64,000 bases of DNA from Gemmatimonadota bacterium (GTDB taxonomy: Bacteria > Gemmatimonadota > Gemmatimonadetes > Gemmatimonadales > GWC2-71-9). This document shows, in pieces, positions 1 to 64,000 of the stretch. How positions within the stretch are numbered: position 1 is the first letter of the stretch; every line of letters begins with the position of its first letter. The notes beneath the pieces are model-generated. The model was not told the DNA's origin. It did not search any database and was given only the letters and a program-made list of their open reading frames with translations. The DNA is taken from the NCBI GenBank assembly GCA_003222085.1, contig QHUK01000018.1, forward strand, positions 1 to 64,000. Reading direction: 5' to 3'. A program made the translations under genes and the position numbers.

Positions 1-1215
1 TCCGTCGTCACGGTGCAGGCCCCGGTGGCGTCGGGGTCGGTGCCCGATCCGACGCTCTTGCCGGTGGCGAGCGGGCAGGCGCCGAACCTGAGCGCCTACC
101 TCGCGCTCAACGTCGCCAACCAGCCGGCGGGCTTCTCCTACAACGACCCGGTGACCCGGGTGAAGGTGTGGAAGGTGACGAGCAGCTCGACCCCGTCGGC
201 CAACAGCGGCGCCGGGCACGACTACTCCGACGGCCCGAACGAAGTCAGCCTCGGCTGGGGCACCAACAACAACACCCACACCATCCTGATCCGCGGCGAT
301 GGGATGGCCTACTACCTCGTGGATTTCACGCGGGGGGCGGGCTTCAGTAACTACCGCCGGCTCACGGTGCAGCCGGCCCGGGACCTGTGCTTTACCTTCT
401 CGAACCTCGCCAGCCAGCCGCGCATCGCGTACATCCTGACGGGGAGCCAGGTGGTGCGGTTCAACACCGCCACCATGCAGACGGAGAACACCGGCAACTT
501 CCCCTTGAACCAGGCGGGGTTCGGCTGGTTGCAGCACGACAAGACCGACGGGTGGTTTGCCGGGTTGACGACCGACCAGACCGTGGTGTTTGCGTGGAAT
601 AGCCAGACCAACGAGCTGCGCACCCACGGGGAGAGCTGGCTGAACGAAGGGCGCCTGGAGCGCGACGGGCGCTACATCGCCCTGACCAACGGCAACAGCA
701 CCTTCCGGCTCTGGGACCTGGCCACCAATACGTTCGGGCCTACCCAGAGCGACCGCATCAACTTCTGGCTCGGGCACAACGCGAATCTGCGGAGCCAGTG
801 GGTGACGACCGATGTGAATGCCAGCGCTCCGTTCGATCTCGACCGCTACGACCCCAGTGGCGGCCAGATCGTGAAGACCCGGTTTCTCACCAACAGTGCG
901 GGGGCGGGCGTGCACCACGCCGGGAACTGGGTGCAATCCGACGCCGAGTTGGGCGGCAATCTCAATCGGCAGTGGTCGTTCATGAGCGGCATCGATGCGA
1001 TGTGGCCGGGGGTGGCCTGGATGCAGGCCATCGGCGTGGTGCGCAGCGACGGCAGCGACGCGCGGCTGCTCCTCCATCACTACGACCTGAATCCGATCTA
1101 TTTTGCCGACCCGTTCGCGCAGCCGAGTCCCGACGGCAAGGTGGTCATCTTCAACTCGAACATGGGCGGGTCGGGCCGCTACGACCTGTTCGTGGCGGAG
1201 GTGCCGCTGCGCTGA
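1..1215 (+). CDS. beta-propeller-like lipoprotein-family protein, 5' end outside the window
   Basis: The open frame runs through base 1 (first codons read S-V-V-T-V-Q-A-P), so the gene starts upstream. The visible part is the ~390-residue domain shared with the two following genes, beginning at the motif SVPDPTLLPVASGQAPN. Repeated Trp/Asp/Gly-rich strands (RLWDLATNTFG; a last blade with SPDGKVVIFNS) look like a beta-propeller of the TolB / oligogalacturonate-lyase style; that fold is inference. The first residues resemble the end of a Big_2 Ig-like domain, as in the third paralogue (TALTVLAP before the same junction), so this copy probably also carries Big_2 domains and a lipoprotein signal upstream. 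It is nearly identical at DNA level to the third paralogue over long stretches. Function unknown; probably exported. Confidence 0.75.
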   Translation, partial: SVVTVQAPVASGSVPDPTLLPVASGQAPNLSAYLALNVANQPAGFSYNDPVTRVKVWKVTSSSTPSANSGAGHDYSDGPNEVSLGWGTNNNTHTILIRGDGMAYYLVDFTRGAGFSNYRRLTVQPARDLCFTFSNLASQPRIAYILTGSQVVRFNTATMQTENTGNFPLNQAGFGWLQHDKTDGWFAGLTTDQTVVFAWNSQTNELRTHGESWLNEGRLERDGRYIALTNGNSTFRLWDLATNTFGPTQSDRINFWLGHNANLRSQWVTTDVNASAPFDLDRYDPSGGQIVKTRFLTNSAGAGVHHAGNWVQSDAELGGNLNRQWSFMSGIDAMWPGVAWMQAIGVVRSDGSDARLLLHHYDLNPIYFADPFAQPSPDGKVVIFNSNMGGSGRYDLFVAEVPLR

Positions 1216-1238
1216 TCCCGCGGTACCAAGTTGCGACG

Positions 1239-1275
1239 GGGGGCCCGGGCAGAGCACCGCTCGGGCCCCCACCTT
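1239..1275 (+). terminator. Rho-independent terminator after the first propeller gene
   Basis: A 9-bp perfect stem (GGGGGCCCG at 1239-1247 with CGGGCCCCC at 1262-1270, 14-nt loop) is followed by ACCTTTTGTTT. It lies 23 bp past the stop codon of the first gene and before the next start. Confidence 0.7.
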
Positions 1276-1392
1276 TTGTTTGACCCGATTCTTCGACCCA
1301 CGATGATGCACCCAAAATTGTGGCGGCAATACCACGGTCCGCAGACCCGGCAGCACTTGAACCAATCATTCCGCCAACAGTATCTGTTGGTG

Positions 1393-2709
1393 ATGGCGAC
1401 CGTCAGTGTGAAACGGTTCCGTGCTTCGACGATCATCCCGTTCGCGCTCGCCGCAGCGACCGGGGGATTGGTCGGCTGCCTTGCCGTCGAGCCTACGGGC
1501 CCGAGCGAGGTTCCGGTCGGGTCCGTGCCGGATCCAACGCTCCTGCCGGTGGCGAGGGGGCAGGCGCCGAACTTGGTCGCCTACCTGGCGCTCAACCTCC
1601 CGAGCCGGCCGGCTGGCTTCTCGTACACGGACCCCGTGACCGGAGTCAGGGTGTGGAAGGTCACGAGCAGCACGGTGCCGACGCCGAACAGCGGCGCCGG
1701 CCATGACTACTCCGACGGCCCGAACGAGGTCAGCCTCGGCTGGGGCCCGAGCAACAACACCCACACGATCCTGATTCGAGGCGATGGAATGGCCTATTAC
1801 CTCGTTGATTTCACGCGGGGCCGGGGCTTCAGCAATTACCGCGCGCTGCCGGCCGCAGCTCGACCGGGCATGGACTTGCGCTTCTCATTTTCCTCGGTGG
1901 CGGGCCAGGAGCGGATCGCCTACGTGATCAACGGCGGCCAGTTGAAGCGGTTCAACACCGCCACGATGCGGGTCGAGAACACTGGGAACTTCCCTCTCTC
2001 GACCGCGCTGGACGGCTGGCTTCAGCAGGACAAGAACGACGAGTGGTTCGTCGGACTGGCGGACGCGCAAACGGCGTTTGCCTGGAACAGTCAGACCAAC
2101 CAGTTGCTCACCCATTCCGAATCGTGGCTGAACGAGCCCCGCCTCGAGCGCGACGGGCGCTACATCGCCCTGACGAACGGCAACAGCACGTTCCGGCTCT
2201 GGGACCTGGCCACCAATACGTTCGGCCCGATCCAGAGCGACCGCGTCAACTTCTGGCTCGGGCACAACGCGAATCTCCGGGGGCAGTGGGTGACGACCGA
2301 TGTGAATGCCAGCGCCCCGTTCGATCTCGACCGCTACTATCCAAGCGGCGGCCAAATCGGGAAGACCCGGTTTCTCAGCAACAGTGCGGGGGCGGGCGTG
2401 CACCACTCCGGGAACTGGGTGCAATCCGACGCCGAGTTGGGTGGCGACCTCGATCGGCAATGGTCGTTCGTGAGCGGGATCGACAACAATGCCTTCACCG
2501 CCACGACGCTCTGGAAGCAGAGCATCGGCCTGGTACGCAGCGACGGCAGCGACGCGCGGCTGCTCCTTCATCACTACTCTATTAACCCCGTCTATTTCGC
2601 CGACCCCTTTGGCAAGCCGAGTCCCGACGGCAGGGTGGTCATCTTCAACTCGAATATGAACGGGTCGGGACGCTATGACCTGTTCGTGGCGGAAATGCCG
2701 CTGCGGTAA
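1393..2709 (+). CDS. beta-propeller-like lipoprotein without Ig domains (second paralogue)
   Basis: The ATG at 1393 gives 438 residues beginning with a lipoprotein signal: basic start (VKRFRAS), hydrophobic stretch (IIPFALAAATGG) and lipobox LVGC, cysteine near residue 29. An in-frame GTG at 1408 would give an equally good but shorter signal. After ~15 linker residues the protein enters directly into the ~390-residue shared domain at SVPDPTLLPVARG, so it has no Big_2 domains, unlike the third copy. The C-terminal half keeps the motifs of its neighbours (RYIALTNGNSTFRLWDL, SGAGHDYSDGPNEVSLGWG). It is the most diverged of the three. A lipid-anchored outer-surface or periplasmic role is likely; the ligand or substrate is unknown. 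Confidence 0.8.
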   Translation: MATVSVKRFRASTIIPFALAAATGGLVGCLAVEPTGPSEVPVGSVPDPTLLPVARGQAPNLVAYLALNLPSRPAGFSYTDPVTGVRVWKVTSSTVPTPNSGAGHDYSDGPNEVSLGWGPSNNTHTILIRGDGMAYYLVDFTRGRGFSNYRALPAAARPGMDLRFSFSSVAGQERIAYVINGGQLKRFNTATMRVENTGNFPLSTALDGWLQQDKNDEWFVGLADAQTAFAWNSQTNQLLTHSESWLNEPRLERDGRYIALTNGNSTFRLWDLATNTFGPIQSDRVNFWLGHNANLRGQWVTTDVNASAPFDLDRYYPSGGQIGKTRFLSNSAGAGVHHSGNWVQSDAELGGDLDRQWSFVSGIDNNAFTATTLWKQSIGLVRSDGSDARLLLHHYSINPVYFADPFGKPSPDGRVVIFNSNMNGSGRYDLFVAEMPLR

Positions 2710-2733
2710 GCGGGACAGTATCGGTTCGAAACG

Positions 2734-2765
2734 GGGGCCCGGTGACGGGACGACACCTGGGCCCC
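2734..2765 (+). terminator. GC-rich hairpin after the second propeller gene
   Basis: GGGGCCCGGTG (2734-2744) pairs with CACCTGGGCCCC (2754-2765) with one bulged base. It sits 24 bp after the stop, in the same place as the hairpin after the first paralogue, but no U-run follows, so termination here is less certain. Confidence 0.4.
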
Positions 2766-2882
2766 TCGGGCGTGACCCACCTCACTAGGCAGAAATCGTC
2801 GCAGGTGCTACTCTAGGAACTTCGAGTTGACCCAGCCGTAGCAACGTCGACCTGATGTGACATCTGCTGCCTATCCCGGGGG

Positions 2883-4994
2883 GTGCGTGTGCGGTGCTGT
2901 CCCGGCGCGAAATATTTTCCTGCCTCCTGGATTCGGGCGATCGCCATCGCGGCGGGGGCAGGAATTTCCATCGGCTGTCTGGCCAACGATGCTACGGAGC
3001 CAAACGGGGGGGGTGCGGTCGGGCCGCGCCCGGTGGCTTCGGTGTCGGTCACGCCGGCGACCGCCAGCCTCCCAGTCGGGGCGACGCTGCAGCTCGCGGC
3101 CGTGCCGGAGGACTCGGCTGGCGGTGCGCTGACCGGGCGGCCCGTGACCTGGGCGAGCAGCGACATCGACGTCGCGTCCGTCAGCACGAGCGGTCGGGTG
3201 ACGGCGGGGGCAGCGGGATCGGCGACTGTCACGGCGACGAGTGAAGGGAAGGCCGGCAGCGCAACGGTCACGGTGACGCTCGTCCCCGTCGCGGCCGTCG
3301 TTGTGAGTCCCGCGACGGCGGCCCTCCCGGTCGGCGGCACGGTGCAGCTGACCGTCACCCTCAGTGACGCCAATGACAATACGCTGACGGGACGGCCGGT
3401 GGCATGGTCCACGAGTGCGCCGACGGTCGCCACGGTGTCGCGGAGCGGTCTCGTTACGGGCAAGGCCGCGGGATCGGCGACGATCACGGCGACGAGTGAA
3501 GGAAAGACGGGCAGTGCGGCGGTGACCGTGACGCTCGTCCCGGTCGCGTCCGTCGTCGTGAGTCCCGCGACGTTGACGCTCCCGGTCGGCAGCGCGGCGC
3601 AGCTGATCGTCACGCTCAAGGACGCCAGCGGCCGCACGCTGACGGGACGGCCGGTGGCGTGGACCTCGAGTGCGCCCACGGTCGCCACGGTGTCGCCGAG
3701 CGGTCTTGTCACGGCCAATGCCGTGGGCGCGGCGACGCTCACGGCCACGAGCGAAGGCCGGAGCGGCACGTCCGCGCTCACGGTGCTGGCGCCGTCGTCA
3801 TCGGGGTCGGTGCCCGATCCGACGCTGCTGCCGGTGGCGAGCGGGCAGGCGCCGAATTTGGTCGCCTACCTCGCGCTCGACGTCCCCAGCCAGCCGGCCG
3901 GGTTCTCCTACAACGACCCGACGACGGGGGTCAGGGTGTGGAAGGTCACGAGCAGCTCGATCCCATCGGCGAACAGCGGCGCCGGGCACGACTACTCCGA
4001 CGGCCCGAACGAAGTCAGCCTCGGCTGGGGCGCCGGCAACAACACCCACACCATCCTGATCCGGGGCGATGGGATGGCCTACTATTTCGTGGACTTCACG
4101 CGCGGCGCGGGCTTCAGCAACTACCGCCGCCTCCCGGTGCAGCCGAAGCAGGATCTGTGCGTGTCGTTCTCGAATCTCCCCAGCCAGCCGCGCGTCGCGT
4201 ACATCCTGACGGGGAGCCAGGTGGTGCGGTTCAACACCGCCACGATGCAAGTCGAGAACGCCGGCAACTTCCCCATCGACCTGAGCGCGGTCGGCGCGTT
4301 CGGCTGGTTGCAGCACGACAAGACCGACGGGTGGTTTGCGGGGTTGACGGCCGACCAGACCGTGGCGTTTGCGTGGAATAGCCAGACCAACGAGCTGCGC
4401 ACTCACGGGGAGAGCTGGCTGAACGAAGGGCGCCTGGAGCGCGACGGGCGCTACATCGCCCTGACGAACGGCAACAGCACCTTCCGGCTCTGGGACCTGG
4501 CCACCAATACGTTCGGCCCCACCCAGAGCGACCGCATCAACTTCTGGCTCGGGCACAACGCGAATCTCCGGAGCCAGTGGGTGACGACCGATGTGAATGC
4601 CGACGCCCCGTTCGATCTCGACCGCTACGACCCCAGTGGCGGCCAAATCGTGAAGACCCAGTTTCTCAGCAACAGTGCGGGGGCGGGCGTGCACCACTCC
4701 GGCAACTGGGTGCAATCAGACGCCGAGTTGGGCGGCGACCTCAATCGGCAGTGGTCGTTCATGAGCGGCATCGATGCGATGTGGCCGGGGGTGGCCTGGA
4801 TGCAGGCCATCGGCGTGGTGCGCAGCGACGGCAGCGACGCGCGGCTGCTCCTTCATCACTACTCTATTAACCCCGTTTATTTCGCCGACCCGTTCGCGCA
4901 GGCGAGTCCCGACGGCAGGGTGGTCATCTTCAATTCGGATATGAACGGCTCGGGACGCTACGACTTGTTCGTCGTCGAGATGCCCCTCCGCTGA
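2883..4994 (+). CDS. Big_2 (Ig-like) x3 plus beta-propeller-like lipoprotein (third paralogue)
   Basis: The GTG at 2883 gives 703 residues (a GTG at 2889 is an alternative). The N-terminus has a hydrophobic stretch (AIAIAAGAG) and lipobox ISIGC, cysteine near residue 32. Residues ~50-130, 131-213 and 215-300 are three Big_2 domains, each starting with a V-x-V-(S/T)-P-A-T strand, containing a P-V-(A/T)-W-(S/A/T)-(S/T) strand and ending in G-x-A-T-(I/V/L)-T-A-T-S-E-G. Big_2 domains are known Ig-like modules of bacterial surface proteins. The remaining ~400 residues repeat the domain of the two upstream genes, starting at SVPDPTLLPVASG. The Ig array would hold the propeller away from the membrane. 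Function unknown; its position beside a polysaccharide locus makes glycan binding or cleavage a reasonable but untested guess. Confidence 0.82.
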   Translation: MRVRCCPGAKYFPASWIRAIAIAAGAGISIGCLANDATEPNGGGAVGPRPVASVSVTPATASLPVGATLQLAAVPEDSAGGALTGRPVTWASSDIDVASVSTSGRVTAGAAGSATVTATSEGKAGSATVTVTLVPVAAVVVSPATAALPVGGTVQLTVTLSDANDNTLTGRPVAWSTSAPTVATVSRSGLVTGKAAGSATITATSEGKTGSAAVTVTLVPVASVVVSPATLTLPVGSAAQLIVTLKDASGRTLTGRPVAWTSSAPTVATVSPSGLVTANAVGAATLTATSEGRSGTSALTVLAPSSSGSVPDPTLLPVASGQAPNLVAYLALDVPSQPAGFSYNDPTTGVRVWKVTSSSIPSANSGAGHDYSDGPNEVSLGWGAGNNTHTILIRGDGMAYYFVDFTRGAGFSNYRRLPVQPKQDLCVSFSNLPSQPRVAYILTGSQVVRFNTATMQVENAGNFPIDLSAVGAFGWLQHDKTDGWFAGLTADQTVAFAWNSQTNELRTHGESWLNEGRLERDGRYIALTNGNSTFRLWDLATNTFGPTQSDRINFWLGHNANLRSQWVTTDVNADAPFDLDRYDPSGGQIVKTQFLSNSAGAGVHHSGNWVQSDAELGGDLNRQWSFMSGIDAMWPGVAWMQAIGVVRSDGSDARLLLHHYSINPVYFADPFAQASPDGRVVIFNSDMNGSGRYDLFVVEMPLR

Positions 4995-5208
4995 CAGGGT
5001 CGTAGGCTCCTGGCCCGACTCTTGCTCCAGATTGGCAGGTTGATGCCCACCGCCCCGGTTGGTGTAGCCGCTCCGGTAGGGTGGGTTGGCTCTCAGGTGG
5101 GAGTCTCGCGATGCTCCATCCCGCTGCCACATCGTCTCGTATCTGCGCCGTCGCTGGAGTGGCCCACGTAGCGGGAGCGTGGGTGTCGACCCTGGGGTAG
5201 TGTGCCCT

Positions 5209-6351
5209 GTGATTCGACTCGCGTTTTGTATCGACAACTTCCAGATCGGCGGCACAGAGCTCAACGCAGTCCGGTGGGCCGAGCATCTCAGTCACGAGCG
5301 GTTTCACCTTACCGTCGTCCACTTTCAGGCGGATGGCCCGTTGCGGGCCCGCTTCGAGCGGGCTGCGACCCAACTGGTGCGCGTGCCGTTGCGGAACATG
5401 TACGGGCCGGGCGCGATCCGTCAGGGGATCCGGCTCGCCAGATTCCTGGCCCGGGCGCGCCTCGACGTCTTCCACGCCCACGACCTCTACAGCAATATCT
5501 TCGGAGTACCGTGGGCGCGTCTCGCTGGCGTTCCTCTCGTGGTGGCGAGCCGCCGCTGGTGGAACCCGAGTCCGAGCACCGGCCGGGCGCATGCGATCGC
5601 GAATCGCTGGGCCTGCCGCGCCGCCCACCGCGTGCTCGCAAACAGCCCCAGCGTTGCGGCGCTGCTGACGGCAAGGGAGGGAATCCCTCGCCGTAAGGTC
5701 GTGTGTATGCCCAACAGCCTCGCGGAGGATGCGTTCGTCCCGGTGCCGTCCGCGGAGCGAGCCGCCTGGCGCGCCCGCTTGGGCATCCCCACCGACGCGC
5801 TGGTGATCGGCATCGTCGCTCGCCTGGATCGCGACAAGGATCATCCGACTCTCCTCAAGGCGTTCGCGCGCCTCGCGGCGACGGTTCCTCGAGCCTACCT
5901 GGTGTGCGTTGGTGACGGACCGCAACGCGCCGAGCTGACCGGCCTGGCACGGGCGTTGCAACTGGACGGACGCGTTCAGTTCCCGGGCACTCTCACGCCG
6001 ACGTTCAACCTCCACCACCTGTTCGACGTCTCGGTGCTGTGCTCGGTCACCGAGGCCTTTCCCAACTCCGTCCTCGAGGGGATGGCGGCCGCACGGCCCG
6101 TCATCGCGACCCGGGTCGGGGGCGTTCCCGATGCGGTGCGTGACGGCGAAACCGGCGTCCTCATTCCGGCCGGCGATGCCGAAGCCCTCGCAGCGGCCCT
6201 GTGTGCGATTGTCGGATCGCCCGAGCGCGCCCGGAGCCTCGGCGCCGCGGCCCAGGCGCACGCCCGCGCCGAGTACCACGAGACCCGTGTCATCGAGCGC
6301 CTGAGCGCCTGGTATGAATCGCTCGTGCGCGGCACCGGGGCGGAGCGGTAG
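5209..6351 (+). CDS. glycosyltransferase family 4
   Basis: I place the start at GTG 5209 (VIRLAFCIDNFQIGG), because the sequence upstream in frame is not family-like. The 380-residue protein has the GT-B layout: an N-terminal Rossmann half with the glycine loop GGTELNAVRW that binds the acceptor side, and a C-terminal half starting at VIGIVARLDRDKDH. The E-x7-E catalytic/nucleotide-sugar signature is present (EAFPNSVLE), followed by ARPVIATRVGGVPD. GT4 enzymes transfer a sugar from an activated donor with retention of configuration; donor and acceptor cannot be read from sequence. It is the first gene of a plus-strand run with the amidotransferase (4-bp gap) and polymerase that follow, and is probably cytoplasmic or membrane-associated. 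Confidence 0.9.
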   Translation: MIRLAFCIDNFQIGGTELNAVRWAEHLSHERFHLTVVHFQADGPLRARFERAATQLVRVPLRNMYGPGAIRQGIRLARFLARARLDVFHAHDLYSNIFGVPWARLAGVPLVVASRRWWNPSPSTGRAHAIANRWACRAAHRVLANSPSVAALLTAREGIPRRKVVCMPNSLAEDAFVPVPSAERAAWRARLGIPTDALVIGIVARLDRDKDHPTLLKAFARLAATVPRAYLVCVGDGPQRAELTGLARALQLDGRVQFPGTLTPTFNLHHLFDVSVLCSVTEAFPNSVLEGMAAARPVIATRVGGVPDAVRDGETGVLIPAGDAEALAAALCAIVGSPERARSLGAAAQAHARAEYHETRVIERLSAWYESLVRGTGAER

Positions 6352-6355
6352 CGCG

Positions 6356-8242
6356 ATGTGCGGCATCGCCGGCTTCGCGGGATGGCAGCTCGGGAACGAG
6401 GAGGCCCGCCGCACCGTGCGCACGATGTGCGACGCGATCGTCCACCGCGGCCCGGACGACTGCGGCTACTTCGTCGCCCCCGAGGTGGCGCTCGGCATGC
6501 GCCGGCTGTCGATCATCGACGTCGCCGGCGGGCAGCAGCCGATCGCCAACGAGGATGGCTCCATTCAAGTCGTCTTCAATGGGGAGATCTACAATCACCA
6601 TGACTTGCGGCGCGACTTGATCGCCCGCGGGCATCGCTTTCGGACGCGGAGTGATACCGAGACCATCGTCCATCTCTACGAGGAGATGGGCGCAGACTGC
6701 GTCACCAGATTGCGCGGGATGTTCGCGATCGCTCTGTGGGACGCCCGTACCAACCGACTGGTCCTCGCCCGGGACCGCCTCGGCATCAAACCCTTGAGCT
6801 ATTGGCTGACGGGCGACGGGATCGCGTTCTGCTCGGAGCTCCGCTCGCTCGTCGCGCTGTCGCGCTTCCCGCGCCGGCTGGACGAGCGCGGCATCGCGGC
6901 ATTCCTCAGCCTGGGATACGTGCCCGATCCACTGGCGGCGTTTGCCGGGGTCGCGAAGCTCTCCCCCGGACACCTGCTCATCTGGTCTGCGGCCCGCGGG
7001 GCCGAAACACGGCGCTATTGGACGCCAGTCGTGCCCGAGACCGGCGTGGTCGATGAAGCCGTGACGGTGGAGCGCCTGCGCGAGCTGCTCGCCGACGCCG
7101 TGGGGAGCCACCTCGAGTCCGAGGTGCCGCTCGGCGCATTTCTCTCCGGAGGCCTCGACTCCTCCACGGTGGTCGCCCTGATGGCCCGGGGCGCCTCGAT
7201 CCAGCCGCGCACGTTTTCCATCGGCTTCGACGACGTGAGGTTCAATGAGGCACCGCATGCCCGCCGCGTCGCCGAGGCGATCGGCACGCACCACACCGAT
7301 CGCGTCGTCCGACCCGACGCGGACCGGTGGATCGAGGGCATCGTGGGCATTTTCGACGAGCCGTTCGCGGATTCCTCGGCGCTCCCCACGTACGTCGTAT
7401 CGTGGCTCGCGCGCCGGCACGTGACGGTCAGTCTGTCCGGCGACGGTGGCGACGAGCTGTTCGGCGGTTACACCCGGTACCTCGACATGCTGCGGCGTCC
7501 CGACCTGCCCGCGTGGGGGCGTCCGCTGTTCCGCATCGTGGGCCGTGCCCTCCCACACCTCGCGCCGGGCCGGGGTCGCCTGCTCGATCGCGCGCGACCC
7601 CGCGAGCTCGCGTATGCCGGCACCGTGGCCCTCCCGCTGGCCGCCGTCGATGGCGGGATGGCCGCCGCCCGCCTCGTGCCTCGGGACGGAGAGTTCGGGC
7701 ACCTCCTCACGGAGGCGTTCGTCGCCGCCGGCACCCGCGACTTCGTGTCCCAAATGATGCTGGTGGACGTCGCCACGTACCTCCCGGGCGACATCCTGAC
7801 CAAGGTGGACCGGGCGAGCATGGCGGTGTCCCTGGAGGCGCGTGTCCCGCTGCTCGACCATGCCCTCGTCGAGTTCGCGCTCGGCCTGCCTGCGGCCTTG
7901 AAGATCCGCGACGGGGCGGGGAAACACGTCTTCCGCCGCGCGATCCGCGGGCTGGTGCCGTCCGAGGTTCTGGAGCACCCGAAGCTGGGGTTTGCGGTGC
8001 CGCTCGGTCCGTGGTTCCGCGGGCCGCTGCGCCACCGGATCGACCAGCTCGCGACGGCCGACGGCGGGCTGTACGATTTCCTGGACCGGACGGCTGTGCG
8101 TCGCCTGGCGCGCGAGCATCTGTTGCGACGCCGCGACCACAGCGCCGCGCTGTGGCGCGCGCTCGTCCTCCAGCTCTGGCTGGCTCACTTGGACGCGGGT
8201 CGCCTCGCGCAACCCGTCCCGAAGTCTTTGATCGAGTTCTGA
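6356..8242 (+). CDS. asnB: asparagine synthetase (glutamine-hydrolysing)-like amidotransferase, copy 1
   Basis: The ATG at 6356 is required because Cys2 is the class II glutaminase nucleophile (MCGIAGFAG). The 628 residues comprise a glutaminase domain (to ~210) with RLSIID, NGEIYNH and SDTE, and a synthetase domain with the PP-loop LSGGLDSS near residue 262 and SGDGGDELFGGY. All glutamine-binding residues expected for AsnB are present. In polysaccharide loci AsnB-like enzymes amidate the carboxyl of uronic acids using glutamine and ATP (shown for some O-antigen systems); that is more likely here than free asparagine synthesis, since three more paralogues lie in the same locus. It starts 4 bp after the GT4 gene and is followed within 11 bp by the polymerase gene. 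Confidence 0.9.
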   Translation: MCGIAGFAGWQLGNEEARRTVRTMCDAIVHRGPDDCGYFVAPEVALGMRRLSIIDVAGGQQPIANEDGSIQVVFNGEIYNHHDLRRDLIARGHRFRTRSDTETIVHLYEEMGADCVTRLRGMFAIALWDARTNRLVLARDRLGIKPLSYWLTGDGIAFCSELRSLVALSRFPRRLDERGIAAFLSLGYVPDPLAAFAGVAKLSPGHLLIWSAARGAETRRYWTPVVPETGVVDEAVTVERLRELLADAVGSHLESEVPLGAFLSGGLDSSTVVALMARGASIQPRTFSIGFDDVRFNEAPHARRVAEAIGTHHTDRVVRPDADRWIEGIVGIFDEPFADSSALPTYVVSWLARRHVTVSLSGDGGDELFGGYTRYLDMLRRPDLPAWGRPLFRIVGRALPHLAPGRGRLLDRARPRELAYAGTVALPLAAVDGGMAAARLVPRDGEFGHLLTEAFVAAGTRDFVSQMMLVDVATYLPGDILTKVDRASMAVSLEARVPLLDHALVEFALGLPAALKIRDGAGKHVFRRAIRGLVPSEVLEHPKLGFAVPLGPWFRGPLRHRIDQLATADGGLYDFLDRTAVRRLAREHLLRRRDHSAALWRALVLQLWLAHLDAGRLAQPVPKSLIEF

Positions 8243-8253
8243 GGTCACGGCGC

Positions 8254-9588
8254 ATGAACGGCATTCTCGCAGGCCAGGTGGTACGGGCAGGGCGACCGGG
8301 GCAGCCCGCCTGGACACCGGTCTTCATCGCGTTCCTTGCGTACGCGTTCGTCATCTTGACCTACCGCGTTCCCATCGGCACCGCCGTGATGGCCGCCGCC
8401 CTCATGGGCCTGATCCTGCAACGGCACGCCGTTCGCGTCCCCACATTTCTCTGGCTGTACGCGGCCTGGCTCGGCTGGTCCGGCGTCGGGCTTGTGACGA
8501 GCGACTATTCGGAGGCGGTACAGCTCACACTCATCGAGCAGATCAAAGTTCTGCTGGTGGCGCTCGTGGCGGCGAACGCGCTGCGTACCGGGACCCAAAT
8601 CCGCCATTTCATGATCTTCATGCTCGTCAGCTACGTCTTGTTTCCCGTCCGCTCCACGTTGGTGAACTACTTCATCACCGGGAATACGCTGTTCGGACGG
8701 GCCATTGGCCCGTTCATCTACTCGAATCCAAACGATCTGGCAGCGCTCACGATCTTGATGCTGGGGCCGACGCTCGCGCTCTGGGCAAGCGCGCCGCGCG
8801 GCAGCCTTGTCCGTTGGGCGGGCGTGGCGGGGGCTGCACCGCTCATCCTGGTCATCGTGCTCACGCAGTCCCGTGGTGGGTTCCTCGCGCTGGCAACGAT
8901 CGCCTTCCCCTCCGCCGTCACGCTCGCGCGACGGCGACCGCGCGCGGCCATCGGGTTCGCCGCGCTCCTGGCGCTGGGGTTGTACCTCGCACCGGCCGGC
9001 TTTTGGAAGCGCATGCAAGGCCTGGAGAAGGGCACGAGCGTCGCGACAATCAGTCAAATGGACCCCGAAGGGTCCGCGGGACAACGGTTCGCGGTGCTGC
9101 AGACCGCCCTCCGCATCGTGCGCGATCATCCGATCCTTGGCGTCGGACTGGGAGCGTATGGCCTGGCGAACGCCCGGTACAATCCCGCCCTGGGGGATTT
9201 GGATACACACAATACCTATCTGAACGTCTTGGCGGAGAACGGCGTGCCGGGCCTCATACTCTTCTTCGCGCTGGTGATCAGCGTGCTGCGCACGGTGCAT
9301 GATACCCGCCGCCGCGTCCGGCGCGCCTTGCCCGCTCAGGCCGAGATGCTGCGATGGCTGGAAATTGGATTGATCGGGTTTCTCATCGCCGCGGTGTTTG
9401 GCTCTCAGTCCAAACTCGCGCTCTTCTACGTTTACCTCGCGCTGCTCTGGTGCACATCGCGAGCCGTGCGCGCGCAGATCCCGCCCGCGAGCCCCGCCGC
9501 CGTCCCGCTACCCTTCCCGCTCGATCGCACGATGACCGCGGTCGATCGACGTCCCGGCCCGGGCGACCCGCGCTCACGGCCGGCGTAG
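8254..9588 (+). CDS. O-antigen polymerase/ligase-like membrane protein (Wzy/WaaL type)
   Basis: The ATG at 8254 follows a GAGG element and lies 11 bp after the amidotransferase stop; the open frame upstream is only an out-of-frame overlap. The 444-residue protein has about 10-12 hydrophobic segments and the Wzy_C signature in a periplasmic loop: GVGLGAYGLAN followed by THNTYLNVLAENGVPGLI, where the conserved His-Asn pair is typical of O-antigen ligase family proteins. It would polymerise or ligate lipid-linked oligosaccharide in the periplasm, pairing with the flippase at 11008. The last ~50 residues are Pro/Arg-rich and probably cytoplasmic. Whether it is polymerase or ligase cannot be told from sequence alone. 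Confidence 0.85.
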   Translation: MNGILAGQVVRAGRPGQPAWTPVFIAFLAYAFVILTYRVPIGTAVMAAALMGLILQRHAVRVPTFLWLYAAWLGWSGVGLVTSDYSEAVQLTLIEQIKVLLVALVAANALRTGTQIRHFMIFMLVSYVLFPVRSTLVNYFITGNTLFGRAIGPFIYSNPNDLAALTILMLGPTLALWASAPRGSLVRWAGVAGAAPLILVIVLTQSRGGFLALATIAFPSAVTLARRRPRAAIGFAALLALGLYLAPAGFWKRMQGLEKGTSVATISQMDPEGSAGQRFAVLQTALRIVRDHPILGVGLGAYGLANARYNPALGDLDTHNTYLNVLAENGVPGLILFFALVISVLRTVHDTRRRVRRALPAQAEMLRWLEIGLIGFLIAAVFGSQSKLALFYVYLALLWCTSRAVRAQIPPASPAAVPLPFPLDRTMTAVDRRPGPGDPRSRPA

Positions 9589-10794
9589 CGACGCAACGGC
9601 TCGGCGCTGCGAGCCGCCGAGAAGACCGCTCGCTGCCCCGCACCAACCCAGCAGAGGCAGCCCCGCACACCCCGACACAATGGGGAGCACCGCGAGGATC
9701 ACTCCCGTACCCACACTGGCGACTACAAGCGCCCCGCGTGAGCTCACGGACGTCAGATATCCGAGCGGCCAGAGTAAGACGGCCATCCAACCCGCGGTCA
9801 ACAATCTGGTCCAGGACCCTGTCGCTCTTTCCGTGGGAGTGAACAGGCGCCACGCGTCTCCGGGACCGAGACGTGCTTCTCGGATGACGGTGCCAACGTT
9901 CGTCACGATGACGATCCGGTAGGAAAAGGACCGCACGAAGAGGCGTATCCCGACGGGCTCGCCGGCCATCACCGGCATGGCATGGCGGAGCCACACCGAG
10001 TGACCGCGCAGGCGAGCGCGGTCACTCGCGGAAGGGAGATGCAGGTGGAGATCGCGGTCTCGTTGCTCGAGCCACATCCACCCTGGTCCGCTCGGCAACC
10101 ACGCGACCACGATTTGGGCCAAGCCGGTGTCGGGTCGGCCCGACAAGAGGTCGACGGCGATCTCCACCGCCTGCTGGTCGGGGACATCGAGCCACTGGTG
10201 CATCGTGGCTGGCACTCCGTCGACCCGCACCGCGTTCAGGGAGCCCGTGAAGGGGACATACTGCGTCGTGTCGGTGCTTCCTTCGGTCCATTGCAGCGTC
10301 CGCGGCAGCGGCACGGCCTGCATTGCCATCCCCACGCCGAGGCACGCGACCAGGAGCACGCTATAACCGATCGCGACGCGCCGGGCGCGCCGGGGCGCTT
10401 CAACCACCCTGCGCCGCAGGCCAGGCAGGGCGATCCCCACCGCTCCCCCTAGTGCGTTGGTGAGAATGTCTGACATGCTCGCCACACGCCCGGGGATGAA
10501 CCCGTGTTGCAACCACTCGACCCCGATCGTGGTCGTCAGAGCGACGGCGAGGGCCAGGTACGCCCGCAGCCCGGCGCGAGACAGCGCCCATCCTAGGGGC
10601 ACGAACAGCGCGACGTTCGCCACCGCGTCGGCGAGGGCGTAGTCGCCGCACCCCAGGCAAAAAAAGGGGATCTCGTCGCCGCGCATGCCGTGCGTCGGCA
10701 TCGGGACCAGCGTGGCGGCGGCCACCAAGCCCAGGGCGAGGGCAACCGGAGCCCAAGTCACGATGCCCGTCCGGGCTGAGGACGAAGGTTCCAC
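9574..10794 (-). CDS. VanZ-family membrane protein with a large extracytoplasmic domain
   Basis: No ATG fits; GTG codons at 10794 (used here, 406 residues) or 10761 are plausible starts. The N-terminal ~130 residues are VanZ-like: transmembrane stretches, the NVALFVPLGWAL segment and a GVEWLQHGFIPGRVASMSDI-type motif ending in DILTNALGG. A ~170-residue soluble region follows (beta-rich, WLDVPDQQAVEIAVDLLSG and SYRIVIVTNVG), which looks like a concanavalin/LamG-type sandwich, and then 2-3 further transmembrane helices. VanZ-like proteins are common in surface-polysaccharide loci but their role is unsettled. The gene opposes its neighbours and overlaps the polymerase 3' end by 15 bp. Confidence 0.75.
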   Translation of the reverse strand: MEPSSSARTGIVTWAPVALALGLVAAATLVPMPTHGMRGDEIPFFCLGCGDYALADAVANVALFVPLGWALSRAGLRAYLALAVALTTTIGVEWLQHGFIPGRVASMSDILTNALGGAVGIALPGLRRRVVEAPRRARRVAIGYSVLLVACLGVGMAMQAVPLPRTLQWTEGSTDTTQYVPFTGSLNAVRVDGVPATMHQWLDVPDQQAVEIAVDLLSGRPDTGLAQIVVAWLPSGPGWMWLEQRDRDLHLHLPSASDRARLRGHSVWLRHAMPVMAGEPVGIRLFVRSFSYRIVIVTNVGTVIREARLGPGDAWRLFTPTERATGSWTRLLTAGWMAVLLWPLGYLTSVSSRGALVVASVGTGVILAVLPIVSGCAGLPLLGWCGAASGLLGGSQRRAVASLRRP

Positions 10795-11007
10795 GTGTTT
10801 GGGCTCGATGTATGCAAGAGCGGGACCCGGGCTCCGCGACGAATTGTAGCGCCGCGACTGGACGTATTCCTGCTGTGGCGTCCGCGCAACATCCAGGGGC
10901 TCAGCGCCACGGATGGGGCTGGTCGTCGACGAGCCGGTCGACGAGAGAGCGAGTTGGAAGTGGGCACGCGACTTGCGCTTCCCGCCGCGCGACTCCCCTG
11001 ATTCAGG

Positions 11008-12459
11008 ATGGCTCACACAGTGCACCAAGAGAGCGAGGCCTACGAGACGCTAAGCGGCGCCACCGCCGAAGCGGCCCCGCCACCGCTCGTTGCCGGGCCT
11101 GCTCCCCGCCCCCTCCGCCTGAGCGCGGTCTTCGCGCGGATCGGCGTGAGCCCGGCCATGGTCAAGGGCGCCGTATGGTCGATGGGCGGTTACGGCGCCG
11201 GCGCCGTCGCGTCGTTCGTCGTGCAGGTCATTCTGGCGCGGGCCCTCGAAGCCACACGCTACGGCGTGTACAGCTATCTGCTGGCCTGGGTCAACGTTGC
11301 GGTCCTGGCCGGGAAACTCGAGTTCGACACCGTCGCGATCCGGTTCATTGCGACGTACGACGGGCAGCGACAGGACGGGTTACTCCGCGGATTCTGGCAG
11401 TACGGATGGCGCGTGGTCAGCCGCACCACGACCGGCATCGCGCTCCTGGCCGGCGGAGCGGCGTGGCTGTTACGGCGACAGCTCCACCCGGGAATCGAAG
11501 GCGGAATTTGGGCGGCTTGCGTGTTGGTGCCGCTCACCGCGCTGCTGGCGTTCAGCGGCTGTACGCTCCAGGGCTTCCGACGCGTGCCGCAGTCGCAACT
11601 GCCGCAGCTCTTGCTACGGCCCGTCTTGTTCGGCGGTGGGGTGGTGCTCGTCGGGTCCGGTCTCGGGATCCCGCTCGGCGCGGGCGGCGCCGTGGCCCTG
11701 AACGCCCTGGCGACGGCCGTGGCCTTGGGGGTCAGCCTCTTCTTTCTCCGTCGCGCCGCTCCAGCGAGTGCCCTCGCGGCCACACCGGCGTTCGATACCG
11801 CGACCTGGATGCGTACGGTGCGCGGCTACATCATCATTTCGGCCGCGCAGCTCGTCCTGTCGCAGCAGTCAGACATCCTGGTCGTAGGCACCGTCCTCAG
11901 CGCGCGCGACGCCGGTCTCTACAGCGTCGCCAGTCAACTCACCGGTCTGGTGGGGTTGGGTGCTGCGGCGGTCATCTTCGTCGCGCTCCCGGCCGTGGCG
12001 GACCTCCACGCACGGGCGAGGCGAGCCGAGTTCCAGCATCTCGTGGTCCGCACCGTGCAGGCCTGTGCCGCCGTGAGCGTTCCGGTTGTCGTGCTGCTGT
12101 TCGTCGCCGGTCGCATGATCCTCCGGGTCTACGGGCCTGCCTTCGTCGATGCGTACCCGATTCTGTTGCTGTTGAGCGTCGGCGGACTGATGGGCTGGAC
12201 GATCGGACTGCCGGGGAGCCTGTTGCCCGCAACGGGGCATGAGTGGCAGGCGAGTCGGGTGATCGTGGCCACTGCTCTCCTGAATCTCGCGCTTACGTTC
12301 GTGCTCACACCCACCTTCGGCATCGTAGGCGCGGCGACGGCCACGGTGGTGGCCCAGCTCGTGCGGGTGGGAGTGTTGCGCTGGTATGCGTGGCGGTACC
12401 TGGGGGTGACCACGCTACTGTGGCTCCCCGCTGAACGGCGCGTGAGGGAGGGCGCATGA
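11008..12459 (+). CDS. oligosaccharide flippase (Wzx/MATE-like, MOP superfamily)
   Basis: The 483-residue protein starts at ATG 11008. A ~45-residue soluble N-terminal tail precedes 12-14 predicted transmembrane helices beginning at KGAVWSMGGYGAGAVASF. The segment VQVILARALEATRYGVYS is the usual polysaccharide-biosynthesis-protein signature near helix 1-2, and the internal repeat of two 6-helix halves is visible (second half from ISAAQLVLSQQSDILVVG). It would move lipid-linked repeat units across the inner membrane for the polymerase at 8254. The 3' end overlaps the next gene by 4 bp (ATGA), implying translational coupling. Confidence 0.88.
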   Translation: MAHTVHQESEAYETLSGATAEAAPPPLVAGPAPRPLRLSAVFARIGVSPAMVKGAVWSMGGYGAGAVASFVVQVILARALEATRYGVYSYLLAWVNVAVLAGKLEFDTVAIRFIATYDGQRQDGLLRGFWQYGWRVVSRTTTGIALLAGGAAWLLRRQLHPGIEGGIWAACVLVPLTALLAFSGCTLQGFRRVPQSQLPQLLLRPVLFGGGVVLVGSGLGIPLGAGGAVALNALATAVALGVSLFFLRRAAPASALAATPAFDTATWMRTVRGYIIISAAQLVLSQQSDILVVGTVLSARDAGLYSVASQLTGLVGLGAAAVIFVALPAVADLHARARRAEFQHLVVRTVQACAAVSVPVVVLLFVAGRMILRVYGPAFVDAYPILLLLSVGGLMGWTIGLPGSLLPATGHEWQASRVIVATALLNLALTFVLTPTFGIVGAATATVVAQLVRVGVLRWYAWRYLGVTTLLWLPAERRVREGA

Positions 12460-13574
12460 CGAGCGTTCAGATAAGCCCGCCGCTTCAGCAGACATGCCGG
12501 GGCGAAGTGCTCCGCGATCGCGTGGCCGAATGGGAGTCGTGCGAACGGGCGCTGGCGACCGTAGGCGTTCGGTTACCGCTGCCCCATCGGGCCATTTGGA
12601 GACTGGCGCGCCGTGGCAGTGAGCCGCTGTTCCTGGCCCTTCGCACGTCGGACGGTCGCTGTGCCGGGGGCTTCGGCATTCACGCCGCACCGAGCCGCGC
12701 GTTTCCGGGCTTTCGCGTGCTGCGCATCGAGCGCTTTGGGGAGGCCGTCCCGCGCACCCTGTGGGCCACCGCCGTCGACGCGCTCACCCAGGTAGCGCGT
12801 CAAGAGCCTCGCGTGCTGCGCTTGACCGTGGAGGTGTTCTCCCGCGCTGCGCAAACGCGGGCCGGCATCGCGGAACTCCTGCAGCAGGCGGGCTTCGTGC
12901 GCGCAGCCACGACCCGGAATTGGGGCACGACGTTCGCGCTCGATCTGCAGCCCAGCGAGGATGAGCTGTTCGGGTCCTTCAGCCCAACGGTGCGGCGCGC
13001 GATTCGCTCGGTGGCAAAACTCCCCGTGCAGGTTCGCTCGATCGACGACCGCCGATCGGCGAGCCGGCTGGACGCGCTGTCGAGCGAGGCCTTCGCACGC
13101 ACCGGTGCGCGCTACCAGGAGGTGTGGGATTGGGAGGGCGTGATCGAGCTGTCACGCCGCGCGCCGGACGCCTCTCGGCTGGTGGGGCTGTTTCGCACCG
13201 ACCGGGAAGGGCCGGAGGCCCTGCTCGGCTTCGTCTGGGGATGGTGGAACGGCGAGAGCGTGAGCTACTTCGCCGGCGCGTCCTCCCGCCCCAGCGACTT
13301 GCAAGGCGTGGGGATCGTGCATCCACTGTTTTGGGATCTGATCGTGTGGGCGAAGGGGACCGGTGCGACGTGGTTCGATCTCGGCGGCGCGACGGCCGGC
13401 ACGGCGGGCTCCGGTGACCCCCTCGGTGGGATCTCGGAATTCAAACGGCGGTTCAGCACGCAGACGGTGGACGTGGCGGAGGATTGGGTGCTCGAACCTC
13501 ACGCCGTGCCGGCGCGTGTGGCGGCGCTGGTGAGCACCGGCGCTGCGTGGCTGCGACGGGTGACACGCCGCTAG
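12456..13574 (+). CDS. FemAB/GNAT-fold acyltransferase
   Basis: This 372-residue protein starts in an ATGA overlap with the flippase gene. It has two GNAT-like halves: residues ~50-170 (FLALRTSDGRCAGGFGIH) and ~190-350, with the FemAB-type segment SYFAGASSRPSDLQGVGIVH followed by LIVWAKGTGATWFDLGG and FKRRFS near the C-terminus. Proteins of this group (FemAB, BioF2-like) transfer aminoacyl or acyl groups to amino groups of sugars or peptides, and those in exopolysaccharide loci probably acylate amino sugars. The donor (CoA, tRNA or ACP) is not evident; because two ACPs are encoded in this locus, an ACP-bound donor is possible. Confidence 0.75.
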   Translation: MTSVQISPPLQQTCRGEVLRDRVAEWESCERALATVGVRLPLPHRAIWRLARRGSEPLFLALRTSDGRCAGGFGIHAAPSRAFPGFRVLRIERFGEAVPRTLWATAVDALTQVARQEPRVLRLTVEVFSRAAQTRAGIAELLQQAGFVRAATTRNWGTTFALDLQPSEDELFGSFSPTVRRAIRSVAKLPVQVRSIDDRRSASRLDALSSEAFARTGARYQEVWDWEGVIELSRRAPDASRLVGLFRTDREGPEALLGFVWGWWNGESVSYFAGASSRPSDLQGVGIVHPLFWDLIVWAKGTGATWFDLGGATAGTAGSGDPLGGISEFKRRFSTQTVDVAEDWVLEPHAVPARVAALVSTGAAWLRRVTRR

Positions 13575-13575
13575 C

Positions 13576-14667
13576 ATGTCCGCGACCCTGAGCCTGTCCC
13601 GCCGCTTCCTGCTCCGGGTGATGGGCGCGGAGATTCTTGCGCCGGCGCTCCGCACGTTGGGGCGCGGCCTCCTGTCGATCTTTACGCTCCATCGCTTCAC
13701 GGACCCGGACCTGGGTGTCGTGGGGCACGACCCCGCTCTCCTACGCTATCACCTCGCGTACCTCCGGCGCCATCACTACCGGCTCTTCAGCCTGACCGAC
13801 GTGGTCAGACAGATTGAGAACGGCGGCACCGGGGGCTGGGGGGGGGGCGCGCCCGCCGTCGCCTTCACGGTGGACGACGGGTATGCCGGCTTCGCCCGCA
13901 TCGCCGCGCCCATCTTCGCCGAGTACGACTGTCCGGTGACGTTGTTCGTCACGACGGGCTTTCTCGACGGGCAGCTCTGGTTGTGGTGGGATCGCGTCAC
14001 CTACCTCTTCAAGCACACCCAGCGTTCCTCGCTCGTGTTCCGCTTGGGAGGAGAGGAACGCGCGTATCGCTGGTCGACGTCGGGGGAGCGGGACGAGGCG
14101 CAGCACGACGTGCTCCGGCGCCTCGAGTGGATCGACGCGCCCCTGCGGGAGGCGACGATCGCCGGGCTTTCCCGACAGTTCGACGTGGAGGTACCCGCGA
14201 GCCCTCCGCCCGCGTGCGCCCCCATCAGCTGGGACGAAGTCCGCCGCACGGCGAAACTCGGCGTGACGTTCGGTCCTCATACGGTGACACACCCGATTCT
14301 CAGTCTGGCGAGCGAGGACGTCTGCCGCTGGGAGATCGAGGAATCGTGCCGTCGGTTGCGCCAAGAGACAGATGCCTGGGTCCCCGTCTTCTGCTATCCG
14401 AACGGCGAGCCCCGGTCGTTCGGGCAACGGGAGGTCGAGGCGACGCAACGCATGGGCTGCCGGGCCGCCTTGACCACCGTGCGCGACTACGCTGCCGCGC
14501 GTCACGCTCGGCCCCAGGGAGCGCTGGAGCGGTTCGCGCTTCCCCGCTTCCCCTACCCGGACGACACGCCCCACTTCGTGAACGTGGTCGCAGGCCTGGC
14601 CCGTCTCAAACAGAGGCTGCACCGGCTGCACGGTGGCGTTCTCCGACCAGGGCTAACCTCAGCGTAA
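13576..14667 (+). CDS. polysaccharide deacetylase (NodB homology, CE4-like)
   Basis: The 363-residue protein starts one base after the previous stop. The NodB domain begins near residue 90: motif 1 is FTVDDGY (usual T-F-D-D-G, catalytic-base Asp and metal Asp), motif 2 is H-x3-H in GPHTVTHPIL. The C-terminal motifs are less clear. CE4 enzymes remove N-acetyl or O-acetyl groups from sugars with a Zn ion. Residues 1-85 are an extra N-terminal region with a hydrophobic start, so the protein may be membrane-associated. A run of ten G at 13838-13847 just before motif 1 encodes the Gly-rich stretch GGTGGWGGGA; slippage there would remove the catalytic domain. Confidence 0.85.
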   Translation: MSATLSLSRRFLLRVMGAEILAPALRTLGRGLLSIFTLHRFTDPDLGVVGHDPALLRYHLAYLRRHHYRLFSLTDVVRQIENGGTGGWGGGAPAVAFTVDDGYAGFARIAAPIFAEYDCPVTLFVTTGFLDGQLWLWWDRVTYLFKHTQRSSLVFRLGGEERAYRWSTSGERDEAQHDVLRRLEWIDAPLREATIAGLSRQFDVEVPASPPPACAPISWDEVRRTAKLGVTFGPHTVTHPILSLASEDVCRWEIEESCRRLRQETDAWVPVFCYPNGEPRSFGQREVEATQRMGCRAALTTVRDYAAARHARPQGALERFALPRFPYPDDTPHFVNVVAGLARLKQRLHRLHGGVLRPGLTSA

Positions 14668-14678
14668 AGGGCAAGCTC

Positions 14679-15548
14679 ATGTCCCAATCGACGGCGTCCC
14701 AGGACCGCTTGACCGAAACGGCATACTGGGATTCGCTGTACGACCCCGCCGCGGCCAGCGCCGCCCGGAGACCGCCCAGCCGCACGAAGGCACTCCTGCG
14801 CAGGTTGGTCGGACCGAAGGTGCGCGAGCTGGTGCAAGACTATCGGGAGTATCTGGTTTGGAACACCGTCTACCCTCAGCATCTGTCCGGACGGAAGGGG
14901 GCCAGGGTCCTGGAGGTTGGTAGCGCCCCCGGCACGCATCTGGTTCAGCTGCACCAGACCTATGGCCTGGAGTGCTACGGCGTGGAATACACACCGCGAG
15001 GAGCGGAGCTGAACAAGAGGGTGTTTCAGCAGCATGGCCTCGATCCGGCGAAGGTCATCCAAGCGGACTTCTTCTCTCCCGAGTTCCAAGCGCGGTATCG
15101 CGCCTATTTCGATGTTGTGTTCTCGCGAGGCTTCATCGAGCACTTTCGCGATGTCGACGGAGTCGTGTCTGCACACCTGAACGTCCTGGCCCCTGGAGGG
15201 TTGCTCTTTGTGAGCATTCCGAACCTCCGAGGCATCAACTACGGGCTGGCGTTGCTCTTCTGCAAGGAACGGCTGCCCCTTCACAATCTGACGATCATGA
15301 AGCGAGAACGGTTCTCCAAGCTCTTCGACGTGAAGGGGTTGACTCCGCTGCATTGCGGCTACTTCGGGGGAGTCAACCTCCACATCGTCGACACGACCAC
15401 GACCAGGCTCAAGCGTCTCGGACTTGCCGTGTGCGCGAAGGCGCAGCTCCCGGTGAATCTGGCCTATCGCATCTTGCGCAAGCGCGGTGGGGCGGAGCAC
15501 CCCTGGTTCAGCTCCCACTTGGTCTTCCTCGGCCGTAAGGAGCGCTGA
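14679..15548 (+). CDS. SAM-dependent methyltransferase (class I)
   Basis: I place the start at ATG 14679, 11 bp after the deacetylase stop; sequence upstream in this frame is overlap only. The 289-residue protein has the SAM-binding motif I VLEVGSAPGTHL near residue 78, motif II with acidic residue in YGVEYTP, a post-motif II FDVVFSRGFIEHF and motif III LAPGGLLFVSIPN. This is the common class I Rossmann methyltransferase found in glycan loci, where it usually O-methylates a sugar or a terminal residue. The substrate is not deducible. It is followed after 8 bp by the second amidotransferase. Confidence 0.85.
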   Translation: MSQSTASQDRLTETAYWDSLYDPAAASAARRPPSRTKALLRRLVGPKVRELVQDYREYLVWNTVYPQHLSGRKGARVLEVGSAPGTHLVQLHQTYGLECYGVEYTPRGAELNKRVFQQHGLDPAKVIQADFFSPEFQARYRAYFDVVFSRGFIEHFRDVDGVVSAHLNVLAPGGLLFVSIPNLRGINYGLALLFCKERLPLHNLTIMKRERFSKLFDVKGLTPLHCGYFGGVNLHIVDTTTTRLKRLGLAVCAKAQLPVNLAYRILRKRGGAEHPWFSSHLVFLGRKER

Positions 15549-15556
15549 CACTCGGT

Positions 15557-17449
15557 ATGTGCGGGATTGCTGGCGTAGTCGGGTTCGAGAACCCGACCTT
15601 GGCGCTGGAGCGGGTGCAGCACATGACTCACGCGCTGGCCCGGCGAGGGCCGGATAGCGAGGGTATCGAGTGTTGGCCGGGGGTCGTGCTCGGTCACCGG
15701 CGGCTCGCCATCTTCGACCTCAGCGACGCGGGGCGGCAACCGATGATGTCGCCCGACCGATCCCTGGGGCTCGTCTTCAATGGCGCGATCTACAACTTCC
15801 GCGCTCTGAGAACGGAGCTGGCCGCCGACGGCGCGCAGTTCCGTAGTCGCACCGACACCGAAGTGCTGTTGCATGGATACCGTCGGTGGGGAATCAAAGG
15901 GTTGGTCGCCCGTCTGCGAGGGATGTTCGCGTTTGGGCTGTGGGACAACACGAATCGCACGCTCTACCTCGTTCGCGATCGCTTGGGGATCAAACCCCTG
16001 GTATATGCCGCGCGAAACGGCAGCGTCGCCTTCGCCTCGACCGTCCGTGCGCTGCGTGCGGGAGGCTGGTCCGGTGATCTCGACGAGGCGGCGCTGGCGG
16101 AGTATCTCGAGTTCGGCTTCGTGACCGATCGTCGCGCCATCTACCAAGGCCTCGTCAAGGTACCGGCAGCATCCATCGTGCGGTGGCAGGACGGGGTCTT
16201 GCAAACGGAGGAATACTGGACGCCGCCCACGGCGCCTGCCGGGCGCACTCCGACGTTCGAGGAAGCGGTCGCGGAGACCGAGCGCCTCTTTCTCGCGGCG
16301 GTCCAGCGACGTCTCGACGCCGATGTCCCCGTCGGCGCCCTGTTGAGCGGCGGCCTCGACTCGGGCCTGGTGTGCTGGGCCGTAACCAAGCTCGGGGCGG
16401 ACCTCACCGCCTTCACGGTAGGCACGCCCGGTGACCCGGAAGACGAGACGACGGATGCGTGCGCGACCGCTGCGGAGTTGGGCATCCGGCATCGCCTCGT
16501 CGGACTGCCCGCGGCCGACCGGCCCGGGGTCGAGGAACTGGCATCCGCGTACGCAGAGCCGTTTGCGTGCGGCTCCGCACTGGGGATGCTGCGGGTATGC
16601 AAGGAAGTGGCGACCTCCGCCAAGGTGCTCCTCACCGGAGACGGCGGGGACGACCTGTTTCTCGGGTACCCCCGCCATCGTCATCTCTGGCTGGCCCAGA
16701 TCCTCGCGCGGATGACGCCGCACGTGGCGAGCGGCTGGTGGCGGTCGGCGCGTCGAGGCTTCGAACCCGGGCCGTTCCGCCGGGCGGTCCATTTCCTGGA
16801 CTACGCCGCCGGCGGGCTCGGCGCGTTCATCGACGCCCACGACGGTCTGCCCACCTATCACCGGCAGGGACTGCTGGGAGAGCGGCTGGCCGGGGTGACC
16901 GTCGAGCAACGGCGCATGCCATGGTCGGGCGACTCCGCTCGCCGAGTGCTCGCGGATTACTTGGAATACGATCGCCGGACCCAGTTTGTCGCGGAATATC
17001 TCACGAAGGTGGATGGCGCCGCGATGCACTACGGGCTCGAGGCGCGGTCCCCGTTTCTGGATCAAGACCTCTGGGAATTCGCCTGCACCCTTCCGCCCGC
17101 CATCCGCCTGCGCCGCGGCGGCCTCAAGGCTGTCCTCCGGGAACTCGCCCGCCGGAGGATCGGCGACCGAATCGCACGGGGCCGCAAGCGGGGCTTCTCG
17201 ATTCCAGTCGAGCGGTGGCTCGCCGGACGCTGGCTCCCCCACATGGAAGCCACGTTGCGCTCCTCGCGGCTGGTTGGCGACGGGTGGATCCGATCGGAGG
17301 GCCTCCGCGCGGAGATCACGGCCTCAGCCCGGCGCGGCTGGGCGCGCCACCAGCTGTGGTACCTATACGTGCTGGAGTCCTGGATGCGCGCTGAACAAAC
17401 TCACCAGCCGGCCTCTCGGGCCTCTCGCATCCACCAGCCGATCCATTGA
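15557..17449 (+). CDS. asnB: asparagine synthetase-like amidotransferase, copy 2, altered glutamine-binding motif
   Basis: ATG 15557 keeps Cys2 at the mature N-terminus (MCGIAGVVG). The 630 residues have the glutaminase domain, then the PP-loop LLSGGLDSG near residue 262 and TGDGGDDLFLGY. The invariant NGEIYN of the glutaminase pocket reads NGAIYN here (codon GCG at 15785-15787, residue 77). In E. coli AsnB the Glu at this position contacts the glutamine substrate. Cys2, the Arg of HRRLAIFD and the Asp of RTDTE are kept. The enzyme may therefore use glutamine poorly and depend on ammonia, or have changed specificity. Context suggests amidation of a sugar acid. It ends the plus-strand arm and converges on the next asnB-like gene with 23 bp between stops. 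Confidence 0.88.
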   Translation: MCGIAGVVGFENPTLALERVQHMTHALARRGPDSEGIECWPGVVLGHRRLAIFDLSDAGRQPMMSPDRSLGLVFNGAIYNFRALRTELAADGAQFRSRTDTEVLLHGYRRWGIKGLVARLRGMFAFGLWDNTNRTLYLVRDRLGIKPLVYAARNGSVAFASTVRALRAGGWSGDLDEAALAEYLEFGFVTDRRAIYQGLVKVPAASIVRWQDGVLQTEEYWTPPTAPAGRTPTFEEAVAETERLFLAAVQRRLDADVPVGALLSGGLDSGLVCWAVTKLGADLTAFTVGTPGDPEDETTDACATAAELGIRHRLVGLPAADRPGVEELASAYAEPFACGSALGMLRVCKEVATSAKVLLTGDGGDDLFLGYPRHRHLWLAQILARMTPHVASGWWRSARRGFEPGPFRRAVHFLDYAAGGLGAFIDAHDGLPTYHRQGLLGERLAGVTVEQRRMPWSGDSARRVLADYLEYDRRTQFVAEYLTKVDGAAMHYGLEARSPFLDQDLWEFACTLPPAIRLRRGGLKAVLRELARRRIGDRIARGRKRGFSIPVERWLAGRWLPHMEATLRSSRLVGDGWIRSEGLRAEITASARRGWARHQLWYLYVLESWMRAEQTHQPASRASRIHQPIH

Positions 17450-17472
17450 TCCGCGTCGTGGCGCGAGCCACG

Positions 17473-19431
17473 TCACCCGGCGACTCGCGCATGAGCGACC
17501 GCCGGGGCTTGCGGCATCCGCACATCTTCCTCGCCGTCCACGAACCTTCTGAGCCACAGCTCGAAGTTGACGAGCGCCCACAGCCGCTCCATGTGCTCGA
17601 CGCGCCCCGACACGTGCTCTCCAACGAGGCGGCGTACCACGTCGGGATTGAAAATGCCCCGGCGCCTCGCGCGCTCGCCCAGCACCAGCTCGGTGACCAT
17701 CCCACGCCACCGGCCGCGGAACCACGACCCGACCGGGACGGGGAACCCTACTTTGGGGCGGGTGAGGATGCTCGGCGGCAGCACGCCTTTCATGCTCTCC
17801 CGCAGGATCCGCTTGGTGGTGGCTCGCTGAAGTTTCAAGCGGGCCGGCAGCCCCGCCGTGAATTCGACCAGCCGGTGGTCGAGGAACGGCACGCGGCTTT
17901 CGATCGAGGCGGCCATGCTCATCTTGTCCTGCTTCATCAGCAGCTCGTGCAGGTATGTCTTGATGTCGACATAGAGTAACCGGTCGAGTAGCGTGCCCGC
18001 GTCGGTACGCTCCAGGTGCTCCCGCATGACCCGGTACGGGTCGGCACCTGCCACTTGCTCCTTCGTCGCGGGGGTGAGCAGCTGCGCCTGCAGGGCGCGC
18101 GGGAACACGGCGAAATTGTCGCAGTAGATGCTCGGCAGATCGGGCGGGATGCACAAAAACGTGCGCTCCAGCTTCCGCCGGGCCAATGATCCCACACCCA
18201 GGTGCTCCACCGCCCCGCGCACGGCGCGCCGGACGCTGGCCGGCACCACGCGGTGGTAGTGGTCACCCAAGTGGACGTTGTACAGCGTCTTGGCATAGCG
18301 CTCGTAGCCGGCGAGCAGCTCGTCGCTGCCTTCTCCCGTCAACACCACCTTCACGTGGTCGGTCGCCAGGCGCGCGACGAAATACAGCGGCACGCTCCCC
18401 GCGTGACTCAAGGGCCTGTCCTCGTGCCATACCAGCGTGGGGAGCGCATCACGGAACTCGTCGGGGCTCACTACCACTTCGTGATGGTCGGTGCCATAGG
18501 CAGCGGCGACGGTTCGGGCATGCTGGAGCTCATTCGCCTCCTGCTCCGCGAACCCAACGGAGAAGGTCTTGATCGGCTCATCGACGAGCCGGCTCATGAC
18601 CGCCGCAATGGACGCCGAGTCGATGCCACCCGAGAGGAACACTCCCAGTGGCACGTCCGACATCAGGCGCATGCGTACCGATTCGGTAAAGCGCTCGGCG
18701 AATTCCGCGATGAGCTCCTCATCCGTCTGGTTCGCGCCGCGGGCGGGGGCGAAGCTCAAGTCCCAGTACTCTCGAATCTCCAATGCTCCGTCTCGCCACC
18801 GCAGCGTATGGCCCGGCGGCAGCCGCTGGACGCCGGCGAACAGCGTTGCGGCTCCGGAGGCGGCGCGGTTGGCGAGATAGTCCGGCAGGGCCGTGTAATT
18901 CAGCTGCGGTCGGATCGCCTGGGCCGCGAACAACGCCTTGATCTCCGACGCGAAGTAGAGCGATCCGTCATCCGCGTGCACGTAGTACAGCGGCTTCTCC
19001 CCCACACGATCCCGGGCGAGGAAGAGTTCTTCGCGGCGACTGTCCCAGATGGCGAAGGCAAACATCCCCCGGAGCTGGTCGACGGCCCGAGGGCCCTCTT
19101 CCTGGTACAACCGGAGGATGGTCTCGGTATCGCAACGAGTGCGGTAGTGATGGCCGCGTCGCTCCAGGGAGGCGCGCAGCTCGGCATGGTTGTAGATCTC
19201 GCCGTTATACACGATGTGGAGCGATCCACTGTCGTCGTGCATCGGCTGGTGCCCGCCCGCCACGTCGATGATCGAGAGACGGCGATGTGCCAGCCCGACG
19301 CGTCCCTGGTTGAAGATGCCGCAATCGTCCGGGCCCCGATGCGTCATGGTATCCCGCATCCGGACGAGGTCCAGGGCATCCACCGTGCATCGTGAACGTG
19401 CCGAAAACGCGATCCCGCAAATGCCGCACAT
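17473..19431 (-). CDS. asnB: asparagine synthetase-like amidotransferase, copy 3
   Basis: ATG 19431 exposes Cys2 (MCGICGIAF). The protein is 652 residues with RLSIIDVAGGHQP, NGEIYNH and CDTET in the glutaminase domain and the PP-loop FLSGGIDSAS plus TGEGSDELLAGY in the synthetase domain, so all expected catalytic elements are intact. It is closer in style to the amidotransferases of exosortase-type exopolysaccharide loci than to housekeeping AsnB, but no exosortase is visible here. It is the last gene of the minus-strand run epimerase - GT4 - lyase - amidotransferase, starting 5 bp after the lyase stop. Confidence 0.9.
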   Translation of the reverse strand: MCGICGIAFSARSRCTVDALDLVRMRDTMTHRGPDDCGIFNQGRVGLAHRRLSIIDVAGGHQPMHDDSGSLHIVYNGEIYNHAELRASLERRGHHYRTRCDTETILRLYQEEGPRAVDQLRGMFAFAIWDSRREELFLARDRVGEKPLYYVHADDGSLYFASEIKALFAAQAIRPQLNYTALPDYLANRAASGAATLFAGVQRLPPGHTLRWRDGALEIREYWDLSFAPARGANQTDEELIAEFAERFTESVRMRLMSDVPLGVFLSGGIDSASIAAVMSRLVDEPIKTFSVGFAEQEANELQHARTVAAAYGTDHHEVVVSPDEFRDALPTLVWHEDRPLSHAGSVPLYFVARLATDHVKVVLTGEGSDELLAGYERYAKTLYNVHLGDHYHRVVPASVRRAVRGAVEHLGVGSLARRKLERTFLCIPPDLPSIYCDNFAVFPRALQAQLLTPATKEQVAGADPYRVMREHLERTDAGTLLDRLLYVDIKTYLHELLMKQDKMSMAASIESRVPFLDHRLVEFTAGLPARLKLQRATTKRILRESMKGVLPPSILTRPKVGFPVPVGSWFRGRWRGMVTELVLGERARRRGIFNPDVVRRLVGEHVSGRVEHMERLWALVNFELWLRRFVDGEEDVRMPQAPAVAHARVAG

Positions 19432-19436
19432 ACGCT

Positions 19437-21968
19437 TCAGCTCACCTCTACGGGGGCGGGCGTCCCGCTCGACGCGTCGCCCCTGCCCACCGACGCGGCA
19501 CGACGCGCTCCCACGACCGTGAGGGGGGAACTCGAGTCACCACAGACGACGATCCGATCGGCGCCCAGGAGGTCCACCTCGCACCCGCCGACCGCATCCA
19601 CCTCGACGTGGAGGTCCCGTCCCTGCCGGCGGGCAGCGAGGTAGCGCACGGGGCCCTCGGCCTGCACGAGCGGCCGGCCACGCCACCGCAGACCGCGACC
19701 ATGCAGCATGACGAACTCGGATGGCCCTTCGCCCCGTCGCCCGGTGCGTACCCAGGCCCACTGTGCGTCGGAGGACAGCTCCCCGCCCTCAGCCTCGCCG
19801 CCTCCCCCGACCAACAGGATGTCCTCGGCACCAGAACCGCCGATCACGAACGCGCGTCCATTCGCCGCGGGCTGCTCATGGATCTCCACCGCCGCCTGGT
19901 TGCCGCTTCGCGGCACGAAGAACGACACCACGTCTCGCGGTCCCGGAGCGCGCGCCGTGAACACGCACGAGGGCGCGGGCCTCAATGCGCCGTACGAACT
20001 CGACACCCAACCCTGGTCCGTGCGCATCGCCCCCTGGTGACCGAACATCCCGATCTCCAGTGTCTCGCGCCGCGAATCCGCAGACCAGCTTCCCACAGCC
20101 CGGCTCGGGGAGAGGATCTCGAGAGCGATGCCCGGCGCGAACTGCAGATGCACCTCCACGTCATGGTCGCCGTCCGTCGAGATGCGGTCTCTGACGATCC
20201 AGTAGTCGCCCCGTACGAACAACACGGCACGGGTGTGGAGGGCCGGAGGCGTCAGGCGAGCATACCCGTCGTGCACGCCCTCGAAATAATCGCAACGCGC
20301 ACCGGGTCTCCAGGCAATCACGGAACTGGCCCCGACGTGCCGCCAGCTGAAGGGTCCACCGGGGATCGACGAAGACTGCCCCGCGACCGTCACCGTGTTG
20401 TGGGCAGCCGATGACCGAAAGTGATCGCGCAGTCCGCCCGATGGCCGGTACGTGTACGTCCCAGGGTCCACCAGGACCGCTGTACCCCGCGAGACCAGCG
20501 TGAGCCCCAGCGCGTCCGCGTGCGCGTGTGCATAGCTGAGCCCGCCGTGCGGGCCGCAGTCGATGACCAGACTACTGGCGTCCCTTCCCCACCCGTCGCG
20601 CATCACGTAGTACCCACCGTCCGGGAACGCGCGGCTCGTGGTGCCGGGCGGGACACTCGCCAACGCGTCGAACGCCCGCAGGCCGGCGCAGCCCAGCAAC
20701 CACACCGTTTCCTCGGCCGCTTCACGGGCTACGTAGCGATAGTCCGGCTGCTGGAAGAGCACCGCACCCGTCGCCAACGCGGCGCGAAAGTCACCGGGCG
20801 CGCGGTCGTCCAGAAACTGCAGCCTGCCGCCGTCATCATCACCCATGAGCGGCGTCCGGCCGTCCGGTTGCGTCAGGTACATCAGGTGAGTGAGGAGTGC
20901 CCGCAGCTTTCCGTGGACCGCGGCTTCGACCGGCAGACCATTCAGTTGGCCCAGGATGCTCACGTGGAGGTAAAAGTCCGCCGTGTAGCGATGGTAGTAC
21001 GTGGACTGCTCAAAATAGGACCCGTCACGGCGCACGTGTTTGTCCAACTGCTCGACGAGTATCGACCATCCCAGACGGCGCCACCGCGCGGCATCGCCGA
21101 AATCGGGAAACACGGTACCCAGGTACAAGAGGCCCAAGGCCTCGCCCGTGAGGTGTGTATTGGGACCCGAGTGGGTGGACAAGAAGGTCTCGATGTGTCG
21201 ACCGTGCAGGTAGAGAAACTTGAGCGCGCGCCAGAACACGGCCTCGGTCAGGCACGGCGAGGTCTTGAAGAAGTACAACCCCCAGATCCAGGAGATCGCC
21301 CGGAACGCCAGTTCGAGGCTGCTGGCCCAGTTGACCCCGCACTTGGGAGGATTCGCGTCCATCCAGCCCATCAGGTGCTCGACGAACGTCGCGGCATACC
21401 GTTCGTCGCCGGTGTACCAGTAGGCCTTCCCGAGAATCGCGAAGTATTGATGTCGATTGAGCTCCCAAATCAGCTTGTAGTCGATCGCACTCTCGGGCTT
21501 GGGGTGCTCGACCCGGCTCCAATGGACGCGGGCGACGCGCTCTCCGGACACCGGGTCCACGTGCCAGTCCACGGGGCGGCCAAAGTCCAGGCGGGAACGC
21601 CCGAGGAGGTCGAATTGCCCGCGCCGAATGCATTCGGCGGCTTCGAGGACCCGCCCCTCGAGCTCCGGCCAGCGGCGGCGGAGGACGGCGACGACGTCCG
21701 CCGGCTGGTCGAACGCGGCGAAGAAACGCGGCGTCGTTCGCGCACGGAACCGCTCCAGCAGCCCGGCGGCCGTGGGAGCCGTCGATCCGGGGCGTCCCCC
21801 CGCGAGGATGCGAGCGAACCTCGGATCGTCGGGAACTCGGAGCTGGCGAGAGACGCCGGCGCGCTCGGACCAGGCCACCAGCCGCTGTCTGCCGCGGACC
21901 CGCAGCTCCGCGAGGCTCCGCCCCCTGAGCTTCCGCCAGGTCGCGAGCATGCGCGAGGGGAGACTCAT
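19437..21968 (-). CDS. heparinase II/III-like polysaccharide lyase family protein
   Basis: ATG 21968 lies in an ATGA overlap with the upstream GT4 stop; frame upstream of it is not family-like. The 843-residue protein has an alpha/alpha toroid (about residues 100-390: INRHQ-type helices, WDANPPKCGVNWASSLELAFR, GPNTHLTGEALGLLYLG) and a beta-sandwich Heparinase_II_III domain (from ~430) with GGYYVMRDGWG, the His-rich HAHADALGLTL and VDPGTYTY ... AHNTV. Proteins of this family cleave uronic-acid-containing polysaccharides by beta-elimination; in biosynthetic loci they probably trim or edit the glycan. No clear signal peptide is seen, so its compartment is uncertain. Presence of a uronate lyase agrees with amidotransferases acting on uronic acids. 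Confidence 0.85.
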   Translation of the reverse strand: MSLPSRMLATWRKLRGRSLAELRVRGRQRLVAWSERAGVSRQLRVPDDPRFARILAGGRPGSTAPTAAGLLERFRARTTPRFFAAFDQPADVVAVLRRRWPELEGRVLEAAECIRRGQFDLLGRSRLDFGRPVDWHVDPVSGERVARVHWSRVEHPKPESAIDYKLIWELNRHQYFAILGKAYWYTGDERYAATFVEHLMGWMDANPPKCGVNWASSLELAFRAISWIWGLYFFKTSPCLTEAVFWRALKFLYLHGRHIETFLSTHSGPNTHLTGEALGLLYLGTVFPDFGDAARWRRLGWSILVEQLDKHVRRDGSYFEQSTYYHRYTADFYLHVSILGQLNGLPVEAAVHGKLRALLTHLMYLTQPDGRTPLMGDDDGGRLQFLDDRAPGDFRAALATGAVLFQQPDYRYVAREAAEETVWLLGCAGLRAFDALASVPPGTTSRAFPDGGYYVMRDGWGRDASSLVIDCGPHGGLSYAHAHADALGLTLVSRGTAVLVDPGTYTYRPSGGLRDHFRSSAAHNTVTVAGQSSSIPGGPFSWRHVGASSVIAWRPGARCDYFEGVHDGYARLTPPALHTRAVLFVRGDYWIVRDRISTDGDHDVEVHLQFAPGIALEILSPSRAVGSWSADSRRETLEIGMFGHQGAMRTDQGWVSSSYGALRPAPSCVFTARAPGPRDVVSFFVPRSGNQAAVEIHEQPAANGRAFVIGGSGAEDILLVGGGGEAEGGELSSDAQWAWVRTGRRGEGPSEFVMLHGRGLRWRGRPLVQAEGPVRYLAARRQGRDLHVEVDAVGGCEVDLLGADRIVVCGDSSSPLTVVGARRAASVGRGDASSGTPAPVEVS

Positions 21969-23113
21969 CGGAGGGAGCCGGGCCGCGGAGCGAGCTCCGC
22001 GGCGGGCCCGTCCGAGTACGCCACGAGACCCTCGTACATGCTCCGCCACTCCCGCACGACCGCTTCCGGCGCGTACTTGTGGCGACACTCTTCGAGAGCG
22101 CCCGCGGTCAACCGCTCGGCGAGTGCGGGGTCGACCAACAGGCGCAGGGCGGCGGCGGCCATGGCGTGGTCGTCCCCCCGCGGCACGATCAGTCCGGTTT
22201 CGCCATCTCGCACGATGTAGGGAATCCCCCCGGCGTCCGTCGTCACGACCGGCAGCCCCGACGCGAACGCCTCGAGTATGGAGCCGGGCATGTTGTCGAT
22301 GTCCGGCCCATTGAGATACACGTCCGCGGCGTCATAGACACTCGGCATGCGATCGGGCGTTACCCGACCGACGAACTCCGTGTTACGGAGGCTCAGTTCG
22401 CGGGCCAGACGCACCAGAGCTCGGCGTTCTTTCCCGTCTCCGGCGACGATCAGCCGAGCGTCCGGGTGGCGCCGCTGAATCTGCGCGAAGGCACGCAGCA
22501 CGCAGGCGACGTTGTAGTGGGCCTCGAAATTGCGGTTCGACAGAAACACCGGCCGCAGCGGTCGGCGCTCCCGGAAGCGGAACTGATCGCAGTCGACGAC
22601 GTTGCCGATGACGCTGGCATGCAACCCGACGCGAGCGAACACGTCCACCAGGTATCGGGAAGGGACGACCAACGCATCAACGAGTCGGAGAATCGGTATG
22701 GCCGTTCGCCTCCAGCGCCGCACATGGTCTTCCGCTTCGCCGCTCCGGTAGTTCAGAATCACTTTCTTGCCGTACCACTTTCCGAGCAATACCGCAGGCG
22801 TCGGCGCGAGCAGAAAGGAGAAGTACGACGCGGAAAACACGTGGACGAGGTCGTATGCGGCCAGTGACGTGAGCAGCGTCCAGACATATCGCAGCGAGGT
22901 CACCACCGTCCGGACGTACCGAACGCGTTGCAGCAGTCCGAGCAGCCCGGGCAGTCTCGGATTGATCGCCACGAACCCCACCGCGACAGACCCTGACCCC
23001 CGCAGACCATGGTACAGCCGCGCCGCTTGAACCGCCTGGCCTCCGGGAGGATCGAGTGACGGAGCGACGAGACAGACCCGAACGAGGCGATCTCCGGCGA
23101 CCGCGCGCCTCAC
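21965..23113 (-). CDS. glycosyltransferase family 4
   Basis: GTG 23113 is chosen because it forms a GTGA overlap with the epimerase stop, and the family-like N-terminus (LVRVCLVAPSLDPPGG) begins soon after. The 382-residue protein is a GT-B enzyme: acceptor-side loop PSLDPPGGQAVQA, middle domain with KVILNYRSGEAEDH, and a donor-side half with RLIVAGDGKERRAL and the signature DNMPGSILEAFASGLPVV, where the usual E-x7-E is modified at the first Glu (Asp/Asn region). It is translationally coupled at both ends, to the epimerase before it and the lyase after it. Confidence 0.87.
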   Translation of the reverse strand: MRRAVAGDRLVRVCLVAPSLDPPGGQAVQAARLYHGLRGSGSVAVGFVAINPRLPGLLGLLQRVRYVRTVVTSLRYVWTLLTSLAAYDLVHVFSASYFSFLLAPTPAVLLGKWYGKKVILNYRSGEAEDHVRRWRRTAIPILRLVDALVVPSRYLVDVFARVGLHASVIGNVVDCDQFRFRERRPLRPVFLSNRNFEAHYNVACVLRAFAQIQRRHPDARLIVAGDGKERRALVRLARELSLRNTEFVGRVTPDRMPSVYDAADVYLNGPDIDNMPGSILEAFASGLPVVTTDAGGIPYIVRDGETGLIVPRGDDHAMAAAALRLLVDPALAERLTAGALEECRHKYAPEAVVREWRSMYEGLVAYSDGPAAELAPRPGSLR

Positions 23114-24117
23114 GCCGGCTGCCGCCTCAATCGTTCGGACTCGAGCCTGCCGGGGATCGTGTTGGCACCGTCCGTCATCCACGTCCACGTGCGTCGCAGC
23201 CCTTCCTCCAGTGAGATCTTCGGCTCGTAGCCCAACAGTCGCTTGACACGTTCGAGACTCGCCAGCGAGTCGCGAACGTCACCGGGGCGTGGGGGCTGTC
23301 GCACGAACGCCAGCGGACGGCCCACAATACGGCCGATGATCTCGACGACGCCCACCAGCGCGGTCCTCGTCCCCGCCCCGACATTGACCACCCAGCCATT
23401 CACCGTGTCGCCGGCCGCCCCGGCCGCGAGGAGGTTTGCCTCAACCACGTTGTCGACGTAGGTGAAGTCCCGAGTCTGCTGGCCATCCCCGTACACCACC
23501 GCGGGGCGCTCGTCGAGCGCGGCTTGGAAGAATCGCGGGATGACCGCCGCGTACGCCGAGTGAGGACTCTGCCGCGGCCCGAACACGTTGAAATAGCGGA
23601 GTGCCACGCCTTCGATCAGCCCGGCCCGCGCGAACGCCAGCACATATTGCTCGCCGGCGAGCTTGGAGGCGGCGTACGGAGAGCGTGGCAGCGGCTCCGC
23701 CGTCTCGGTCTTCGGTAACACCGGCGTGTCGCCATACACCGAGCTCGAGCTCGAGTAGATGATCCGCGCGACCCGCGCCTCCACACACGCTTCCAGCAGG
23801 CGCACCGTCGCGCTCACGTTCGCCGCGTGAGATGCCCAGGGATCCTTGAGCGAACGCGGTACGCTGGGCAGCGCCGCGACATGGAATACGACGTCCATCC
23901 CGGCGACGGCGCGGCGGCAGACGGCAAGGTCGCACAGATCGCCGCGCAAGAACTCAATGGCGCCGTCCAAGCCGGCGAGATTGGCTTCATCCCCGGTGCT
24001 GAGATTGTCGACCACCCGCACCGTGTGTCCTTGAGCAACCAGACGCCCGGCGAGATGGGAGCCAATGAAGCCGGCTCCCCCGGTCACGAGGCACTTCGCG
24101 GCCCGCGATGCGAGCAT
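23110..24117 (-). CDS. NAD-dependent sugar epimerase/dehydratase (extended SDR)
   Basis: ATG 24117 has a GGAGG Shine-Dalgarno 7 bp upstream. The 335 residues have the NAD-binding GGAGFIGSH, DNLSTG (Asp for NAD), the SSSSVYGD strand with the catalytic Ser, and Y-x3-K in SPYAASKLAGE, followed by GLRYFNV-type ALRYFNVFGPRQ. This is the UDP-glucose/UDP-GlcNAc 4-epimerase or uronate epimerase group (GalE/WbpP-like). It would supply a nucleotide sugar for the locus. It starts the four-gene minus-strand unit ending with asnB copy 3. Compare the homologue at 38393, which lacks the catalytic Tyr. Confidence 0.9.
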   Translation of the reverse strand: MLASRAAKCLVTGGAGFIGSHLAGRLVAQGHTVRVVDNLSTGDEANLAGLDGAIEFLRGDLCDLAVCRRAVAGMDVVFHVAALPSVPRSLKDPWASHAANVSATVRLLEACVEARVARIIYSSSSSVYGDTPVLPKTETAEPLPRSPYAASKLAGEQYVLAFARAGLIEGVALRYFNVFGPRQSPHSAYAAVIPRFFQAALDERPAVVYGDGQQTRDFTYVDNVVEANLLAAGAAGDTVNGWVVNVGAGTRTALVGVVEIIGRIVGRPLAFVRQPPRPGDVRDSLASLERVKRLLGYEPKISLEEGLRRTWTWMTDGANTIPGRLESERLRRQPA

Positions 24118-24420
24118 GAGACTCCCTCCGTTGTGGCAAGCGACGTGGTCACAACAGCCCGTGCAGCCTGGGAGGATTGGGGACCGGGGTGACCGTTGCG
24201 GCGGGAGGAGGTTGCAAGGCCGGCGCCGCCGCTCCTTGCGCCAGGTGGTAATAAGCAAGTCGCTATGTGACAACGAGATACGCCACTGGCGACCGGTATG
24301 TCGCTGGCTCCGGTCGATCCAGTGTGGCGCCGCCGCTATAGCGACACACGCGCAGCCATGGCGTACGCGCCTGCCGGCGCCTGGCGGGTGGCCCAACACG
24401 CGTTGCAGCGCGGGCTTAGA
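24118..24420. other. intergenic region, probable promoter for the epimerase operon
   Basis: This 303-bp gap separates two minus-strand units and is the only long break in the minus arm. No credible gene is seen. A locally AT-richer patch around 24245-24285 (minus strand TTGTCA, then TATTAC after 14 nt) could be a promoter, but the spacing is short and the match poor. The strong Shine-Dalgarno of the epimerase lies at its left edge. Confidence 0.4.
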
Positions 24421-24822
24421 TCATGCTTCCAGGAACTCGATGAGCAGTTTCTCCCGCGTGTACACCCAGGCAATCCGGCGCCCGTCAAAGGCGACGGCAG
24501 GAAGCGGCGGCTTGACCACCAGCCCCCCGTTGGAGCGACTGAGGCTCAACTGTGCTTCCAGACTCGGTACTTCGTAACACAGGTGGTGGAGGCCGCCGCC
24601 CCGCTCCAGGAAACGAGAGACCGGTGAACCGGGACCGACGGGCTCCACGAGCTCGACACTGGGATCCTGCGGCCGCGCGCCGCGGAGAAACGCGACGTTG
24701 ACCTGCTGCAAGGGATCGTGGGTGATCTCCCCGCTCCACGTCGTGCCGATGGACCGGGCGAAACCCGGCGCGGCATCTCGAATAGAAGCTGTGACGAACC
24801 CTACGTGGTCGAGGCGTTGCAC
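24421..24822 (-). CDS. VOC (glyoxalase-fold) family protein
   Basis: GTG 24822 begins QRLDHVGFVTASI, the typical first beta-strand and metal-binding His of VOC proteins; a second His occurs in GGLHHLCYEV and a Glu near the end (KLLIEFLE). At 133 residues it is the size of methylmalonyl-CoA epimerase or glyoxalase I monomers with two beta-alpha-beta-beta-beta modules. VOC enzymes catalyse metal-dependent epimerisation, isomerisation or ring opening. Lying 12 bp after an ACP and after an FkbH-like gene, it may act on an ACP- or CoA-bound acyl unit (for example epimerise its alpha carbon), but this is inference. Confidence 0.75.
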   Translation of the reverse strand: MQRLDHVGFVTASIRDAAPGFARSIGTTWSGEITHDPLQQVNVAFLRGARPQDPSVELVEPVGPGSPVSRFLERGGGLHHLCYEVPSLEAQLSLSRSNGGLVVKPPLPAVAFDGRRIAWVYTREKLLIEFLEA

Positions 24823-24834
24823 TGCCGCGGGGCG

Positions 24835-25065
24835 CTAGGCGTGGAGCTTGCGCTCGAGCACCTGTCTGATGTCCGGGTATGAGAGCATGGCTTCGATCTC
24901 GCCGACCTCGAAGGAGACCGCGAACTCCTGTTCGAGGGCCAGCACCAGCTGAATGTGATTGAGCGAGTCCCAGGCCGCGACGCGATCTTGGCACGTCGAG
25001 TCGTCGACCGACTTGGGGTTGAGGTCGAGTACATCGGCCATAATCTGCTTGATCCGGCGCTCCAC
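24835..25065 (-). CDS. acyl carrier protein (first of two)
   Basis: The start is GTG 25065, preceded by AGGAG at 10-bp distance; the longer open frame upstream overlaps FkbH and is not ACP-like. The 76-residue protein has the helix pattern of an ACP and the phosphopantetheine site Ser in WDSLNHIQLVLALEQEF. It sits 25 bp downstream of the FkbH-like gene and 12 bp upstream of the VOC gene. In known systems FkbH-type enzymes load a three-carbon unit onto a stand-alone ACP, so this is the likely partner. Confidence 0.85.
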   Translation of the reverse strand: MERRIKQIMADVLDLNPKSVDDSTCQDRVAAWDSLNHIQLVLALEQEFAVSFEVGEIEAMLSYPDIRQVLERKLHA

Positions 25066-25090
25066 GCGTGCCTCTCCTGAGATTCGCGGC

Positions 25091-26998
25091 TCAAGCTTCG
25101 GGCGCGGGGTTGCCATCGGCGACGGTGACCCGCATCCAGGCCGGCCACGGTACCCCGCCGCCCGCGAGCGACAGGCGCCAGGCGGTCTCACCGGAGTCGC
25201 CATTCGCCACCTGGGTGAAGCCGTGGTGCGCAAACAAGTCCCGGACCGGCACGTTCTTGGCGGTGGGAACGATGCGGCCGCGCACCTCGCTCAAGCCGCG
25301 CCGGCCGGCCTGGGCGCACACGAACGCCAGCATGGCCGTCTCCACCGAACGACCGATGACCCGGCAGCTCAACAGCAGCGTGTCGATATCCAGTGCCGTG
25401 CGGTCCGGGCGCGCCATCAGCAACCCGACGATGCCGTTGTCGCCAAAGCGATCGCGCACGCCCACCGTTGCCAGTAACCATTCTCCAGTGCGCATTCGCT
25501 CGACGAGCTCGGCTTCGGTATAGCGCACGGTCGTCACATTGAACTGGTTGGTCTTCTGCGTCAGCTGGGCGGCACGCGCCAGCGACGCCTTCGTCACCGG
25601 CGCGATGGTCACCTCCATCCCCAGGCCCCGGTAGAACTCCTCCAGTGAGCCGCTCTCCGCCCGAAGGGCTTCCGCCTGATCGCGTTGCCGATAGAGGTCG
25701 CCGCGGCGCGAGTCTTCGGCCGACAGGGCGAGGGCGTCGAACAGCCCGTCCTCGAGCAGCGCGTCCACGAAAAGCTCGGGTTGCTGCGGCAGACAAATCA
25801 CCTTCACCATGGGGAGCGCCTGCGAGACTTCCTCACATTCGACGGGATTGTCGTCGATGAAGACCATATGCTCAAGACCGATGTTGAGCTCCCGCGCAAT
25901 CTGCGGCAGGGATTCGGTCTTCGGCTGCCAATGGATCTGCAGGCTGGAAAAGTGCTCGCGTTTGAGCACCATGTTCGTGTTCTGTGCGAACACCTCGTCC
26001 ACGTCGGCGACGTTATTCTTGCTGGCGATCGCGAGGAGCACGCCGCGGCGGGTGAGGCTCAGCAGCTCCTGCTGGAATGCGCGATACGCGCTGCCGGGAT
26101 ATTCGCTGCCCAGTCGGATGCCGTACGGGCCGTCTTCGCCCAGGACCCCCCCCCACAGCGTGTTGTCGAGATCGACGACCACGCACTTCTTGGTCAAGCC
26201 TCGAACGGCGCGACAGTACCTCATGTACTCCGCCGCGAGGTGTCCCCACTGGTCGGCCGCGATCGGCGCACGAGCGTAGAGGCGCATCCGCTCGTCGTAC
26301 CAGCGCGTCGCGCCGAAGCGCGCGACCAGACCGGCGTAGTCGACCACGTACATACCCTGCGCGTCCCGGCACACCGCCGCGAGCGCCTCATTCATGCGGT
26401 GCACCCACTGCGCTTGCCCCCGGGCGAGCTGCGCGTCGAGGATGCCCAGCTGGCGCCGGCGCGGCGGAGCGAAGTTGTGCATCAGGACCGTGGCAGCGCT
26501 CCGACGGCGCAGGGCCTGCACCAGAGCACGCGTTTCGTCGCAGATCTGCCCGATGCAGGCGTTCAGGCTCGCCTCGTCGTGGTCGAGGAACTGATCGTAG
26601 AGCATGGGAGCCCAGTCCTCCCCCTCCACCGCCAGGATCACGAACTCGGGCCCAAAGGCGTACAGCCGGCTGTCGGGATCCACGATCTCCTGGCGGAATT
26701 GGCCGAACCCTCCGCGGTGGATCTGGACGGCCAGCCCGCTCAGAAAACCGTGCACCACGAGCGCCGGCTCGACAAACTCGATGGAAAAGGAGGAGAGGAG
26801 CGCGACCTTTACCGGCGTGAGGGGCGGACTCCAGCTGGTGGCCTTCTCAATCTCCCGCCGGAGAAAGCTCAAGTCCTGAGCGCCGCCTCGGCGCAGCAGT
26901 TCTCGGGCCGCGCGAATGGCGTGGTGGGTGTCGCCCGCCGCGGCCGCGGCGCACACCGCGGCTCGCGCCTCCGAGCGGGCCTCGGAACTAGGCGTCAT
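25091..26998 (-). CDS. FkbH-like HAD-family enzyme (acyl-ACP loading)
   Basis: ATG 26998 overlaps the upstream acetyltransferase by 11 bp. The 635-residue protein has an N-terminal SGNH-like region (VALLSSFSIEFVEPAL, residues ~60-250), a central HAD domain with the nucleophile motif DLDNTLWGG and FIDDNPVE (residues ~275-430), and a C-terminal GNAT-like domain (TQKTNQFNVTT, FGDNGIVGLL, LSCRVIGRSVE). This is the full FkbH architecture. Characterised FkbH-type enzymes convert 1,3-bisphosphoglycerate to glyceryl-S-ACP for polyketide starter or extender units. Here, followed by an ACP, it probably prepares an acyl (glyceryl or derived) group to decorate a sugar. A nine-G run (complement of 26146-26154) falls inside the catalytic WGG motif. 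Confidence 0.88.
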   Translation of the reverse strand: MTPSSEARSEARAAVCAAAAAGDTHHAIRAARELLRRGGAQDLSFLRREIEKATSWSPPLTPVKVALLSSFSIEFVEPALVVHGFLSGLAVQIHRGGFGQFRQEIVDPDSRLYAFGPEFVILAVEGEDWAPMLYDQFLDHDEASLNACIGQICDETRALVQALRRRSAATVLMHNFAPPRRRQLGILDAQLARGQAQWVHRMNEALAAVCRDAQGMYVVDYAGLVARFGATRWYDERMRLYARAPIAADQWGHLAAEYMRYCRAVRGLTKKCVVVDLDNTLWGGVLGEDGPYGIRLGSEYPGSAYRAFQQELLSLTRRGVLLAIASKNNVADVDEVFAQNTNMVLKREHFSSLQIHWQPKTESLPQIARELNIGLEHMVFIDDNPVECEEVSQALPMVKVICLPQQPELFVDALLEDGLFDALALSAEDSRRGDLYRQRDQAEALRAESGSLEEFYRGLGMEVTIAPVTKASLARAAQLTQKTNQFNVTTVRYTEAELVERMRTGEWLLATVGVRDRFGDNGIVGLLMARPDRTALDIDTLLLSCRVIGRSVETAMLAFVCAQAGRRGLSEVRGRIVPTAKNVPVRDLFAHHGFTQVANGDSGETAWRLSLAGGGVPWPAWMRVTVADGNPAPEA

Positions 26999-27848
26999 AG
27001 CAATAGATCCCCTGGTTCGCGAGTGCCTCACATGCGCTCAGCACGTGCCGCGCGCCGACCAATCGCAGCTTCAGCCCCCCCACGCTGGCCTCACGCCAGG
27101 CGCCCCGCTGCCGCAACACGGGAAGCAGCTTCGTGAGGTTGCGCCGCCGCACCAAGACCGGGTCGGACAACCGCGTGTGCGTGGTCCATGTCCGCCCGTC
27201 GGCGTCGACGCTCTCCAGCAGATATTCCTGCTGCGTGAACGGCGAGAACGGCATCCTCGGCTCGAGCAGCTCCTCAACCGTATGGAAAAAGGTCATGACC
27301 TTGACGTCACAGCCGAGAAACAGAATCTTGCCGTCACGATCGAGCAGACGAGCGTACGGGGATCCGACGCCGCAGGGCGTCTTGGCGTGCACGTGGCCCG
27401 CAACCAACGCAGCGGCGTCCGCTCCCCAGACGGCCACGGAGTGCGTGGGGTGCACGCTGCGAATGACCCCGGGCGTGCGGCGGAACAGTTCCGTCAAGAG
27501 CCCCATCCGTGACGGTGTGCGCCTCACGTCGAATACCCGGCGCTGCTGCGCATAGTCCACGGTCGGACCGGTGAACGGCAAGGTCGGCAGCAGCAGCGTG
27601 CCGCCGGGGCCGACGGCCTCCTGAAGAACCGCAAGCACGTCGCTGGGCTTCCCGCTGAACTTTCCAAGGTGATCCAGCGAGCTGTGTACCAGCAGGGTGT
27701 CGCCCGGGGCCACACCGAGTCCACGCACCGCCTGAAGCAGGTCCGACGTGGAAAACGGGCGGCCCCAGCGCGTCGTCGCGAGGCGGAGCCCGCCGCGCAC
27801 GCGGCGCTTTACCCAGGTGCGCACCCGTGACAGTATGAGGGGCGTCAC
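26988..27848 (-). CDS. AAC(3)-like N-acetyltransferase
   Basis: The GTG start at 27848 lies in a GTGA overlap with the upstream gene. The 286 residues match the aminoglycoside 3-N-acetyltransferase family: DTLLVHSSLDHLG, PGGTLLLPTLPF, RSVHPTHSVAVWG with the catalytic His, and GVGSPYARL. In glycan loci this family probably acetylates amino groups of sugar nucleotides or lipid-linked sugars rather than antibiotics. The family uses acetyl-CoA and an antibiotic- or sugar-type amino acceptor. Placement directly before FkbH and an ACP raises the alternative that it transfers an ACP-bound acyl group. Confidence 0.85.
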   Translation of the reverse strand: MTPLILSRVRTWVKRRVRGGLRLATTRWGRPFSTSDLLQAVRGLGVAPGDTLLVHSSLDHLGKFSGKPSDVLAVLQEAVGPGGTLLLPTLPFTGPTVDYAQQRRVFDVRRTPSRMGLLTELFRRTPGVIRSVHPTHSVAVWGADAAALVAGHVHAKTPCGVGSPYARLLDRDGKILFLGCDVKVMTFFHTVEELLEPRMPFSPFTQQEYLLESVDADGRTWTTHTRLSDPVLVRRRNLTKLLPVLRQRGAWREASVGGLKLRLVGARHVLSACEALANQGIYCYDA

Positions 27849-29059
27849 GACGCCACTTCCGTCGTACGGGCACCAGCCACGTGCTCCTCAAGCATCAGTG
27901 CATCAGCGAAGAACTTGGCTGCCCAGTTCACGAAGGTGAGGGGGGTGTAGCGCCCGAAGATAGGCTGGGAGCCCTTGACGCCCCCCCGCAGATCCAGGTT
28001 CGCGGTGTGCAACAGCTGGGTCGCCTTCACGTATCTGTTGAGCCCAAGCGCAGCACTGACGAACTGTGGGTCCCGACACTCCCGCGGCAGGCGCAGCCAC
28101 ACCCCCGCGACCTGTGCGTTTCCGGTCAGGCAGCTGTAGGTCGCATTCGCGCTCCACGTGCGATCGAATTCACCCGGCAGGACACCCCGCTGCTCGAAGA
28201 TCTCCCGGAGGCGTGTGGCGGTCCTGAGTGCCGCCTCCAGGTAGCGGTCGTCCCGCAGGCAACTCCAGGCGCCCATCAGTCCTTCCATCACGTAAGCGAT
28301 CGTATGCGTCAGGGGGACGTTCCACTTGTCCGCCGAAACAAAGAACGCGTTGTGCTCGAACCAACCGTTGTCGTGCTGCTGCGCCAACGTCCATTCCAGG
28401 TTGCGACGGGCGGCGTCGAGGAAGCGCTGCTCGTCGACCAACTGGTACAGTTCTAGTAAGCTCCACGCAGTCCGCACGTCGTAGGCATGAACGACGGTTT
28501 CGGTCTCCGGCGCGTGCTGACGCCACGCTCCATCGGAGTCCTGCCCGTCCGCCAGCCAGTTGCCCGCCCGCACGGCGGCGTCGAGATACCGTTCGTCTCG
28601 GGTTTCCGAAAACGCCCGGCACCACCCCAGCACAACCTGCCCCGTGTTGAACACTGCCGGCGGTCGCTTGCTGCCATTCCCCCTGTAGAACCCGGCCTGA
28701 ATCGCGCCGCTCGGGAGTTGAACCTGGAGTTCCCAATCGGCCATGCGTACGGCGCGCGCGTAGAACTCCGCGTTCGCCGTACGGTGGGCGTAATCGAAAA
28801 ACGTCGGGATGATGTATCCCGTCGTTTCCGGATACGGCGGCAGCCAGCCTCGGAGGAGCGAGTACCCGGCGGAGACTCCACCGCCGCCCCCGCCGCGATC
28901 CTGGGCGCGGCACAGCCATCCCATCGTGGCTTGGAGGTGCTGGCCGGAGTCGCCGGGTGTAGCCGGCCATCTGAACAGATCTCGCCACACCATGGCCGCG
29001 TGCGATGGATGCAGCAGCCGGATCCCCGCGGCGAGTGCCGACAACGGTGCGCGTCTCAC
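27845..29059 (-). CDS. (alpha/alpha)6-barrel protein of a polysaccharide locus, function unknown
   Basis: GTG 29059 is used, 10 bp after the upstream stop; ATG 28993 is an alternative. The 404 residues are built from helix pairs rich in Trp and Gly: TTGYIIPTFFDYAHRT, VFNTGQVVLGWCRAF, NLEWTLAQQHDNGWFEHNAF, HTIAYVMEGLMGAW. This is the toroid seen in GlcNAc 2-epimerases, unsaturated glucuronyl hydrolases and terpenoid/thioredoxin-domain barrels. I do not recognise a specific family. No signal peptide is evident. Its place between a GT2 and an acetyltransferase, with a GTGA overlap to the latter, points to a role in making or modifying the glycan. Confidence 0.7.
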   Translation of the reverse strand: MRRAPLSALAAGIRLLHPSHAAMVWRDLFRWPATPGDSGQHLQATMGWLCRAQDRGGGGGGVSAGYSLLRGWLPPYPETTGYIIPTFFDYAHRTANAEFYARAVRMADWELQVQLPSGAIQAGFYRGNGSKRPPAVFNTGQVVLGWCRAFSETRDERYLDAAVRAGNWLADGQDSDGAWRQHAPETETVVHAYDVRTAWSLLELYQLVDEQRFLDAARRNLEWTLAQQHDNGWFEHNAFFVSADKWNVPLTHTIAYVMEGLMGAWSCLRDDRYLEAALRTATRLREIFEQRGVLPGEFDRTWSANATYSCLTGNAQVAGVWLRLPRECRDPQFVSAALGLNRYVKATQLLHTANLDLRGGVKGSQPIFGRYTPLTFVNWAAKFFADALMLEEHVAGARTTEVAS

Positions 29060-29069
29060 GGGTCTCGCA

Positions 29070-30218
29070 TCACCCGTCCCCTCGATCCGCGAACGTCGGC
29101 CGCGCCGGATCACTCCACACATCCCAGCGTCCGCGCGCGGCGTTCAGTGCCGCTACGACCAGGGCCGCCAGGAGGGCGATACCACTGCGTGCGACGCGCA
29201 AGACTCCGCCGCCGGGAACGGAGGCGGGCCGCACCATCCACGGCAACGTGATGCCCCCCAGCCCCACGACCCCGGCCCAAGGCCCGAACACGAGCAGCAG
29301 GCCGGCGACGAAACTCGACACGGCGAGCGGAGTGAGCAACCGCAGCACTTTGTGGGACATGAACTGCCACCACACGCGGTTCTTCCCCGGATGCAGCACC
29401 CAGGGCATCCAGGCGATCAGCTGATAGTTTCCGGTGAGCGTCCGCACCTTGCGAGCGAGTTCCGTGGCATCGGAGCCCGACCGAACATCGGTGGCCACCG
29501 CCAGGGGAGCAAATCCTACGCGTTTGCCTGCGCGCACCACCTGAAGCGGCACCCAGACGTCATCGAGCAGCAGACCTGGCGGCAGCGGCGACCACAGCTC
29601 CCGTTTGAGCGCGTAGAGCGCACCGCTCACGCCAACCGCACTGTCCCACGCCGCCTCACGCATACGCAACCAGCGCTCGAACCGCCAGTAGCGGTCGTAC
29701 AGGCTATCGGAGCCGCGGGACGAGGCGATGTCGAGCGATCCCGAAACGACTCCCACGTCCGGGGAGGCCAAGGCCGTCACGAGGTGCTCGACGGCTCCGG
29801 GGGCCACATGCTGGCGCACGTCGGTGAACACGAGCACCTCCCCACGGCTCATCGCGACGGCGCAGTTGAGGGCGGCCGCCTTCCCTTGGGGTCGTTCCAG
29901 GACCCGCACCTTGACCCGGTCGTCAGCCAGTGCGGCCAGTGCGGCCACGGCTGCCGGGTCCGGCCCATCGAGCACGATGACGACCTCAGACTCGAGCGGC
30001 ACCGCCTCCAGCAGCTCGGCCACCTTTTCAGCGACTGCGCCCCCCGGGTCACGAGCCGCGATGAGGATCGAGATCAGCCGCGGGCCCGGCCCCGCCCCCG
30101 GTCGGGCGAGGCGCGCCGGCAACAAGCTCACGATCCAGGGATACACGACGTAGGTGTAGGCCCCGTGGAGCGCGCCCAGCCCGAGTAGCAGACCCCCCGC
30201 AGCGGTCGCGTCCGTCAT
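29070..30218 (-). CDS. membrane-anchored glycosyltransferase family 2
   Basis: ATG 30218 forms an ATGA overlap with the upstream glycosyltransferase stop. The 382-residue protein starts with one hydrophobic helix, then a GT-A domain (SILIAARDPGG, VVIVLDGPDP, GKAAALNCAVAMSRGEVLVFTDVRQ, where the usual D-x-D region reads TDVR), the acceptor motif LLLDDVWVPLQVV, and R-K-V-R-T-L-T-G-N-Y-Q in place of Q-x-x-R-W. Two to three C-terminal helices follow. This is the hyaluronan/poly-GlcNAc-synthase-like group, which extends chains at the inner membrane. The product is not predictable. Confidence 0.86.
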   Translation of the reverse strand: MTDATAAGGLLLGLGALHGAYTYVVYPWIVSLLPARLARPGAGPGPRLISILIAARDPGGAVAEKVAELLEAVPLESEVVIVLDGPDPAAVAALAALADDRVKVRVLERPQGKAAALNCAVAMSRGEVLVFTDVRQHVAPGAVEHLVTALASPDVGVVSGSLDIASSRGSDSLYDRYWRFERWLRMREAAWDSAVGVSGALYALKRELWSPLPPGLLLDDVWVPLQVVRAGKRVGFAPLAVATDVRSGSDATELARKVRTLTGNYQLIAWMPWVLHPGKNRVWWQFMSHKVLRLLTPLAVSSFVAGLLLVFGPWAGVVGLGGITLPWMVRPASVPGGGVLRVARSGIALLAALVVAALNAARGRWDVWSDPARPTFADRGDG

Positions 30219-31393
30219 CGCACCGTCGCCTCCATGGCGCGTTGGGGGTGCTCCACGCTCGTGACCAGCTCGCTGAGGTGATCGATCTTGCTCGTCCACG
30301 ACTCCCCGTCCACCGCCCTGGACCGCTCGAGCCGCGGTCCCGCCGTCCCGGATCGCAGCACGGCCTCGATCTCCGCGAGGAACCCCGCCGGGGTCCTCCC
30401 GATGGACACCAGGCCATCGAGCTTTTCGACTTCCGGGATAGCGCTGGCAACCACCGGCAGCCCGGCCGCCACATACTCCCGCAGCTTGAGGGGGTTCGCG
30501 GCATTGGTGAGGTCGTTGATGACGAACGGCAGGATGGCGACGTCGAACCCCTTGCAGTAAGCCGGCAGGAGCTGATAGTCCTTGCGACCGAGCAGATGGA
30601 CGTTCGGCAGGCCCTGCAGCCGGCCAACATCCGTCTGCGTGCGGCCGATCAGCGCGAAGGACCATTGGGGACGGGACACCGCGAGGAACCGAACCAGCTC
30701 CAAGTCCACCCAATCGGCGATCAGTCCGAAGAATCCGATCAGGGGACGCGGCAGGGCGGCCAGCTCCGGCGGCACGACCGTATGCGGGCTGCAGGCGCGT
30801 CGGAAGTGCTCCACATCCACGCCGTGCGTCACCAGGAACGTCGGAGCGTTGTCGCGTCGCTTGCGCTCGTACAGCAACTGCGATGAGGCAATCACGAGGT
30901 CGGCCTTTGCGAGCAGCCGCTGCTCCATCCCGGCCACCGCGACTTTGTCGGTGCCGGTGAATTCGGAGTACTCGTCGACGCAGTGGTACACGACCAGCCG
31001 TTCCCCCAGCTCCCCCACGACGTCCCCAGAAGTGGGGAAGAACGTCCACGTGATCACGTCGCGGAACGCGAGCTGCCGGCACACGCGGCGGAGTGTGGCG
31101 GCGAGGAACCACCGATTGAACCGGCGCGCGAGGGCGTTTCCGTGCAGCGGGATCACGAGGGGCGAGAAGACATAGATGTTCTCAGCGACGCGACGGCAGC
31201 CCGCGGCGAATTCCCGCGCCTTCTTGACCACGAGTCGCAGGTCTCGCCCGGTCGCACGTGGATTGCGATTGCCGATCGAGTTCACCCACAGGATGCGATT
31301 TTTCCGGGCGAGCCCGAGCATGACGTGTTTCTTGCTCAGGGGGTCGCCGTCCCAGTCGTTGCAAAAGCAGATGATGTCTCGCCCTTCAAGCAT
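30215..31393 (-). CDS. glycosyltransferase, GT-B fold (GT4-like)
   Basis: The 392-residue protein starts at ATG 31393. It begins DIICFCNDWDGDPLSKKHVM, and contains VVYHCVDEYSEF, FLVTHGVDVEHF, IGFFGLIADWVDLELV and the donor-site segment NPLKLREYVAAGLPVVAS. This pattern matches the TuaH/GT4-like group of teichuronic-acid and exopolysaccharide glycosyltransferases. The canonical E-x7-E is replaced by the N-P-L-K-L-R-E-Y form common in this subgroup. It is translationally coupled to the GT2 that follows. Confidence 0.83.
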   Translation of the reverse strand: MLEGRDIICFCNDWDGDPLSKKHVMLGLARKNRILWVNSIGNRNPRATGRDLRLVVKKAREFAAGCRRVAENIYVFSPLVIPLHGNALARRFNRWFLAATLRRVCRQLAFRDVITWTFFPTSGDVVGELGERLVVYHCVDEYSEFTGTDKVAVAGMEQRLLAKADLVIASSQLLYERKRRDNAPTFLVTHGVDVEHFRRACSPHTVVPPELAALPRPLIGFFGLIADWVDLELVRFLAVSRPQWSFALIGRTQTDVGRLQGLPNVHLLGRKDYQLLPAYCKGFDVAILPFVINDLTNAANPLKLREYVAAGLPVVASAIPEVEKLDGLVSIGRTPAGFLAEIEAVLRSGTAGPRLERSRAVDGESWTSKIDHLSELVTSVEHPQRAMEATVR

Positions 31394-31415
31394 TGCGCCC
31401 GACCTCGCCGTTCTC

Positions 31416-32093
31416 TTAATGCCGCACCAACGCTCTCACGAGTTCGCCGACACACCGCTCGATCCGCGCGTACACCCGCTCACATACCGCGGCGTCCTGC
31501 TCGACGGGATCTTCGATCGCGCGTGACGTGGCGGGCAGCGGATCCAGGTCGCCGAGCAGCAGCACATCGCGCGGCGAGCGCCCGAACCGCTCGCAGATGC
31601 TGCGGGCCTGCAGTTCCTCCATTACGACGATGAGATCCGCAGCACGCGCCAGAGCGGCGACGACGAGCTGGGAGCTGTGCCCGGCGAGATCGATCCCGTG
31701 ACGCGCGGCGGCGGCGATGGCGTGGGGCGGTGACGCGCGGCCCGGCGCCGTGAAGCCCGCCGACTCCACGCGCACGGCCCCGGCGCCGCGGCGCTCGAGC
31801 TCCCGCTCCAACACGGCCGCGGCGAAGGGGCTGCGGAAAATGTTGCCGCTGCACAGCACGAGCACGAACGCGGGCGGCCGTCGGGAGCCCAGCGCTGCGA
31901 AAGCCGCTCGGCGGCGAGCGCGGTACAGGAGCCGGTCCCCCGCGCGCCGCAGCCGTCGGAGAAGCTCCGCGACCCAATTTCCTCGCGTCGCCACGCCACC
32001 GGTCCCCGGTGCAGACGACCCGCTGGCGCCACGGCGGGGCTGCACACGAGTGGCGAGGTCGGGCGTCGTGAGTCGGTTGCGCAAGGTGCTCAC
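31416..32093 (-). CDS. low-molecular-weight protein tyrosine phosphatase-like protein
   Basis: GTG 32093 forms a GTGA overlap with the ACP stop. After a ~70-residue basic N-terminal extension (arginine-rich), the LMW-PTP domain begins at FVLVLCSGNIFRSPFAAAVL: the P-loop C-x5-R-S is intact, though the usual second Cys of CxGNxCRSP is Ile. The D-loop region reads IEDPVEQD, so the Asp-Pro pair of the general acid is kept but the aromatic after it is not. Such phosphatases usually reverse BY-kinase phosphorylation in capsule export; no kinase is seen in this window. The N-terminal extension is unusual for the family (typical length ~150, here 225). Confidence 0.8.
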   Translation of the reverse strand: MSTLRNRLTTPDLATRVQPRRGASGSSAPGTGGVATRGNWVAELLRRLRRAGDRLLYRARRRAAFAALGSRRPPAFVLVLCSGNIFRSPFAAAVLERELERRGAGAVRVESAGFTAPGRASPPHAIAAAARHGIDLAGHSSQLVVAALARAADLIVVMEELQARSICERFGRSPRDVLLLGDLDPLPATSRAIEDPVEQDAAVCERVYARIERCVGELVRALVRH

Positions 32094-32383
32094 GCGGCTC
32101 GGACGCCGCCGTTGCACTTGGCATGCAGGAAGCGGGCGATCGCGGCGACCGAGCCCAAGTTCCGTTCCGTGATCTCGTCCTCTTCCAGGGTGCAGCCGAA
32201 CTCTCGCTGCAGAAAGCCGACCAGCTCGATCACACCGATCGAATCGATCACGCCGCCCCCGAACAGTGGATCTTCGTCCTTGAGCGGCCAGTCGGGACGC
32301 ATGTAGAGGAAGTTTTCACGGACGTAGGCTCGCGTGCGGTCTGCGATCACCGCCGGCGTGAACTCTCGCGTTTCGTCGCGCAT
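32090..32383 (-). CDS. acyl carrier protein (second of two)
   Basis: ATG 32383 has a TTGAGGTGAGGA purine-rich stretch upstream. The 97-residue protein has the phosphopantetheine Ser in GGVIDSIGVIELVGFL and an ACP helix pattern (EFGCTLEEDEIT). The N-terminal 40 residues include an aromatic stretch (RENFLYMRP). It differs from the ACP at 24835 (DSI instead of DSL), so the two probably serve different loading enzymes. The adenylating ligase at 35709 is a candidate for charging this one. It lies 23 bp after asnB copy 4 and overlaps the phosphatase gene. Confidence 0.83.
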   Translation of the reverse strand: MRDETREFTPAVIADRTRAYVRENFLYMRPDWPLKDEDPLFGGGVIDSIGVIELVGFLQREFGCTLEEDEITERNLGSVAAIARFLHAKCNGGVRAA

Positions 32384-32406
32384 CGTCCTCACCTCAAGGT
32401 CGCACG

Positions 32407-34392
32407 TCAGGCTGCAGCCGGGGTTTCCACAGGCGCTGGCTCCACGCGGGCGCTCCCCGCCACGCGGGCCCGGACGAGGGCGGGGGCGGGGGCGCCCAGA
32501 AACTCCCGGTGCCACAACTCGGTCGACAGAATCGCGACGAGCGCCTGATTCTCACGGAATCCCTCCGCGCGCCCGGCCCGGCAGCGCCGAACCAATCCAG
32601 CGACGGCCTCTGGATTGAAGATTCCCGTGCGCCGCAGGCTCACGGGATCGAGCAGCGCCTCCACGTACTCCGGCGGCCGCCCGTCGAAGAACGCAGGCAC
32701 GTCCGGCGCCCGATATGGCTGTTTGCGCCTGCGGGCGACGGCCGCCGGCAAGAGGCCGGTGGCCTCCCCCCAGCGTCGCAGGATGTTCTTCTCCCGCAGA
32801 CCCCGCAGCTTGCTGCGCGCCGGAAGCGCGGCCGCGAATTCGACGAGCCGGTGGTCGAGGTAGGGAACGCGCGCTTCGACCCCGTGCGCCATCGCCATGC
32901 GATCCCCCTGCGAGCTGAGCAGATAGGACGAGAGCAGCGTCGTGATCTCGAGATACGCGGCCCGCGCCAGGGGCGACCAGGCCCCGAACCCGGCCGGGAG
33001 GCGGGCGCGCAGCTCGGCCAGGGGGTCGAACGGCCCGAGTCCCGCACGGAATTCGGCCGCGTAGAAGTCCTTGATGCGGGCCGTGAGCTGGAACCGCGGC
33101 AGATGGGAAAACAGCGGATCATCGGGTGAACCCGCGGTCATGAAATAGCCGCGCCAGAAGTCGCCCTTCCCCGACGCGGGGGCGATCCCCGGATACAGCC
33201 CGTCGAGCAGGCGCGGGGGCAAGCGCGATGCCGGCCGACGCCAACACAGCAGCCGGATGATCGCCTCCTTGAACAGGTCGTAGCCGAGAAAGACCTCGTC
33301 GGACCCCTCCCCCGTGAGCACCACCTTGATGCCGTGTTCCCGGACGATCCGGGACAGCAGGTACAGCGGGGCCGGCGCGGTCCGCACGAGCGGTGTCTCG
33401 GTGTGCCGGATGACCTCCGGGAACACGCGGGCGATGTCGCCGCGCCCGATACGCTGCACCGCGTGACGGCTCCGCACATCCGCCGCGACCGCTTGTTGAT
33501 ACGCACTCTCGTCCAGCGTCGGGTCCTCGAAGGTCACCGAGAAGGTCCGCAGGGCGAGCGGGGAGCCCGCCGCCGCGAGCGCGCACACGATGCTCGAATC
33601 GATGCCGCCGCTCAGGTACCCGCCGACCGGTACGTCGGCCTGGAGGCGCAGCCGCACCGCCGAGCGCAACAGCTCGTCCAGGGCCTCGAGCGCGTCCGCC
33701 GGCTCGGTGGCGGCCTCGGCGTAGTCGAGCGCGTAGTAGCGCCGTACCGCGAGCCGCCCGTCCTGCCACCGCGCGCAGCACCCGGGCTCGAGCGCGCGGA
33801 TCCCCCGAAACGGAGTGCGGGGAGGGCGCGCCGCCCAGAACGTGAAGATCTCGTCCAAGCCTTCGGGATCGAGCGCGCGCTCGACCTCGCCCGTGACCAG
33901 CAGCGCTTTCACCTCGGACGCGAAATAGAGATCGCCGTCCCGCTCCGCGTAATACAGCGGCAGGATGCCGAATCGGTCGCGCGCGAGAAACACGGACCCG
34001 GCGCGCCGGTCGTAGATCGCGAACGCGAACTGGCCGTTCAGGCGCTCCAGCATCCGCTCGCCCCATTGCTCGTAAGCGTGCACCAGCACCTCGGTGTCGC
34101 TGCGGGTGCGGAACAGGTGCCCGCGGGCCTCCAGCTCGCCGCGCAGTGCGAGGTGGTTGAAGATCTCGCCGTTGTAGACGATGAAGACGCTGCCGTCTTC
34201 GTTCGTCATGGGTTGCACCCCGCGCGCCAGATCGATCACGCTCAACCGGGCGTTGGTGAGGCCCACCCGGTCGTCGACGTGCAGCCCGAACCCGTCCGGC
34301 CCGCGGTGCCGGATGGCGGACGCCATCCGCTCCAGCAGCTCCGCGGCCACGCCCACTGGGCGCCGGCGCGCGATACCGGCCACACCGCACAT
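32407..34392 (-). CDS. asnB: asparagine synthetase-like amidotransferase, copy 4
   Basis: ATG 34392 shares one base with the stop of the NadE-like gene (TGATG), and gives MCGVAGIA with Cys2 as nucleophile. The 661 residues include RLSVIDLARGVQP, NGEIFNH and SDTEV (glutaminase) and YLSGGIDSSI plus TGEGSDEVFLGY (synthetase). The conserved R-D-R-x-G-x-K-P-L reads RDRFGILPLYY, with Leu in place of Lys; the effect is unknown. Tight coupling to a NadE-like ligase upstream and an ACP downstream suggests the two enzymes act on the same molecule. The last ~30 residues are Ala/Pro-rich and lie beyond the family domain. Confidence 0.88.
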   Translation of the reverse strand: MCGVAGIARRRPVGVAAELLERMASAIRHRGPDGFGLHVDDRVGLTNARLSVIDLARGVQPMTNEDGSVFIVYNGEIFNHLALRGELEARGHLFRTRSDTEVLVHAYEQWGERMLERLNGQFAFAIYDRRAGSVFLARDRFGILPLYYAERDGDLYFASEVKALLVTGEVERALDPEGLDEIFTFWAARPPRTPFRGIRALEPGCCARWQDGRLAVRRYYALDYAEAATEPADALEALDELLRSAVRLRLQADVPVGGYLSGGIDSSIVCALAAAGSPLALRTFSVTFEDPTLDESAYQQAVAADVRSRHAVQRIGRGDIARVFPEVIRHTETPLVRTAPAPLYLLSRIVREHGIKVVLTGEGSDEVFLGYDLFKEAIIRLLCWRRPASRLPPRLLDGLYPGIAPASGKGDFWRGYFMTAGSPDDPLFSHLPRFQLTARIKDFYAAEFRAGLGPFDPLAELRARLPAGFGAWSPLARAAYLEITTLLSSYLLSSQGDRMAMAHGVEARVPYLDHRLVEFAAALPARSKLRGLREKNILRRWGEATGLLPAAVARRRKQPYRAPDVPAFFDGRPPEYVEALLDPVSLRRTGIFNPEAVAGLVRRCRAGRAEGFRENQALVAILSTELWHREFLGAPAPALVRARVAGSARVEPAPVETPAAA

Positions 34393-35408
34393 CAGGAGCC
34401 CCCTCCCCCGTCCCGGGCCGCGACGCCGACGTCCGGCACCGGCGCCACCAGCAACGAGGTGAGATGGAGCGGACGGGTGACGGCGCGCTTGTGCTCGATC
34501 TCGTGATAGGCGCGCTCGATTTGCTCGACCCGATAGCCCAGGTCGGCGGCCACGGCGGCCGTGCTGCGCCCTTCGTTCCGGGCCTGCAGCACCACGTCCA
34601 GCATCCCCAGCGGCATCGAGAAAAAGAACTCCTCCTGCGTTTGCGGCAGTGAGTACGTGTCGGTGGTGGGCGTGCGCGCACGGATGGCGACGGGCACTCC
34701 GAGCGACTCGGCCAGCTGGTAGACCTGGCTCTTGTACAGGTGCGCCATCGGCTTCACGTCCGCGAGCCCGTCCCCGCCTTTCACGAAGAACCCCTGGTCG
34801 TATTCCAGGCGGTTGGGCGTCCCGAGCACCGCGTAGTTCAGCCGGTCGGCGTGGTGGTAAGCCAGCATCGTCCGGATGCGTTGCTTGAAGTTCGTGGCGG
34901 CCACGATCTCGCGCAGCTCGCGCGCGGGCAGGCGCACCTTGCGCAGGTTCTGCCCCGGTGGCTGCACGGCGATGGAACACACGTTGAGCCGGTCGGAATC
35001 GAGGCCGCCCCCGTCGAGCACCAGCTTGGAGCGCCATCCCGGACCATAGTCGGGGACGAGACGGCGAACGGCGGCGTCGCGCCGCTCGTAGCATCCGCAC
35101 GCCTCGAGCGTCGCGGTGATGTCTTCGACCAGGAACTCGATCGCGAGCCGTGCGGCCCAGTCACGGGCCAGCGCAAGGCTCTGGGGATCCGACTCCCGCT
35201 CGGGCAACCCCAGCCCCAGGACATGCCCGGGGCCCACCGCCTCCACGGCGAGCGCCGCGCACACCGAACTGTCGACCCCGCCACTCATTGCGACGACGAT
35301 CCCGCCACGTCGCAGCGTCTCGCCGACCTGGACGCGGAGGGTCTGCGCGATCCGTCGCGTTTCCGCCGCCGCGTCGAGCTCCAGCCGATCTACAATCGTG
35401 GTGGACAC
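34392..35408 (-). CDS. NadE-like ATP-PPi synthetase without glutaminase domain
   Basis: GTG 35408 follows GGCGAGGTGCG. The 338-residue protein has the N-type PP-loop MSGGVDSS near residue 42, then NADH-synthase-like features: TNFKQRIRTMLAYHHAD, VLGTPNRLEYDQGFFVKGGDG and MAHLYKSQVYQLAESLGVP. It lacks the nitrilase domain, so it would use free ammonia or ammonia from a partner glutaminase. An ~45-residue C-terminal tail (EIEHKRAVTRPLHLTS) goes beyond usual NadE. Housekeeping NAD synthesis is possible, but coupling to asnB copy 4 inside a glycan locus suggests a paralogue that activates a carboxylate by adenylation and amidates it. Confidence 0.8.
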   Translation of the reverse strand: MSTTIVDRLELDAAAETRRIAQTLRVQVGETLRRGGIVVAMSGGVDSSVCAALAVEAVGPGHVLGLGLPERESDPQSLALARDWAARLAIEFLVEDITATLEACGCYERRDAAVRRLVPDYGPGWRSKLVLDGGGLDSDRLNVCSIAVQPPGQNLRKVRLPARELREIVAATNFKQRIRTMLAYHHADRLNYAVLGTPNRLEYDQGFFVKGGDGLADVKPMAHLYKSQVYQLAESLGVPVAIRARTPTTDTYSLPQTQEEFFFSMPLGMLDVVLQARNEGRSTAAVAADLGYRVEQIERAYHEIEHKRAVTRPLHLTSLLVAPVPDVGVAARDGGGGS

Positions 35409-35708
35409 CGCACCTCGCCTGCACTAGGGAAAGCTCCGCCTCGCCGGCCTCTCCAATTGCAAAGTTCGAGCCTGAGAGTGACATCGGTCGGGCGACCGAC
35501 GGCGCTGGGGGGACACCGGCTATCGGACAACGCGACAAGGGGTTCCGGCGAGCCGATACCGTTTCATCGCGAGCACTCGTGTCGCGCCCGCGCCACACGC
35601 GCCTTGTCGCGGCGGTGTGGACGGCTCGAGACGCACCTCGACTCTGTGCCCTGGTATGCTCGTTGCAATAGCGCGACGAAGCCATACACGGGGGACTGCG
35701 CGTTGTCG
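35409..35708. other. divergent intergenic region between NadE-like and ligase genes
   Basis: This 300-bp stretch separates the start of the 15-gene minus arm from the plus-strand adenylating ligase, so it must hold promoters for both. No gene, hairpin or clear -35/-10 pair is seen. A GGGGGA element at 35691-35696 lies upstream of the ligase start. Confidence 0.5.
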
Positions 35709-37253
35709 ATGGATGCCGGAGCACCTGGCGCGTTGCCCCCTGGGCCGAACGCCGCGTTCCTGTTGTGGGACAGCGCCGCGCGGGGCGAGCGGCCCGCCAT
35801 CGTGGAACGAGGCAGCAGCGTCAGCTATGCGACGCTGCGGGAGCGTGCGGCGGCGATCGGCGCCGCGCTCCGGGCCGCGGGCATCGCGCCCGACGACCGC
35901 GTCGCGATCCTGCTCGAACGAGGCCGGGACGCTGCCGCGGCGTTCTTCGGCACGCTCGCCGCCGGCGCCATCGCCGTCGTCGTGAACGAGGCGCTTCGCC
36001 CCCGCCAGATCGAGCACGTGCTCGCCCACTCGGGCACCCGTTGTCTGATCACGGCGGGAGACCTGCTCGCGCGGCAGCCCCGCCGGCTCGCGACCGACGC
36101 CGTCGTCCTCGACGCGAGCGCCATCCGCGCCGCAGGGGAGCCCCTGGCACCGGTCCCCCGGCTGGGCGACGACGTCGCCCAGATCGTGTACACGTCCGGG
36201 TCCACCGGCCTCCCGAAAGGGGTGGCGGTAAGTCACTCCAACCTCTGGGCCGTCACCAGTGCCGTCGTCGCCTACCTCGGCTTGACCGAAGCGGACCGAA
36301 TCGCGAGCCTTCTGCCGTTCAGTTTCGTGTACGGCGTTGGGCAGCTCTTGTGTGCAGTCGGCGCCGGGGCGGCCCTCGTCGTCGAGCGGTCGCCCCTCCC
36401 GCAACAGATGATCGAGACGATCCGCAGCGAGGGCGTCACCGTGCTCGCGGCCGTGCCGCCGCTCTGGACCAGGCTGTTGCGCGTGCCCGCGTTCGTCGAG
36501 ACGCCTCTCCCCCGGCTGCGGGTGATAACGAACGCCGGTGGGCACCTCCCCGCCGAACGGGTGCGGGCGCTGCGCCAGGCGCAGCCGGGGGCGCGGCTGT
36601 ACCTGATGTACGGACTGACCGAAGCGCTGCGTTGCACCTATCTCCCGCCCGAAGAGCTCGACCGGCGGCCCGAGTCGATGGGCCGCGCCATCCCCGGCGG
36701 CGAGGTCTACGTGCTGCTGGAGGACGGGTCGCCGGCGCCGCCCGGGGAGATTGGCGAGCTGGTGTACCGCGGCCCGACTGTCACGCTGGGATACTGGAAC
36801 GAGCCGGAGCTCACTGCGAGGGTGTTCCGCGCCAATCCTCTGCGACCGCCGGGCGCCCCCGACGCCGAGCGTGTGGTCTTCTCGGGAGACCTGGTACGCC
36901 GGGACGACGACGGATTCCTCTATTTCGTTGGGCGGCGGGATCGCATCATCAAGACCATGGGATACCGCGTCGGCCCCGACGAGATTCTGAGCGTGTTGCA
37001 CGCGTCGGGCGAGGTCGCGGACGCCGTGGTCGTAGGAGAACCGGACGAGACGCGCGGCGAGCGCATCGTCGCCTACGTCGTGCTCGGGGAGCAGGGATCG
37101 CTCGAACGGCTGCAGACCTATTGCGGCCGTGAGCTTCCCCGCTACTTGCAGCCGGCGCGCATCGAGGTGCGCGACGCGCTGCCGCTCCTGGCCAGCGGCA
37201 AGCACGACGTCGAGGCGGTGCGCGCGGCTAGCGGTCGCAGTCCAGGCTGGTAA
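35709..37253 (+). CDS. AMP-forming acyl-CoA/acyl-ACP ligase (ANL superfamily)
   Basis: ATG 35709 (a TTG five bases upstream is an alternative) gives 514 residues. Core motif A3 is YTSGSTGLPKGVAVSHSN near residue 165, A5 is LYLMYGLTEALR, A7 region is VFSGDLVRRDDDGFLYFVGR, A8 is RIIKTMGYRVGPDEI, and the A10 Lys is in LLASGKHD. It activates a carboxylic acid as acyl-AMP and passes it to CoA or a phosphopantetheine arm. It has no carrier domain, so it probably charges one of the two stand-alone ACPs. Substrate not predictable. Its 3' end overlaps the converging GNAT gene by 26 bp. Confidence 0.87.
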   Translation: MDAGAPGALPPGPNAAFLLWDSAARGERPAIVERGSSVSYATLRERAAAIGAALRAAGIAPDDRVAILLERGRDAAAAFFGTLAAGAIAVVVNEALRPRQIEHVLAHSGTRCLITAGDLLARQPRRLATDAVVLDASAIRAAGEPLAPVPRLGDDVAQIVYTSGSTGLPKGVAVSHSNLWAVTSAVVAYLGLTEADRIASLLPFSFVYGVGQLLCAVGAGAALVVERSPLPQQMIETIRSEGVTVLAAVPPLWTRLLRVPAFVETPLPRLRVITNAGGHLPAERVRALRQAQPGARLYLMYGLTEALRCTYLPPEELDRRPESMGRAIPGGEVYVLLEDGSPAPPGEIGELVYRGPTVTLGYWNEPELTARVFRANPLRPPGAPDAERVVFSGDLVRRDDDGFLYFVGRRDRIIKTMGYRVGPDEILSVLHASGEVADAVVVGEPDETRGERIVAYVVLGEQGSLERLQTYCGRELPRYLQPARIEVRDALPLLASGKHDVEAVRAASGRSPGW

Positions 37254-38256
37254 TCTCCCACAGGTGCACCGACCGCAGCACGGCCTCGCCGGTCGCCGTG
37301 AGGGCGGTCGCGACGATCGACGCCGCACCCTCCCGCGGAACAAAGCCGGCGTGGCGGAGCTCGGCTGCGAACTGCGATTCCGCCACCGTCCACACCTGGA
37401 GCCGGGTGCACCCCCTGGTGCGTAGCCACGCGACGAGACCGCGAATCAGTCCGGCCAGCGGCAGGCCGGGGTCTCTGTGAACGGCCTCCAAATCCGCCAC
37501 GCCGGCGGGGTTGGGCCCCCGCACCAGCAACCCGGCGGCAGACGCACTCGCGTCGCCATTCCGCGGGAGCGTGAGCCACCAGTCCGACGCGGCAGGATAC
37601 CCCTCCATGCGCATCGCATACCGGGCGCTGCTGTGATACGGCCTGAGCCGTGGTGAGTCGCCCGAGGGGGCCTCCAACGGGGCCGGCGCGAACTCCGCAG
37701 CCAGATGCCCGACGAGTGGCGCTCCTCCCGGGCTCCCGGTGACCGCGCGCACGCCGAGGTGGAACAGGCGGATTGCGCCGTCTACCAGCCGCCGCCGGTC
37801 ACCCACGGGCAGCACGTACCGTGTGAGCGTGCCGACCCGCGCGAACCCGCACATGTCCATCACCGCCTTGGCCTGCTCATTGGGATCGGTGTAGATGAAA
37901 TCGATGTCCCCGCGCGCCTTGGTGTCTCGCTTGGCGCGCCGGATCATCGCGTGGGCGGGGAAAAAGCTCCGATAGGGCCGCGCGACGAGAGCGTTGATCA
38001 TGAGGCCGCCGACGACCTCCCGCTCGCCGAACCGGAACCGCTGCGGGAAGCAGGCGACGTGCATCACGACCTGCCCGGCGCGATTGCGCCCGATCCAGCT
38101 TACACCACCGGCCCGGACGCCGGCCGGATACGCCCGATCAAAGAAGCTAGGGAAGTCCGCCCGCTCGTGGGTCACGAACAGCTGCTTGATGTCCGTTTCG
38201 TGATCGAGCGGATTGACCGCCGTAATCGTGAACTCCAAAGCGCTCTCCCCGACCAT
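37228..38256 (-). CDS. GNAT-family acyltransferase
   Basis: The 342-residue protein starts at ATG 38256. The N-terminal half is GNAT-like: GGVSWIGRNRAGQVVMHVACFP, VVGGLMINALVARPYR and DIDFIYTDPNEQAKAVMDMCGF, the usual strand beta5 and the P-loop-helix region. A second, weaker GNAT-like half covers residues ~220-330 (LIRGLVAWLRTRGCTRLQVW). Such double-GNAT proteins in glycan loci acylate amino sugars or lipid carriers. It lies between the ligase and epimerase genes on the other strand, and may use the acyl group activated by the ligase. Confidence 0.75.
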   Translation of the reverse strand: MVGESALEFTITAVNPLDHETDIKQLFVTHERADFPSFFDRAYPAGVRAGGVSWIGRNRAGQVVMHVACFPQRFRFGEREVVGGLMINALVARPYRSFFPAHAMIRRAKRDTKARGDIDFIYTDPNEQAKAVMDMCGFARVGTLTRYVLPVGDRRRLVDGAIRLFHLGVRAVTGSPGGAPLVGHLAAEFAPAPLEAPSGDSPRLRPYHSSARYAMRMEGYPAASDWWLTLPRNGDASASAAGLLVRGPNPAGVADLEAVHRDPGLPLAGLIRGLVAWLRTRGCTRLQVWTVAESQFAAELRHAGFVPREGAASIVATALTATGEAVLRSVHLWEITSLDCDR

Positions 38257-38392
38257 TCCCCGACCCTGCGCCTCACGTCAAAGCGAAACACGTGTTGCCT
38301 GAACGCCACGATCCCCCGGGCCCTCCACACCTGCGGGAGCGCTGGCCGGATTCCTGCAACGAGCAAGAGTCGGGCCGAACGAAACGGAGTGG

Positions 38393-39358
38393 ATGCGATT
38401 CCTGGTTACGGGCGGAGCCGGCTTCATCGGCTCGCACGTGGTGGAGCACCTTGTCGCCGCCGGGCACGAGGTGGTGGTCCTGGACGACTTGTCGACGGGG
38501 CGGCGGGAGAATCTCGCCGCGGTCGCCGACCGCGTCCATTTCATCGAGGGCAGCATCACGGATGCCGAGGTCTGCCGCGGTGCGATGGAGGACGTGGAGT
38601 GCGTGCTGCACCAGGCCGCGGCCACGTCGGTCCAGGGCTCGGTGGGCGAGACCCTGGCCATACATCGCGTGAACGCGACCGGAACGCTCACCGTCCTGGT
38701 GGCAGCGCGCGACGCGCGAGTGCGGCGCGTGGTCTACGCCGGCTCCACATCGGCTTATGGCAATCCCGCGACCCTCCCCAACTCCGAGGATCACGTCACG
38801 CGCCCCTTGTCGCCCGCTGCCGCGTCCAAGCTCGCGGGCGAGGCGTATTGCTCGGCGTTCTATGCGAGCTACGGGCTGGAAACCGTTGTGCTCCGGTACT
38901 GCAATGTCTTCGGGCCACGCCAGGATGCGAGCTCGGAGTACGCGGCCGTCGTGCCGCGATTCATTGCCGCGGCCCTGCAGGCTGAGCCGCCGACGATCTA
39001 CGGTGACGGCAACCAAACGCGTGATTTCGTGTACGTTGCGAACGTGGTGCACGCCACGGTGCTCGCCGCGCGCGCGCCCGCCGCGCGGGTCGCCGGCCAG
39101 GTGTTCAACGTGGGGTGCGCGCAGAGCGTGAGCATCAACGATCTGTGGGACCGGATCCAAACGCTCACCGGCGTGCCGGTGTTGCCGAAACGGGGCGAGG
39201 GGCGGCCCGGTGAAATTACGAACTCGCTCGCGTCGATCGACAAGGCGCGCGAGCTCGTGGGCTACGAGCCGAGCGTGGATTTCGACGAGGGGCTGCGGCA
39301 GACCGTCGCGTACTACCGCGCCCGCCGCCGGGAACGGCGGCGCGTGCGGGCAGCCTGA
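38393..39358 (+). CDS. extended SDR sugar epimerase/dehydratase homologue lacking the catalytic Tyr
   Basis: ATG 38393 follows CGGAG at 7 bp. The 321-residue protein has NAD-binding GGAGFIGSH, DDLSTG, the STSAYGNP strand and LRYCNVFGPRQ, and aligns throughout with the epimerase at 23110. The Y-x3-K motif is changed: P-L-S-P-A-A-A-S-K, with Ala (codon GCT, 38816-38818, residue 142) where the homologue has Tyr; the Lys (146) is present. The Tyr is the catalytic acid/base in this family, so classical epimerase or dehydratase activity should be lost or altered. The reading frame is otherwise intact, which argues for a retained role. It is the last gene of the locus on this side, 15 bp from the converging kinase. 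Confidence 0.85.
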   Translation: MRFLVTGGAGFIGSHVVEHLVAAGHEVVVLDDLSTGRRENLAAVADRVHFIEGSITDAEVCRGAMEDVECVLHQAAATSVQGSVGETLAIHRVNATGTLTVLVAARDARVRRVVYAGSTSAYGNPATLPNSEDHVTRPLSPAAASKLAGEAYCSAFYASYGLETVVLRYCNVFGPRQDASSEYAAVVPRFIAAALQAEPPTIYGDGNQTRDFVYVANVVHATVLAARAPAARVAGQVFNVGCAQSVSINDLWDRIQTLTGVPVLPKRGEGRPGEITNSLASIDKARELVGYEPSVDFDEGLRQTVAYYRARRRERRRVRAA

Positions 39359-39373
39359 GCGTCCTCGATCGGG

Positions 39374-41221
39374 TCAGCCTGCCGTCACGCGCTCCAGCAT
39401 TTCGCGCAACTCGTCCAAGCTGAAGGGTTTCCGCAGCACCGGCCGGTCGGCGCGCTCCAGCGCGTCCCGGGTCTGGGTCGAGATGGAATCACCCGTCGTG
39501 AACACGATGCGCCGCTCGCGTCCCCGTCCTTCGGTCCGCAGGTGCTCGAACAATTCGAACCCGGTGTGCGCTTCGTCCAGATGCACGTCCACCAGTAGCG
39601 CATCGTAGCGCGCGTCCCCCTGGGCGAGCCGCTCGGTCGCCTCGGTGAACCTGCCCGCGGCCGTCACGTCGTGGCCGAGCCGCCTCGTCAGGAGCGCCAT
39701 GGCACGGCGCACCGCTTCCTCGTCTTCGACCACCAGAACCGACAGCCGTTGCCCCCGCTTCCCGGCGGCGGCCTGCGCCGCCACGTCGGCGCTGCCGGCA
39801 TCCACGGGGAGCTCGAACGAAAGCCGCGCTCCCCCCTCGCCGCCTTCGATATTCTGCATCCACATCCGCCCGCCCATGCCCCGAACCAGGCCGAAGGAGA
39901 TCGCGAGGCCGAGGCCGGTGCCGTGCTCCGCCTTGGTCGAGAAGAACGGCTCGAACACGCGGTCGAGGATCTCGGGCGCCACGCCGGGACCCGTGTCGTC
40001 GACCGTCACCAGCACGTGGTGGTCACTCGATCGCGCGGCGATGGCGATCTGGCCGGGGCGACCCGTGGTTTCGATCGCCTGTCGGGCGTTGACGACGGCG
40101 TTGAGCATGACCTGCTGGAGCTCCTGTGGGTCGCCGGCGACGGCGGGGACGTCGTTCGCGACGGAGACGGTCGTGCGGATGCGCGCCTTCTTGAGTGCGC
40201 TGCGCTGCAGCGCGAGCACCCGCTCGGCGATCTCGCCGAGATCGACGGCGGTCTGCGTCCGCGGCCGTTGGCGGGCGAAGTCGAGCAGCGTTTGGACAAT
40301 CCGACCGGCCCGCATCGCCTCGCTCCGGATTACCTCGGCGCTTTCCTCCAGATCGGCCTGATGAGGGTCCAGCGCGAGCGCCTCCCCGAAGGCCGCGATC
40401 GCGGCCAGTGGATTGTTCAACTCGTGTGCCACACCTGACACCAGGGCCCCGAGCTGCGACAACCGGTCGGCCTGGAGCAGCCGCTGCTGCAACAGCATCT
40501 CGCGCGACACGTCCAGCGCCAGGAAGAGGAGCTTGGGCGACGCGCGCACCGGATCGACGTTCACGACGACGGCGCGCACTTCCCGCGCCGGCTCGCCGGC
40601 GAATTCGAAGGCGAGCGCCACGTCCTGCCGTCGCGTGACGGCGTGGCGCAGCGCCGCGGCGAGGGCGCCCTGCTGCGGCGAGGGGGCCCACTCCGACAGG
40701 AGGCGGCCGCGCAGCGCCGCCGCGTCCGCCCCACCCAGGAGCTTCGCGCCCTCGGGGTTCGCATCGAGGATCTGACCGTCCCGCGTGAGCACCAAGGCGG
40801 GCGTGGGCAGGGAGCTGAACAGCTGCAGATACAGCCGGCGCTCCGCCTCGAGCGCGCTCAAGAGCTGCGCCGCGCGAGACTCGGGCGCGAGCTCTTCGTG
40901 CACCGGCCGGAAGGCCAACGTGAGATGCTCGCTCGGCCCGCGCGTCACGCGGGTCTCCAGCACCGTCCCCGGCACCTCGGGCGCGCCGGCGGGGGCCAGG
41001 AAGGTGCGGGGCTTGCCGTCGGCCAAGACCTCTCCGAACACTCGTTCGAGTTCGGTGCCTTTCGCCGCCGGGAAGGCGATCCAGATGCTCTGTCCGAGTG
41101 CCCGGGTCGCCGGGACCGCGGTCATCCGACTGGCCCCCGCCGACCATTCGGCGATTCTCCAGTCGGGGCCGATCGCCGCCACGCCGACGTCGAGACTGTC
41201 CAGGAGGTCTTTCGCTTCCAT
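39374..41221 (-). CDS. hybrid histidine kinase (PAS-PAS-HisKA-HATPase-REC), cytoplasmic
   Basis: ATG 41221 has GGGAG eight bases upstream. The 615 residues comprise two PAS domains (about 5-110 and 135-240), HisKA with H-box VSGVAHELNNPLAAI, HATPase_c with N-box NAVVNARQAIE, G1 DDTGPGV and GTGLGLAIS, and a C-terminal receiver with acidic pocket VVEDEE, phospho-acceptor Asp in LLVDVHLD and Lys in RKPFS. There are no transmembrane segments, so it senses a cytoplasmic signal through PAS. The H-box style is that of phosphorelay and NtrB-like kinases. It lies in the same direction as, and ~200 bp downstream of, the response regulator and second hybrid kinase. Confidence 0.9.
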   Translation of the reverse strand: MEAKDLLDSLDVGVAAIGPDWRIAEWSAGASRMTAVPATRALGQSIWIAFPAAKGTELERVFGEVLADGKPRTFLAPAGAPEVPGTVLETRVTRGPSEHLTLAFRPVHEELAPESRAAQLLSALEAERRLYLQLFSSLPTPALVLTRDGQILDANPEGAKLLGGADAAALRGRLLSEWAPSPQQGALAAALRHAVTRRQDVALAFEFAGEPAREVRAVVVNVDPVRASPKLLFLALDVSREMLLQQRLLQADRLSQLGALVSGVAHELNNPLAAIAAFGEALALDPHQADLEESAEVIRSEAMRAGRIVQTLLDFARQRPRTQTAVDLGEIAERVLALQRSALKKARIRTTVSVANDVPAVAGDPQELQQVMLNAVVNARQAIETTGRPGQIAIAARSSDHHVLVTVDDTGPGVAPEILDRVFEPFFSTKAEHGTGLGLAISFGLVRGMGGRMWMQNIEGGEGGARLSFELPVDAGSADVAAQAAAGKRGQRLSVLVVEDEEAVRRAMALLTRRLGHDVTAAGRFTEATERLAQGDARYDALLVDVHLDEAHTGFELFEHLRTEGRGRERRIVFTTGDSISTQTRDALERADRPVLRKPFSLDELREMLERVTAG

Positions 41222-41245
41222 GAATATGCTCCCACGACACACAGC

Positions 41246-41278
41246 GCCCCGTTGGCCTGATCGCGGGCGCAACGGGGC
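41246..41278 (-). promoter_or_regulatory. perfect hairpin in the leader of the PAS hybrid kinase gene
   Basis: GCCCCGTTG (41246-41254) pairs perfectly with CAACGGGGC (41270-41278) over 9 bp. It lies 25 bp upstream of the kinase start and has no U-run on either strand, so a regulatory leader hairpin or protein-binding palindrome is as likely as a terminator. The remaining leader sequence back to 41418 holds nothing I recognise. Confidence 0.35.
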
Positions 41279-41418
41279 CGGGTGAGTTCCCACGCAACGA
41301 TTGTCGTCGCCGTACCAGGGTGTGTGCCCCCTGTTCCCCTGTCAAGCGGCGTGGGGTGATGCGACGACGCAACACCTCCCGCAAGGGGTGGACCATCGAC
41401 CGCCGTTGGCGGGTTGCG

Positions 41419-41997
41419 TCACGACGGCTTGGTGCGGTCGAGCTGAGGCTGCACGTACTTGGTGTAGCAGTCGGGACAGATGCCGTGGCTCAGCAGCTGC
41501 TCGAAGTGCTCCTCGATGTATTTCTCGAGCGGCTCCCATTCCTCCTTGTCGTTCCGAATCCGCTTACAGTACGAGCAGATCGGAAGCAGCACCTCGAGCT
41601 GCTCGATCTCCTTGCGTAGGCCGAGGATGCGCTCCGCCACCTTGAGCCGGGCACGCAGCTCGTCGGGATCCACGGGCTTGGCGATGAAGTCGTCCGCCCC
41701 GGCCTCCATGCCCGCCAAGTACTGTTGCTTACCGCCGCGCGACGTGACCAGGATGAAGTACGCGTACGGCTCGCGCGTGCGGGCCCGGATCCGGCGACAC
41801 AGCTCCGGCCCATCCATCTCCGGCATGTACCAGTCGGAGATCACGATGGGCACGCGCGCCAGCTGAAGCAGCTCCCACGCTTGGCGTCCGTTTGGCACAG
41901 TCTGGACATCGTAGCCGGCCGCCTTGGCGAGCGCGCCGAGCTGAGCGCTCGACACGGGGTCGTCGTCCACGACCATCACGGAGATCAGGTTAGCCAT
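41419..41997 (-). CDS. response regulator with a Cys4 (probable zinc-binding) tail
   Basis: ATG 41997 starts inside the last codons of the upstream hybrid kinase (8-bp overlap), so the two are co-translated. The 192-residue protein has a receiver domain (VDDDPVSS, phospho-acceptor in VISDWYMPEMDGPEL, Thr in LVTSRGG, Lys in AKPVDP), a short coiled linker (LRARLKVAERILGLRKEIEQLE), then a conserved tail with two C-x2-C pairs: PICSYCKRIRND and GICPDCYTKYVQ. This tail recurs at the C-termini of signalling proteins and probably binds a metal. There is no DNA-binding domain, so output is likely by protein interaction in a phosphorelay. Confidence 0.88.
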   Translation of the reverse strand: MANLISVMVVDDDPVSSAQLGALAKAAGYDVQTVPNGRQAWELLQLARVPIVISDWYMPEMDGPELCRRIRARTREPYAYFILVTSRGGKQQYLAGMEAGADDFIAKPVDPDELRARLKVAERILGLRKEIEQLEVLLPICSYCKRIRNDKEEWEPLEKYIEEHFEQLLSHGICPDCYTKYVQPQLDRTKPS

Positions 41998-44950
41998 CCT
42001 TGCCGCCTTTCGTCGCCGTCCGAAGATAGTCGAGCGCGGCCCGCGCCTCGCCGCGTACGTGCTCAAGTTTGTTACGCGCGCCGGCCAGATCGCCATCCCG
42101 CGCCGCGCGCTCCATGTCCTCGAGCAACGCGGCGAGATGGCTCGCGCCGATCGTCCCCGCTGCGGACTTGAAGGCATGCGCCGCCCGCTCCAGCGGCTCG
42201 GCCTCGGTGCCGCCGGCCGCGGCCACGAGTGCCTCCAGGCGTTGCGGCAGGGTGGCCACGAACGTCTCGAGGATCCCGTCCACGGCCTCGGCCGCGCCCG
42301 CTTCCTCCATGGTGCGACGGAAGCTCGCGAGGTCAACCGCAGGTGACGACGCAGCCTCGGTGTCGGGCGCCTGGGCGACCCGCCCTTCGACGGCGGCAAA
42401 CAGGTCGTGCGCTTTGAACGGCTTCGCGAGATAGCCACTCATCCCGCGCGCCAGACAGCGCTCGCGCTCCCCGCTCAGCGCGTGGGCCGTGAGGGCGATG
42501 ATCGGCAGCGTCCGACCTTGCGACAGGGCGCGGATCTTCTCCGTCGCCTCGAACCCGTCCATCTCGGGCATCTGGATATCCATCAGGACGACCTCGTAGC
42601 GCTCTCGGGCGACCGCGTCCACCGCCTCGCGGCCGTTGCTCACGACGTCCACGTGGTGCCCGCGCTTCAATAGCATGGCTGTCGCCACCTGCTGGTTCAC
42701 CGGGTTGTCCTCCGCCAGGAGGATCCGGAGCGCGTGGCGCGACTCGGCGATGGAGTGGCGGGTGACGAGGTCGGCCGTTCCCGGGGCTGACGCCGTGCCG
42801 GCCAGCACCGTCCCCACGGCTTCCACCAGATCCGCCCGCGCGATGGGCTTGGTGAGATATGCCTGAATCCCCAGCTGCCGGCACCGCTCCCCGTCGCCCC
42901 GCTGTCCGGCGGAGGTGAGGATCAGAAGCCGCGTCTCCGTCAGCGCGCGATCGGCGCGGACGGCGGTGGCGAGCTCGAAGCCGTCCTGGTCGGGCATCTG
43001 GGCGTCGAGGATCGCGAGGTCGTAGGGCGCTCCCGCGCGCGCGGCGCGCCGCAGCGCCTCGAGCCCGGCATCGGCGCGGGGCGCTTCGTGCACGGCCATC
43101 CCCTCCGCTCCCAGCATGTCCCGGACGATCCGCCGGTTGGTTTCGTTGTCATCCACCACGAGCAAGCGGCGTCCGCCGAGGGACACGGTGGCGCGAGCCG
43201 TGGCTTGGCCCCCCGCCTCGAGCGGGAAGGTCAAGGCGAAGGTGAACTCGCTGCCCCGGCCCACCTCGCTCGTCACGGCGAGCTCGCCGCCCATCAGCGC
43301 CACCAGCCGCCGCGAGATCGCGAGGCCGAGGCCCGTCCCGCCGTAGCGGCGCGTCATCGACGCGTCCGCCTGGGTGAACTCCTGGAAGATGGTGCCCCGC
43401 TGCTCCGCCGAGATGCCGATCCCCGTGTCCCGCACCCGAAATTGTACGGCCGCCTCGTCACCGTCGCGCGCAATGACGCTCGCCGACACGTCGACCTCGC
43501 CCTGCTCCGTGAACTTGATCGCGTTCCCGATCAGGTTCATGAGCACCTGGCGGACGCGGGTGGGATCGCCCCGCACCATCTGCGGGACCTCGGGCGGCAC
43601 GTCCACGGTGAGCTCCAGATGCTTCTCGCGTGCCCGCACGGCGAGCAGGGTGGCAGTGGCGTGCACCACCTTGGGCAGGTCGAACGGGATCGATTCGAGC
43701 TCGAGATGCTCCGCTTCGATCTTCGAGTAGTCGAGGATGTCGTTGAGGATGGTGAGCAGCGCCTCGGACGAGGTGCGCACCAGCTCCAGGGCGCGCCGTT
43801 GCTCCGGGGCGAGCTCCGTGTCCAGCACCAGCTCGACGAATCCCAGCACGGCGTTCATCGGCGTGCGGATCTCGTGGCTCATGTTCGCCAGGAACGCGCT
43901 CCGCGCGCGGGCGACACGCTCCGCCAGGTCGCGCGCCTCGCGCATGGCCGCTTCCGCCGCCTTGCGGTCGCTGATGTCCTCGTACAGCGCGACCAGCGCG
44001 CCGTCGGCGGCGGCCTTCACCGCGGCTGCCGAGAGCCGGACCTGGATGCGCCGCCCGTCTTTGCGCATGCGCTCGATTTCCACACGTACGGTCTCACCAC
44101 GCCGGACGCGCGTCTCCAGCTCAGTTGACTCGGAGCGGAGCGATTCTGGCACGATCAGCCCGTCGATCCCGGCGCCGACGACCTCGGCCGCGGAGTATCC
44201 AAACAGGGCCTCGAACGCCGCGTTCACGCTGCGCACGGAGCGCCGGTCGTCCAGCACAGCAATCGCCACCGGTGTGCTCGCGATCAGGGCATCGAGGTAG
44301 GCGTGCTGGCGCGCCAATTCCTGCGTCGAGCGCTCCAGGAGGGCGGCCGCGCGGACGCGCTCGGCGAACGTGCGGTGGGCACGCCGATGCACGCGGTCCA
44401 TGCCCCAGGCGAACAGCGCGATCAGCAGGATCGCGATCCAGTGAATGCGGGAGTGTCCCTGCAACAGGATGCCGAAGGGGAGCGGGGCGAGCGAGGTGAT
44501 CAGCAGGTAGCGGAAGCTGCGCCGGTCGCCGACCAGCGTCCCCGTCGCCCCGGCCACGATCCCGGCGAGCACCACCAGGATCAGGGCGGCCTGGTCCACG
44601 CCGAGCTCGGGGATCGCGGCGGCGGCGCCGAACCCCCACGCCAGCCCGACGCCGGCCACCGTCAGGCGTACACCCCGCAGCGCCTGCTCGGGGGTGGCGG
44701 CGCGTCGGCCCAGCCCGAGGCGCCACCAGGTGCGCAGCGCGGCCGCGGCCGTGACGGCGCCCACCCAGCCGAAGGTGCGGGCGAGCGGCAGCGAGTTCCA
44801 CACCAGCGCCGCCACGACCAGCACCAGCACGACATGCACCGATTCGGCGAGTGGGCCACCGGCGAGCAGCTGGCCGAGGGCAGCGCCCCGTACCTCCGCT
44901 TCCACGCGCGGGTCGGGGCCGGTGCCGCGCACCACCGAGTCCACGGTCAT
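41990..44950 (-). CDS. membrane hybrid histidine kinase (TM-PAS-HisKA-HATPase-REC-REC-HPt)
   Basis: ATG 44950 is preferred to the TTG seven codons upstream. The 986 residues run: about six transmembrane helices (residues 35-200), PAS (~225-335), HisKA with SHEIRTPMNAVLGF, HATPase (NLIGNAIKFT, DTGIGIS, GGTGLGLAIS), receiver 1 (VVDDNETN, Asp in AILDAQMPDQDG), receiver 2 (LAEDNPVNQQ, Asp in VLMDIQMPEMDG) and a C-terminal HPt with the phospho-His in RAAHAFKSAAGTIG. The architecture is that of BarA/ArcB-type phosphorelay kinases. Its HPt is a natural donor for the Cys4-tailed regulator encoded in overlap. The signal sensed by the membrane region is unknown. Confidence 0.92.
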   Translation of the reverse strand: MTVDSVVRGTGPDPRVEAEVRGAALGQLLAGGPLAESVHVVLVLVVAALVWNSLPLARTFGWVGAVTAAAALRTWWRLGLGRRAATPEQALRGVRLTVAGVGLAWGFGAAAAIPELGVDQAALILVVLAGIVAGATGTLVGDRRSFRYLLITSLAPLPFGILLQGHSRIHWIAILLIALFAWGMDRVHRRAHRTFAERVRAAALLERSTQELARQHAYLDALIASTPVAIAVLDDRRSVRSVNAAFEALFGYSAAEVVGAGIDGLIVPESLRSESTELETRVRRGETVRVEIERMRKDGRRIQVRLSAAAVKAAADGALVALYEDISDRKAAEAAMREARDLAERVARARSAFLANMSHEIRTPMNAVLGFVELVLDTELAPEQRRALELVRTSSEALLTILNDILDYSKIEAEHLELESIPFDLPKVVHATATLLAVRAREKHLELTVDVPPEVPQMVRGDPTRVRQVLMNLIGNAIKFTEQGEVDVSASVIARDGDEAAVQFRVRDTGIGISAEQRGTIFQEFTQADASMTRRYGGTGLGLAISRRLVALMGGELAVTSEVGRGSEFTFALTFPLEAGGQATARATVSLGGRRLLVVDDNETNRRIVRDMLGAEGMAVHEAPRADAGLEALRRAARAGAPYDLAILDAQMPDQDGFELATAVRADRALTETRLLILTSAGQRGDGERCRQLGIQAYLTKPIARADLVEAVGTVLAGTASAPGTADLVTRHSIAESRHALRILLAEDNPVNQQVATAMLLKRGHHVDVVSNGREAVDAVARERYEVVLMDIQMPEMDGFEATEKIRALSQGRTLPIIALTAHALSGERERCLARGMSGYLAKPFKAHDLFAAVEGRVAQAPDTEAASSPAVDLASFRRTMEEAGAAEAVDGILETFVATLPQRLEALVAAAGGTEAEPLERAAHAFKSAAGTIGASHLAALLEDMERAARDGDLAGARNKLEHVRGEARAALDYLRTATKGGKDG

Positions 44951-45172
44951 GTGTCTATATGCGATAGGCAACGGTGTGGGGGCAACATGTGGAGGGCGCG
45001 AGGAACGGGAAAGGGCGTTTTTGCGGCACGGTAGGGCGCCAGTGCGGCAATCCTAGGGGGCATCGGGCACGTCCCCTACTGCTGCGCGCACTCTCGGCAG
45101 ATTTCACGACTGAAGTCCACGCCGCCGCGCGCGCGAACCCTCACGGAATTCCCCGTAACGAAAGGATCGAAC

Positions 45173-45598
45173 GTGCTGTTTTACCTGCCGATCGCCCTGA
45201 CCGCACTCGCCACTACGCTGTATCACATCGCTCAGAAATCGATCGTGCCCGGGGTGCATCCCATGGTGTCTCTCGTGATCACTTACGCCACGTCGCTCGT
45301 GGCGTGTCTCGTGGTGGTGCCGTTCGCACCCGGCGGCGCGACGTTCGCCCGCTCGCTCAAGGACTTGAATTGGGCCACCTATGTGGTGGGACTGTCGATC
45401 GTGGGAGTGGAGCTCGCCATCCTGCTCGCCTACCGCGCCGGGTGGAAGATCAGCCTCGCCTCCGTGGTCGCGAACGTCGCCACCGCGCTGCTGCTCGTGA
45501 TCATCGGCGTGCTCGGCTACCGGGAGCACCTCGCCGCGCGCCACGTGGTCGGGTTGCTCATGTGCCTCGGGGGATTGGTCCTGGTAGCCCGGCCGTAG
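45173..45598 (+). CDS. small EamA/DMT-superfamily transporter-like protein
   Basis: GTG 45173 is preceded by AAAGGA at 7 bp. The 141-residue protein has four hydrophobic helices in one EamA-like unit (LFYLPIALTALATTLYHIAQK, MVSLVITYATSLVACL, NWATYVVGLSIVGVELAILL, VVANVATALLLVIIGVLGY, HVVGLLMCLGGLVLV), half the size of ten-helix DMT permeases. Such half-size proteins work as dimers, as in the SMR family. Substrate unknown. The upstream ~220 bp (44951-45172) holds no gene; the 3' end overlaps the converging reductase by 41 bp. Confidence 0.75.
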   Translation: MLFYLPIALTALATTLYHIAQKSIVPGVHPMVSLVITYATSLVACLVVVPFAPGGATFARSLKDLNWATYVVGLSIVGVELAILLAYRAGWKISLASVVANVATALLLVIIGVLGYREHLAARHVVGLLMCLGGLVLVARP

Positions 45599-46118
45599 CC
45601 AGCGCCAGCGCTTCGTGCACCGCCCCGTCCACCGCCTGTAGCAGCTCGGGGCTGGGCTTCCCGTCCGGAAACTGGGCGCTGGTCGCATACACACCGCTCG
45701 CAACAACGGTGGCGCCGAGACTCGCGAACAGCGGCCGCATCCCATGGTCTACCGAGAGCGAGTGGGCGGCGCCATGTCCGGTCACGATCGGCACCCCGAC
45801 CTTGCCGATCAGGCTGTCCTGCGGCAGCAGATCGAAGAAGACCTTGAGGAGGCCGCTGTAGGTGGCCCGGTACACCGGCGTGCCGGCGACGATGATCTGG
45901 GCCCGCGTCGCGGTCTCAAGGGCGGCGATCAGCGCGGGCGCCGTAGCCCGGCCCAGGAGCGCATCGGCCGGCAGCGTGGCCAGGTCCACGAGCTCCGTCA
46001 CGGCGCCGCGCGCCGCGAGCCGGGCGAGCGCGTATTCGACCAGCATACGCGACTTGGATGAGCTGGATGGGCTGCCGGAGATCCCGACCGCCGCCCGGCC
46101 GCGGCTCGAGTCATTCAC
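45558..46118 (-). CDS. NADPH-dependent FMN reductase (SsuE/ChrR-like flavodoxin fold)
   Basis: GTG 46118 gives 186 residues starting just before the family's first strand; an upstream in-frame extension to 46205 is not family-like. The FMN phosphate loop is VGISGSPSSSSKSRMLVEY; the segment IIVAGTPVYRATYSGLLKVFFDLLP is the second FMN-binding signature of SsuE-type reductases, and VGVPIVTGHGAAHS the third. It reduces FMN (or quinones/metals) with NAD(P)H in the cytoplasm. No monooxygenase partner is adjacent. Confidence 0.85.
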   Translation of the reverse strand: MNDSSRGRAAVGISGSPSSSSKSRMLVEYALARLAARGAVTELVDLATLPADALLGRATAPALIAALETATRAQIIVAGTPVYRATYSGLLKVFFDLLPQDSLIGKVGVPIVTGHGAAHSLSVDHGMRPLFASLGATVVASGVYATSAQFPDGKPSPELLQAVDGAVHEALALATAGLPGPIPRGT

Positions 46119-46195
46119 ATCGGCAAGATCCCGCAGCACCCGCAGACCGGCAAGCCCTTGGCGGCGTCCAGGCAGCGTTGCATCGTTGTGGCGCC

Positions 46196-46867
46196 GTGAC
46201 GCCACCCATCCCCGCCCGCTCGCCCCTGCGGCTCTCGCCGAGTGCCGTGGTGCTCGTGGCCGCGAACCTCGTCCCGCTCGCGGGCGTCCTGTTCTTCGGC
46301 TGGAGCGTGTTCGCCACCCTGCTGCTCTTCTGGCTAGAGAACGTGATCGTGGGCGCGTTCAACGTCTTGCGCATGCTCGTCGCACAGCCGCAGATCGGCG
46401 CGATGTGGGCGGCGAAGGTCTTCATGATCCCGTTCTTCACGTTCCACTACGGGATGTTCGTTACCGTTCACGGAATCTTCGTGCTCACGCTGTTCGGGGG
46501 AGGGGCTGTCGGCCGGGGATTCCCCACGCCGACGACCTTCTGGCACGCGGTTCAGGCCGCCGGGATCGCCCCCGCCGCCTGGGGGCTGGTGTTGAGCCAC
46601 GCGGTATCGTTCGGGTTCAACTACATCGGGACCGGGCAATACAAGTCCGCGCTCGTTCCGGCGCTGATGTTTCGTCCGTATGGCCGCGTGATGGTGCTCC
46701 ACGTCGTGATCCTGGGCGGCGGCTTCCTCGTCGCTACACTCGGCTCACCGCTCCTCCCGCTCGCCCTGCTCGTCGTCCTCAAGACCGGGCTGGACCTGTT
46801 CGGGCATCTCCGGGAGCACGCCGTGGCCGTCGCCACCCCCGCGCCCGATCTCTTCGGCCTGGTCTAG
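46196..46867 (+). CDS. DUF6498-like integral membrane protein
   Basis: GTG 46196 gives 223 residues with five to six hydrophobic helices (SAVVLVAANLVPLAGVLFF, LLLFWLENVIVGAFNVLRML, FMIPFFTFHYGMFVTVHGIFVL, VVILGGGFLVATL). The motif FWLENVIVGAFNV and FFTFHYGMF are typical of the DUF6498 family, whose function is unknown. The gene overlaps the 3' end of the converging response-regulator gene by 123 bp, an unusually long antisense overlap. Confidence 0.75.
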   Translation: MTPPIPARSPLRLSPSAVVLVAANLVPLAGVLFFGWSVFATLLLFWLENVIVGAFNVLRMLVAQPQIGAMWAAKVFMIPFFTFHYGMFVTVHGIFVLTLFGGGAVGRGFPTPTTFWHAVQAAGIAPAAWGLVLSHAVSFGFNYIGTGQYKSALVPALMFRPYGRVMVLHVVILGGGFLVATLGSPLLPLALLVVLKTGLDLFGHLREHAVAVATPAPDLFGLV

Positions 46868-47215
46868 GAGACCATCCAGCGAGAAGGGCTTGACGAGGAA
46901 ATGCTCCGACTGGAGGAACAGCCCCATGGCTTGCTGGCCGGGGCGCGCCTCCGCGCTGATGAGCATGAACCGGCCGCGGAGCTCCGGCCGGACCTCCAGC
47001 GCACGCTCCCACAGCCACAGGCCCCCACGCTCGGGCATGGTGAGATCCGTGATCACGGCGTCGAACCGCTGGCCGCGGACCGCCTCCAGCCCCTCGATCC
47101 CGTTCGTCGCCGTCGTGACCCGGCACCCCCGGCGGGCCAGCGAGCGGGCGATGGCCTCGCGCACTGCGGCGTGGTCTTCGACGACAAGGATCGACAGCGT
47201 GGTCGGCAATGCCAT
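46745..47215 (-). CDS. single-domain response regulator
   Basis: ATG 47215 gives 156 residues: a receiver domain with VVEDHAAVRE, phospho-acceptor Asp in AVITDLTMPERGG, a Ser switch residue in MLISAEA and Lys in LVKPFS. The domain ends near residue 120, and the remaining ~35 residues (Gly/Glu-rich, GEREER end) are encoded in the stretch antisense to the DUF6498 gene and look like read-out of that overlap. No output domain. Its kinase is not obvious; the kinases at 39-45 kb are candidates. Confidence 0.85.
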   Translation of the reverse strand: MALPTTLSILVVEDHAAVREAIARSLARRGCRVTTATNGIEGLEAVRGQRFDAVITDLTMPERGGLWLWERALEVRPELRGRFMLISAEARPGQQAMGLFLQSEHFLVKPFSLDGLLDQAEEIGRGGGDGHGVLPEMPEQVQPGLEDDEQGEREER

Positions 47216-47340
47216 GTGGTGTGGGCGCAGACGGATAATACTCCTAACTGCCGATACTGCACAGGCCGTTGCATCAAGCGTGCCCGCGCCGCCCGCGGGT
47301 CGCGTTTCCCCGGGTCGGCCCGGCGAGGTGGCAGCGCGCT

Positions 47341-48042
47341 TTACGCTGGGTGGCGTTGCGCGAGAGCTGGCGCGTTCGAGTGATACGCCGCGACCATCGC
47401 GTCCCGCATCAGCGTGAGGCTTCGGCGCGCGGCGTCCGTCACCGACTTCACAGACTCGCCTCGCTTCACGCAGTCCTTCACGATTTCGAGCGCGTGAACC
47501 GGATGCTCATCATCGTACTTCGCGTGCTCCTCGAGCCACCATCGCCCCTTCGGCCCGATCTTGGTGTTGCGGCTGAGCCCGCGGAGCGCCTTCTCTGAGA
47601 TCTTCTGCGCGATACCTTCGACCGCGTAGTTCGTCGCCGACACCGCCGCTCCGAGGGGCGCGGTTCGGCACATCTCGGTCAGGTAGCCATGGAACGCGCC
47701 CACGTTCGGGGCCATCGGCTCCTGCACCTGAAAGCGCTCGGGCGGGACCCCGAACGCGGCACCCATGGCTCGCCACATCGCGTCGTGGCGTCGCTCGACC
47801 CGAATGTTGTCTTGGAAGAACTCGCGGCCAACCCCAAGGCAGCGGTCGAGCAGGCATTGGAGCCATTGCGGAAAGTCACGGACCACGGGATAGAAGGCAA
47901 CCAGGAAGTCTTGGATCCTATCGGCCTGCAACCGGTTTTCGGCGGCGTCCTCGATCACTGGCGTGTCGAGGATCGCCCGTTGAATCGGGTCGAGGGTCGC
48001 ATTTAGGGACGCAACCCAGCTGGGGTGCGGGGTGACTTGCAC
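47341..48042 (-). CDS. iron-containing redox enzyme / TenA-PqqC-like (heme-oxygenase fold) protein
   Basis: GTG 48042 has a strong Shine-Dalgarno (AAAGGAGGAGA, 6 bp spacing). The 233-residue all-helical protein has the metal-ligand pattern of the HDO family: RRHDAMWRAMG, NYAVEGIAQKISE and LEEHAKYDDEHPVHALEIV, each supplying Glu/His ligands. Members include PqqC, TenA and the diiron oxidases such as UndA and SznF-type domains. No pyrroloquinoline-quinone or thiamine gene is nearby, so the substrate is open; the H-x-x-x-D-D-E-H pattern favours a metal-dependent oxygenase over PqqC. Confidence 0.78.
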   Translation of the reverse strand: MQVTPHPSWVASLNATLDPIQRAILDTPVIEDAAENRLQADRIQDFLVAFYPVVRDFPQWLQCLLDRCLGVGREFFQDNIRVERRHDAMWRAMGAAFGVPPERFQVQEPMAPNVGAFHGYLTEMCRTAPLGAAVSATNYAVEGIAQKISEKALRGLSRNTKIGPKGRWWLEEHAKYDDEHPVHALEIVKDCVKRGESVKSVTDAARRSLTLMRDAMVAAYHSNAPALAQRHPA

Positions 48043-48241
48043 TGGTCTCCTCCTTTCAGGGCAGACCGGGCGGGTCTAGGCACCGACCGACCGCTCCGCG
48101 CTAAACGCATGCCACCGGCGTTCCCGCACTCGGCCTCAGGCGAGCGTTGCGCACGCGCCACGACGCCACGGGGGTCGAGTCTGGGGCGAGGGCCGGTTGA
48201 ACACGGGCGGCGCTTCCTGTGCACGCTCGTAGTCGCGCAAC

Positions 48242-48290
48242 AACGTCGAACGGAACCGTAGGACAGCTGCCCACGATTCCGTTCGACGTT
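48242..48290. repeat. 14-bp perfect inverted repeat
   Basis: AACGTCGAACGGAA (48242-48255) and its exact reverse complement (48277-48290) flank a 21-nt spacer. It could form a strong hairpin with TTTTC following on the plus strand, or be a protein-binding site. It directly abuts the direct-repeat run and lies ~85 bp from the tRNA-derived repeat. Confidence 0.7.
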
Positions 48291-48369
48291 TTCAAGACGT
48301 TTTCGCGACGTTGTCGCGACGTTTCTGCGTGACGTCTTTGCGGGACGCTTTTGCTCGACGTCTTTTTTC
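48285..48369 (+). repeat. seven degenerate 11-13-bp direct repeats (GACGTTTTCGC type)
   Basis: Units start at 48285, 48296, 48307, 48318, 48331, 48344 and 48357. The first three are 11 bp (GACGTTTTCAA, GACGTTTTCGC, GACGTTGTCGC), the later ones 13 bp, and the last runs into TCTTTTTTC. The array overlaps the right arm of the 14-bp inverted repeat and stops 5 bp before the tRNA-Ile-derived repeat. Arrays of this size near an attachment-like site can be recombinase accessory sites; that is inference. Confidence 0.65.
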
Positions 48370-48374
48370 TGTTA

Positions 48375-48418
48375 TGGGCCTGAGTGGAGTTGAACCACTG
48401 ACCTCACGCTTATCAGGC
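48375..48418 (-). repeat. 44-bp exact copy of the tRNA-Ile 3' part (putative attachment site)
   Basis: Bases 48375-48418 are identical to 51383-51426, the anticodon-stem to 3'-end part of tRNA-Ile, in the same orientation. Identity ends abruptly on both sides. The fragment has no 5' half, so it is not a tRNA. Direct repetition of a tRNA 3' end is the usual scar of tyrosine-recombinase integration. Confidence 0.8.
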
Positions 48419-48858
48419 CAAAATACCCATCGCCCACCGACACCGGCTAACGATAATTCAAGCACTTAGCACCTGAGCCGCTCGCTGGCGCGGTGAAAAG
48501 TGCCTGGCGCGGGCACCACTCTTGACACCAGTCCGCAAAACGCCCCTGCAGCGGAAAGTCTCCTGATCGAGCAGCAGCGAACGCCCTGCTTCGCCAGTTG
48601 TTCGCTCGGGTCGTCGTCGATTATCTCGGACCAACACACAGGTCCTGAGGCTCGAGTGGAGGCAGGGTGGAGGGAGTTTGGTTACTTACGGAATGAAATC
48701 GGCAGCCAGAAGAGGGCGTGAGCAGGTGCCTCACGCCCCCTGGACAGCTGTCGAGATACGGGAATTCGAGTCCGCATGACCCCCTCCGTCAAAGGGTCGA
48801 GCGTGAGACGAGCGACGCTTCGGCCGCGAACATTCTCCGACCGTCTACGAGCCATCAG
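48419..48858. other. 440-bp gene-poor stretch inside the putative island
   Basis: Only short open frames without family features occur here (the best, 73 codons at 48500-48721, looks non-coding). GC content is visibly lower than in neighbouring genes. No repeat, hairpin or RNA gene is recognised beyond the tRNA-derived sequence at its left edge. Confidence 0.5.
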
Positions 48859-49962
48859 CTAGCGTGGCACGATGCGCATCTCCCATTCGGGAACGAAATC
48901 GCCGAACCCGCCGGCGTGGGTGAGCTGGGTCACCCCCGTACCGTCAGCATTCATGACGAAGATTTGGAAGGCGCCGTCGCGGTTGCTATGAAACGCGAGA
49001 TGCGTCCCGTTAGGCGACCATCTGGGAAACCCGTCGAAGACGCCGGCGCCGTGGTGAGTCAGCGCGGTCACCGCGGTGCCGTTCGCGTTCATGACGAAGA
49101 TCTCGAAGTCGCCGTCGCGGTTGCTTGAGAACGCCAACTCCCTGCCGTCAGGCGACCACGCGGGGTCAATGTCGACGACGTTAGCGACGCCGGCGGTGTT
49201 CGTTAGCTGGGTCACGCCGGTCCCGTCCGGGTGCATGGTGAAGATCGCAAAGGAGCCGTTGCGGTCGCTGTTGAACGTGATCTGCTTGCCATCGGGCGAC
49301 CAGACGGGGCCATAATCGTTGAAGGTGTTGTGGGTGAGCTGGGTCTCGCCGGTTCCGTCCGCGTCCATGGTGAAGATCTCGTTGTCGCCGTCGCGGTCGC
49401 TATAGAACGCGATCTGCTGGCCGTTGGGCGACCAGGCGGGGGCGAAATTGTTGAAGGCGTTGTGGGTGAGCTGGATCAAACCGGTGCCGTCGACATTCAT
49501 GACGAAGATCTGGCCGACGCCGTCGCGGGTGCTATGGAACGCGATATGCTGGCCGTCAGGCGACCAGGCGGGGGCGAAATTGTTGAAGGCGTTGTGGGTG
49601 AGCTGGATCAAACCGGTGCCGTCGACATTCATGACGAAGATCTGGCCGACGCCGTCGCGGGTGCTATGGAACGCGATATGCTGGCCGTCAGGCGACCAGT
49701 TGGGGTTGCCACCGTTGAAAGGGCTGTGGGTGAGTTGGGTCAAGCCGGTCCCATCTGCGTTCATGATGGAGATCTCGCTGTTCCCGTTGCCGTCGTCGCC
49801 GGAGAACGTGATCGTCCCGTTGAGGCCGGCTCCCGGAACGTTGCTGAAAAGCGGTCCGCCGACCGCCGATCTGACAGGCGCTGCGGGCTCGCCGCACGCA
49901 CCGAAAAAGAGCCCGACGGCGAGGGTGGACAGCAGGCGGAAAATGGAAATTCGAGTGGGCAC
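48859..49962 (-). CDS. TolB-like (PD40) beta-propeller lipoprotein
   Basis: ATG 49962 gives 367 residues with a lipoprotein signal (ISIFRLLSTLAVGLFFGAC, lipobox FGAC). From residue ~50 it has six to seven PD40 blades of ~44 residues with the pattern S-P-D-G-x-x-I-A-F-x-S-x-R-D-G ... I-F-x-M-N-x-D-G-T-G-x-x-Q-L-T. Two adjacent blades are identical at DNA level over exactly 132 bp (49431-49562 and 49563-49694). PD40 propellers occur in TolB and in many secreted proteins, mostly for protein binding. It is unrelated at family level to the propeller lipoproteins at 1-4994. It lies inside the tRNA-Ile-bounded segment. Confidence 0.85.
   Translation of the reverse strand: MPTRISIFRLLSTLAVGLFFGACGEPAAPVRSAVGGPLFSNVPGAGLNGTITFSGDDGNGNSEISIMNADGTGLTQLTHSPFNGGNPNWSPDGQHIAFHSTRDGVGQIFVMNVDGTGLIQLTHNAFNNFAPAWSPDGQHIAFHSTRDGVGQIFVMNVDGTGLIQLTHNAFNNFAPAWSPNGQQIAFYSDRDGDNEIFTMDADGTGETQLTHNTFNDYGPVWSPDGKQITFNSDRNGSFAIFTMHPDGTGVTQLTNTAGVANVVDIDPAWSPDGRELAFSSNRDGDFEIFVMNANGTAVTALTHHGAGVFDGFPRWSPNGTHLAFHSNRDGAFQIFVMNADGTGVTQLTHAGGFGDFVPEWEMRIVPR
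49431..49694 (-). repeat. perfect 132-bp tandem duplication (one propeller blade)
   Basis: The two 132-bp units appear identical base for base by eye and encode 44 residues each, starting in the S-P-D-G-Q-H-I-A-F-H-S segment. The flanking blades are diverged, so this is a recent in-frame duplication of one blade. Confidence 0.85.
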
Positions 49963-50178
49963 GGTCGCCTCCAGCTAAGTGGACGCTCTGACGAAGTAGG
50001 GCATCCTTAGCGAGGCGGAGAATCGCCGTGCGCCGGACGGCGTGAATCTACACTCCAGCGGCGATTCGGCAACCTGACGGCCTCGTGTTTGGGACCGATT
50101 ATGCGCGACCTAACTGGTCCTTAGACTGCAACCCGGACTCCGCCAAGATTTTGCCGAAGCCGACCGCACATCGTCATG

Positions 50179-50448
50179 TTAGGCCACGATCGCTGGCCGT
50201 TTCGACGACTCTCCGCGAAGGCGCCGGACCGCACGCACAATGAGAACAGGTATGGCTGGTACCAGCACGAGACACAATAGGATGGCAATGTTGTAAATGA
50301 CCGTGGATCTCAGGTAGAAAGAATCAATTGCGAAGAAGACAGCCCCGGTCACAGCGAGCAATGGCCACACGCGTCTGCGCGGCAAAGTACCCATGAGCAT
50401 GACTAGACCTGACCCGAACGCAGCGTAATTGAGCGTGGTGAGAAACAT
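50179..50448 (-). CDS. small membrane protein, three helices, unknown function
   Basis: ATG 50448 gives 89 residues: helices at ~4-20 (LNYAAFGSGLVMLMG), ~27-42 (VWPLLAVTGAVFFAIDSF) and ~50-72 (VIYNIAILLCLVLVPAIPVLIV), with an Arg-rich tail (RAVRRLRGESSKR), so the C-terminus is probably cytoplasmic. The longer open frame upstream of 50448 is low-complexity and not credible. No Shine-Dalgarno is obvious. The family is not recognised. Confidence 0.55.
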   Translation of the reverse strand: MFLTTLNYAAFGSGLVMLMGTLPRRRVWPLLAVTGAVFFAIDSFYLRSTVIYNIAILLCLVLVPAIPVLIVRAVRRLRGESSKRPAIVA

Positions 50449-50621
50449 CAGCCGTGCTTGGGTCGCGGGCAGCACTCTTGCGCCAACATAACCGGCCGAG
50501 CACCGCGAACGGCCGGTGCGGGAGTGGGTGAAGGCGCTGCGGGCGGCATAGACCCGAGCCCCATCGCACGAACACGCGCCTCCCAGAGCACCGGGGGGCG
50601 CGTTCTCGTATCTTGTTGCCG

Positions 50622-51326
50622 ATGAAGCGGCGGCCGCCAGCCGTTCACGTCGCAGACAGCGACACGTTCGAGCTACGCGAGGAGGCCGTGGTGCGCGGGC
50701 TAGTCCCTCTCGCACATGTCTACTACAGCGTGGCACTGCGTGCTGCACACCAGGGCGTAGCGTTCGATGCCGGCCCGGTCGAGTGGAACAGGGCACCATA
50801 CATCGCCGTGTTCTTTGCCTTCGCCGCCGCCGAGGCGTACCTACCCGAGTTGCATCGGAGCCCCACCGCAACACAAGCACAGGGTCTGGACAAGACCAAA
50901 CTGAAGCCGGCTATCACGCCATGGAAAGCCCAGAAGGCGCTGGAGGTAGCCTATGCGGCCGGGGAACCCAACGCGGGCTCGCTCGACTGGTACAAGGGCC
51001 TGCGTTGTCTGCGGATTCTGCGAAATGAACTCGTGCACTTCAAAGCCCAGGCACACCGCCTCGATGAGTGGCCGCCGAGGCTTCTGAAGGCCGACTGTCG
51101 GTCGGTCGGTCGTTCAAGGTTGGGTGGCCGGTGCGCACGACTGGTCATCTCAACTACTTGTGCGCCCGGTCGCGGTGTGGGCGTGTCAGACTGTGCGGCT
51201 CGCCATCGAAGCGCTACACAGTCGTGTCGGGGGACTGCACCCGTGGTCTGCGGCGATACCACTGGCCCAGCGCTGGCGAGAAGTCGTCTGACACTATCTC
51301 TGACACTGACCGCAGGCCTAACCTGA
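50622..51326 (+). pseudogene. HEPN-like protein gene with probable frameshift at a GTCG repeat
   Basis: ATG 50622 opens 234 codons. Residues 1-165 look coding and helical (LVPLAHVYYSVALRAA, WNRAPYIAVFFAFAAAEAYL), with an R-x4-H motif (RNELVH) typical of HEPN ribonuclease or nucleotide-binding domains. After residue ~163 the sequence becomes Arg/Ser/Gly-rich and atypical. In another frame, from about 51169 to a stop at 51291, the DNA encodes a plausible helical ending (VAVWACQTVRLAIEALH, then PLAQRWREVV). The switch coincides with four tandem GTCG units (51097-51112); removing one 4-bp unit would join the two frames exactly. I therefore read it as a HEPN-like gene broken by slippage, or a sequence error. 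HEPN genes are often defence or toxin components; no nucleotidyltransferase antitoxin is adjacent. Confidence 0.55.
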
Positions 51327-51332
51327 CACTGC

Positions 51333-51375
51333 GAAGCCCCGGCAACCGCGTAACCGGTTACCGGGGCTTCTGTTT
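51333..51375 (+). terminator. strong hairpin between the HEPN-like gene and tRNA-Ile
   Basis: GAAGCCCCGGCAACC (51333-51347) pairs with GGTTACCGGGGCTTC (51356-51370), 14 of 15 bp, with an 8-nt loop and TGTTT after it. It fits termination of the plus-strand HEPN-like gene. On the minus strand it also lies 13 bp beyond the tRNA 3' end and could stop tRNA transcription. Confidence 0.6.
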
Positions 51376-51382
51376 GACGTAG

Positions 51383-51456
<74 letters not shown>

Positions 51457-51490
51457 GGCCACTCCGCATCACACCACCCCGTTACCAGTC

Positions 51491-51563
51491 GCAAAGACGC
51501 CAAGTCGCCAAGGAATCGAACGCTCAGGACATCCTCTTGCAACATGGCGTCTTGGCGTCTTGC
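51491..51563. repeat. imperfect inverted repeat with 8-bp internal periodicity
   Basis: GCAAAGACGCCAAGTCGCC (51491-51509) pairs with GGCGTCTTGGCGTCTTGC (51546-51563) with one bulge and one mismatch. Each arm is two ~8-bp units (GACGCCAA / GTCGCCAA; GGCGTCTT twice). It lies 12 bp beyond the stop of the acidic-protein gene, so it may act as its terminator or 3' stabiliser. Confidence 0.55.
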
Positions 51564-51575
51564 AACCATCTTTTC

Positions 51576-51824
51576 TCACTCCCAGTCCCGCCGCGGCCCT
51601 TTCCGCGGCCGGAACTCCTCGTCCTCCTCGTCGTCGAACTCGTCGTCCAGGTCGTCGTACTCGTCGAGATCGTCCAGGTCCTCCTCGTCCAGCTCGTCCT
51701 CGTCCAGCTCGTCGTCGAAGTCCTCGTCCAGGTCCTTGTCCTCTTCGAAGTCTCCGAACTGCTCGTCGCCGAGACCGTCGCCGCGACGCTTGAGCGACCA
51801 GTCCGACGTCTCACGGGACAACAT
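51576..51824 (-). CDS. small highly acidic protein
   Basis: ATG 51824 is preceded by GGGGGTGAC. The 82 residues are about half Asp and Glu, in an unbroken acidic tract from residue ~25 to ~70 (EDKDLDEDFDDELDEDELDE and on), with a short basic N-terminal part (SDWSLKRRGDG) and a basic end (RPRKGPRRDWE). The opposite frames of this GAC/GAG-rich DNA are long open frames, but this frame has the start, the Shine-Dalgarno and the position just upstream of typA's 3' side. It may be a disordered nucleic-acid mimic, chaperone-like or ion-buffering protein. No family recognised. Confidence 0.65.
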   Translation of the reverse strand: MLSRETSDWSLKRRGDGLGDEQFGDFEEDKDLDEDFDDELDEDELDEEDLDDLDEYDDLDDEFDDEEDEEFRPRKGPRRDWE

Positions 51825-51889
51825 TGTCACCCCCAGCTAGGGTTGTGGTTGTGGTGTGAGCGAGCTATCCGATTCTCCCCCCCGCCGTG

Positions 51890-53737
51890 CTACGACTCCT
51901 CAGCCGATCGCGCGTTCCGCGCCAGCTTGCGACGCTCCGTGGCCCCTAGCGCGCGCTTGCGCAGCCGGATGGACGACGGCGTGACCTCGATCAGCTCGTC
52001 GTCCTCGATGTACTCGAGCGCCAGCTCCAGCGTCACCTGACGCGGCGGCTCCAGGATGATCATCTCGTCCGACGCCGTCGTCCGCATGTTCGTGAGTTTC
52101 TTTTCCTTGGAGGGGTTCACGTCCATGTCCCCCACTCGCGCGTTCTCGCCCACGACCATGCCCTCGTACACCGGATCCCCCGGTTTGACGAACATCGTCC
52201 CGCGCTCCTGCAAATTGAAGAGCGCGTACCCAACCGCCACGCCCTCCCGGTCCGCCACCAGTACCCCCCGGCTCCGCCCCTGTAACGGCCCCGCCCAGGG
52301 GCCGTAGTCGAAGAAACGGTGGTGCATGATCCCCGTCCCCCGGGTGTCCGTCAAGAACTCCGAGCGGTACCCGAGCAGCCCTCGGGCCGGAATCTTGAAG
52401 CGCATCCGCACCGTTCCCACCCCCGGATTCCGCATGTCCAGGAGCTCCGCCCGGCGGGGGCCCAGCTTCTCCATCACCACCCCCAGATACCCCTCGGGGC
52501 AGTCGATCATCAGCTCCTCGTACGGCTCCAGCCGCTCCCCGTTCGGCCCCTCCCGCGGAATGATCCGCGGCCGGCTCACCTGGAACTCGAACCCCTCCCG
52601 CCGCATCGTCTCCATCAAAATGCCGAGGTGCAGCTCTCCCCGGCCCGACACGGTGAACGTCTGGGGGTCGTCCGTTTCCTCCACCCGCAGGGCCACGTTC
52701 TTCTCGAGCTCCCGAAACAGCCGATCGCGCAGCTGCCGGCCCGTCACGAACTTCCCTTCCCGTCCCGCGAACGGCGAGTCGTTCACCTTGAAGTCCACGG
52801 AGATCGTGGGCTCCTCCACCGCGATGCCCGTGAGCCGCTCCAAATAGTCGGGGGCCGTCACCGTCTTGCCGATCTCGACGCCCACGAGGCCCGCCAGCGC
52901 CACGATGTCGCCGGCCGAGGCTTCCTGTACCTCGACCCGCTCCAGCCCGTCGAACGAAAACAGCTTCACCACGCGTGCCTGCTCGTACGACCCATCTCCC
53001 AGAGGACCGGGCTCGCCCAGAGGAAGTAACGCAACGGTCTCGCCGACCCGTACGTGCCCCCGCTCGATGCGGCCGATCGCGATCCGGCCCAGATAAGAGG
53101 AATAGTCGAGCGTCGAGACAAGCATCTGAAACGGTCCGTCGGGGTCGGCCCGCGGCGCCGGGATCGTGTCCAAGATCGTCTGGAACAACGGGTTGAGATC
53201 CGTTCCCGGCGACTTGAGGTCGAGCGTGGCGGTGCCCGCGCGGCTCGACGTATAAAGGAAAGGACAGTTGAACTGCTCCGGCGTCGCCTCGAGGTCCAGG
53301 AACAGCTCCAGCACCTCATCGTGTACCCGAAGCGGCTCGGCGTCCTGGCGGTCGATCTTGTTGACCAGCACGATCGGCTTCAGGCCGAGCGCCAGCGCCT
53401 TCCCCGCCACGAACTTGGTCTGCGGCATCGGGCCCTCGGCGGCATCCACGAGCAGCAGGAAACCGTCGACCATACGGAGAATACGCTCCACCTCGCCGCC
53501 GAAGTCGGCGTGTCCGGGGGTGTCCACGATGTTGATCTTGGTGTCGCCCCAGTGCACCGCGGTGTTCTTCGACAGGATCGTAATCCCACGCTCGCGCTCC
53601 AGCGGGTTGGAGTCCATGACCCGCTCGTTCACCTGCTGGTTGGCGCGGAACACGCCCGCCTGGCGGAGCATCTGGTCCACCAGCGTGGTTTTCCCATGGT
53701 CCACGTGCGCGATGATGGCGATGTTGCGGATCTGCAA
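51890..53737 (-). CDS. typA: ribosome-associated GTPase BipA/TypA
   Basis: The 615-residue protein is full length. The start codon is TTG 53737, with AGGA upstream (QIRNIAIIAHVDHGKTTL). GTPase motifs: G1 AHVDHGKT, G2 region RERGITILSK, G3 DTPGHADF, G4 NKID, G5 SSRAG. Domains II-III and V are as in EF-G, and the BipA-specific C-terminal domain ends with ERRKLARNA. BipA binds the 70S ribosome and supports 50S assembly and growth under stress. It is monocistronic: upstream lies a repeat-containing gap, downstream the acidic-protein gene. Confidence 0.97.
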   Translation of the reverse strand: MQIRNIAIIAHVDHGKTTLVDQMLRQAGVFRANQQVNERVMDSNPLERERGITILSKNTAVHWGDTKINIVDTPGHADFGGEVERILRMVDGFLLLVDAAEGPMPQTKFVAGKALALGLKPIVLVNKIDRQDAEPLRVHDEVLELFLDLEATPEQFNCPFLYTSSRAGTATLDLKSPGTDLNPLFQTILDTIPAPRADPDGPFQMLVSTLDYSSYLGRIAIGRIERGHVRVGETVALLPLGEPGPLGDGSYEQARVVKLFSFDGLERVEVQEASAGDIVALAGLVGVEIGKTVTAPDYLERLTGIAVEEPTISVDFKVNDSPFAGREGKFVTGRQLRDRLFRELEKNVALRVEETDDPQTFTVSGRGELHLGILMETMRREGFEFQVSRPRIIPREGPNGERLEPYEELMIDCPEGYLGVVMEKLGPRRAELLDMRNPGVGTVRMRFKIPARGLLGYRSEFLTDTRGTGIMHHRFFDYGPWAGPLQGRSRGVLVADREGVAVGYALFNLQERGTMFVKPGDPVYEGMVVGENARVGDMDVNPSKEKKLTNMRTTASDEMIILEPPRQVTLELALEYIEDDELIEVTPSSIRLRKRALGATERRKLARNARSAEES

Positions 53738-53835
53738 GGAGCTAGGTCCTGACGGTGTCGATGTGAGGGCGCAGTCTGTGAGGGGCGCAGTATAGGAGGG
53801 GGGTCTCGAAAAGACAAGCGGGCTGGATCACACAA

Positions 53836-53925
53836 ACGTGGGTACGTGGTGAGTGGTGCGTGGTTATCCTCGGTGCGGAGCCAGCCTCGCCACGCGAAGT
53901 AAACCACGTACCACGCACCACGCAG
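53836..53925. repeat. inverted clusters of heptamer repeats (TNCGTGG / CCACGNA)
   Basis: Three consecutive 7-bp units TACGTGG, TGAGTGG, TGCGTGG (53843-53863) are followed ~40 bp later by reverse-oriented units AACCACG, TACCACG, CACCACG (53902-53922). A 12-bp core (53853-53864 / 53910-53921) pairs perfectly. The hairpin lies between the CDF transporter stop and typA, both on the minus strand. Confidence 0.7.
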
Positions 53926-54822
53926 TTATTCACACGTCGGATCCCGCTCCATTTGCACCGTCACATGCCCGATGCCCATGCCCCCCAGGCGTGCCTGCAC
54001 GGCTTCGAGCACCCGCTGGTTGTCAACCGGGTTTTGGACGACCAGATGGCCGCTCATCGCGATCACTCCGCTGGTGACGGTCCACACATGGAGGTCGTGC
54101 ACCGATGCCACCCCCGGGATGGACGCGATCCGGTCGTGGACGTCCGAGAGGGCGATATGTGCGGGCGCCGCCTCGAGCAGCACATCCGTGCTCTCCTTCA
54201 CCAGCCGCCACGCGCTGCCGAGGATGAGGAGGGAGATCAGCAGCGAGATCGCCGGATCGGCCTGTACCCACCCCGTGGCGAGGATGATCACGCCCGCAAG
54301 GAGTGCGCCCACCGAGCCCAGGAGGTCGCTGACGATGTGGAGGTAGGCGCTGCGCTGGTTGAGGGAGTGGTCATGTCCGCGGTGCAGGATCGCGGCGCCC
54401 ACCGCGTTCGCCGCGAGGCTCACCCCGGCGATGACCAGGAGCAGCGTGCCCCGCACGTCAGCGGGCGAGCGGAACCGGTGGTATGCCTCGAGCCCGATGC
54501 CGAGCGCGATCACGATCAAGGCCGCCCCATTCACGAGGGCCGCCAGGATCTCCAGCCGCAGCAGTCCGAACGTCCGCTCCGCCGTCACCGGCCGCTGCGC
54601 GAGCGCCGTCACGACCAGCGACAGGCCCAGCGCGGCGACGTCCGCCAGCATGTGTCCCGCGTCGGCGAGCAAGGCCAGCGAATGAGCGAGCCACCCGCCC
54701 ACGGCCTCTGTCACCATCACCGCCGCCGTGATCGCCAGCACGACCTGTAGCCGCCGCCGGCTTTCCCCGCGCAGCGGAGCCCGATGCGTGCATTGCACGT
54801 CGATTGGCAGTGTCGCGCTCAC
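53926..54822 (-). CDS. cation diffusion facilitator (CzcD/ZitB-like metal efflux)
   Basis: GTG 54822 gives 298 residues. Six helices carry the CDF metal site: H-x3-D in DAGHMLAD (helix II) and H-x3-D in HIVSDLLG (helix V). The cytoplasmic C-terminal ferredoxin-like domain follows (HIALSDVHDRIASIPGVASVHDLHVW). It exports Zn, Cd or Co ions in exchange for protons. The His-rich loop (HRGHDHSLNQ) between helices IV and V is short. The start codon abuts a GGG-rich heptamer array that could form a G-quadruplex, which might influence expression. Confidence 0.93.
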   Translation of the reverse strand: MSATLPIDVQCTHRAPLRGESRRRLQVVLAITAAVMVTEAVGGWLAHSLALLADAGHMLADVAALGLSLVVTALAQRPVTAERTFGLLRLEILAALVNGAALIVIALGIGLEAYHRFRSPADVRGTLLLVIAGVSLAANAVGAAILHRGHDHSLNQRSAYLHIVSDLLGSVGALLAGVIILATGWVQADPAISLLISLLILGSAWRLVKESTDVLLEAAPAHIALSDVHDRIASIPGVASVHDLHVWTVTSGVIAMSGHLVVQNPVDNQRVLEAVQARLGGMGIGHVTVQMERDPTCE

Positions 54823-54853
54823 CCTAGTCCCTAGTCCCTAATCCCTAGTCCCC
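54822..54853 (-). repeat. heptamer array GGGACTA with G-quadruplex potential at a start codon
   Basis: Plus strand reads CCCTAGT, CCCTAGT, CCCTAAT, CCCTAGT, CCCC; the minus strand therefore has five G-runs separated by four-base loops (ACTA/ATTA). The last G of the last run is the first base of the CDF gene's GTG start. It is in the gap between that gene and the divergent CBS-domain gene. Confidence 0.8.
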
Positions 54854-54883
54854 AAGATAATCACGCTCTATGTTCTCGCCTCT

Positions 54884-56218
54884 ATGCCCGGCCCCGCCAC
54901 ACAATCGCTTGGCCTCCGCCTGCTGGCGGTGCTGGCGCTCGTGCTGGCGAACGCGTTCTTCGTGGCCGCGGAATTCGCGCTGGTCGCGGCCCGCCGCACC
55001 CGCATCGAGGCGCTCGTCCGGCGCGGCGACCGGAAGGCGAGGACGGTACAGGCTGCCTTGCATGATCTGTACCGCCAACTGTCGGCGGCACAGCTCGGCA
55101 TCACGGTCGCCTCGATCCTGCTGGGCTACGTCGCCGAGGACACCGTGGCGCAGCTGTTCCGCGATTGGTTCGCGGCACTGCCGCCCGCCCTCGAGTTCCT
55201 CGCGCGCGGCGGCATCGCGTCCACGGTCGCCGTGGCGCTGGTCTCCTTCCTCCATGTGGTCTTCGGTGAACAGGCGCCCAAGGCGTGGGCCATCGCCTAC
55301 CCCGAGCGAACCAGCCGCTGGATCGCCGCGCCGCTCATCTTCTTCTCGTGGATCACGCGACCGTTCACCGATCTGCTCAACTGGAGCGCCGGCCGCGTGG
55401 TCCGGCTCCTGGGCCTGAAGGGCACGGCAGCCGAGCTCGATCGGATCCACTCGCCCGAGGAGATCCGCATGCTGGTGGAGCAGAGCCGGCAGCGCGGCAA
55501 GCTCGATGCCGACGACGCCCGGCTGCTGCAGGGCGTGTTCGAGTTCAGCGAGAAAACCGCCCGCGAAGTCATGACGCCGCGCACCGAGATGGTGGCCCTG
55601 CCGGCGGACCTGACGCTCGAGGAAGCCGCCGATCAGGTGGCCGTGGCCGGCCGATCGCGCTATCCCGTGTACGGGGAGTCGCTCGACGATATCCTCGGCA
55701 TCGTCCACGCGAAGGACATCCTCGCCGGTCTCCGCTCGGCGAAGGGCGGCAGCCTGCGCGCGGTGCTCCGCCCCGCCGTGTTCGTTCCGGGCACGCGCGA
55801 GGTCGAAGACGTGCTCGCCGACATGAAGCGACAGAAGATCCACCTCGCGATCGTGCTCGACGAGTTCGGCGGCACGGCGGGTCTCGTCACCATGGAAGAC
55901 CTGCTGGAGGAGATCGTCGGTCAGATCTACGATGAATACGACCGGCCCTCGGGGGAGCTGCGCGTCGCCCCCGCCGGCGTGGCACCGATCATCGCGGGCT
56001 CGGTCCCGATCCGCGAGGTCAACAGCGCATTCGGGCTCGAGCTCGGCGAGCAGGACTACACCACCATCGGGGGCTTTCTGTTCGGCGCGATCGGCCGTCT
56101 CCCGAGGCCCGGCGACCAGGTGGCGGTGAAGGGCGCCGTGTTCGAGATCGTGGAGGTCGACGGACGCCGGGTCGGCACCGTGCGGGTGCTGCGACGCGCG
56201 CCGGGCGCGGAACCCTAG
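54884..56218 (+). CDS. CNNM/CorC-type membrane protein with DUF21, two CBS and CorC_HlyC domains
   Basis: ATG 54884 gives 444 residues. The DUF21 membrane domain (residues ~8-185, starting LRLLAVLALVLANAFFVAAEFAL) contains the family's LGYVAEDT-type region. CBS pair at ~205-330 (VMTPRTEMVALPAD, FVPGTREVEDVLADM), and a C-terminal CorC_HlyC domain (~350-440, IIAGSVPIREVNSAFG, TIGGFLFGAIGRLPRPGD). CNNM-type proteins transport Mg or Co or regulate such transport; the older hemolysin label is historical. It is divergent from the CDF efflux gene, so both may answer to metal stress. Confidence 0.92.
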   Translation: MPGPATQSLGLRLLAVLALVLANAFFVAAEFALVAARRTRIEALVRRGDRKARTVQAALHDLYRQLSAAQLGITVASILLGYVAEDTVAQLFRDWFAALPPALEFLARGGIASTVAVALVSFLHVVFGEQAPKAWAIAYPERTSRWIAAPLIFFSWITRPFTDLLNWSAGRVVRLLGLKGTAAELDRIHSPEEIRMLVEQSRQRGKLDADDARLLQGVFEFSEKTAREVMTPRTEMVALPADLTLEEAADQVAVAGRSRYPVYGESLDDILGIVHAKDILAGLRSAKGGSLRAVLRPAVFVPGTREVEDVLADMKRQKIHLAIVLDEFGGTAGLVTMEDLLEEIVGQIYDEYDRPSGELRVAPAGVAPIIAGSVPIREVNSAFGLELGEQDYTTIGGFLFGAIGRLPRPGDQVAVKGAVFEIVEVDGRRVGTVRVLRRAPGAEP

Positions 56219-57072
56219 CGCCCTACCGACGCGTCGGCCCGTTGCGTCCGTCGCGCCAGCTCGGTGCCGAGCTCCAGCGCCGCGCGCATGGAGCCCGGGT
56301 CGGCCACCCCCTTGCCGGCGATGTCGAGGGCGGTGCCGTGGTCCGGCGCGACGCGGGGGAACGGCAACCCGAGCGTCACGTTCACCCCCGTGCCGAATCC
56401 CGCGACCTTCACGGCCGTCATCCCGACGTCGTGATAGGGCGCGAGCACGGCGTCGAACTCCCCCTTGAGCGCCCGCACGAACACTGTGTCCGCCGGCAGC
56501 GGCCCGGCGGCACCGAGCGCCCGGGCGGCGGGTTCGAGCACGCGTGCGTCCTCGTCGCCGAACAGGCCGGACTCGCCGGCGTGGGGATTGAGGGCGCACA
56601 CGGCGAGCCGGGGCGCGGCGATGCCCCACCAGCCGCGCAGCGCGCGCTCGGTGATGCGCCCGCAGCGCACGACGCGATCGCCGGTCACCTGCGTGGGGAC
56701 GTCCTTGAGGGCGATGTGCGTCGTGACGAGCACGACGCGCAGCGCGCCGGCGGCGAGCATCATCGCGACATCCACGTCACCGGCGAGATGGGACAGGAGC
56801 TCGGTGAGACCGGGATAGCGAAATCCGGCGAGGTGCAGGGCGTGCTTGTGCACCGGGCCGGTGACAACTGCATCCACTTCGCCAGCGAGCGCGAGGCGCA
56901 CCGCTTCCTGCACCGCTTCGCCCGCGATCTTGCCGGCCTCTTCGGGGAGCAGGGAGCGGGGAGCCGGGAGCGGGACCTGCGCCTGCTCCCGGCTCCCGGC
57001 TCCCGGCTCCCTGTTCCCGATCAGGACGATCTCCGCGTCCAGCGGCCCGAGGGCGAGCGCTTTGGTCACCAC
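56215..57072 (-). CDS. pdxA: PdxA-like 4-hydroxythreonine-4-phosphate dehydrogenase, N-terminus and active site atypical
   Basis: The GTG 57072 start given here is only the first canonical start codon. Conserved PdxA sequence (RLAVTLGDPRGIGPEVV) continues in frame back to ~57117 with no ATG, GTG or TTG before the in-frame stop at 57201-57199. The true N-terminus must use an unusual codon, or the gene is damaged. Metal-binding His are present (VTTHIAL, NPHAGESG, YHDVGM) as is PDHGTA. The substrate-site motif GHTE reads GLTE (PGLTELL), and a heptamer-repeat-derived segment (REPGAGSREQAQVPLPAPRS) replaces part of the variable region near residue 20. PdxA oxidises 4-phosphohydroxy-threonine in pyridoxal-5-phosphate synthesis. 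It follows the SurA gene directly. Confidence 0.8.
   Translation of the reverse strand: MVTKALALGPLDAEIVLIGNREPGAGSREQAQVPLPAPRSLLPEEAGKIAGEAVQEAVRLALAGEVDAVVTGPVHKHALHLAGFRYPGLTELLSHLAGDVDVAMMLAAGALRVVLVTTHIALKDVPTQVTGDRVVRCGRITERALRGWWGIAAPRLAVCALNPHAGESGLFGDEDARVLEPAARALGAAGPLPADTVFVRALKGEFDAVLAPYHDVGMTAVKVAGFGTGVNVTLGLPFPRVAPDHGTALDIAGKGVADPGSMRAALELGTELARRTQRADASVGR
56944..57019. repeat. inverted heptamer arrays (GGGAGC N / GCTCCCG) inside pdxA
   Basis: Four units GGGGAGC, AGGGAGC, GGGGAGC, CGGGAGC (56944-56971) are followed by five units GCTCCCG, GCTCCCG, GCTCCCG, GCTCCCT, GTTCCCG (56985-57019), giving a ~30-bp near-perfect stem with a 13-nt loop inside the coding frame. It keeps the frame open and adds a Pro/Arg/Gly-rich insert. 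Confidence 0.8.
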
Positions 57073-57127
57073 CTCCGGCCCGATCCCCCGCGGATCGCCG
57101 AGCGTGACCGCGAGTCGGGGACGGCGG

Positions 57128-58462
57128 CTAGAAACGGACGTCGACGTACGTGGTGCGACGCAGCAAGTCGAGATGGTGCTTGATGGCGAGCTGCTGGCTC
57201 AGGCCGTCGCGAACGCGATCCTTCACTTCGTCGAACCCCAGCTCGCCCTCGGGCAGGCGCTTCAGCAGCTCGAACACCACGAATCTCGGCCGCGCCGTCC
57301 CAATGCCGACTTCAAACACCGGCTTCAGCCCGGGGACGGTGTCCTGCCCGATGGCCTTCTCGTAATCGGGCGGGAGCTGGGAAACGGGGAGGGCATCGGC
57401 GAGCTTGGGCTCGCTCGGGTCCGCGTAGCGACGGGCGAGGGAGTCGAACGACGCGCCGTGGGCGAGCGCGTCGTGCACCGAGTCGGCCTGCCGCCGCGCG
57501 ATGACGATCTGCGCCGCGGAGATGGCGGGCTGGATCAGGATGTGGCGGGCCAGGATCTCCGCCGGCTGCGCGCGCTCCACCTGGATGATATGGAAGCCGA
57601 ACTCGGTGCGCACGACGTCGGAGATCGCCCCCGGCCTCAAGCGAAAGGCGACGTCCTCGAACTCCTTGACCATCACGCCGCGGCGGAACCAGCCCAGCGC
57701 GCCGCCCTGCTCACGAGAGACACTATCGGCCGAGTACTTCTTCGCCACGTCGGCAAATCCGGCCCCGCCGCGCTGCCGCAGCGCCACCACGAGGGATTCC
57801 GCCAGCTGCAGCGCGCGGGCGCTCGCTGCCGAGTCGGGTTTCGGCACGATCACGATCTGGCGGAACGAGATCGCGGCCGGCCGCTTGGCCTGCTGCGCCC
57901 GGTTCGCCTCCCAGAACGCCCGCATCTCGGCGTCCGACGGCGGAATCGGCCGCAGCTTCCCCTTCTGCTTCAGCCCCTCGATCAACCGCTGCTGTAGGAT
58001 CGCACGACGCTGCTGGTCGGCAAGCCAACGGCGCCACTCCTCCTCGGATACGAACCCCGCCGCGCGCAGCTGCGTCTGGAACTCCGGGATCGAGGTGAAC
58101 TGCTTCCGCACGTTTTGGACCGTCTGCTCGACTGCGTCCTGCACTTCCTGGTCCGTCACCTTGATGGTGGTGTCCCGTTCCGCCTGCTGGACCAGCAGCT
58201 CTTCGTCCACCATCTGCGAGAGGACCTGGCGCCGCGCGGCGTCGCGCCCCGCGGAATCCTCCGGCATCTTCACGCCCTGCGACTGCGCCAGGACGAGCTG
58301 CTCTTCCACCTGCGACGCGAGGATGGGCTTCGTGCCGACGATCGCCACGATGCGGTCGACCGGACGGTCGGTTACCGCCCGACCCTGAGCCGCCGCCCGC
58401 GGCGCGGGGAGGAAGAGGGCGGCGCCCCCCACCAGGACCCCGGCCAGGACGAGCGCCCGCAT
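57128..58462 (-). CDS. surA: SurA-like periplasmic peptidyl-prolyl isomerase/chaperone
   Basis: ATG 58462 lies one base after the previous stop (TGACATG). The 444 residues have a signal peptide (MRALVLAGVLVGGAALFLPAPRAAA), a SurA N-terminal chaperone domain with DRIVAIVGTKPILASQVEE, and parvulin-type Rotamase regions: ISFRQIVIVP with GGALGWFRRG and FGFHIIQVE, then a partial second one starting ARHILIQP. SurA guides outer-membrane proteins. It is transcribed with the PpiC-type lipoprotein upstream and pdxA downstream. Confidence 0.88.
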   Translation of the reverse strand: MRALVLAGVLVGGAALFLPAPRAAAQGRAVTDRPVDRIVAIVGTKPILASQVEEQLVLAQSQGVKMPEDSAGRDAARRQVLSQMVDEELLVQQAERDTTIKVTDQEVQDAVEQTVQNVRKQFTSIPEFQTQLRAAGFVSEEEWRRWLADQQRRAILQQRLIEGLKQKGKLRPIPPSDAEMRAFWEANRAQQAKRPAAISFRQIVIVPKPDSAASARALQLAESLVVALRQRGGAGFADVAKKYSADSVSREQGGALGWFRRGVMVKEFEDVAFRLRPGAISDVVRTEFGFHIIQVERAQPAEILARHILIQPAISAAQIVIARRQADSVHDALAHGASFDSLARRYADPSEPKLADALPVSQLPPDYEKAIGQDTVPGLKPVFEVGIGTARPRFVVFELLKRLPEGELGFDEVKDRVRDGLSQQLAIKHHLDLLRRTTYVDVRF

Positions 58463-58463
58463 G

Positions 58464-59927
58464 TCAGCGCGGCCCCGGCCGGCCACCGCTCTCCGCCGCC
58501 ACGGGCGGCGGGCCAGGGGCGCGTTTCAGACCCGTCCCGGTGGCCGGGGCGCCGCGCCCCGTCGTGTCCGCGGCCCGGATCGCTTGCGCACTCTCCACCG
58601 CCCGCGCGATCCCCGCCTCGTTGAGCGACCACGGCTGGCCCTGGCGCAACGCGCCGGCCAGGAAGGGTGGGACGGGGACGAACGGCGCACTGCCCAACGT
58701 GACGGCCTGGTCCACGTACCGGTCCACGTGCGCCATGGCCAGCTGCACGCGCGCGGCGGGGGTCGCGGCGGAGTCCTTGAGGAGCTGGGGCGACACACCG
58801 AGCACGCCCTCGAGCCGCGCCACGCCCGAGTCGTGCTCGGCGCGCAGCTGCCGCCAGTCGCCCGGATTGAGCTGCACGCCGGCCTTGTCCACCTCGGCGA
58901 GCAGCATCTCCCGCTGCGCGAGCAGCTTGAGGAACTGGTTCAGCTGGGCGTCGGTCGCCGTGGAGATCCCGCGTACGTCGTTCGGATCGAGCGCCAGCAG
59001 CCACCGCGCCAGGTCCCGCACCTGGAACGTGCCTCCGTGATACGTCGCCAGGGTCCGGTTGTCGCTCCGGGCGGACACGATTTGCGGCACCGCCTGGCGC
59101 ACCAGCGCCAAGGCGCCGGACTCGATCTTGAGCTGCCGCTGTTTCGCGAGACTGTCCAGATAGAGAGAGTCGAGCTGGGCCGTGCGGGCGTTCTCGAGAT
59201 CGACCCGGAAGGAGTCTCGCACCTCGGCGAGCGGCGGCCGGCGAATGATGTGGAACCCGAACGGCGTCCGGACTACCGCGGTCATCGCGCCCGGCGGGAG
59301 CGTCCACGCGGCACTGTCGAACGCGGGGACGAACTGCCCGCGCGGCGTAGCCGGCAGGTACCCCCCCCGCGTCTTGGATCCCGGGTCTTCCGAGTAGCGC
59401 CGGGCGAGGTCGGCGAAGTTGAACCCACGCTGCGCGGCGGCCCGGCGCAGGAGCGCGGTGACCTGCTTCTCTTTCTCCTGCTCCACCGTCGACACGGCGC
59501 TCTGGGGGATCCGGATGAGGATGTGCTGGAACAGCCGCACGGTGCCCGCCTGGAACGCCGAGTCCGCCTGGGCGGGCGTGAGCTTGCCGCGCGTCACGAT
59601 CAGCCGCTCGTGATAGCGCTCCCACTTGAGCTGAGCCGCCACCGGCCATTCCGCCGCGAGCACCAGGGCCGAATCGTGCAGGTCGCGCCCGCGGCCGAGC
59701 TCGGTCGCAAACACCGCGTAGTCGAGGTAGGCATTCGCGACGCCGGTGAGGACATCGGGTCGGATGGGTATGCGCTGCGCGTGTCCGACCACGTGCGCCA
59801 GGCGATCGACCGTCAGCGTCTGGCCGGCGGCCGTGCCGGCGACCTGCGCGTGTGCCGAAAACGCGTCCCGCGCGGCGGAACACCCCGCCAGCACGAGCAC
59901 CGAGCAGATCCAAGCCAGCCGTACCAT
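58464..59927 (-). CDS. PpiC-type (parvulin) peptidyl-prolyl isomerase lipoprotein
   Basis: ATG 59927 gives 487 residues. The lipoprotein signal is MVRLAWICSVLVLAGC (cysteine at residue 16). The parvulin domain is at ~130-235: FQHILIRIP, FADLARRYSEDPGSKTRGGYLP, FDSAAWTLPPGAMTAVVRTPFGFHII. The N-terminal helical region resembles SurA/PrsA. The C-terminal ~250 residues are helical and of unknown family, with a Pro/Arg-rich end. It may be an outer-membrane-anchored foldase, paired with SurA. Confidence 0.85.
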   Translation of the reverse strand: MVRLAWICSVLVLAGCSAARDAFSAHAQVAGTAAGQTLTVDRLAHVVGHAQRIPIRPDVLTGVANAYLDYAVFATELGRGRDLHDSALVLAAEWPVAAQLKWERYHERLIVTRGKLTPAQADSAFQAGTVRLFQHILIRIPQSAVSTVEQEKEKQVTALLRRAAAQRGFNFADLARRYSEDPGSKTRGGYLPATPRGQFVPAFDSAAWTLPPGAMTAVVRTPFGFHIIRRPPLAEVRDSFRVDLENARTAQLDSLYLDSLAKQRQLKIESGALALVRQAVPQIVSARSDNRTLATYHGGTFQVRDLARWLLALDPNDVRGISTATDAQLNQFLKLLAQREMLLAEVDKAGVQLNPGDWRQLRAEHDSGVARLEGVLGVSPQLLKDSAATPAARVQLAMAHVDRYVDQAVTLGSAPFVPVPPFLAGALRQGQPWSLNEAGIARAVESAQAIRAADTTGRGAPATGTGLKRAPGPPPVAAESGGRPGPR

Positions 59928-59936
59928 GCCAGCTCC

Positions 59937-62900
59937 TTAAGGGTGAGTGTCCGCGAGAACCGCGGTGAGAGCTCGGACGAGCCCCGACCCGATGGGCTCC
60001 CCGCCGAGACGGCGGAGTCGCAGAGAGAGGGGCACCGCCCGCCGGACCTCGGCCTCGAACTGCACCGAGTCCAGCGCCGCCGTCAGGGCGGCCAGCCGCG
60101 GGCTCGCGTCCCGCGCAAACGTGAGCCGGGCCTCGTCGCCCTTCACCAGAACCATCTCGAGTCCGACACGGGCGCCGAGCGCGCGGAGCTCGGACACGAG
60201 GAGTAAACGTTGCGCCTCATCGGGGAGCGGCCCGAAGCGGTCGCGCAATTCCTCGCGCACCGCTTGAATCTCGCTAGGCGCCTCCGCCCGCGCCAGCCGC
60301 CGGTACAGCTCGAGCTTCACCGCTTCGTCGGGCACGTAGGCGTCGGCGAGGTGTGCCGGCAGGTCCAGGACCACTTCGGGGGGCGCCGCGGTCCTCTTCC
60401 CCGCCTCCCCTGTCCCGGACTTGAGCGCGTCTACGGTTTCTTGGAGCCAACGCAGATACGTGTCGAACCCCACCGCCTGCGCGTGGCCCGACTGCGCCGC
60501 GCCGAGCAGGTTGCCGGCGCCGCGAAGCTCGAGATCGCGCAACGCGATCCGGTAGCCCGAGCCGAGATCGGTGTGATGCTCCAACACCCGGAGCCGCTCT
60601 TCCGCTTCGGCGTCGACCAGGTCGGGCACCAGCAGGTAGCAGTACGCACGGCGGTGACTCCGCCCCACGCGCCCGCGCAGCTGGTACAGCTGCGCCAGCC
60701 CGAGCTGGTCCGCGCGATTCACGATCATCGTGTTGGCATTCGGCACGTCGAGTCCCGACTCGACGATCATCGTGGATACGAGCACGTCCACCTCGCCCCG
60801 GACGAACCGGGACATCACAGCATCGAGGTCCGATTCCTTCAACTTCCCGTGTGCCACCGCGATCCGCGCCCGTGGCGGGGCGAGCGCCCGCACCCGCTCC
60901 GCGATCGTGTCGATCGTCTCGATGCGATTGTGCACGAAGTACACCTGCCCCGCGCGATCCAGCTCCCTCCCCAGTGCTTCCTCGATCAGTCCGTCATCCC
61001 ACGGCTCGATGAAGGTCAGCACCGGCGAGCGGTCCTTGGGCGGCGTCTCGAGCAGCGTGAGATCCCGCAATCCGGCCAGCGACAGGTGCAGGGTCCGGGG
61101 AATGGGTGTCGCGGTGAGGGTGAGCACGTCCACGGCCAGCCTCAGCGCCTTGAGCCGCTCCTTGTGCCGCACACCGAAGCGATGCTCTTCGTCGACGATG
61201 AGCAGCCCGAGATCGTGGAACCCGACGTCAAGGGACAACAGACGATGCGTCCCAATCACGACGTCCACTTCGCCGGTCCCGAGCTGCCGCGTCACCTGCT
61301 TCGTGTCCTTCGGGCCGCGGAACCGCGACAGCACCTCGATCCGGACGGGATAGTCGGCGAGCCGCTCGCGAAACGTGCGCCCGTGTTGCTCGGCGAGAAT
61401 CGTGGTGGGGACCAGGACCGCGACTTGCTTGCCGGCCTGCACCGCTTTGAAGGCGGCGCGCAAGGCGACCTCGGTCTTGCCGTACCCCACATCACCCACC
61501 AGCAGCCGATCCATCGGTAGGGCACGCTCCATGTCCCGCTTTACTTCCTCGGAGGCCCGCCGCTGGTCCGGCGTATCCTCGTACAGGAAGGCCGATTCGA
61601 GCTCGCGCTGCCACGGCGTGTCGGGAGGAAACGCGAATCCGGCCGCGAGCTGCCGCCGGGCGTACAGGTCGAGCAGCTCGATCGCCATCTGGCGGATCGC
61701 CGCCCGCGTCTTGTCCCGCTGCCGCTGCCACGTTGTGGTGCCGAGGCGGTGCAGCCGTGGCGGCGGCGCGTCCCCATCGGCCGCGGCCCGGTAGGGCTCG
61801 AGCTGATCGAGCCGGTACAACGGCACGTTCAGCCGCGACCCACCCTCGTACTCTACGACCGCCACCTCGAGGGTCCCGCCCTCTGCTCCCACCGGGATCG
61901 TCTGGATTCCGCGGTAGATCCCGATGCCGTGCTCGAGATGGACCACGAAATCGCCGGTCGTGAGCGGCCGTGTCGCGGCCGTGGCCGTCGCTTCGCGGTA
62001 GCGGCGCGGCCGTCGCAGCCGGCGGGCGCGACGGAAGATCTCGTGGTCGGTGAGGACGCGTAGCCCGGGCAACACGAATCCGCCGTCCAACGCCCCCACG
62101 GCGAGGGTCGCCCGATCGCCGGCCAGGAGCTCCTCGAGGCGCTCGAGCTGACCTTCGTTGTCGCACAGGATCACGGTCGGCGGCTCGGTCGCGACGACCT
62201 GGCGCAGCCGCTTGATGTCGCGGTCGACCGGCTCGGGCGGCGCGATCGGGAACCGTGCATCCGCATCGGCGGGGTCGAGCGCGATCCGCGGGAACCGGAC
62301 GAGCTGCGCCCGCCACGCCGCCGGATCGACGAACAGCGCCTCCCGCGCCGGCGGCTCCTCGCCCAGCCGCCGCGCGACCTCGAGATGGTGGGCCGCCTCG
62401 GCCCACGCGCGCTCCACTTCCTGCCCCAGCGCCGACTCCTGCTCGAGAACGAGCAGGGCATCGCTGGGGAGCAGGTCCAAGAGCGACTGCCGTTGTAGGG
62501 CCGCAGCATGCTGCGCCCCTACCGGCACTGAAGCCAGGCCCTCCGTTCGCACGGGCAGGATCGTCACCCGCTCGATGGCGTCGCCGGATCGTTGGGTGTC
62601 GAGGTCGAACGTCCGGAGCGATTCGATGTCGTCTCCCCACCACTCGAGCCGCGCCGGTGCCGCCATCCCGAACCCATACACGTCGAGGATCCCACCGCGC
62701 ACGCTGAACTGGGCCACTTCGGTGACCGTGGGCACCCGCTCGTAGCCCATGTCGTGAAGCCGCCCAATGGCGTCCGTGAGAGACACGTATCCCGTATCCC
62801 GTTTCCCGCTTCCCGCTTGCAGCACCAAGCGCATGTCGCGCAGGGCGGCCGGCACCCCCGTCCGCTCGGCGGCCGCGCGCGCCGTCGTGACCAGCACCCG

Positions 62901-63242
62901 AGCCTGCCCCGACAACAGCAGTTGCAGGGTCTCCACCCGCTCGCCGGCGATTTCGAAATGCGGCTCTTCGGCGCCAAGCGCCTCGCGTTGCGGGTACAGG
63001 ACCGCGGTCCCCGTGAGGGTCCGAAGATCCGCAAGCCACCGCTCTGCATCGGTCGGCGTGGGCGTGACCACGACGAAGACCCGCTGCGGGAGTCGCCGCG
63101 CGAGCGCGGCGACCAGCACGGCGGGACTCGAGCCGGGGAGGCCAGCGATGCCCTGACGGGCGCCGGATGCGGGCAGGCCTTCCGCGAGCGCGCGCGTCGC
63201 CGGCAGGGCGTCCAACCGGTCGATGACGAAGTCGAGCGGCAT
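59937..63242 (-). CDS. mfd: transcription-repair coupling factor Mfd
   Basis: ATG 63242 shares its last base region with the upstream stop (TGATG). The 1101-residue protein has the UvrB-like N-terminal module (TPTDAERWLADLRTL, VRGGILDVYGF), the RNA-polymerase-interaction domain (GDFVVHLEHGIGIYRG, near residue 430), and the RecG-like translocase: Walker A GDVGYGKTE (~582), DEEH box VDEEHRFG (~682), TATPIPRTLHLS, motif VI QLRGRVGRSHRRAYCY, then the C-terminal domain. It removes RNA polymerase stalled at lesions and recruits UvrA. A heptamer-repeat insert (AGSGKRDTGY) is present in the N-terminal part. Confidence 0.96.
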   Translation of the reverse strand: MPLDFVIDRLDALPATRALAEGLPASGARQGIAGLPGSSPAVLVAALARRLPQRVFVVVTPTPTDAERWLADLRTLTGTAVLYPQREALGAEEPHFEIAGERVETLQLLLSGQARVLVTTARAAAERTGVPAALRDMRLVLQAGSGKRDTGYVSLTDAIGRLHDMGYERVPTVTEVAQFSVRGGILDVYGFGMAAPARLEWWGDDIESLRTFDLDTQRSGDAIERVTILPVRTEGLASVPVGAQHAAALQRQSLLDLLPSDALLVLEQESALGQEVERAWAEAAHHLEVARRLGEEPPAREALFVDPAAWRAQLVRFPRIALDPADADARFPIAPPEPVDRDIKRLRQVVATEPPTVILCDNEGQLERLEELLAGDRATLAVGALDGGFVLPGLRVLTDHEIFRRARRLRRPRRYREATATAATRPLTTGDFVVHLEHGIGIYRGIQTIPVGAEGGTLEVAVVEYEGGSRLNVPLYRLDQLEPYRAAADGDAPPPRLHRLGTTTWQRQRDKTRAAIRQMAIELLDLYARRQLAAGFAFPPDTPWQRELESAFLYEDTPDQRRASEEVKRDMERALPMDRLLVGDVGYGKTEVALRAAFKAVQAGKQVAVLVPTTILAEQHGRTFRERLADYPVRIEVLSRFRGPKDTKQVTRQLGTGEVDVVIGTHRLLSLDVGFHDLGLLIVDEEHRFGVRHKERLKALRLAVDVLTLTATPIPRTLHLSLAGLRDLTLLETPPKDRSPVLTFIEPWDDGLIEEALGRELDRAGQVYFVHNRIETIDTIAERVRALAPPRARIAVAHGKLKESDLDAVMSRFVRGEVDVLVSTMIVESGLDVPNANTMIVNRADQLGLAQLYQLRGRVGRSHRRAYCYLLVPDLVDAEAEERLRVLEHHTDLGSGYRIALRDLELRGAGNLLGAAQSGHAQAVGFDTYLRWLQETVDALKSGTGEAGKRTAAPPEVVLDLPAHLADAYVPDEAVKLELYRRLARAEAPSEIQAVREELRDRFGPLPDEAQRLLLVSELRALGARVGLEMVLVKGDEARLTFARDASPRLAALTAALDSVQFEAEVRRAVPLSLRLRRLGGEPIGSGLVRALTAVLADTHP
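62787..62821 (-). repeat. heptamer tandem repeat (CGGGAAG-type) inside mfd
   Basis: Plus strand units GTATCCC, GTATCCC, GTTTCCC, GCTTCCC, GCTTGCA (62787-62821). They encode about ten extra residues (AGSGKRDTGY) between conserved Mfd strands, in frame. Confidence 0.75.
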
Positions 63243-64000
63243 CAGTGGGTGCGCGTCGCGACGCCCAGCTCCACCAGCGCACAGAGCACCGCCAGCACCA
63301 GCAGCAGCCCGCTGCCGTCGCGGTGCCCGGCTCCGGCGAACCGCGCTGCGGCAAACGCCGCGGCGTCGAGCACGTCCGCGCCCAGCACGTCGTGCACGAG
63401 CGCCGCTGACGCCGGCGTGAGATCCGACTCTCGCGGGTCGAGCCCGTACACGGTCGCGCCGACGGTGTCGGCGCCGCGCGTCCGGAACTCCACGCCCGGG
63501 GCGCCTTCCGCCTCGGAGATCGGTGCCTCCCCCCGGGCCACCCGGTTCACCAGCGCGTCCAGGAACGGGACGAACGCGGGCGCCGCGGGCAGCGCGGTCC
63601 AGGCCGTGTCGAGCCGGCTGCCGAGCAGCAGGACGGCGCCGTCCCGCACGAGCCACGGCTCTCCGTTCACCGTGGCCAGGACCGTGGTGTCCGCACTGGT
63701 CCCCCGTCCGGCGTCCCCAGTCACCGTCTCGATGCAGTACCTCCGCGTCACCTGCAGCCCCGCGATTGTCGGCAGAACGGGCCCGGCGATCGGGCCGGGC
63801 GTGCCGGCCGTGGCGAACCGCCATCGCCCGCCCCGCGCCGCGAGCGCACGATTCGCCTGGCCGACCAGCGCCGGGGCCGCGGGTGGCACCACGATGCTCA
63901 CCATGGCACCTGCCTCCGGCCGGTCTCCGATCACCACCTCGGGGCGTCCCTCCCCCCGGACCCGCCGCCCCTCTTCCAGCACGGCGAGCGCCGCGGCCAC
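63242..64000 (-). CDS. BatA-like / N-terminal-membrane-type protein, 5' end outside the window
   Basis: The open frame runs through the right edge. The visible 252 residues are a periplasmic-type beta-rich region (VVIGDRPEAGAMVSIVVPP) ending with GLDPRESDLTPAS and one C-terminal hydrophobic helix (LLLVLAVLCALVELGVATR). The E-S-D-L motif near the end is typical of BatA/aerotolerance-type proteins, whose N-terminus is a double membrane anchor. The gene is tightly coupled to mfd. Function unknown. Confidence 0.55.
   Translation of the reverse strand: MAAALAVLEEGRRVRGEGRPEVVIGDRPEAGAMVSIVVPPAAPALVGQANRALAARGGRWRFATAGTPGPIAGPVLPTIAGLQVTRRYCIETVTGDAGRGTSADTTVLATVNGEPWLVRDGAVLLLGSRLDTAWTALPAAPAFVPFLDALVNRVARGEAPISEAEGAPGVEFRTRGADTVGATVYGLDPRESDLTPASAALVHDVLGADVLDAAAFAAARFAGAGHRDGSGLLLVLAVLCALVELGVATRTH

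Follow-up and report, generated by a model that had tools for sequence, protein, structure and literature searches.

Organization and surroundings of the four-gene module

What would an FkbH protein and a free acyl carrier protein (ACP), a pair usually read as polyketide machinery, do in a glycan locus beside an AAC(3)-fold acyltransferase, usually read as a drug-resistance enzyme, and a VOC-fold metalloenzyme? The window analyzed here (the whole 64,000-nucleotide stretch from contig QHUK01000018.1 of a Gemmatimonadota bacterium) carries all four genes on its minus strand, packed into 3.4 kb inside an exopolysaccharide-type locus. They encode, in order, the AAC(3)-fold (Antibiotic_NAT) protein (286 residues, 26988..27848, GTG start), FkbH of the HAD-IIIC type (635 residues, 25091..26998, ATG start), the ACP (76 residues, 24835..25065, GTG start preceded by AGGAG), and the VOC protein (133 residues, 24421..24822, GTG start). 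An 11-bp overlap joins the AAC(3) stop to the FkbH start, and the gaps that follow are 25 bp (FkbH to ACP) and 12 bp (ACP to VOC), confirming the gene order given in the initial annotation. Upstream, the run continues from further glycan genes: the AAC(3) start overlaps by 4 bp a minus-strand gene (27845..29122) with weak pectate lyase and D-glucuronyl C5-epimerase-type matches (Pec_lyase, 33.7 bits; C5-epim_C, 28.5 bits), which we treat as context only. On its 3' side the VOC gene closes the run; 303 bp further on, at 24117, is the most likely start of the following gene on that strand, and terminator-like matches were near chance level. The locus also contains a polysaccharide deacetylase gene (13576-14667). 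No DegT aminotransferase was found on the 110-kb contig that holds the window, and no exosortase in this genome. No polyketide synthase (PKS) was seen in the window, and the genome bin (3.54 Mb, ~93% complete), in which no modular PKS was found, gave only two strong full-length ketosynthase matches, both in ORFs of 438-451 aa, the size of a stand-alone FabF. These observations support the earlier suggestion that a glycan locus lacking a PKS holds a minimal module for loading a C3 unit.

FkbH and ACP as a predicted loading pair

The FkbH protein, the only one in the genome bin, matched the curated model TIGR01686 at 327 bits (cut-off 146.65, E = 1.2e-97). Its D276-x-D278 and DD382-383 residues are invariant in 70-72 relatives, as is C545 of the SCR motif in 66 relatives. 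The ACP matched PF00550 at 28 bits (cut-off 20.8), with its phosphopantetheine serine, Ser34, in a DSL motif whose DS is invariant across 59 related ACPs, and the bin contains three matches to the phosphopantetheinyl transferase (ACPS) family. We propose that FkbH is the glyceryl loader, a step predicted from family membership and well grounded in it. Judging by that membership and the intact motifs, FkbH would take the D-3-phosphoglyceryl group from 1,3-bisphosphoglycerate and strip its phosphate, and the glyceryl group would then pass, probably via the conserved cysteine, to the phosphopantetheine of the ACP. A search of phages for FkbH gave two matches, both on unannotated faecal contigs.

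The VOC enzyme

The VOC protein matched Glyoxalase_4 at 61.5 bits (cut-off 27, E = 1.1e-16). Against the methylmalonyl-CoA epimerase (MMCE) equivalog TIGR03081 it scored 51.8 bits, well below the cut-off of 114.95. Its predicted model (pLDDT 86) gave TM scores, normalized to the query, of 0.76-0.84 to 2QH0, 3HDP, 3OA4, and 1JC4, the nearest structures being 3OA4, 2QH0, and 3HDP. The fold and the H/E/H/E metal-ligand positions place the protein in the MMCE/glyoxalase I branch of the VOC metalloenzyme superfamily; among 39 FkbH-linked VOC proteins H80, E57, and E129 are invariant and H6 is present in 37. On a tree the FkbH-linked proteins form nearly a single clade (three label changes) with the signature D36-P37-Q39, A109, F112, R115, and W119, whereas MMCE-like VOC proteins from the window's bacterial class have E34, R109, G111, A112, and F119. 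Proteins of this kind are named only "VOC family protein". No VOC homologue was found in the viral contigs searched.

On the basis of fold and residues, we propose that the enzyme is an α-hydroxyacyl-ACP epimerase or isomerase. The H/E/H/E metal site would bind the glyceryl-S-ACP thioester, removal of the C2 proton would yield a metal-bound enediolate, and reprotonation would lead most likely to the L-epimer, the least certain step of the scheme. A less probable reading, to which we give perhaps a minor share of our confidence, is that the enzyme isomerizes the ACP-bound C3 unit in the manner of glyoxalase I (α-hydroxy-thioester to or from 2-oxoaldehyde hemithioacetal), or remodels it otherwise, such that the transferred group is not glyceroyl. 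The closest structures include 2QH0 and 3HDP, both of the glyoxalase I from Clostridium acetobutylicum with bound Ni, and the H/E/H/E ligand set is glyoxalase-like, as in Escherichia coli GlxI; the product of glyoxalase I is likewise an α-hydroxy-thioester. Nevertheless, no downstream enzyme that would handle an aldehyde was recognized in the module, and a free 2-oxoaldehyde would be reactive.

Recurrence of the FkbH-ACP-VOC core

A genome scan was carried out by VOC sequence alone. FkbH lay within 5 kb in 23 of the 29 closer VOC loci and in 0 of the 49 more distant ones of the same scan, a division whose boundary was set after the result had been seen and in which the nearest relatives are biased toward an FkbH context because FkbH had initially led to the VOC seeds. 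Two of the six closer loci that had no FkbH in reach are at contig ends. The ACP commonly sits between the other two genes, FkbH-ACP-VOC being a frequent order, and the linked loci span Acidobacteriota (many of these from related metagenomes), Gemmatimonadota, Proteobacteria, Planctomycetes, and Verrucomicrobia, with the trio recurring in gene clusters for surface glycans. Across 394 genomes of the class, the VOC profile gave nine matches of at least 117 bits, all adjoining FkbH; five of these are seeds of the profile, and all four new ones are FkbH-linked. The next match (87 bits, G049) lies 1.6 kb from FkbH, and none of the following 20 (78-87 bits) has FkbH within 1.5 kb.

All four genes occur together in four independently arranged loci, namely the window, G039/L038, L082 (FkbH-ACP-VOC-AAC(3)), and L103 (FkbH-ACP-AAC(3)-VOC, followed by GtrA and GT2 genes). 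Partial sets also exist: AAC(3)-FkbH-ACP is found without VOC in G400/L167, and AAC(3) adjoins an ACP without FkbH in L170 and, together with an AMP-ligase, in L173. Most FkbH-ACP-VOC loci lack AAC(3), and other FkbH-VOC loci have hexapeptide-repeat or GNAT-like genes in their neighborhood. The conserved core is FkbH-ACP-VOC, with a variable acyltransferase slot in which AAC(3) is one of several types. The neighborhood survey proposed in the initial annotation supports linkage in relatives, although its four-gene version stands only in part: the trio recurs, whereas AAC(3) joins the full trio in just the four loci above. The core parts are not confined to metagenomes, as the complete 55-kb plasmid of Paludibaculum fermentans P105 carries FkbH, ACP-VOC, an exosortase, a flippase, and glycosyltransferases and has no annotated PKS; the idea can be tested there. 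We found no description of an FkbH-ACP-VOC cassette in open-licence papers on FkbH in glycan loci.

The AAC(3)-fold acyltransferase and its proposed acceptor

The AAC(3) protein belongs to the Antibiotic_NAT family (PF02522, 186.6 bits against a cut-off of 25, E = 6.7e-55), but it fell below the cut-off of every NCBIfam resistance model, the best score being 109 against 270 bits (NF033082 and relatives) and the other subfamily models being missed by wider margins. It retains the HP-T-HS and T-x2-H-x2-E motifs. The latter is present in five FkbH-linked AAC(3) proteins and two linked to ACP alone, and it is lost in an unlinked AAC(3) paralogue on C4 and its G007 relative. A search of plasmids for AAC(3) gave no match at 1e-25. 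The nearest solved structure is FrbF (3SMA), and solved AAC(3)-fold enzymes are known to use amine substrates. The protein is a proposed glyceroyl-ACP:sugar acyltransferase that would move the acyl group from the ACP to an amine, most likely one on a sugar nucleotide or a sugar; the glycosyltransferases encoded around the module would then use this sugar to make exopolysaccharide. That no DegT aminotransferase was found on the contig counts against such an acceptor. Loading and alteration could instead proceed as proposed but end with a hydroxyl, or an amine outside sugars, as the acceptor, a variant that we judge improbable yet worth weighing. The lack of a dedicated amino-sugar aminotransferase fits such a variant, as do the hexapeptide-repeat and GNAT-like genes near other FkbH-VOC loci, because of which acceptors probably differ between loci; the use of amines by solved enzymes of this fold, FrbF being the nearest, argues against it, as does the deacetylase of the locus, which could expose amines.

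That an ordinary methylmalonyl-CoA epimerase and an ordinary aminoglycoside-resistance enzyme are chance neighbors is highly improbable: both proteins are remote members of those superfamilies, but the curated cut-offs are missed widely (52 against 115 and 109 against 270 bits), the FkbH-linked VOC proteins form close to one clade with signature residues unlike those of MMCE-like proteins, and the linkage recurs across phyla. Supply of a hydroxy- or methoxymalonyl extender to polyketide synthesis, the best-known role of FkbH with a free ACP (PMC7489565), can be given hardly any weight at all and is already contradicted within this bin: at ~93% completeness it has no recognized modular PKS, the two dehydrogenases and the O-methyltransferase of that pathway are absent among the four genes, and none of the six long ORFs (at least 1000 aa) scanned in the 0.54 Mb surrounding related loci is a PKS or NRPS.

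Discussion

We propose, with confidence evenly balanced, that the module is a glycan-decoration cassette in which FkbH loads, the VOC enzyme acts at C2, and the AAC(3)-fold enzyme transfers to an amine. The broader proposal is more tentative and falls somewhat short of even confidence: a multi-phylum FkbH-ACP-VOC pathway whose VOC enzyme epimerizes or isomerizes glyceryl-S-ACP at C2 and thereby provides L-glyceroyl or another remodeled C3 group, which transferases of exchangeable type (GNAT-like, hexapeptide, or AAC(3)-fold) would attach to surface glycans. The linkage gives FkbH-ACP, AAC(3), and VOC a testable joint role in acylating such glycans, predicts what a so far unassigned VOC subfamily acts on, and suggests genes by which glyceroyl-sugars may be made. 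If the proposal holds, this would be the first VOC action on an ACP-bound α-hydroxyacyl group; we know of no other VOC enzyme for such a group.

Several known systems share parts of this scheme. In tetromadurin biosynthesis FkbH and free ACP pairs serve glycerate utilization (Mad7/Mad8) and methoxymalonyl-ACP formation (Mad14/Mad12) (PMC7489565). As in the module, FkbH adjoins a stand-alone ACP in such polyketide operons; there, however, a PKS receives the acyl-ACP, either by FabH-like closure or once it has been oxidized twice and methylated, whereas the glycan locus of the window has a VOC enzyme and an acyltransferase in place of the enzymes for those steps. The probable product, a surface-glycan sugar that bears an N-glyceroyl group, is of the kind found in Neisseria, whose GATDH carries a glyceroyl amide that PglB2 is proposed to add by its own C-terminal domain (PMC6959607), in Campylobacter jejuni as di-O-methylglyceroyl pseudaminic acid (PMC3068675), and in Tannerella as Pse5Am7Gra (PMC6388019). 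An FkbH/ACP/VOC route is not described for these sugars in the same three papers, the searched passages of the C. jejuni papers name no FkbH, ACP, or AAC(3) genes, and a paper on Clostridium flagellar glycosylation mentions neither a glyoxalase nor an ACP. A study of the C. acetobutylicum glyoxalase I is cited in PMC5412262. That enzyme (3HDP/2QH0) and the methylmalonyl-CoA epimerases resemble the module's VOC protein in fold, metal-ligand positions, and thioester α-proton chemistry; the module's protein differs in its FkbH and ACP partners, its altered signature residues, and its score below the curated MMCE cut-off. In butirosin biosynthesis (BtrI/BtrH), an aminoglycoside amine likewise receives its acyl group from a free ACP. 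The loader, acyl unit, and transferase of that pathway are different, and its product is an antibiotic rather than a glycan.

Layout of the cassette and its locus

On the minus strand of the window, genes for an AAC(3)-fold acyltransferase (27848-26988), FkbH (26998-25091), an ACP (25065-24835), and a VOC metalloenzyme (24822-24421) follow one another in transcription order, with spacings of -11, +25, and +12 bp (start codons were our choice), confirming the contiguous acyltransferase-loader-carrier-VOC arrangement described in the initial annotation. The AAC(3) start overlaps by 4 bp the stop of an upstream gene with weak pectate lyase/C5-epimerase-type matches (27845-29122), so the cassette forms the end of a longer glycan-gene run, which includes two glycosyltransferases, a second ACP, an asparagine synthase, and an NAD-synthase-like gene. 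Past VOC, the next minus-strand gene encodes an NAD-dependent epimerase, whose most likely start is 24117, leaving a gap of 303 bp. Elsewhere in the window are genes for a Wzx-type flippase, a polysaccharide deacetylase, a heparinase II/III-like protein, and more asparagine synthases, and by gene content the locus is of the exopolysaccharide type. A limited search of open-licence literature returned no earlier description of the cassette, which on that basis we claim as undescribed.

The same locus holds a second acyl-ACP system (32090-37253), in which an ACP with a DSIG motif (about 32090-32383) accompanies the asparagine synthase and NAD-synthase-like genes; on the opposite strand is an AMP-ligase like the exosortase-A-associated ligase TIGR03098 (494 bits, under the 592 cut-off). 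No exosortase (TIGR02602) was found in the genome bin.

The bin (3.54 Mb, about 93% complete) contains one FkbH, that of the cassette. Its only two strong full-length ketosynthase matches sit in ORFs of 438-451 aa; thus, no modular polyketide synthase (PKS) was found there, in agreement with the earlier statement that none is present.

Family assignments and conserved residues

FkbH passed its curated model (327 versus a cut-off of 147 bits), and the AAC(3)-fold protein and ACP scored above the PF02522 and PF00550 cut-offs, respectively. The FkbH motifs D276/D278, DD382-383, and C545 are intact and invariant in 66-72 relatives; ACP Ser34 and the AAC(3) motifs H-P and T-x2-H-x2-E are likewise intact. 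The acyltransferase fell under the cut-off of every AAC(3) resistance model (best 109 versus 270 bits).

The VOC protein failed the curated methylmalonyl-CoA epimerase (MMCE) model (52 versus 115 bits needed). Its closest solved structures, by sequence and fold alike, are 3OA4 and Clostridium acetobutylicum glyoxalase I (2QH0/3HDP), with MMCE structures ranking behind. The metal set H6/E57/H80/E129 is kept in FkbH-linked VOCs: E57, H80, and E129 occur in 39/39 and H6 in 37/39, the other two being gaps. These proteins share the signature D36-P37-Q39, A109, F112, R115, and W119, where MMCE-like VOCs of the class instead have E34, R109, G111, A112, and F119.

Linkage of VOC to FkbH in relatives

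Of 101 relatives, 17 had FkbH, in several cases accompanied by VOC. When 394 genomes of the class were searched with a profile built from five such FkbH-adjoining VOCs, the scores showed a gap, with nine matches of at least 117 bits and the remainder at or below 87. FkbH adjoined all nine, five of which were profile seeds, leaving an independent count of 4/4. At the 87-bit match (genome G049) FkbH lay 1.6 kb off on the opposite strand, and none of the 20 matches ranking after it had FkbH in its 1.5-kb flanks.

When 84,980 species genomes were searched with the VOC sequence alone, 80 loci came back, from which two duplicates were removed. FkbH occurred within 5 kb of VOC in 23 of the 29 closer loci but was absent from this range in all 49 that were more distant. 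This split was set post hoc, but the VOC tree sets the three groups apart with four label changes in all, and the signature residues differ from those of MMCE-like VOCs. Two of the six closer loci lacking FkbH are at contig ends. Because the metagenomes behind many of the Acidobacteriota loci are related, the locus counts do not represent independent events. As in the window, an ACP commonly lies between FkbH and VOC. The neighborhood survey suggested in the initial annotation supports linkage in relatives.

Among the more distant VOC relatives (L107-L155), Lys replaces the metal ligand Glu57 in 27 of 49; some of these loci have recurring acyl ligase, ACP, and asparagine synthase-like genes, and others have unrelated genes.

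On the 55,292-bp plasmid pPfer1 of Paludibaculum fermentans P105, an ACP-VOC pair adjoins exosortase and polysaccharide deacetylase genes, and FkbH ('HAD-IIIC family phosphatase') lies 19 kb from the pair beside a GNAT gene. The plasmid also carries a flippase, an O-antigen ligase, and glycosyltransferases; no PKS is annotated in its PLSDB-distributed gene table, which may be incomplete. Separately, a phage collection yielded an FkbH homologue (32%; MT835480.1:71476-73113) on a 75-kb contig of human faecal origin, which is labelled 'Bacteriophage sp.' and carries no annotation.

Variability of the acyltransferase slot

The proposed four-gene unit held in part. All four genes occur together in four loci, each arranged differently: AAC3-FkbH-ACP-VOC in the window, another in genome G039 (L038), FkbH-ACP-VOC-AAC3 in Acidobacteria gp13 (L082), and, in a proteobacterium, the compact run FkbH-ACP-AAC3-VOC-small ORF-GtrA-GT2-595 aa protein without a Pfam match (L103:2056-12879). 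The last has a DUF1451 gene on one side and a queuosine-synthesis gene on the other, and resembles a self-contained unit for glycan modification. The acyltransferase slot itself varies, however, with hexapeptide-repeat, methyltransferase, or GNAT-like genes near other FkbH-VOC pairs. In genome G400, AAC3-FkbH-ACP follow one another as in the window but VOC is missing, and in G031 and G323 AAC3 adjoins ACP without FkbH, G323 also having an AMP-ligase.

A 47% identical AAC(3)-fold paralogue in the window's own genome (L022, G000:C4:34000-52000, at 8695-9777) has no ACP partner and has lost the motif His and Glu (Y/A), as has its relative in G007. Its neighbors are luciferase-like, GINT1_N, ATP-grasp, UDP-glucose dehydrogenase, and two asparagine synthase genes. 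Taken together, these arrangements and the motif loss fit AAC(3) as a predicted acyl-ACP-dependent transferase and VOC as a predicted modifier required in some pathways only.

Proposed chemistry

AAC(3) would move the acyl group to an amine, giving an N-glyceroyl sugar, a decoration described in other bacteria (PMC6959607; PMC3068675; PMC6388019). As to the acceptor, no DegT aminotransferase was found on the window's contig, although a polysaccharide deacetylase is encoded. Our preferred, still tentative, reading is that VOC epimerizes D- to L-glyceryl-ACP, for which its glyoxalase-like metal site would exchange the C2 proton. This suggestion draws on a kind of metal site shared with glyoxalase I, in which the metal stabilizes an enediolate (PMC5412262), and on the nature of glyceryl-S-ACP, an alpha-hydroxy-thioester and thus the same kind of molecule as the glyoxalase I product.
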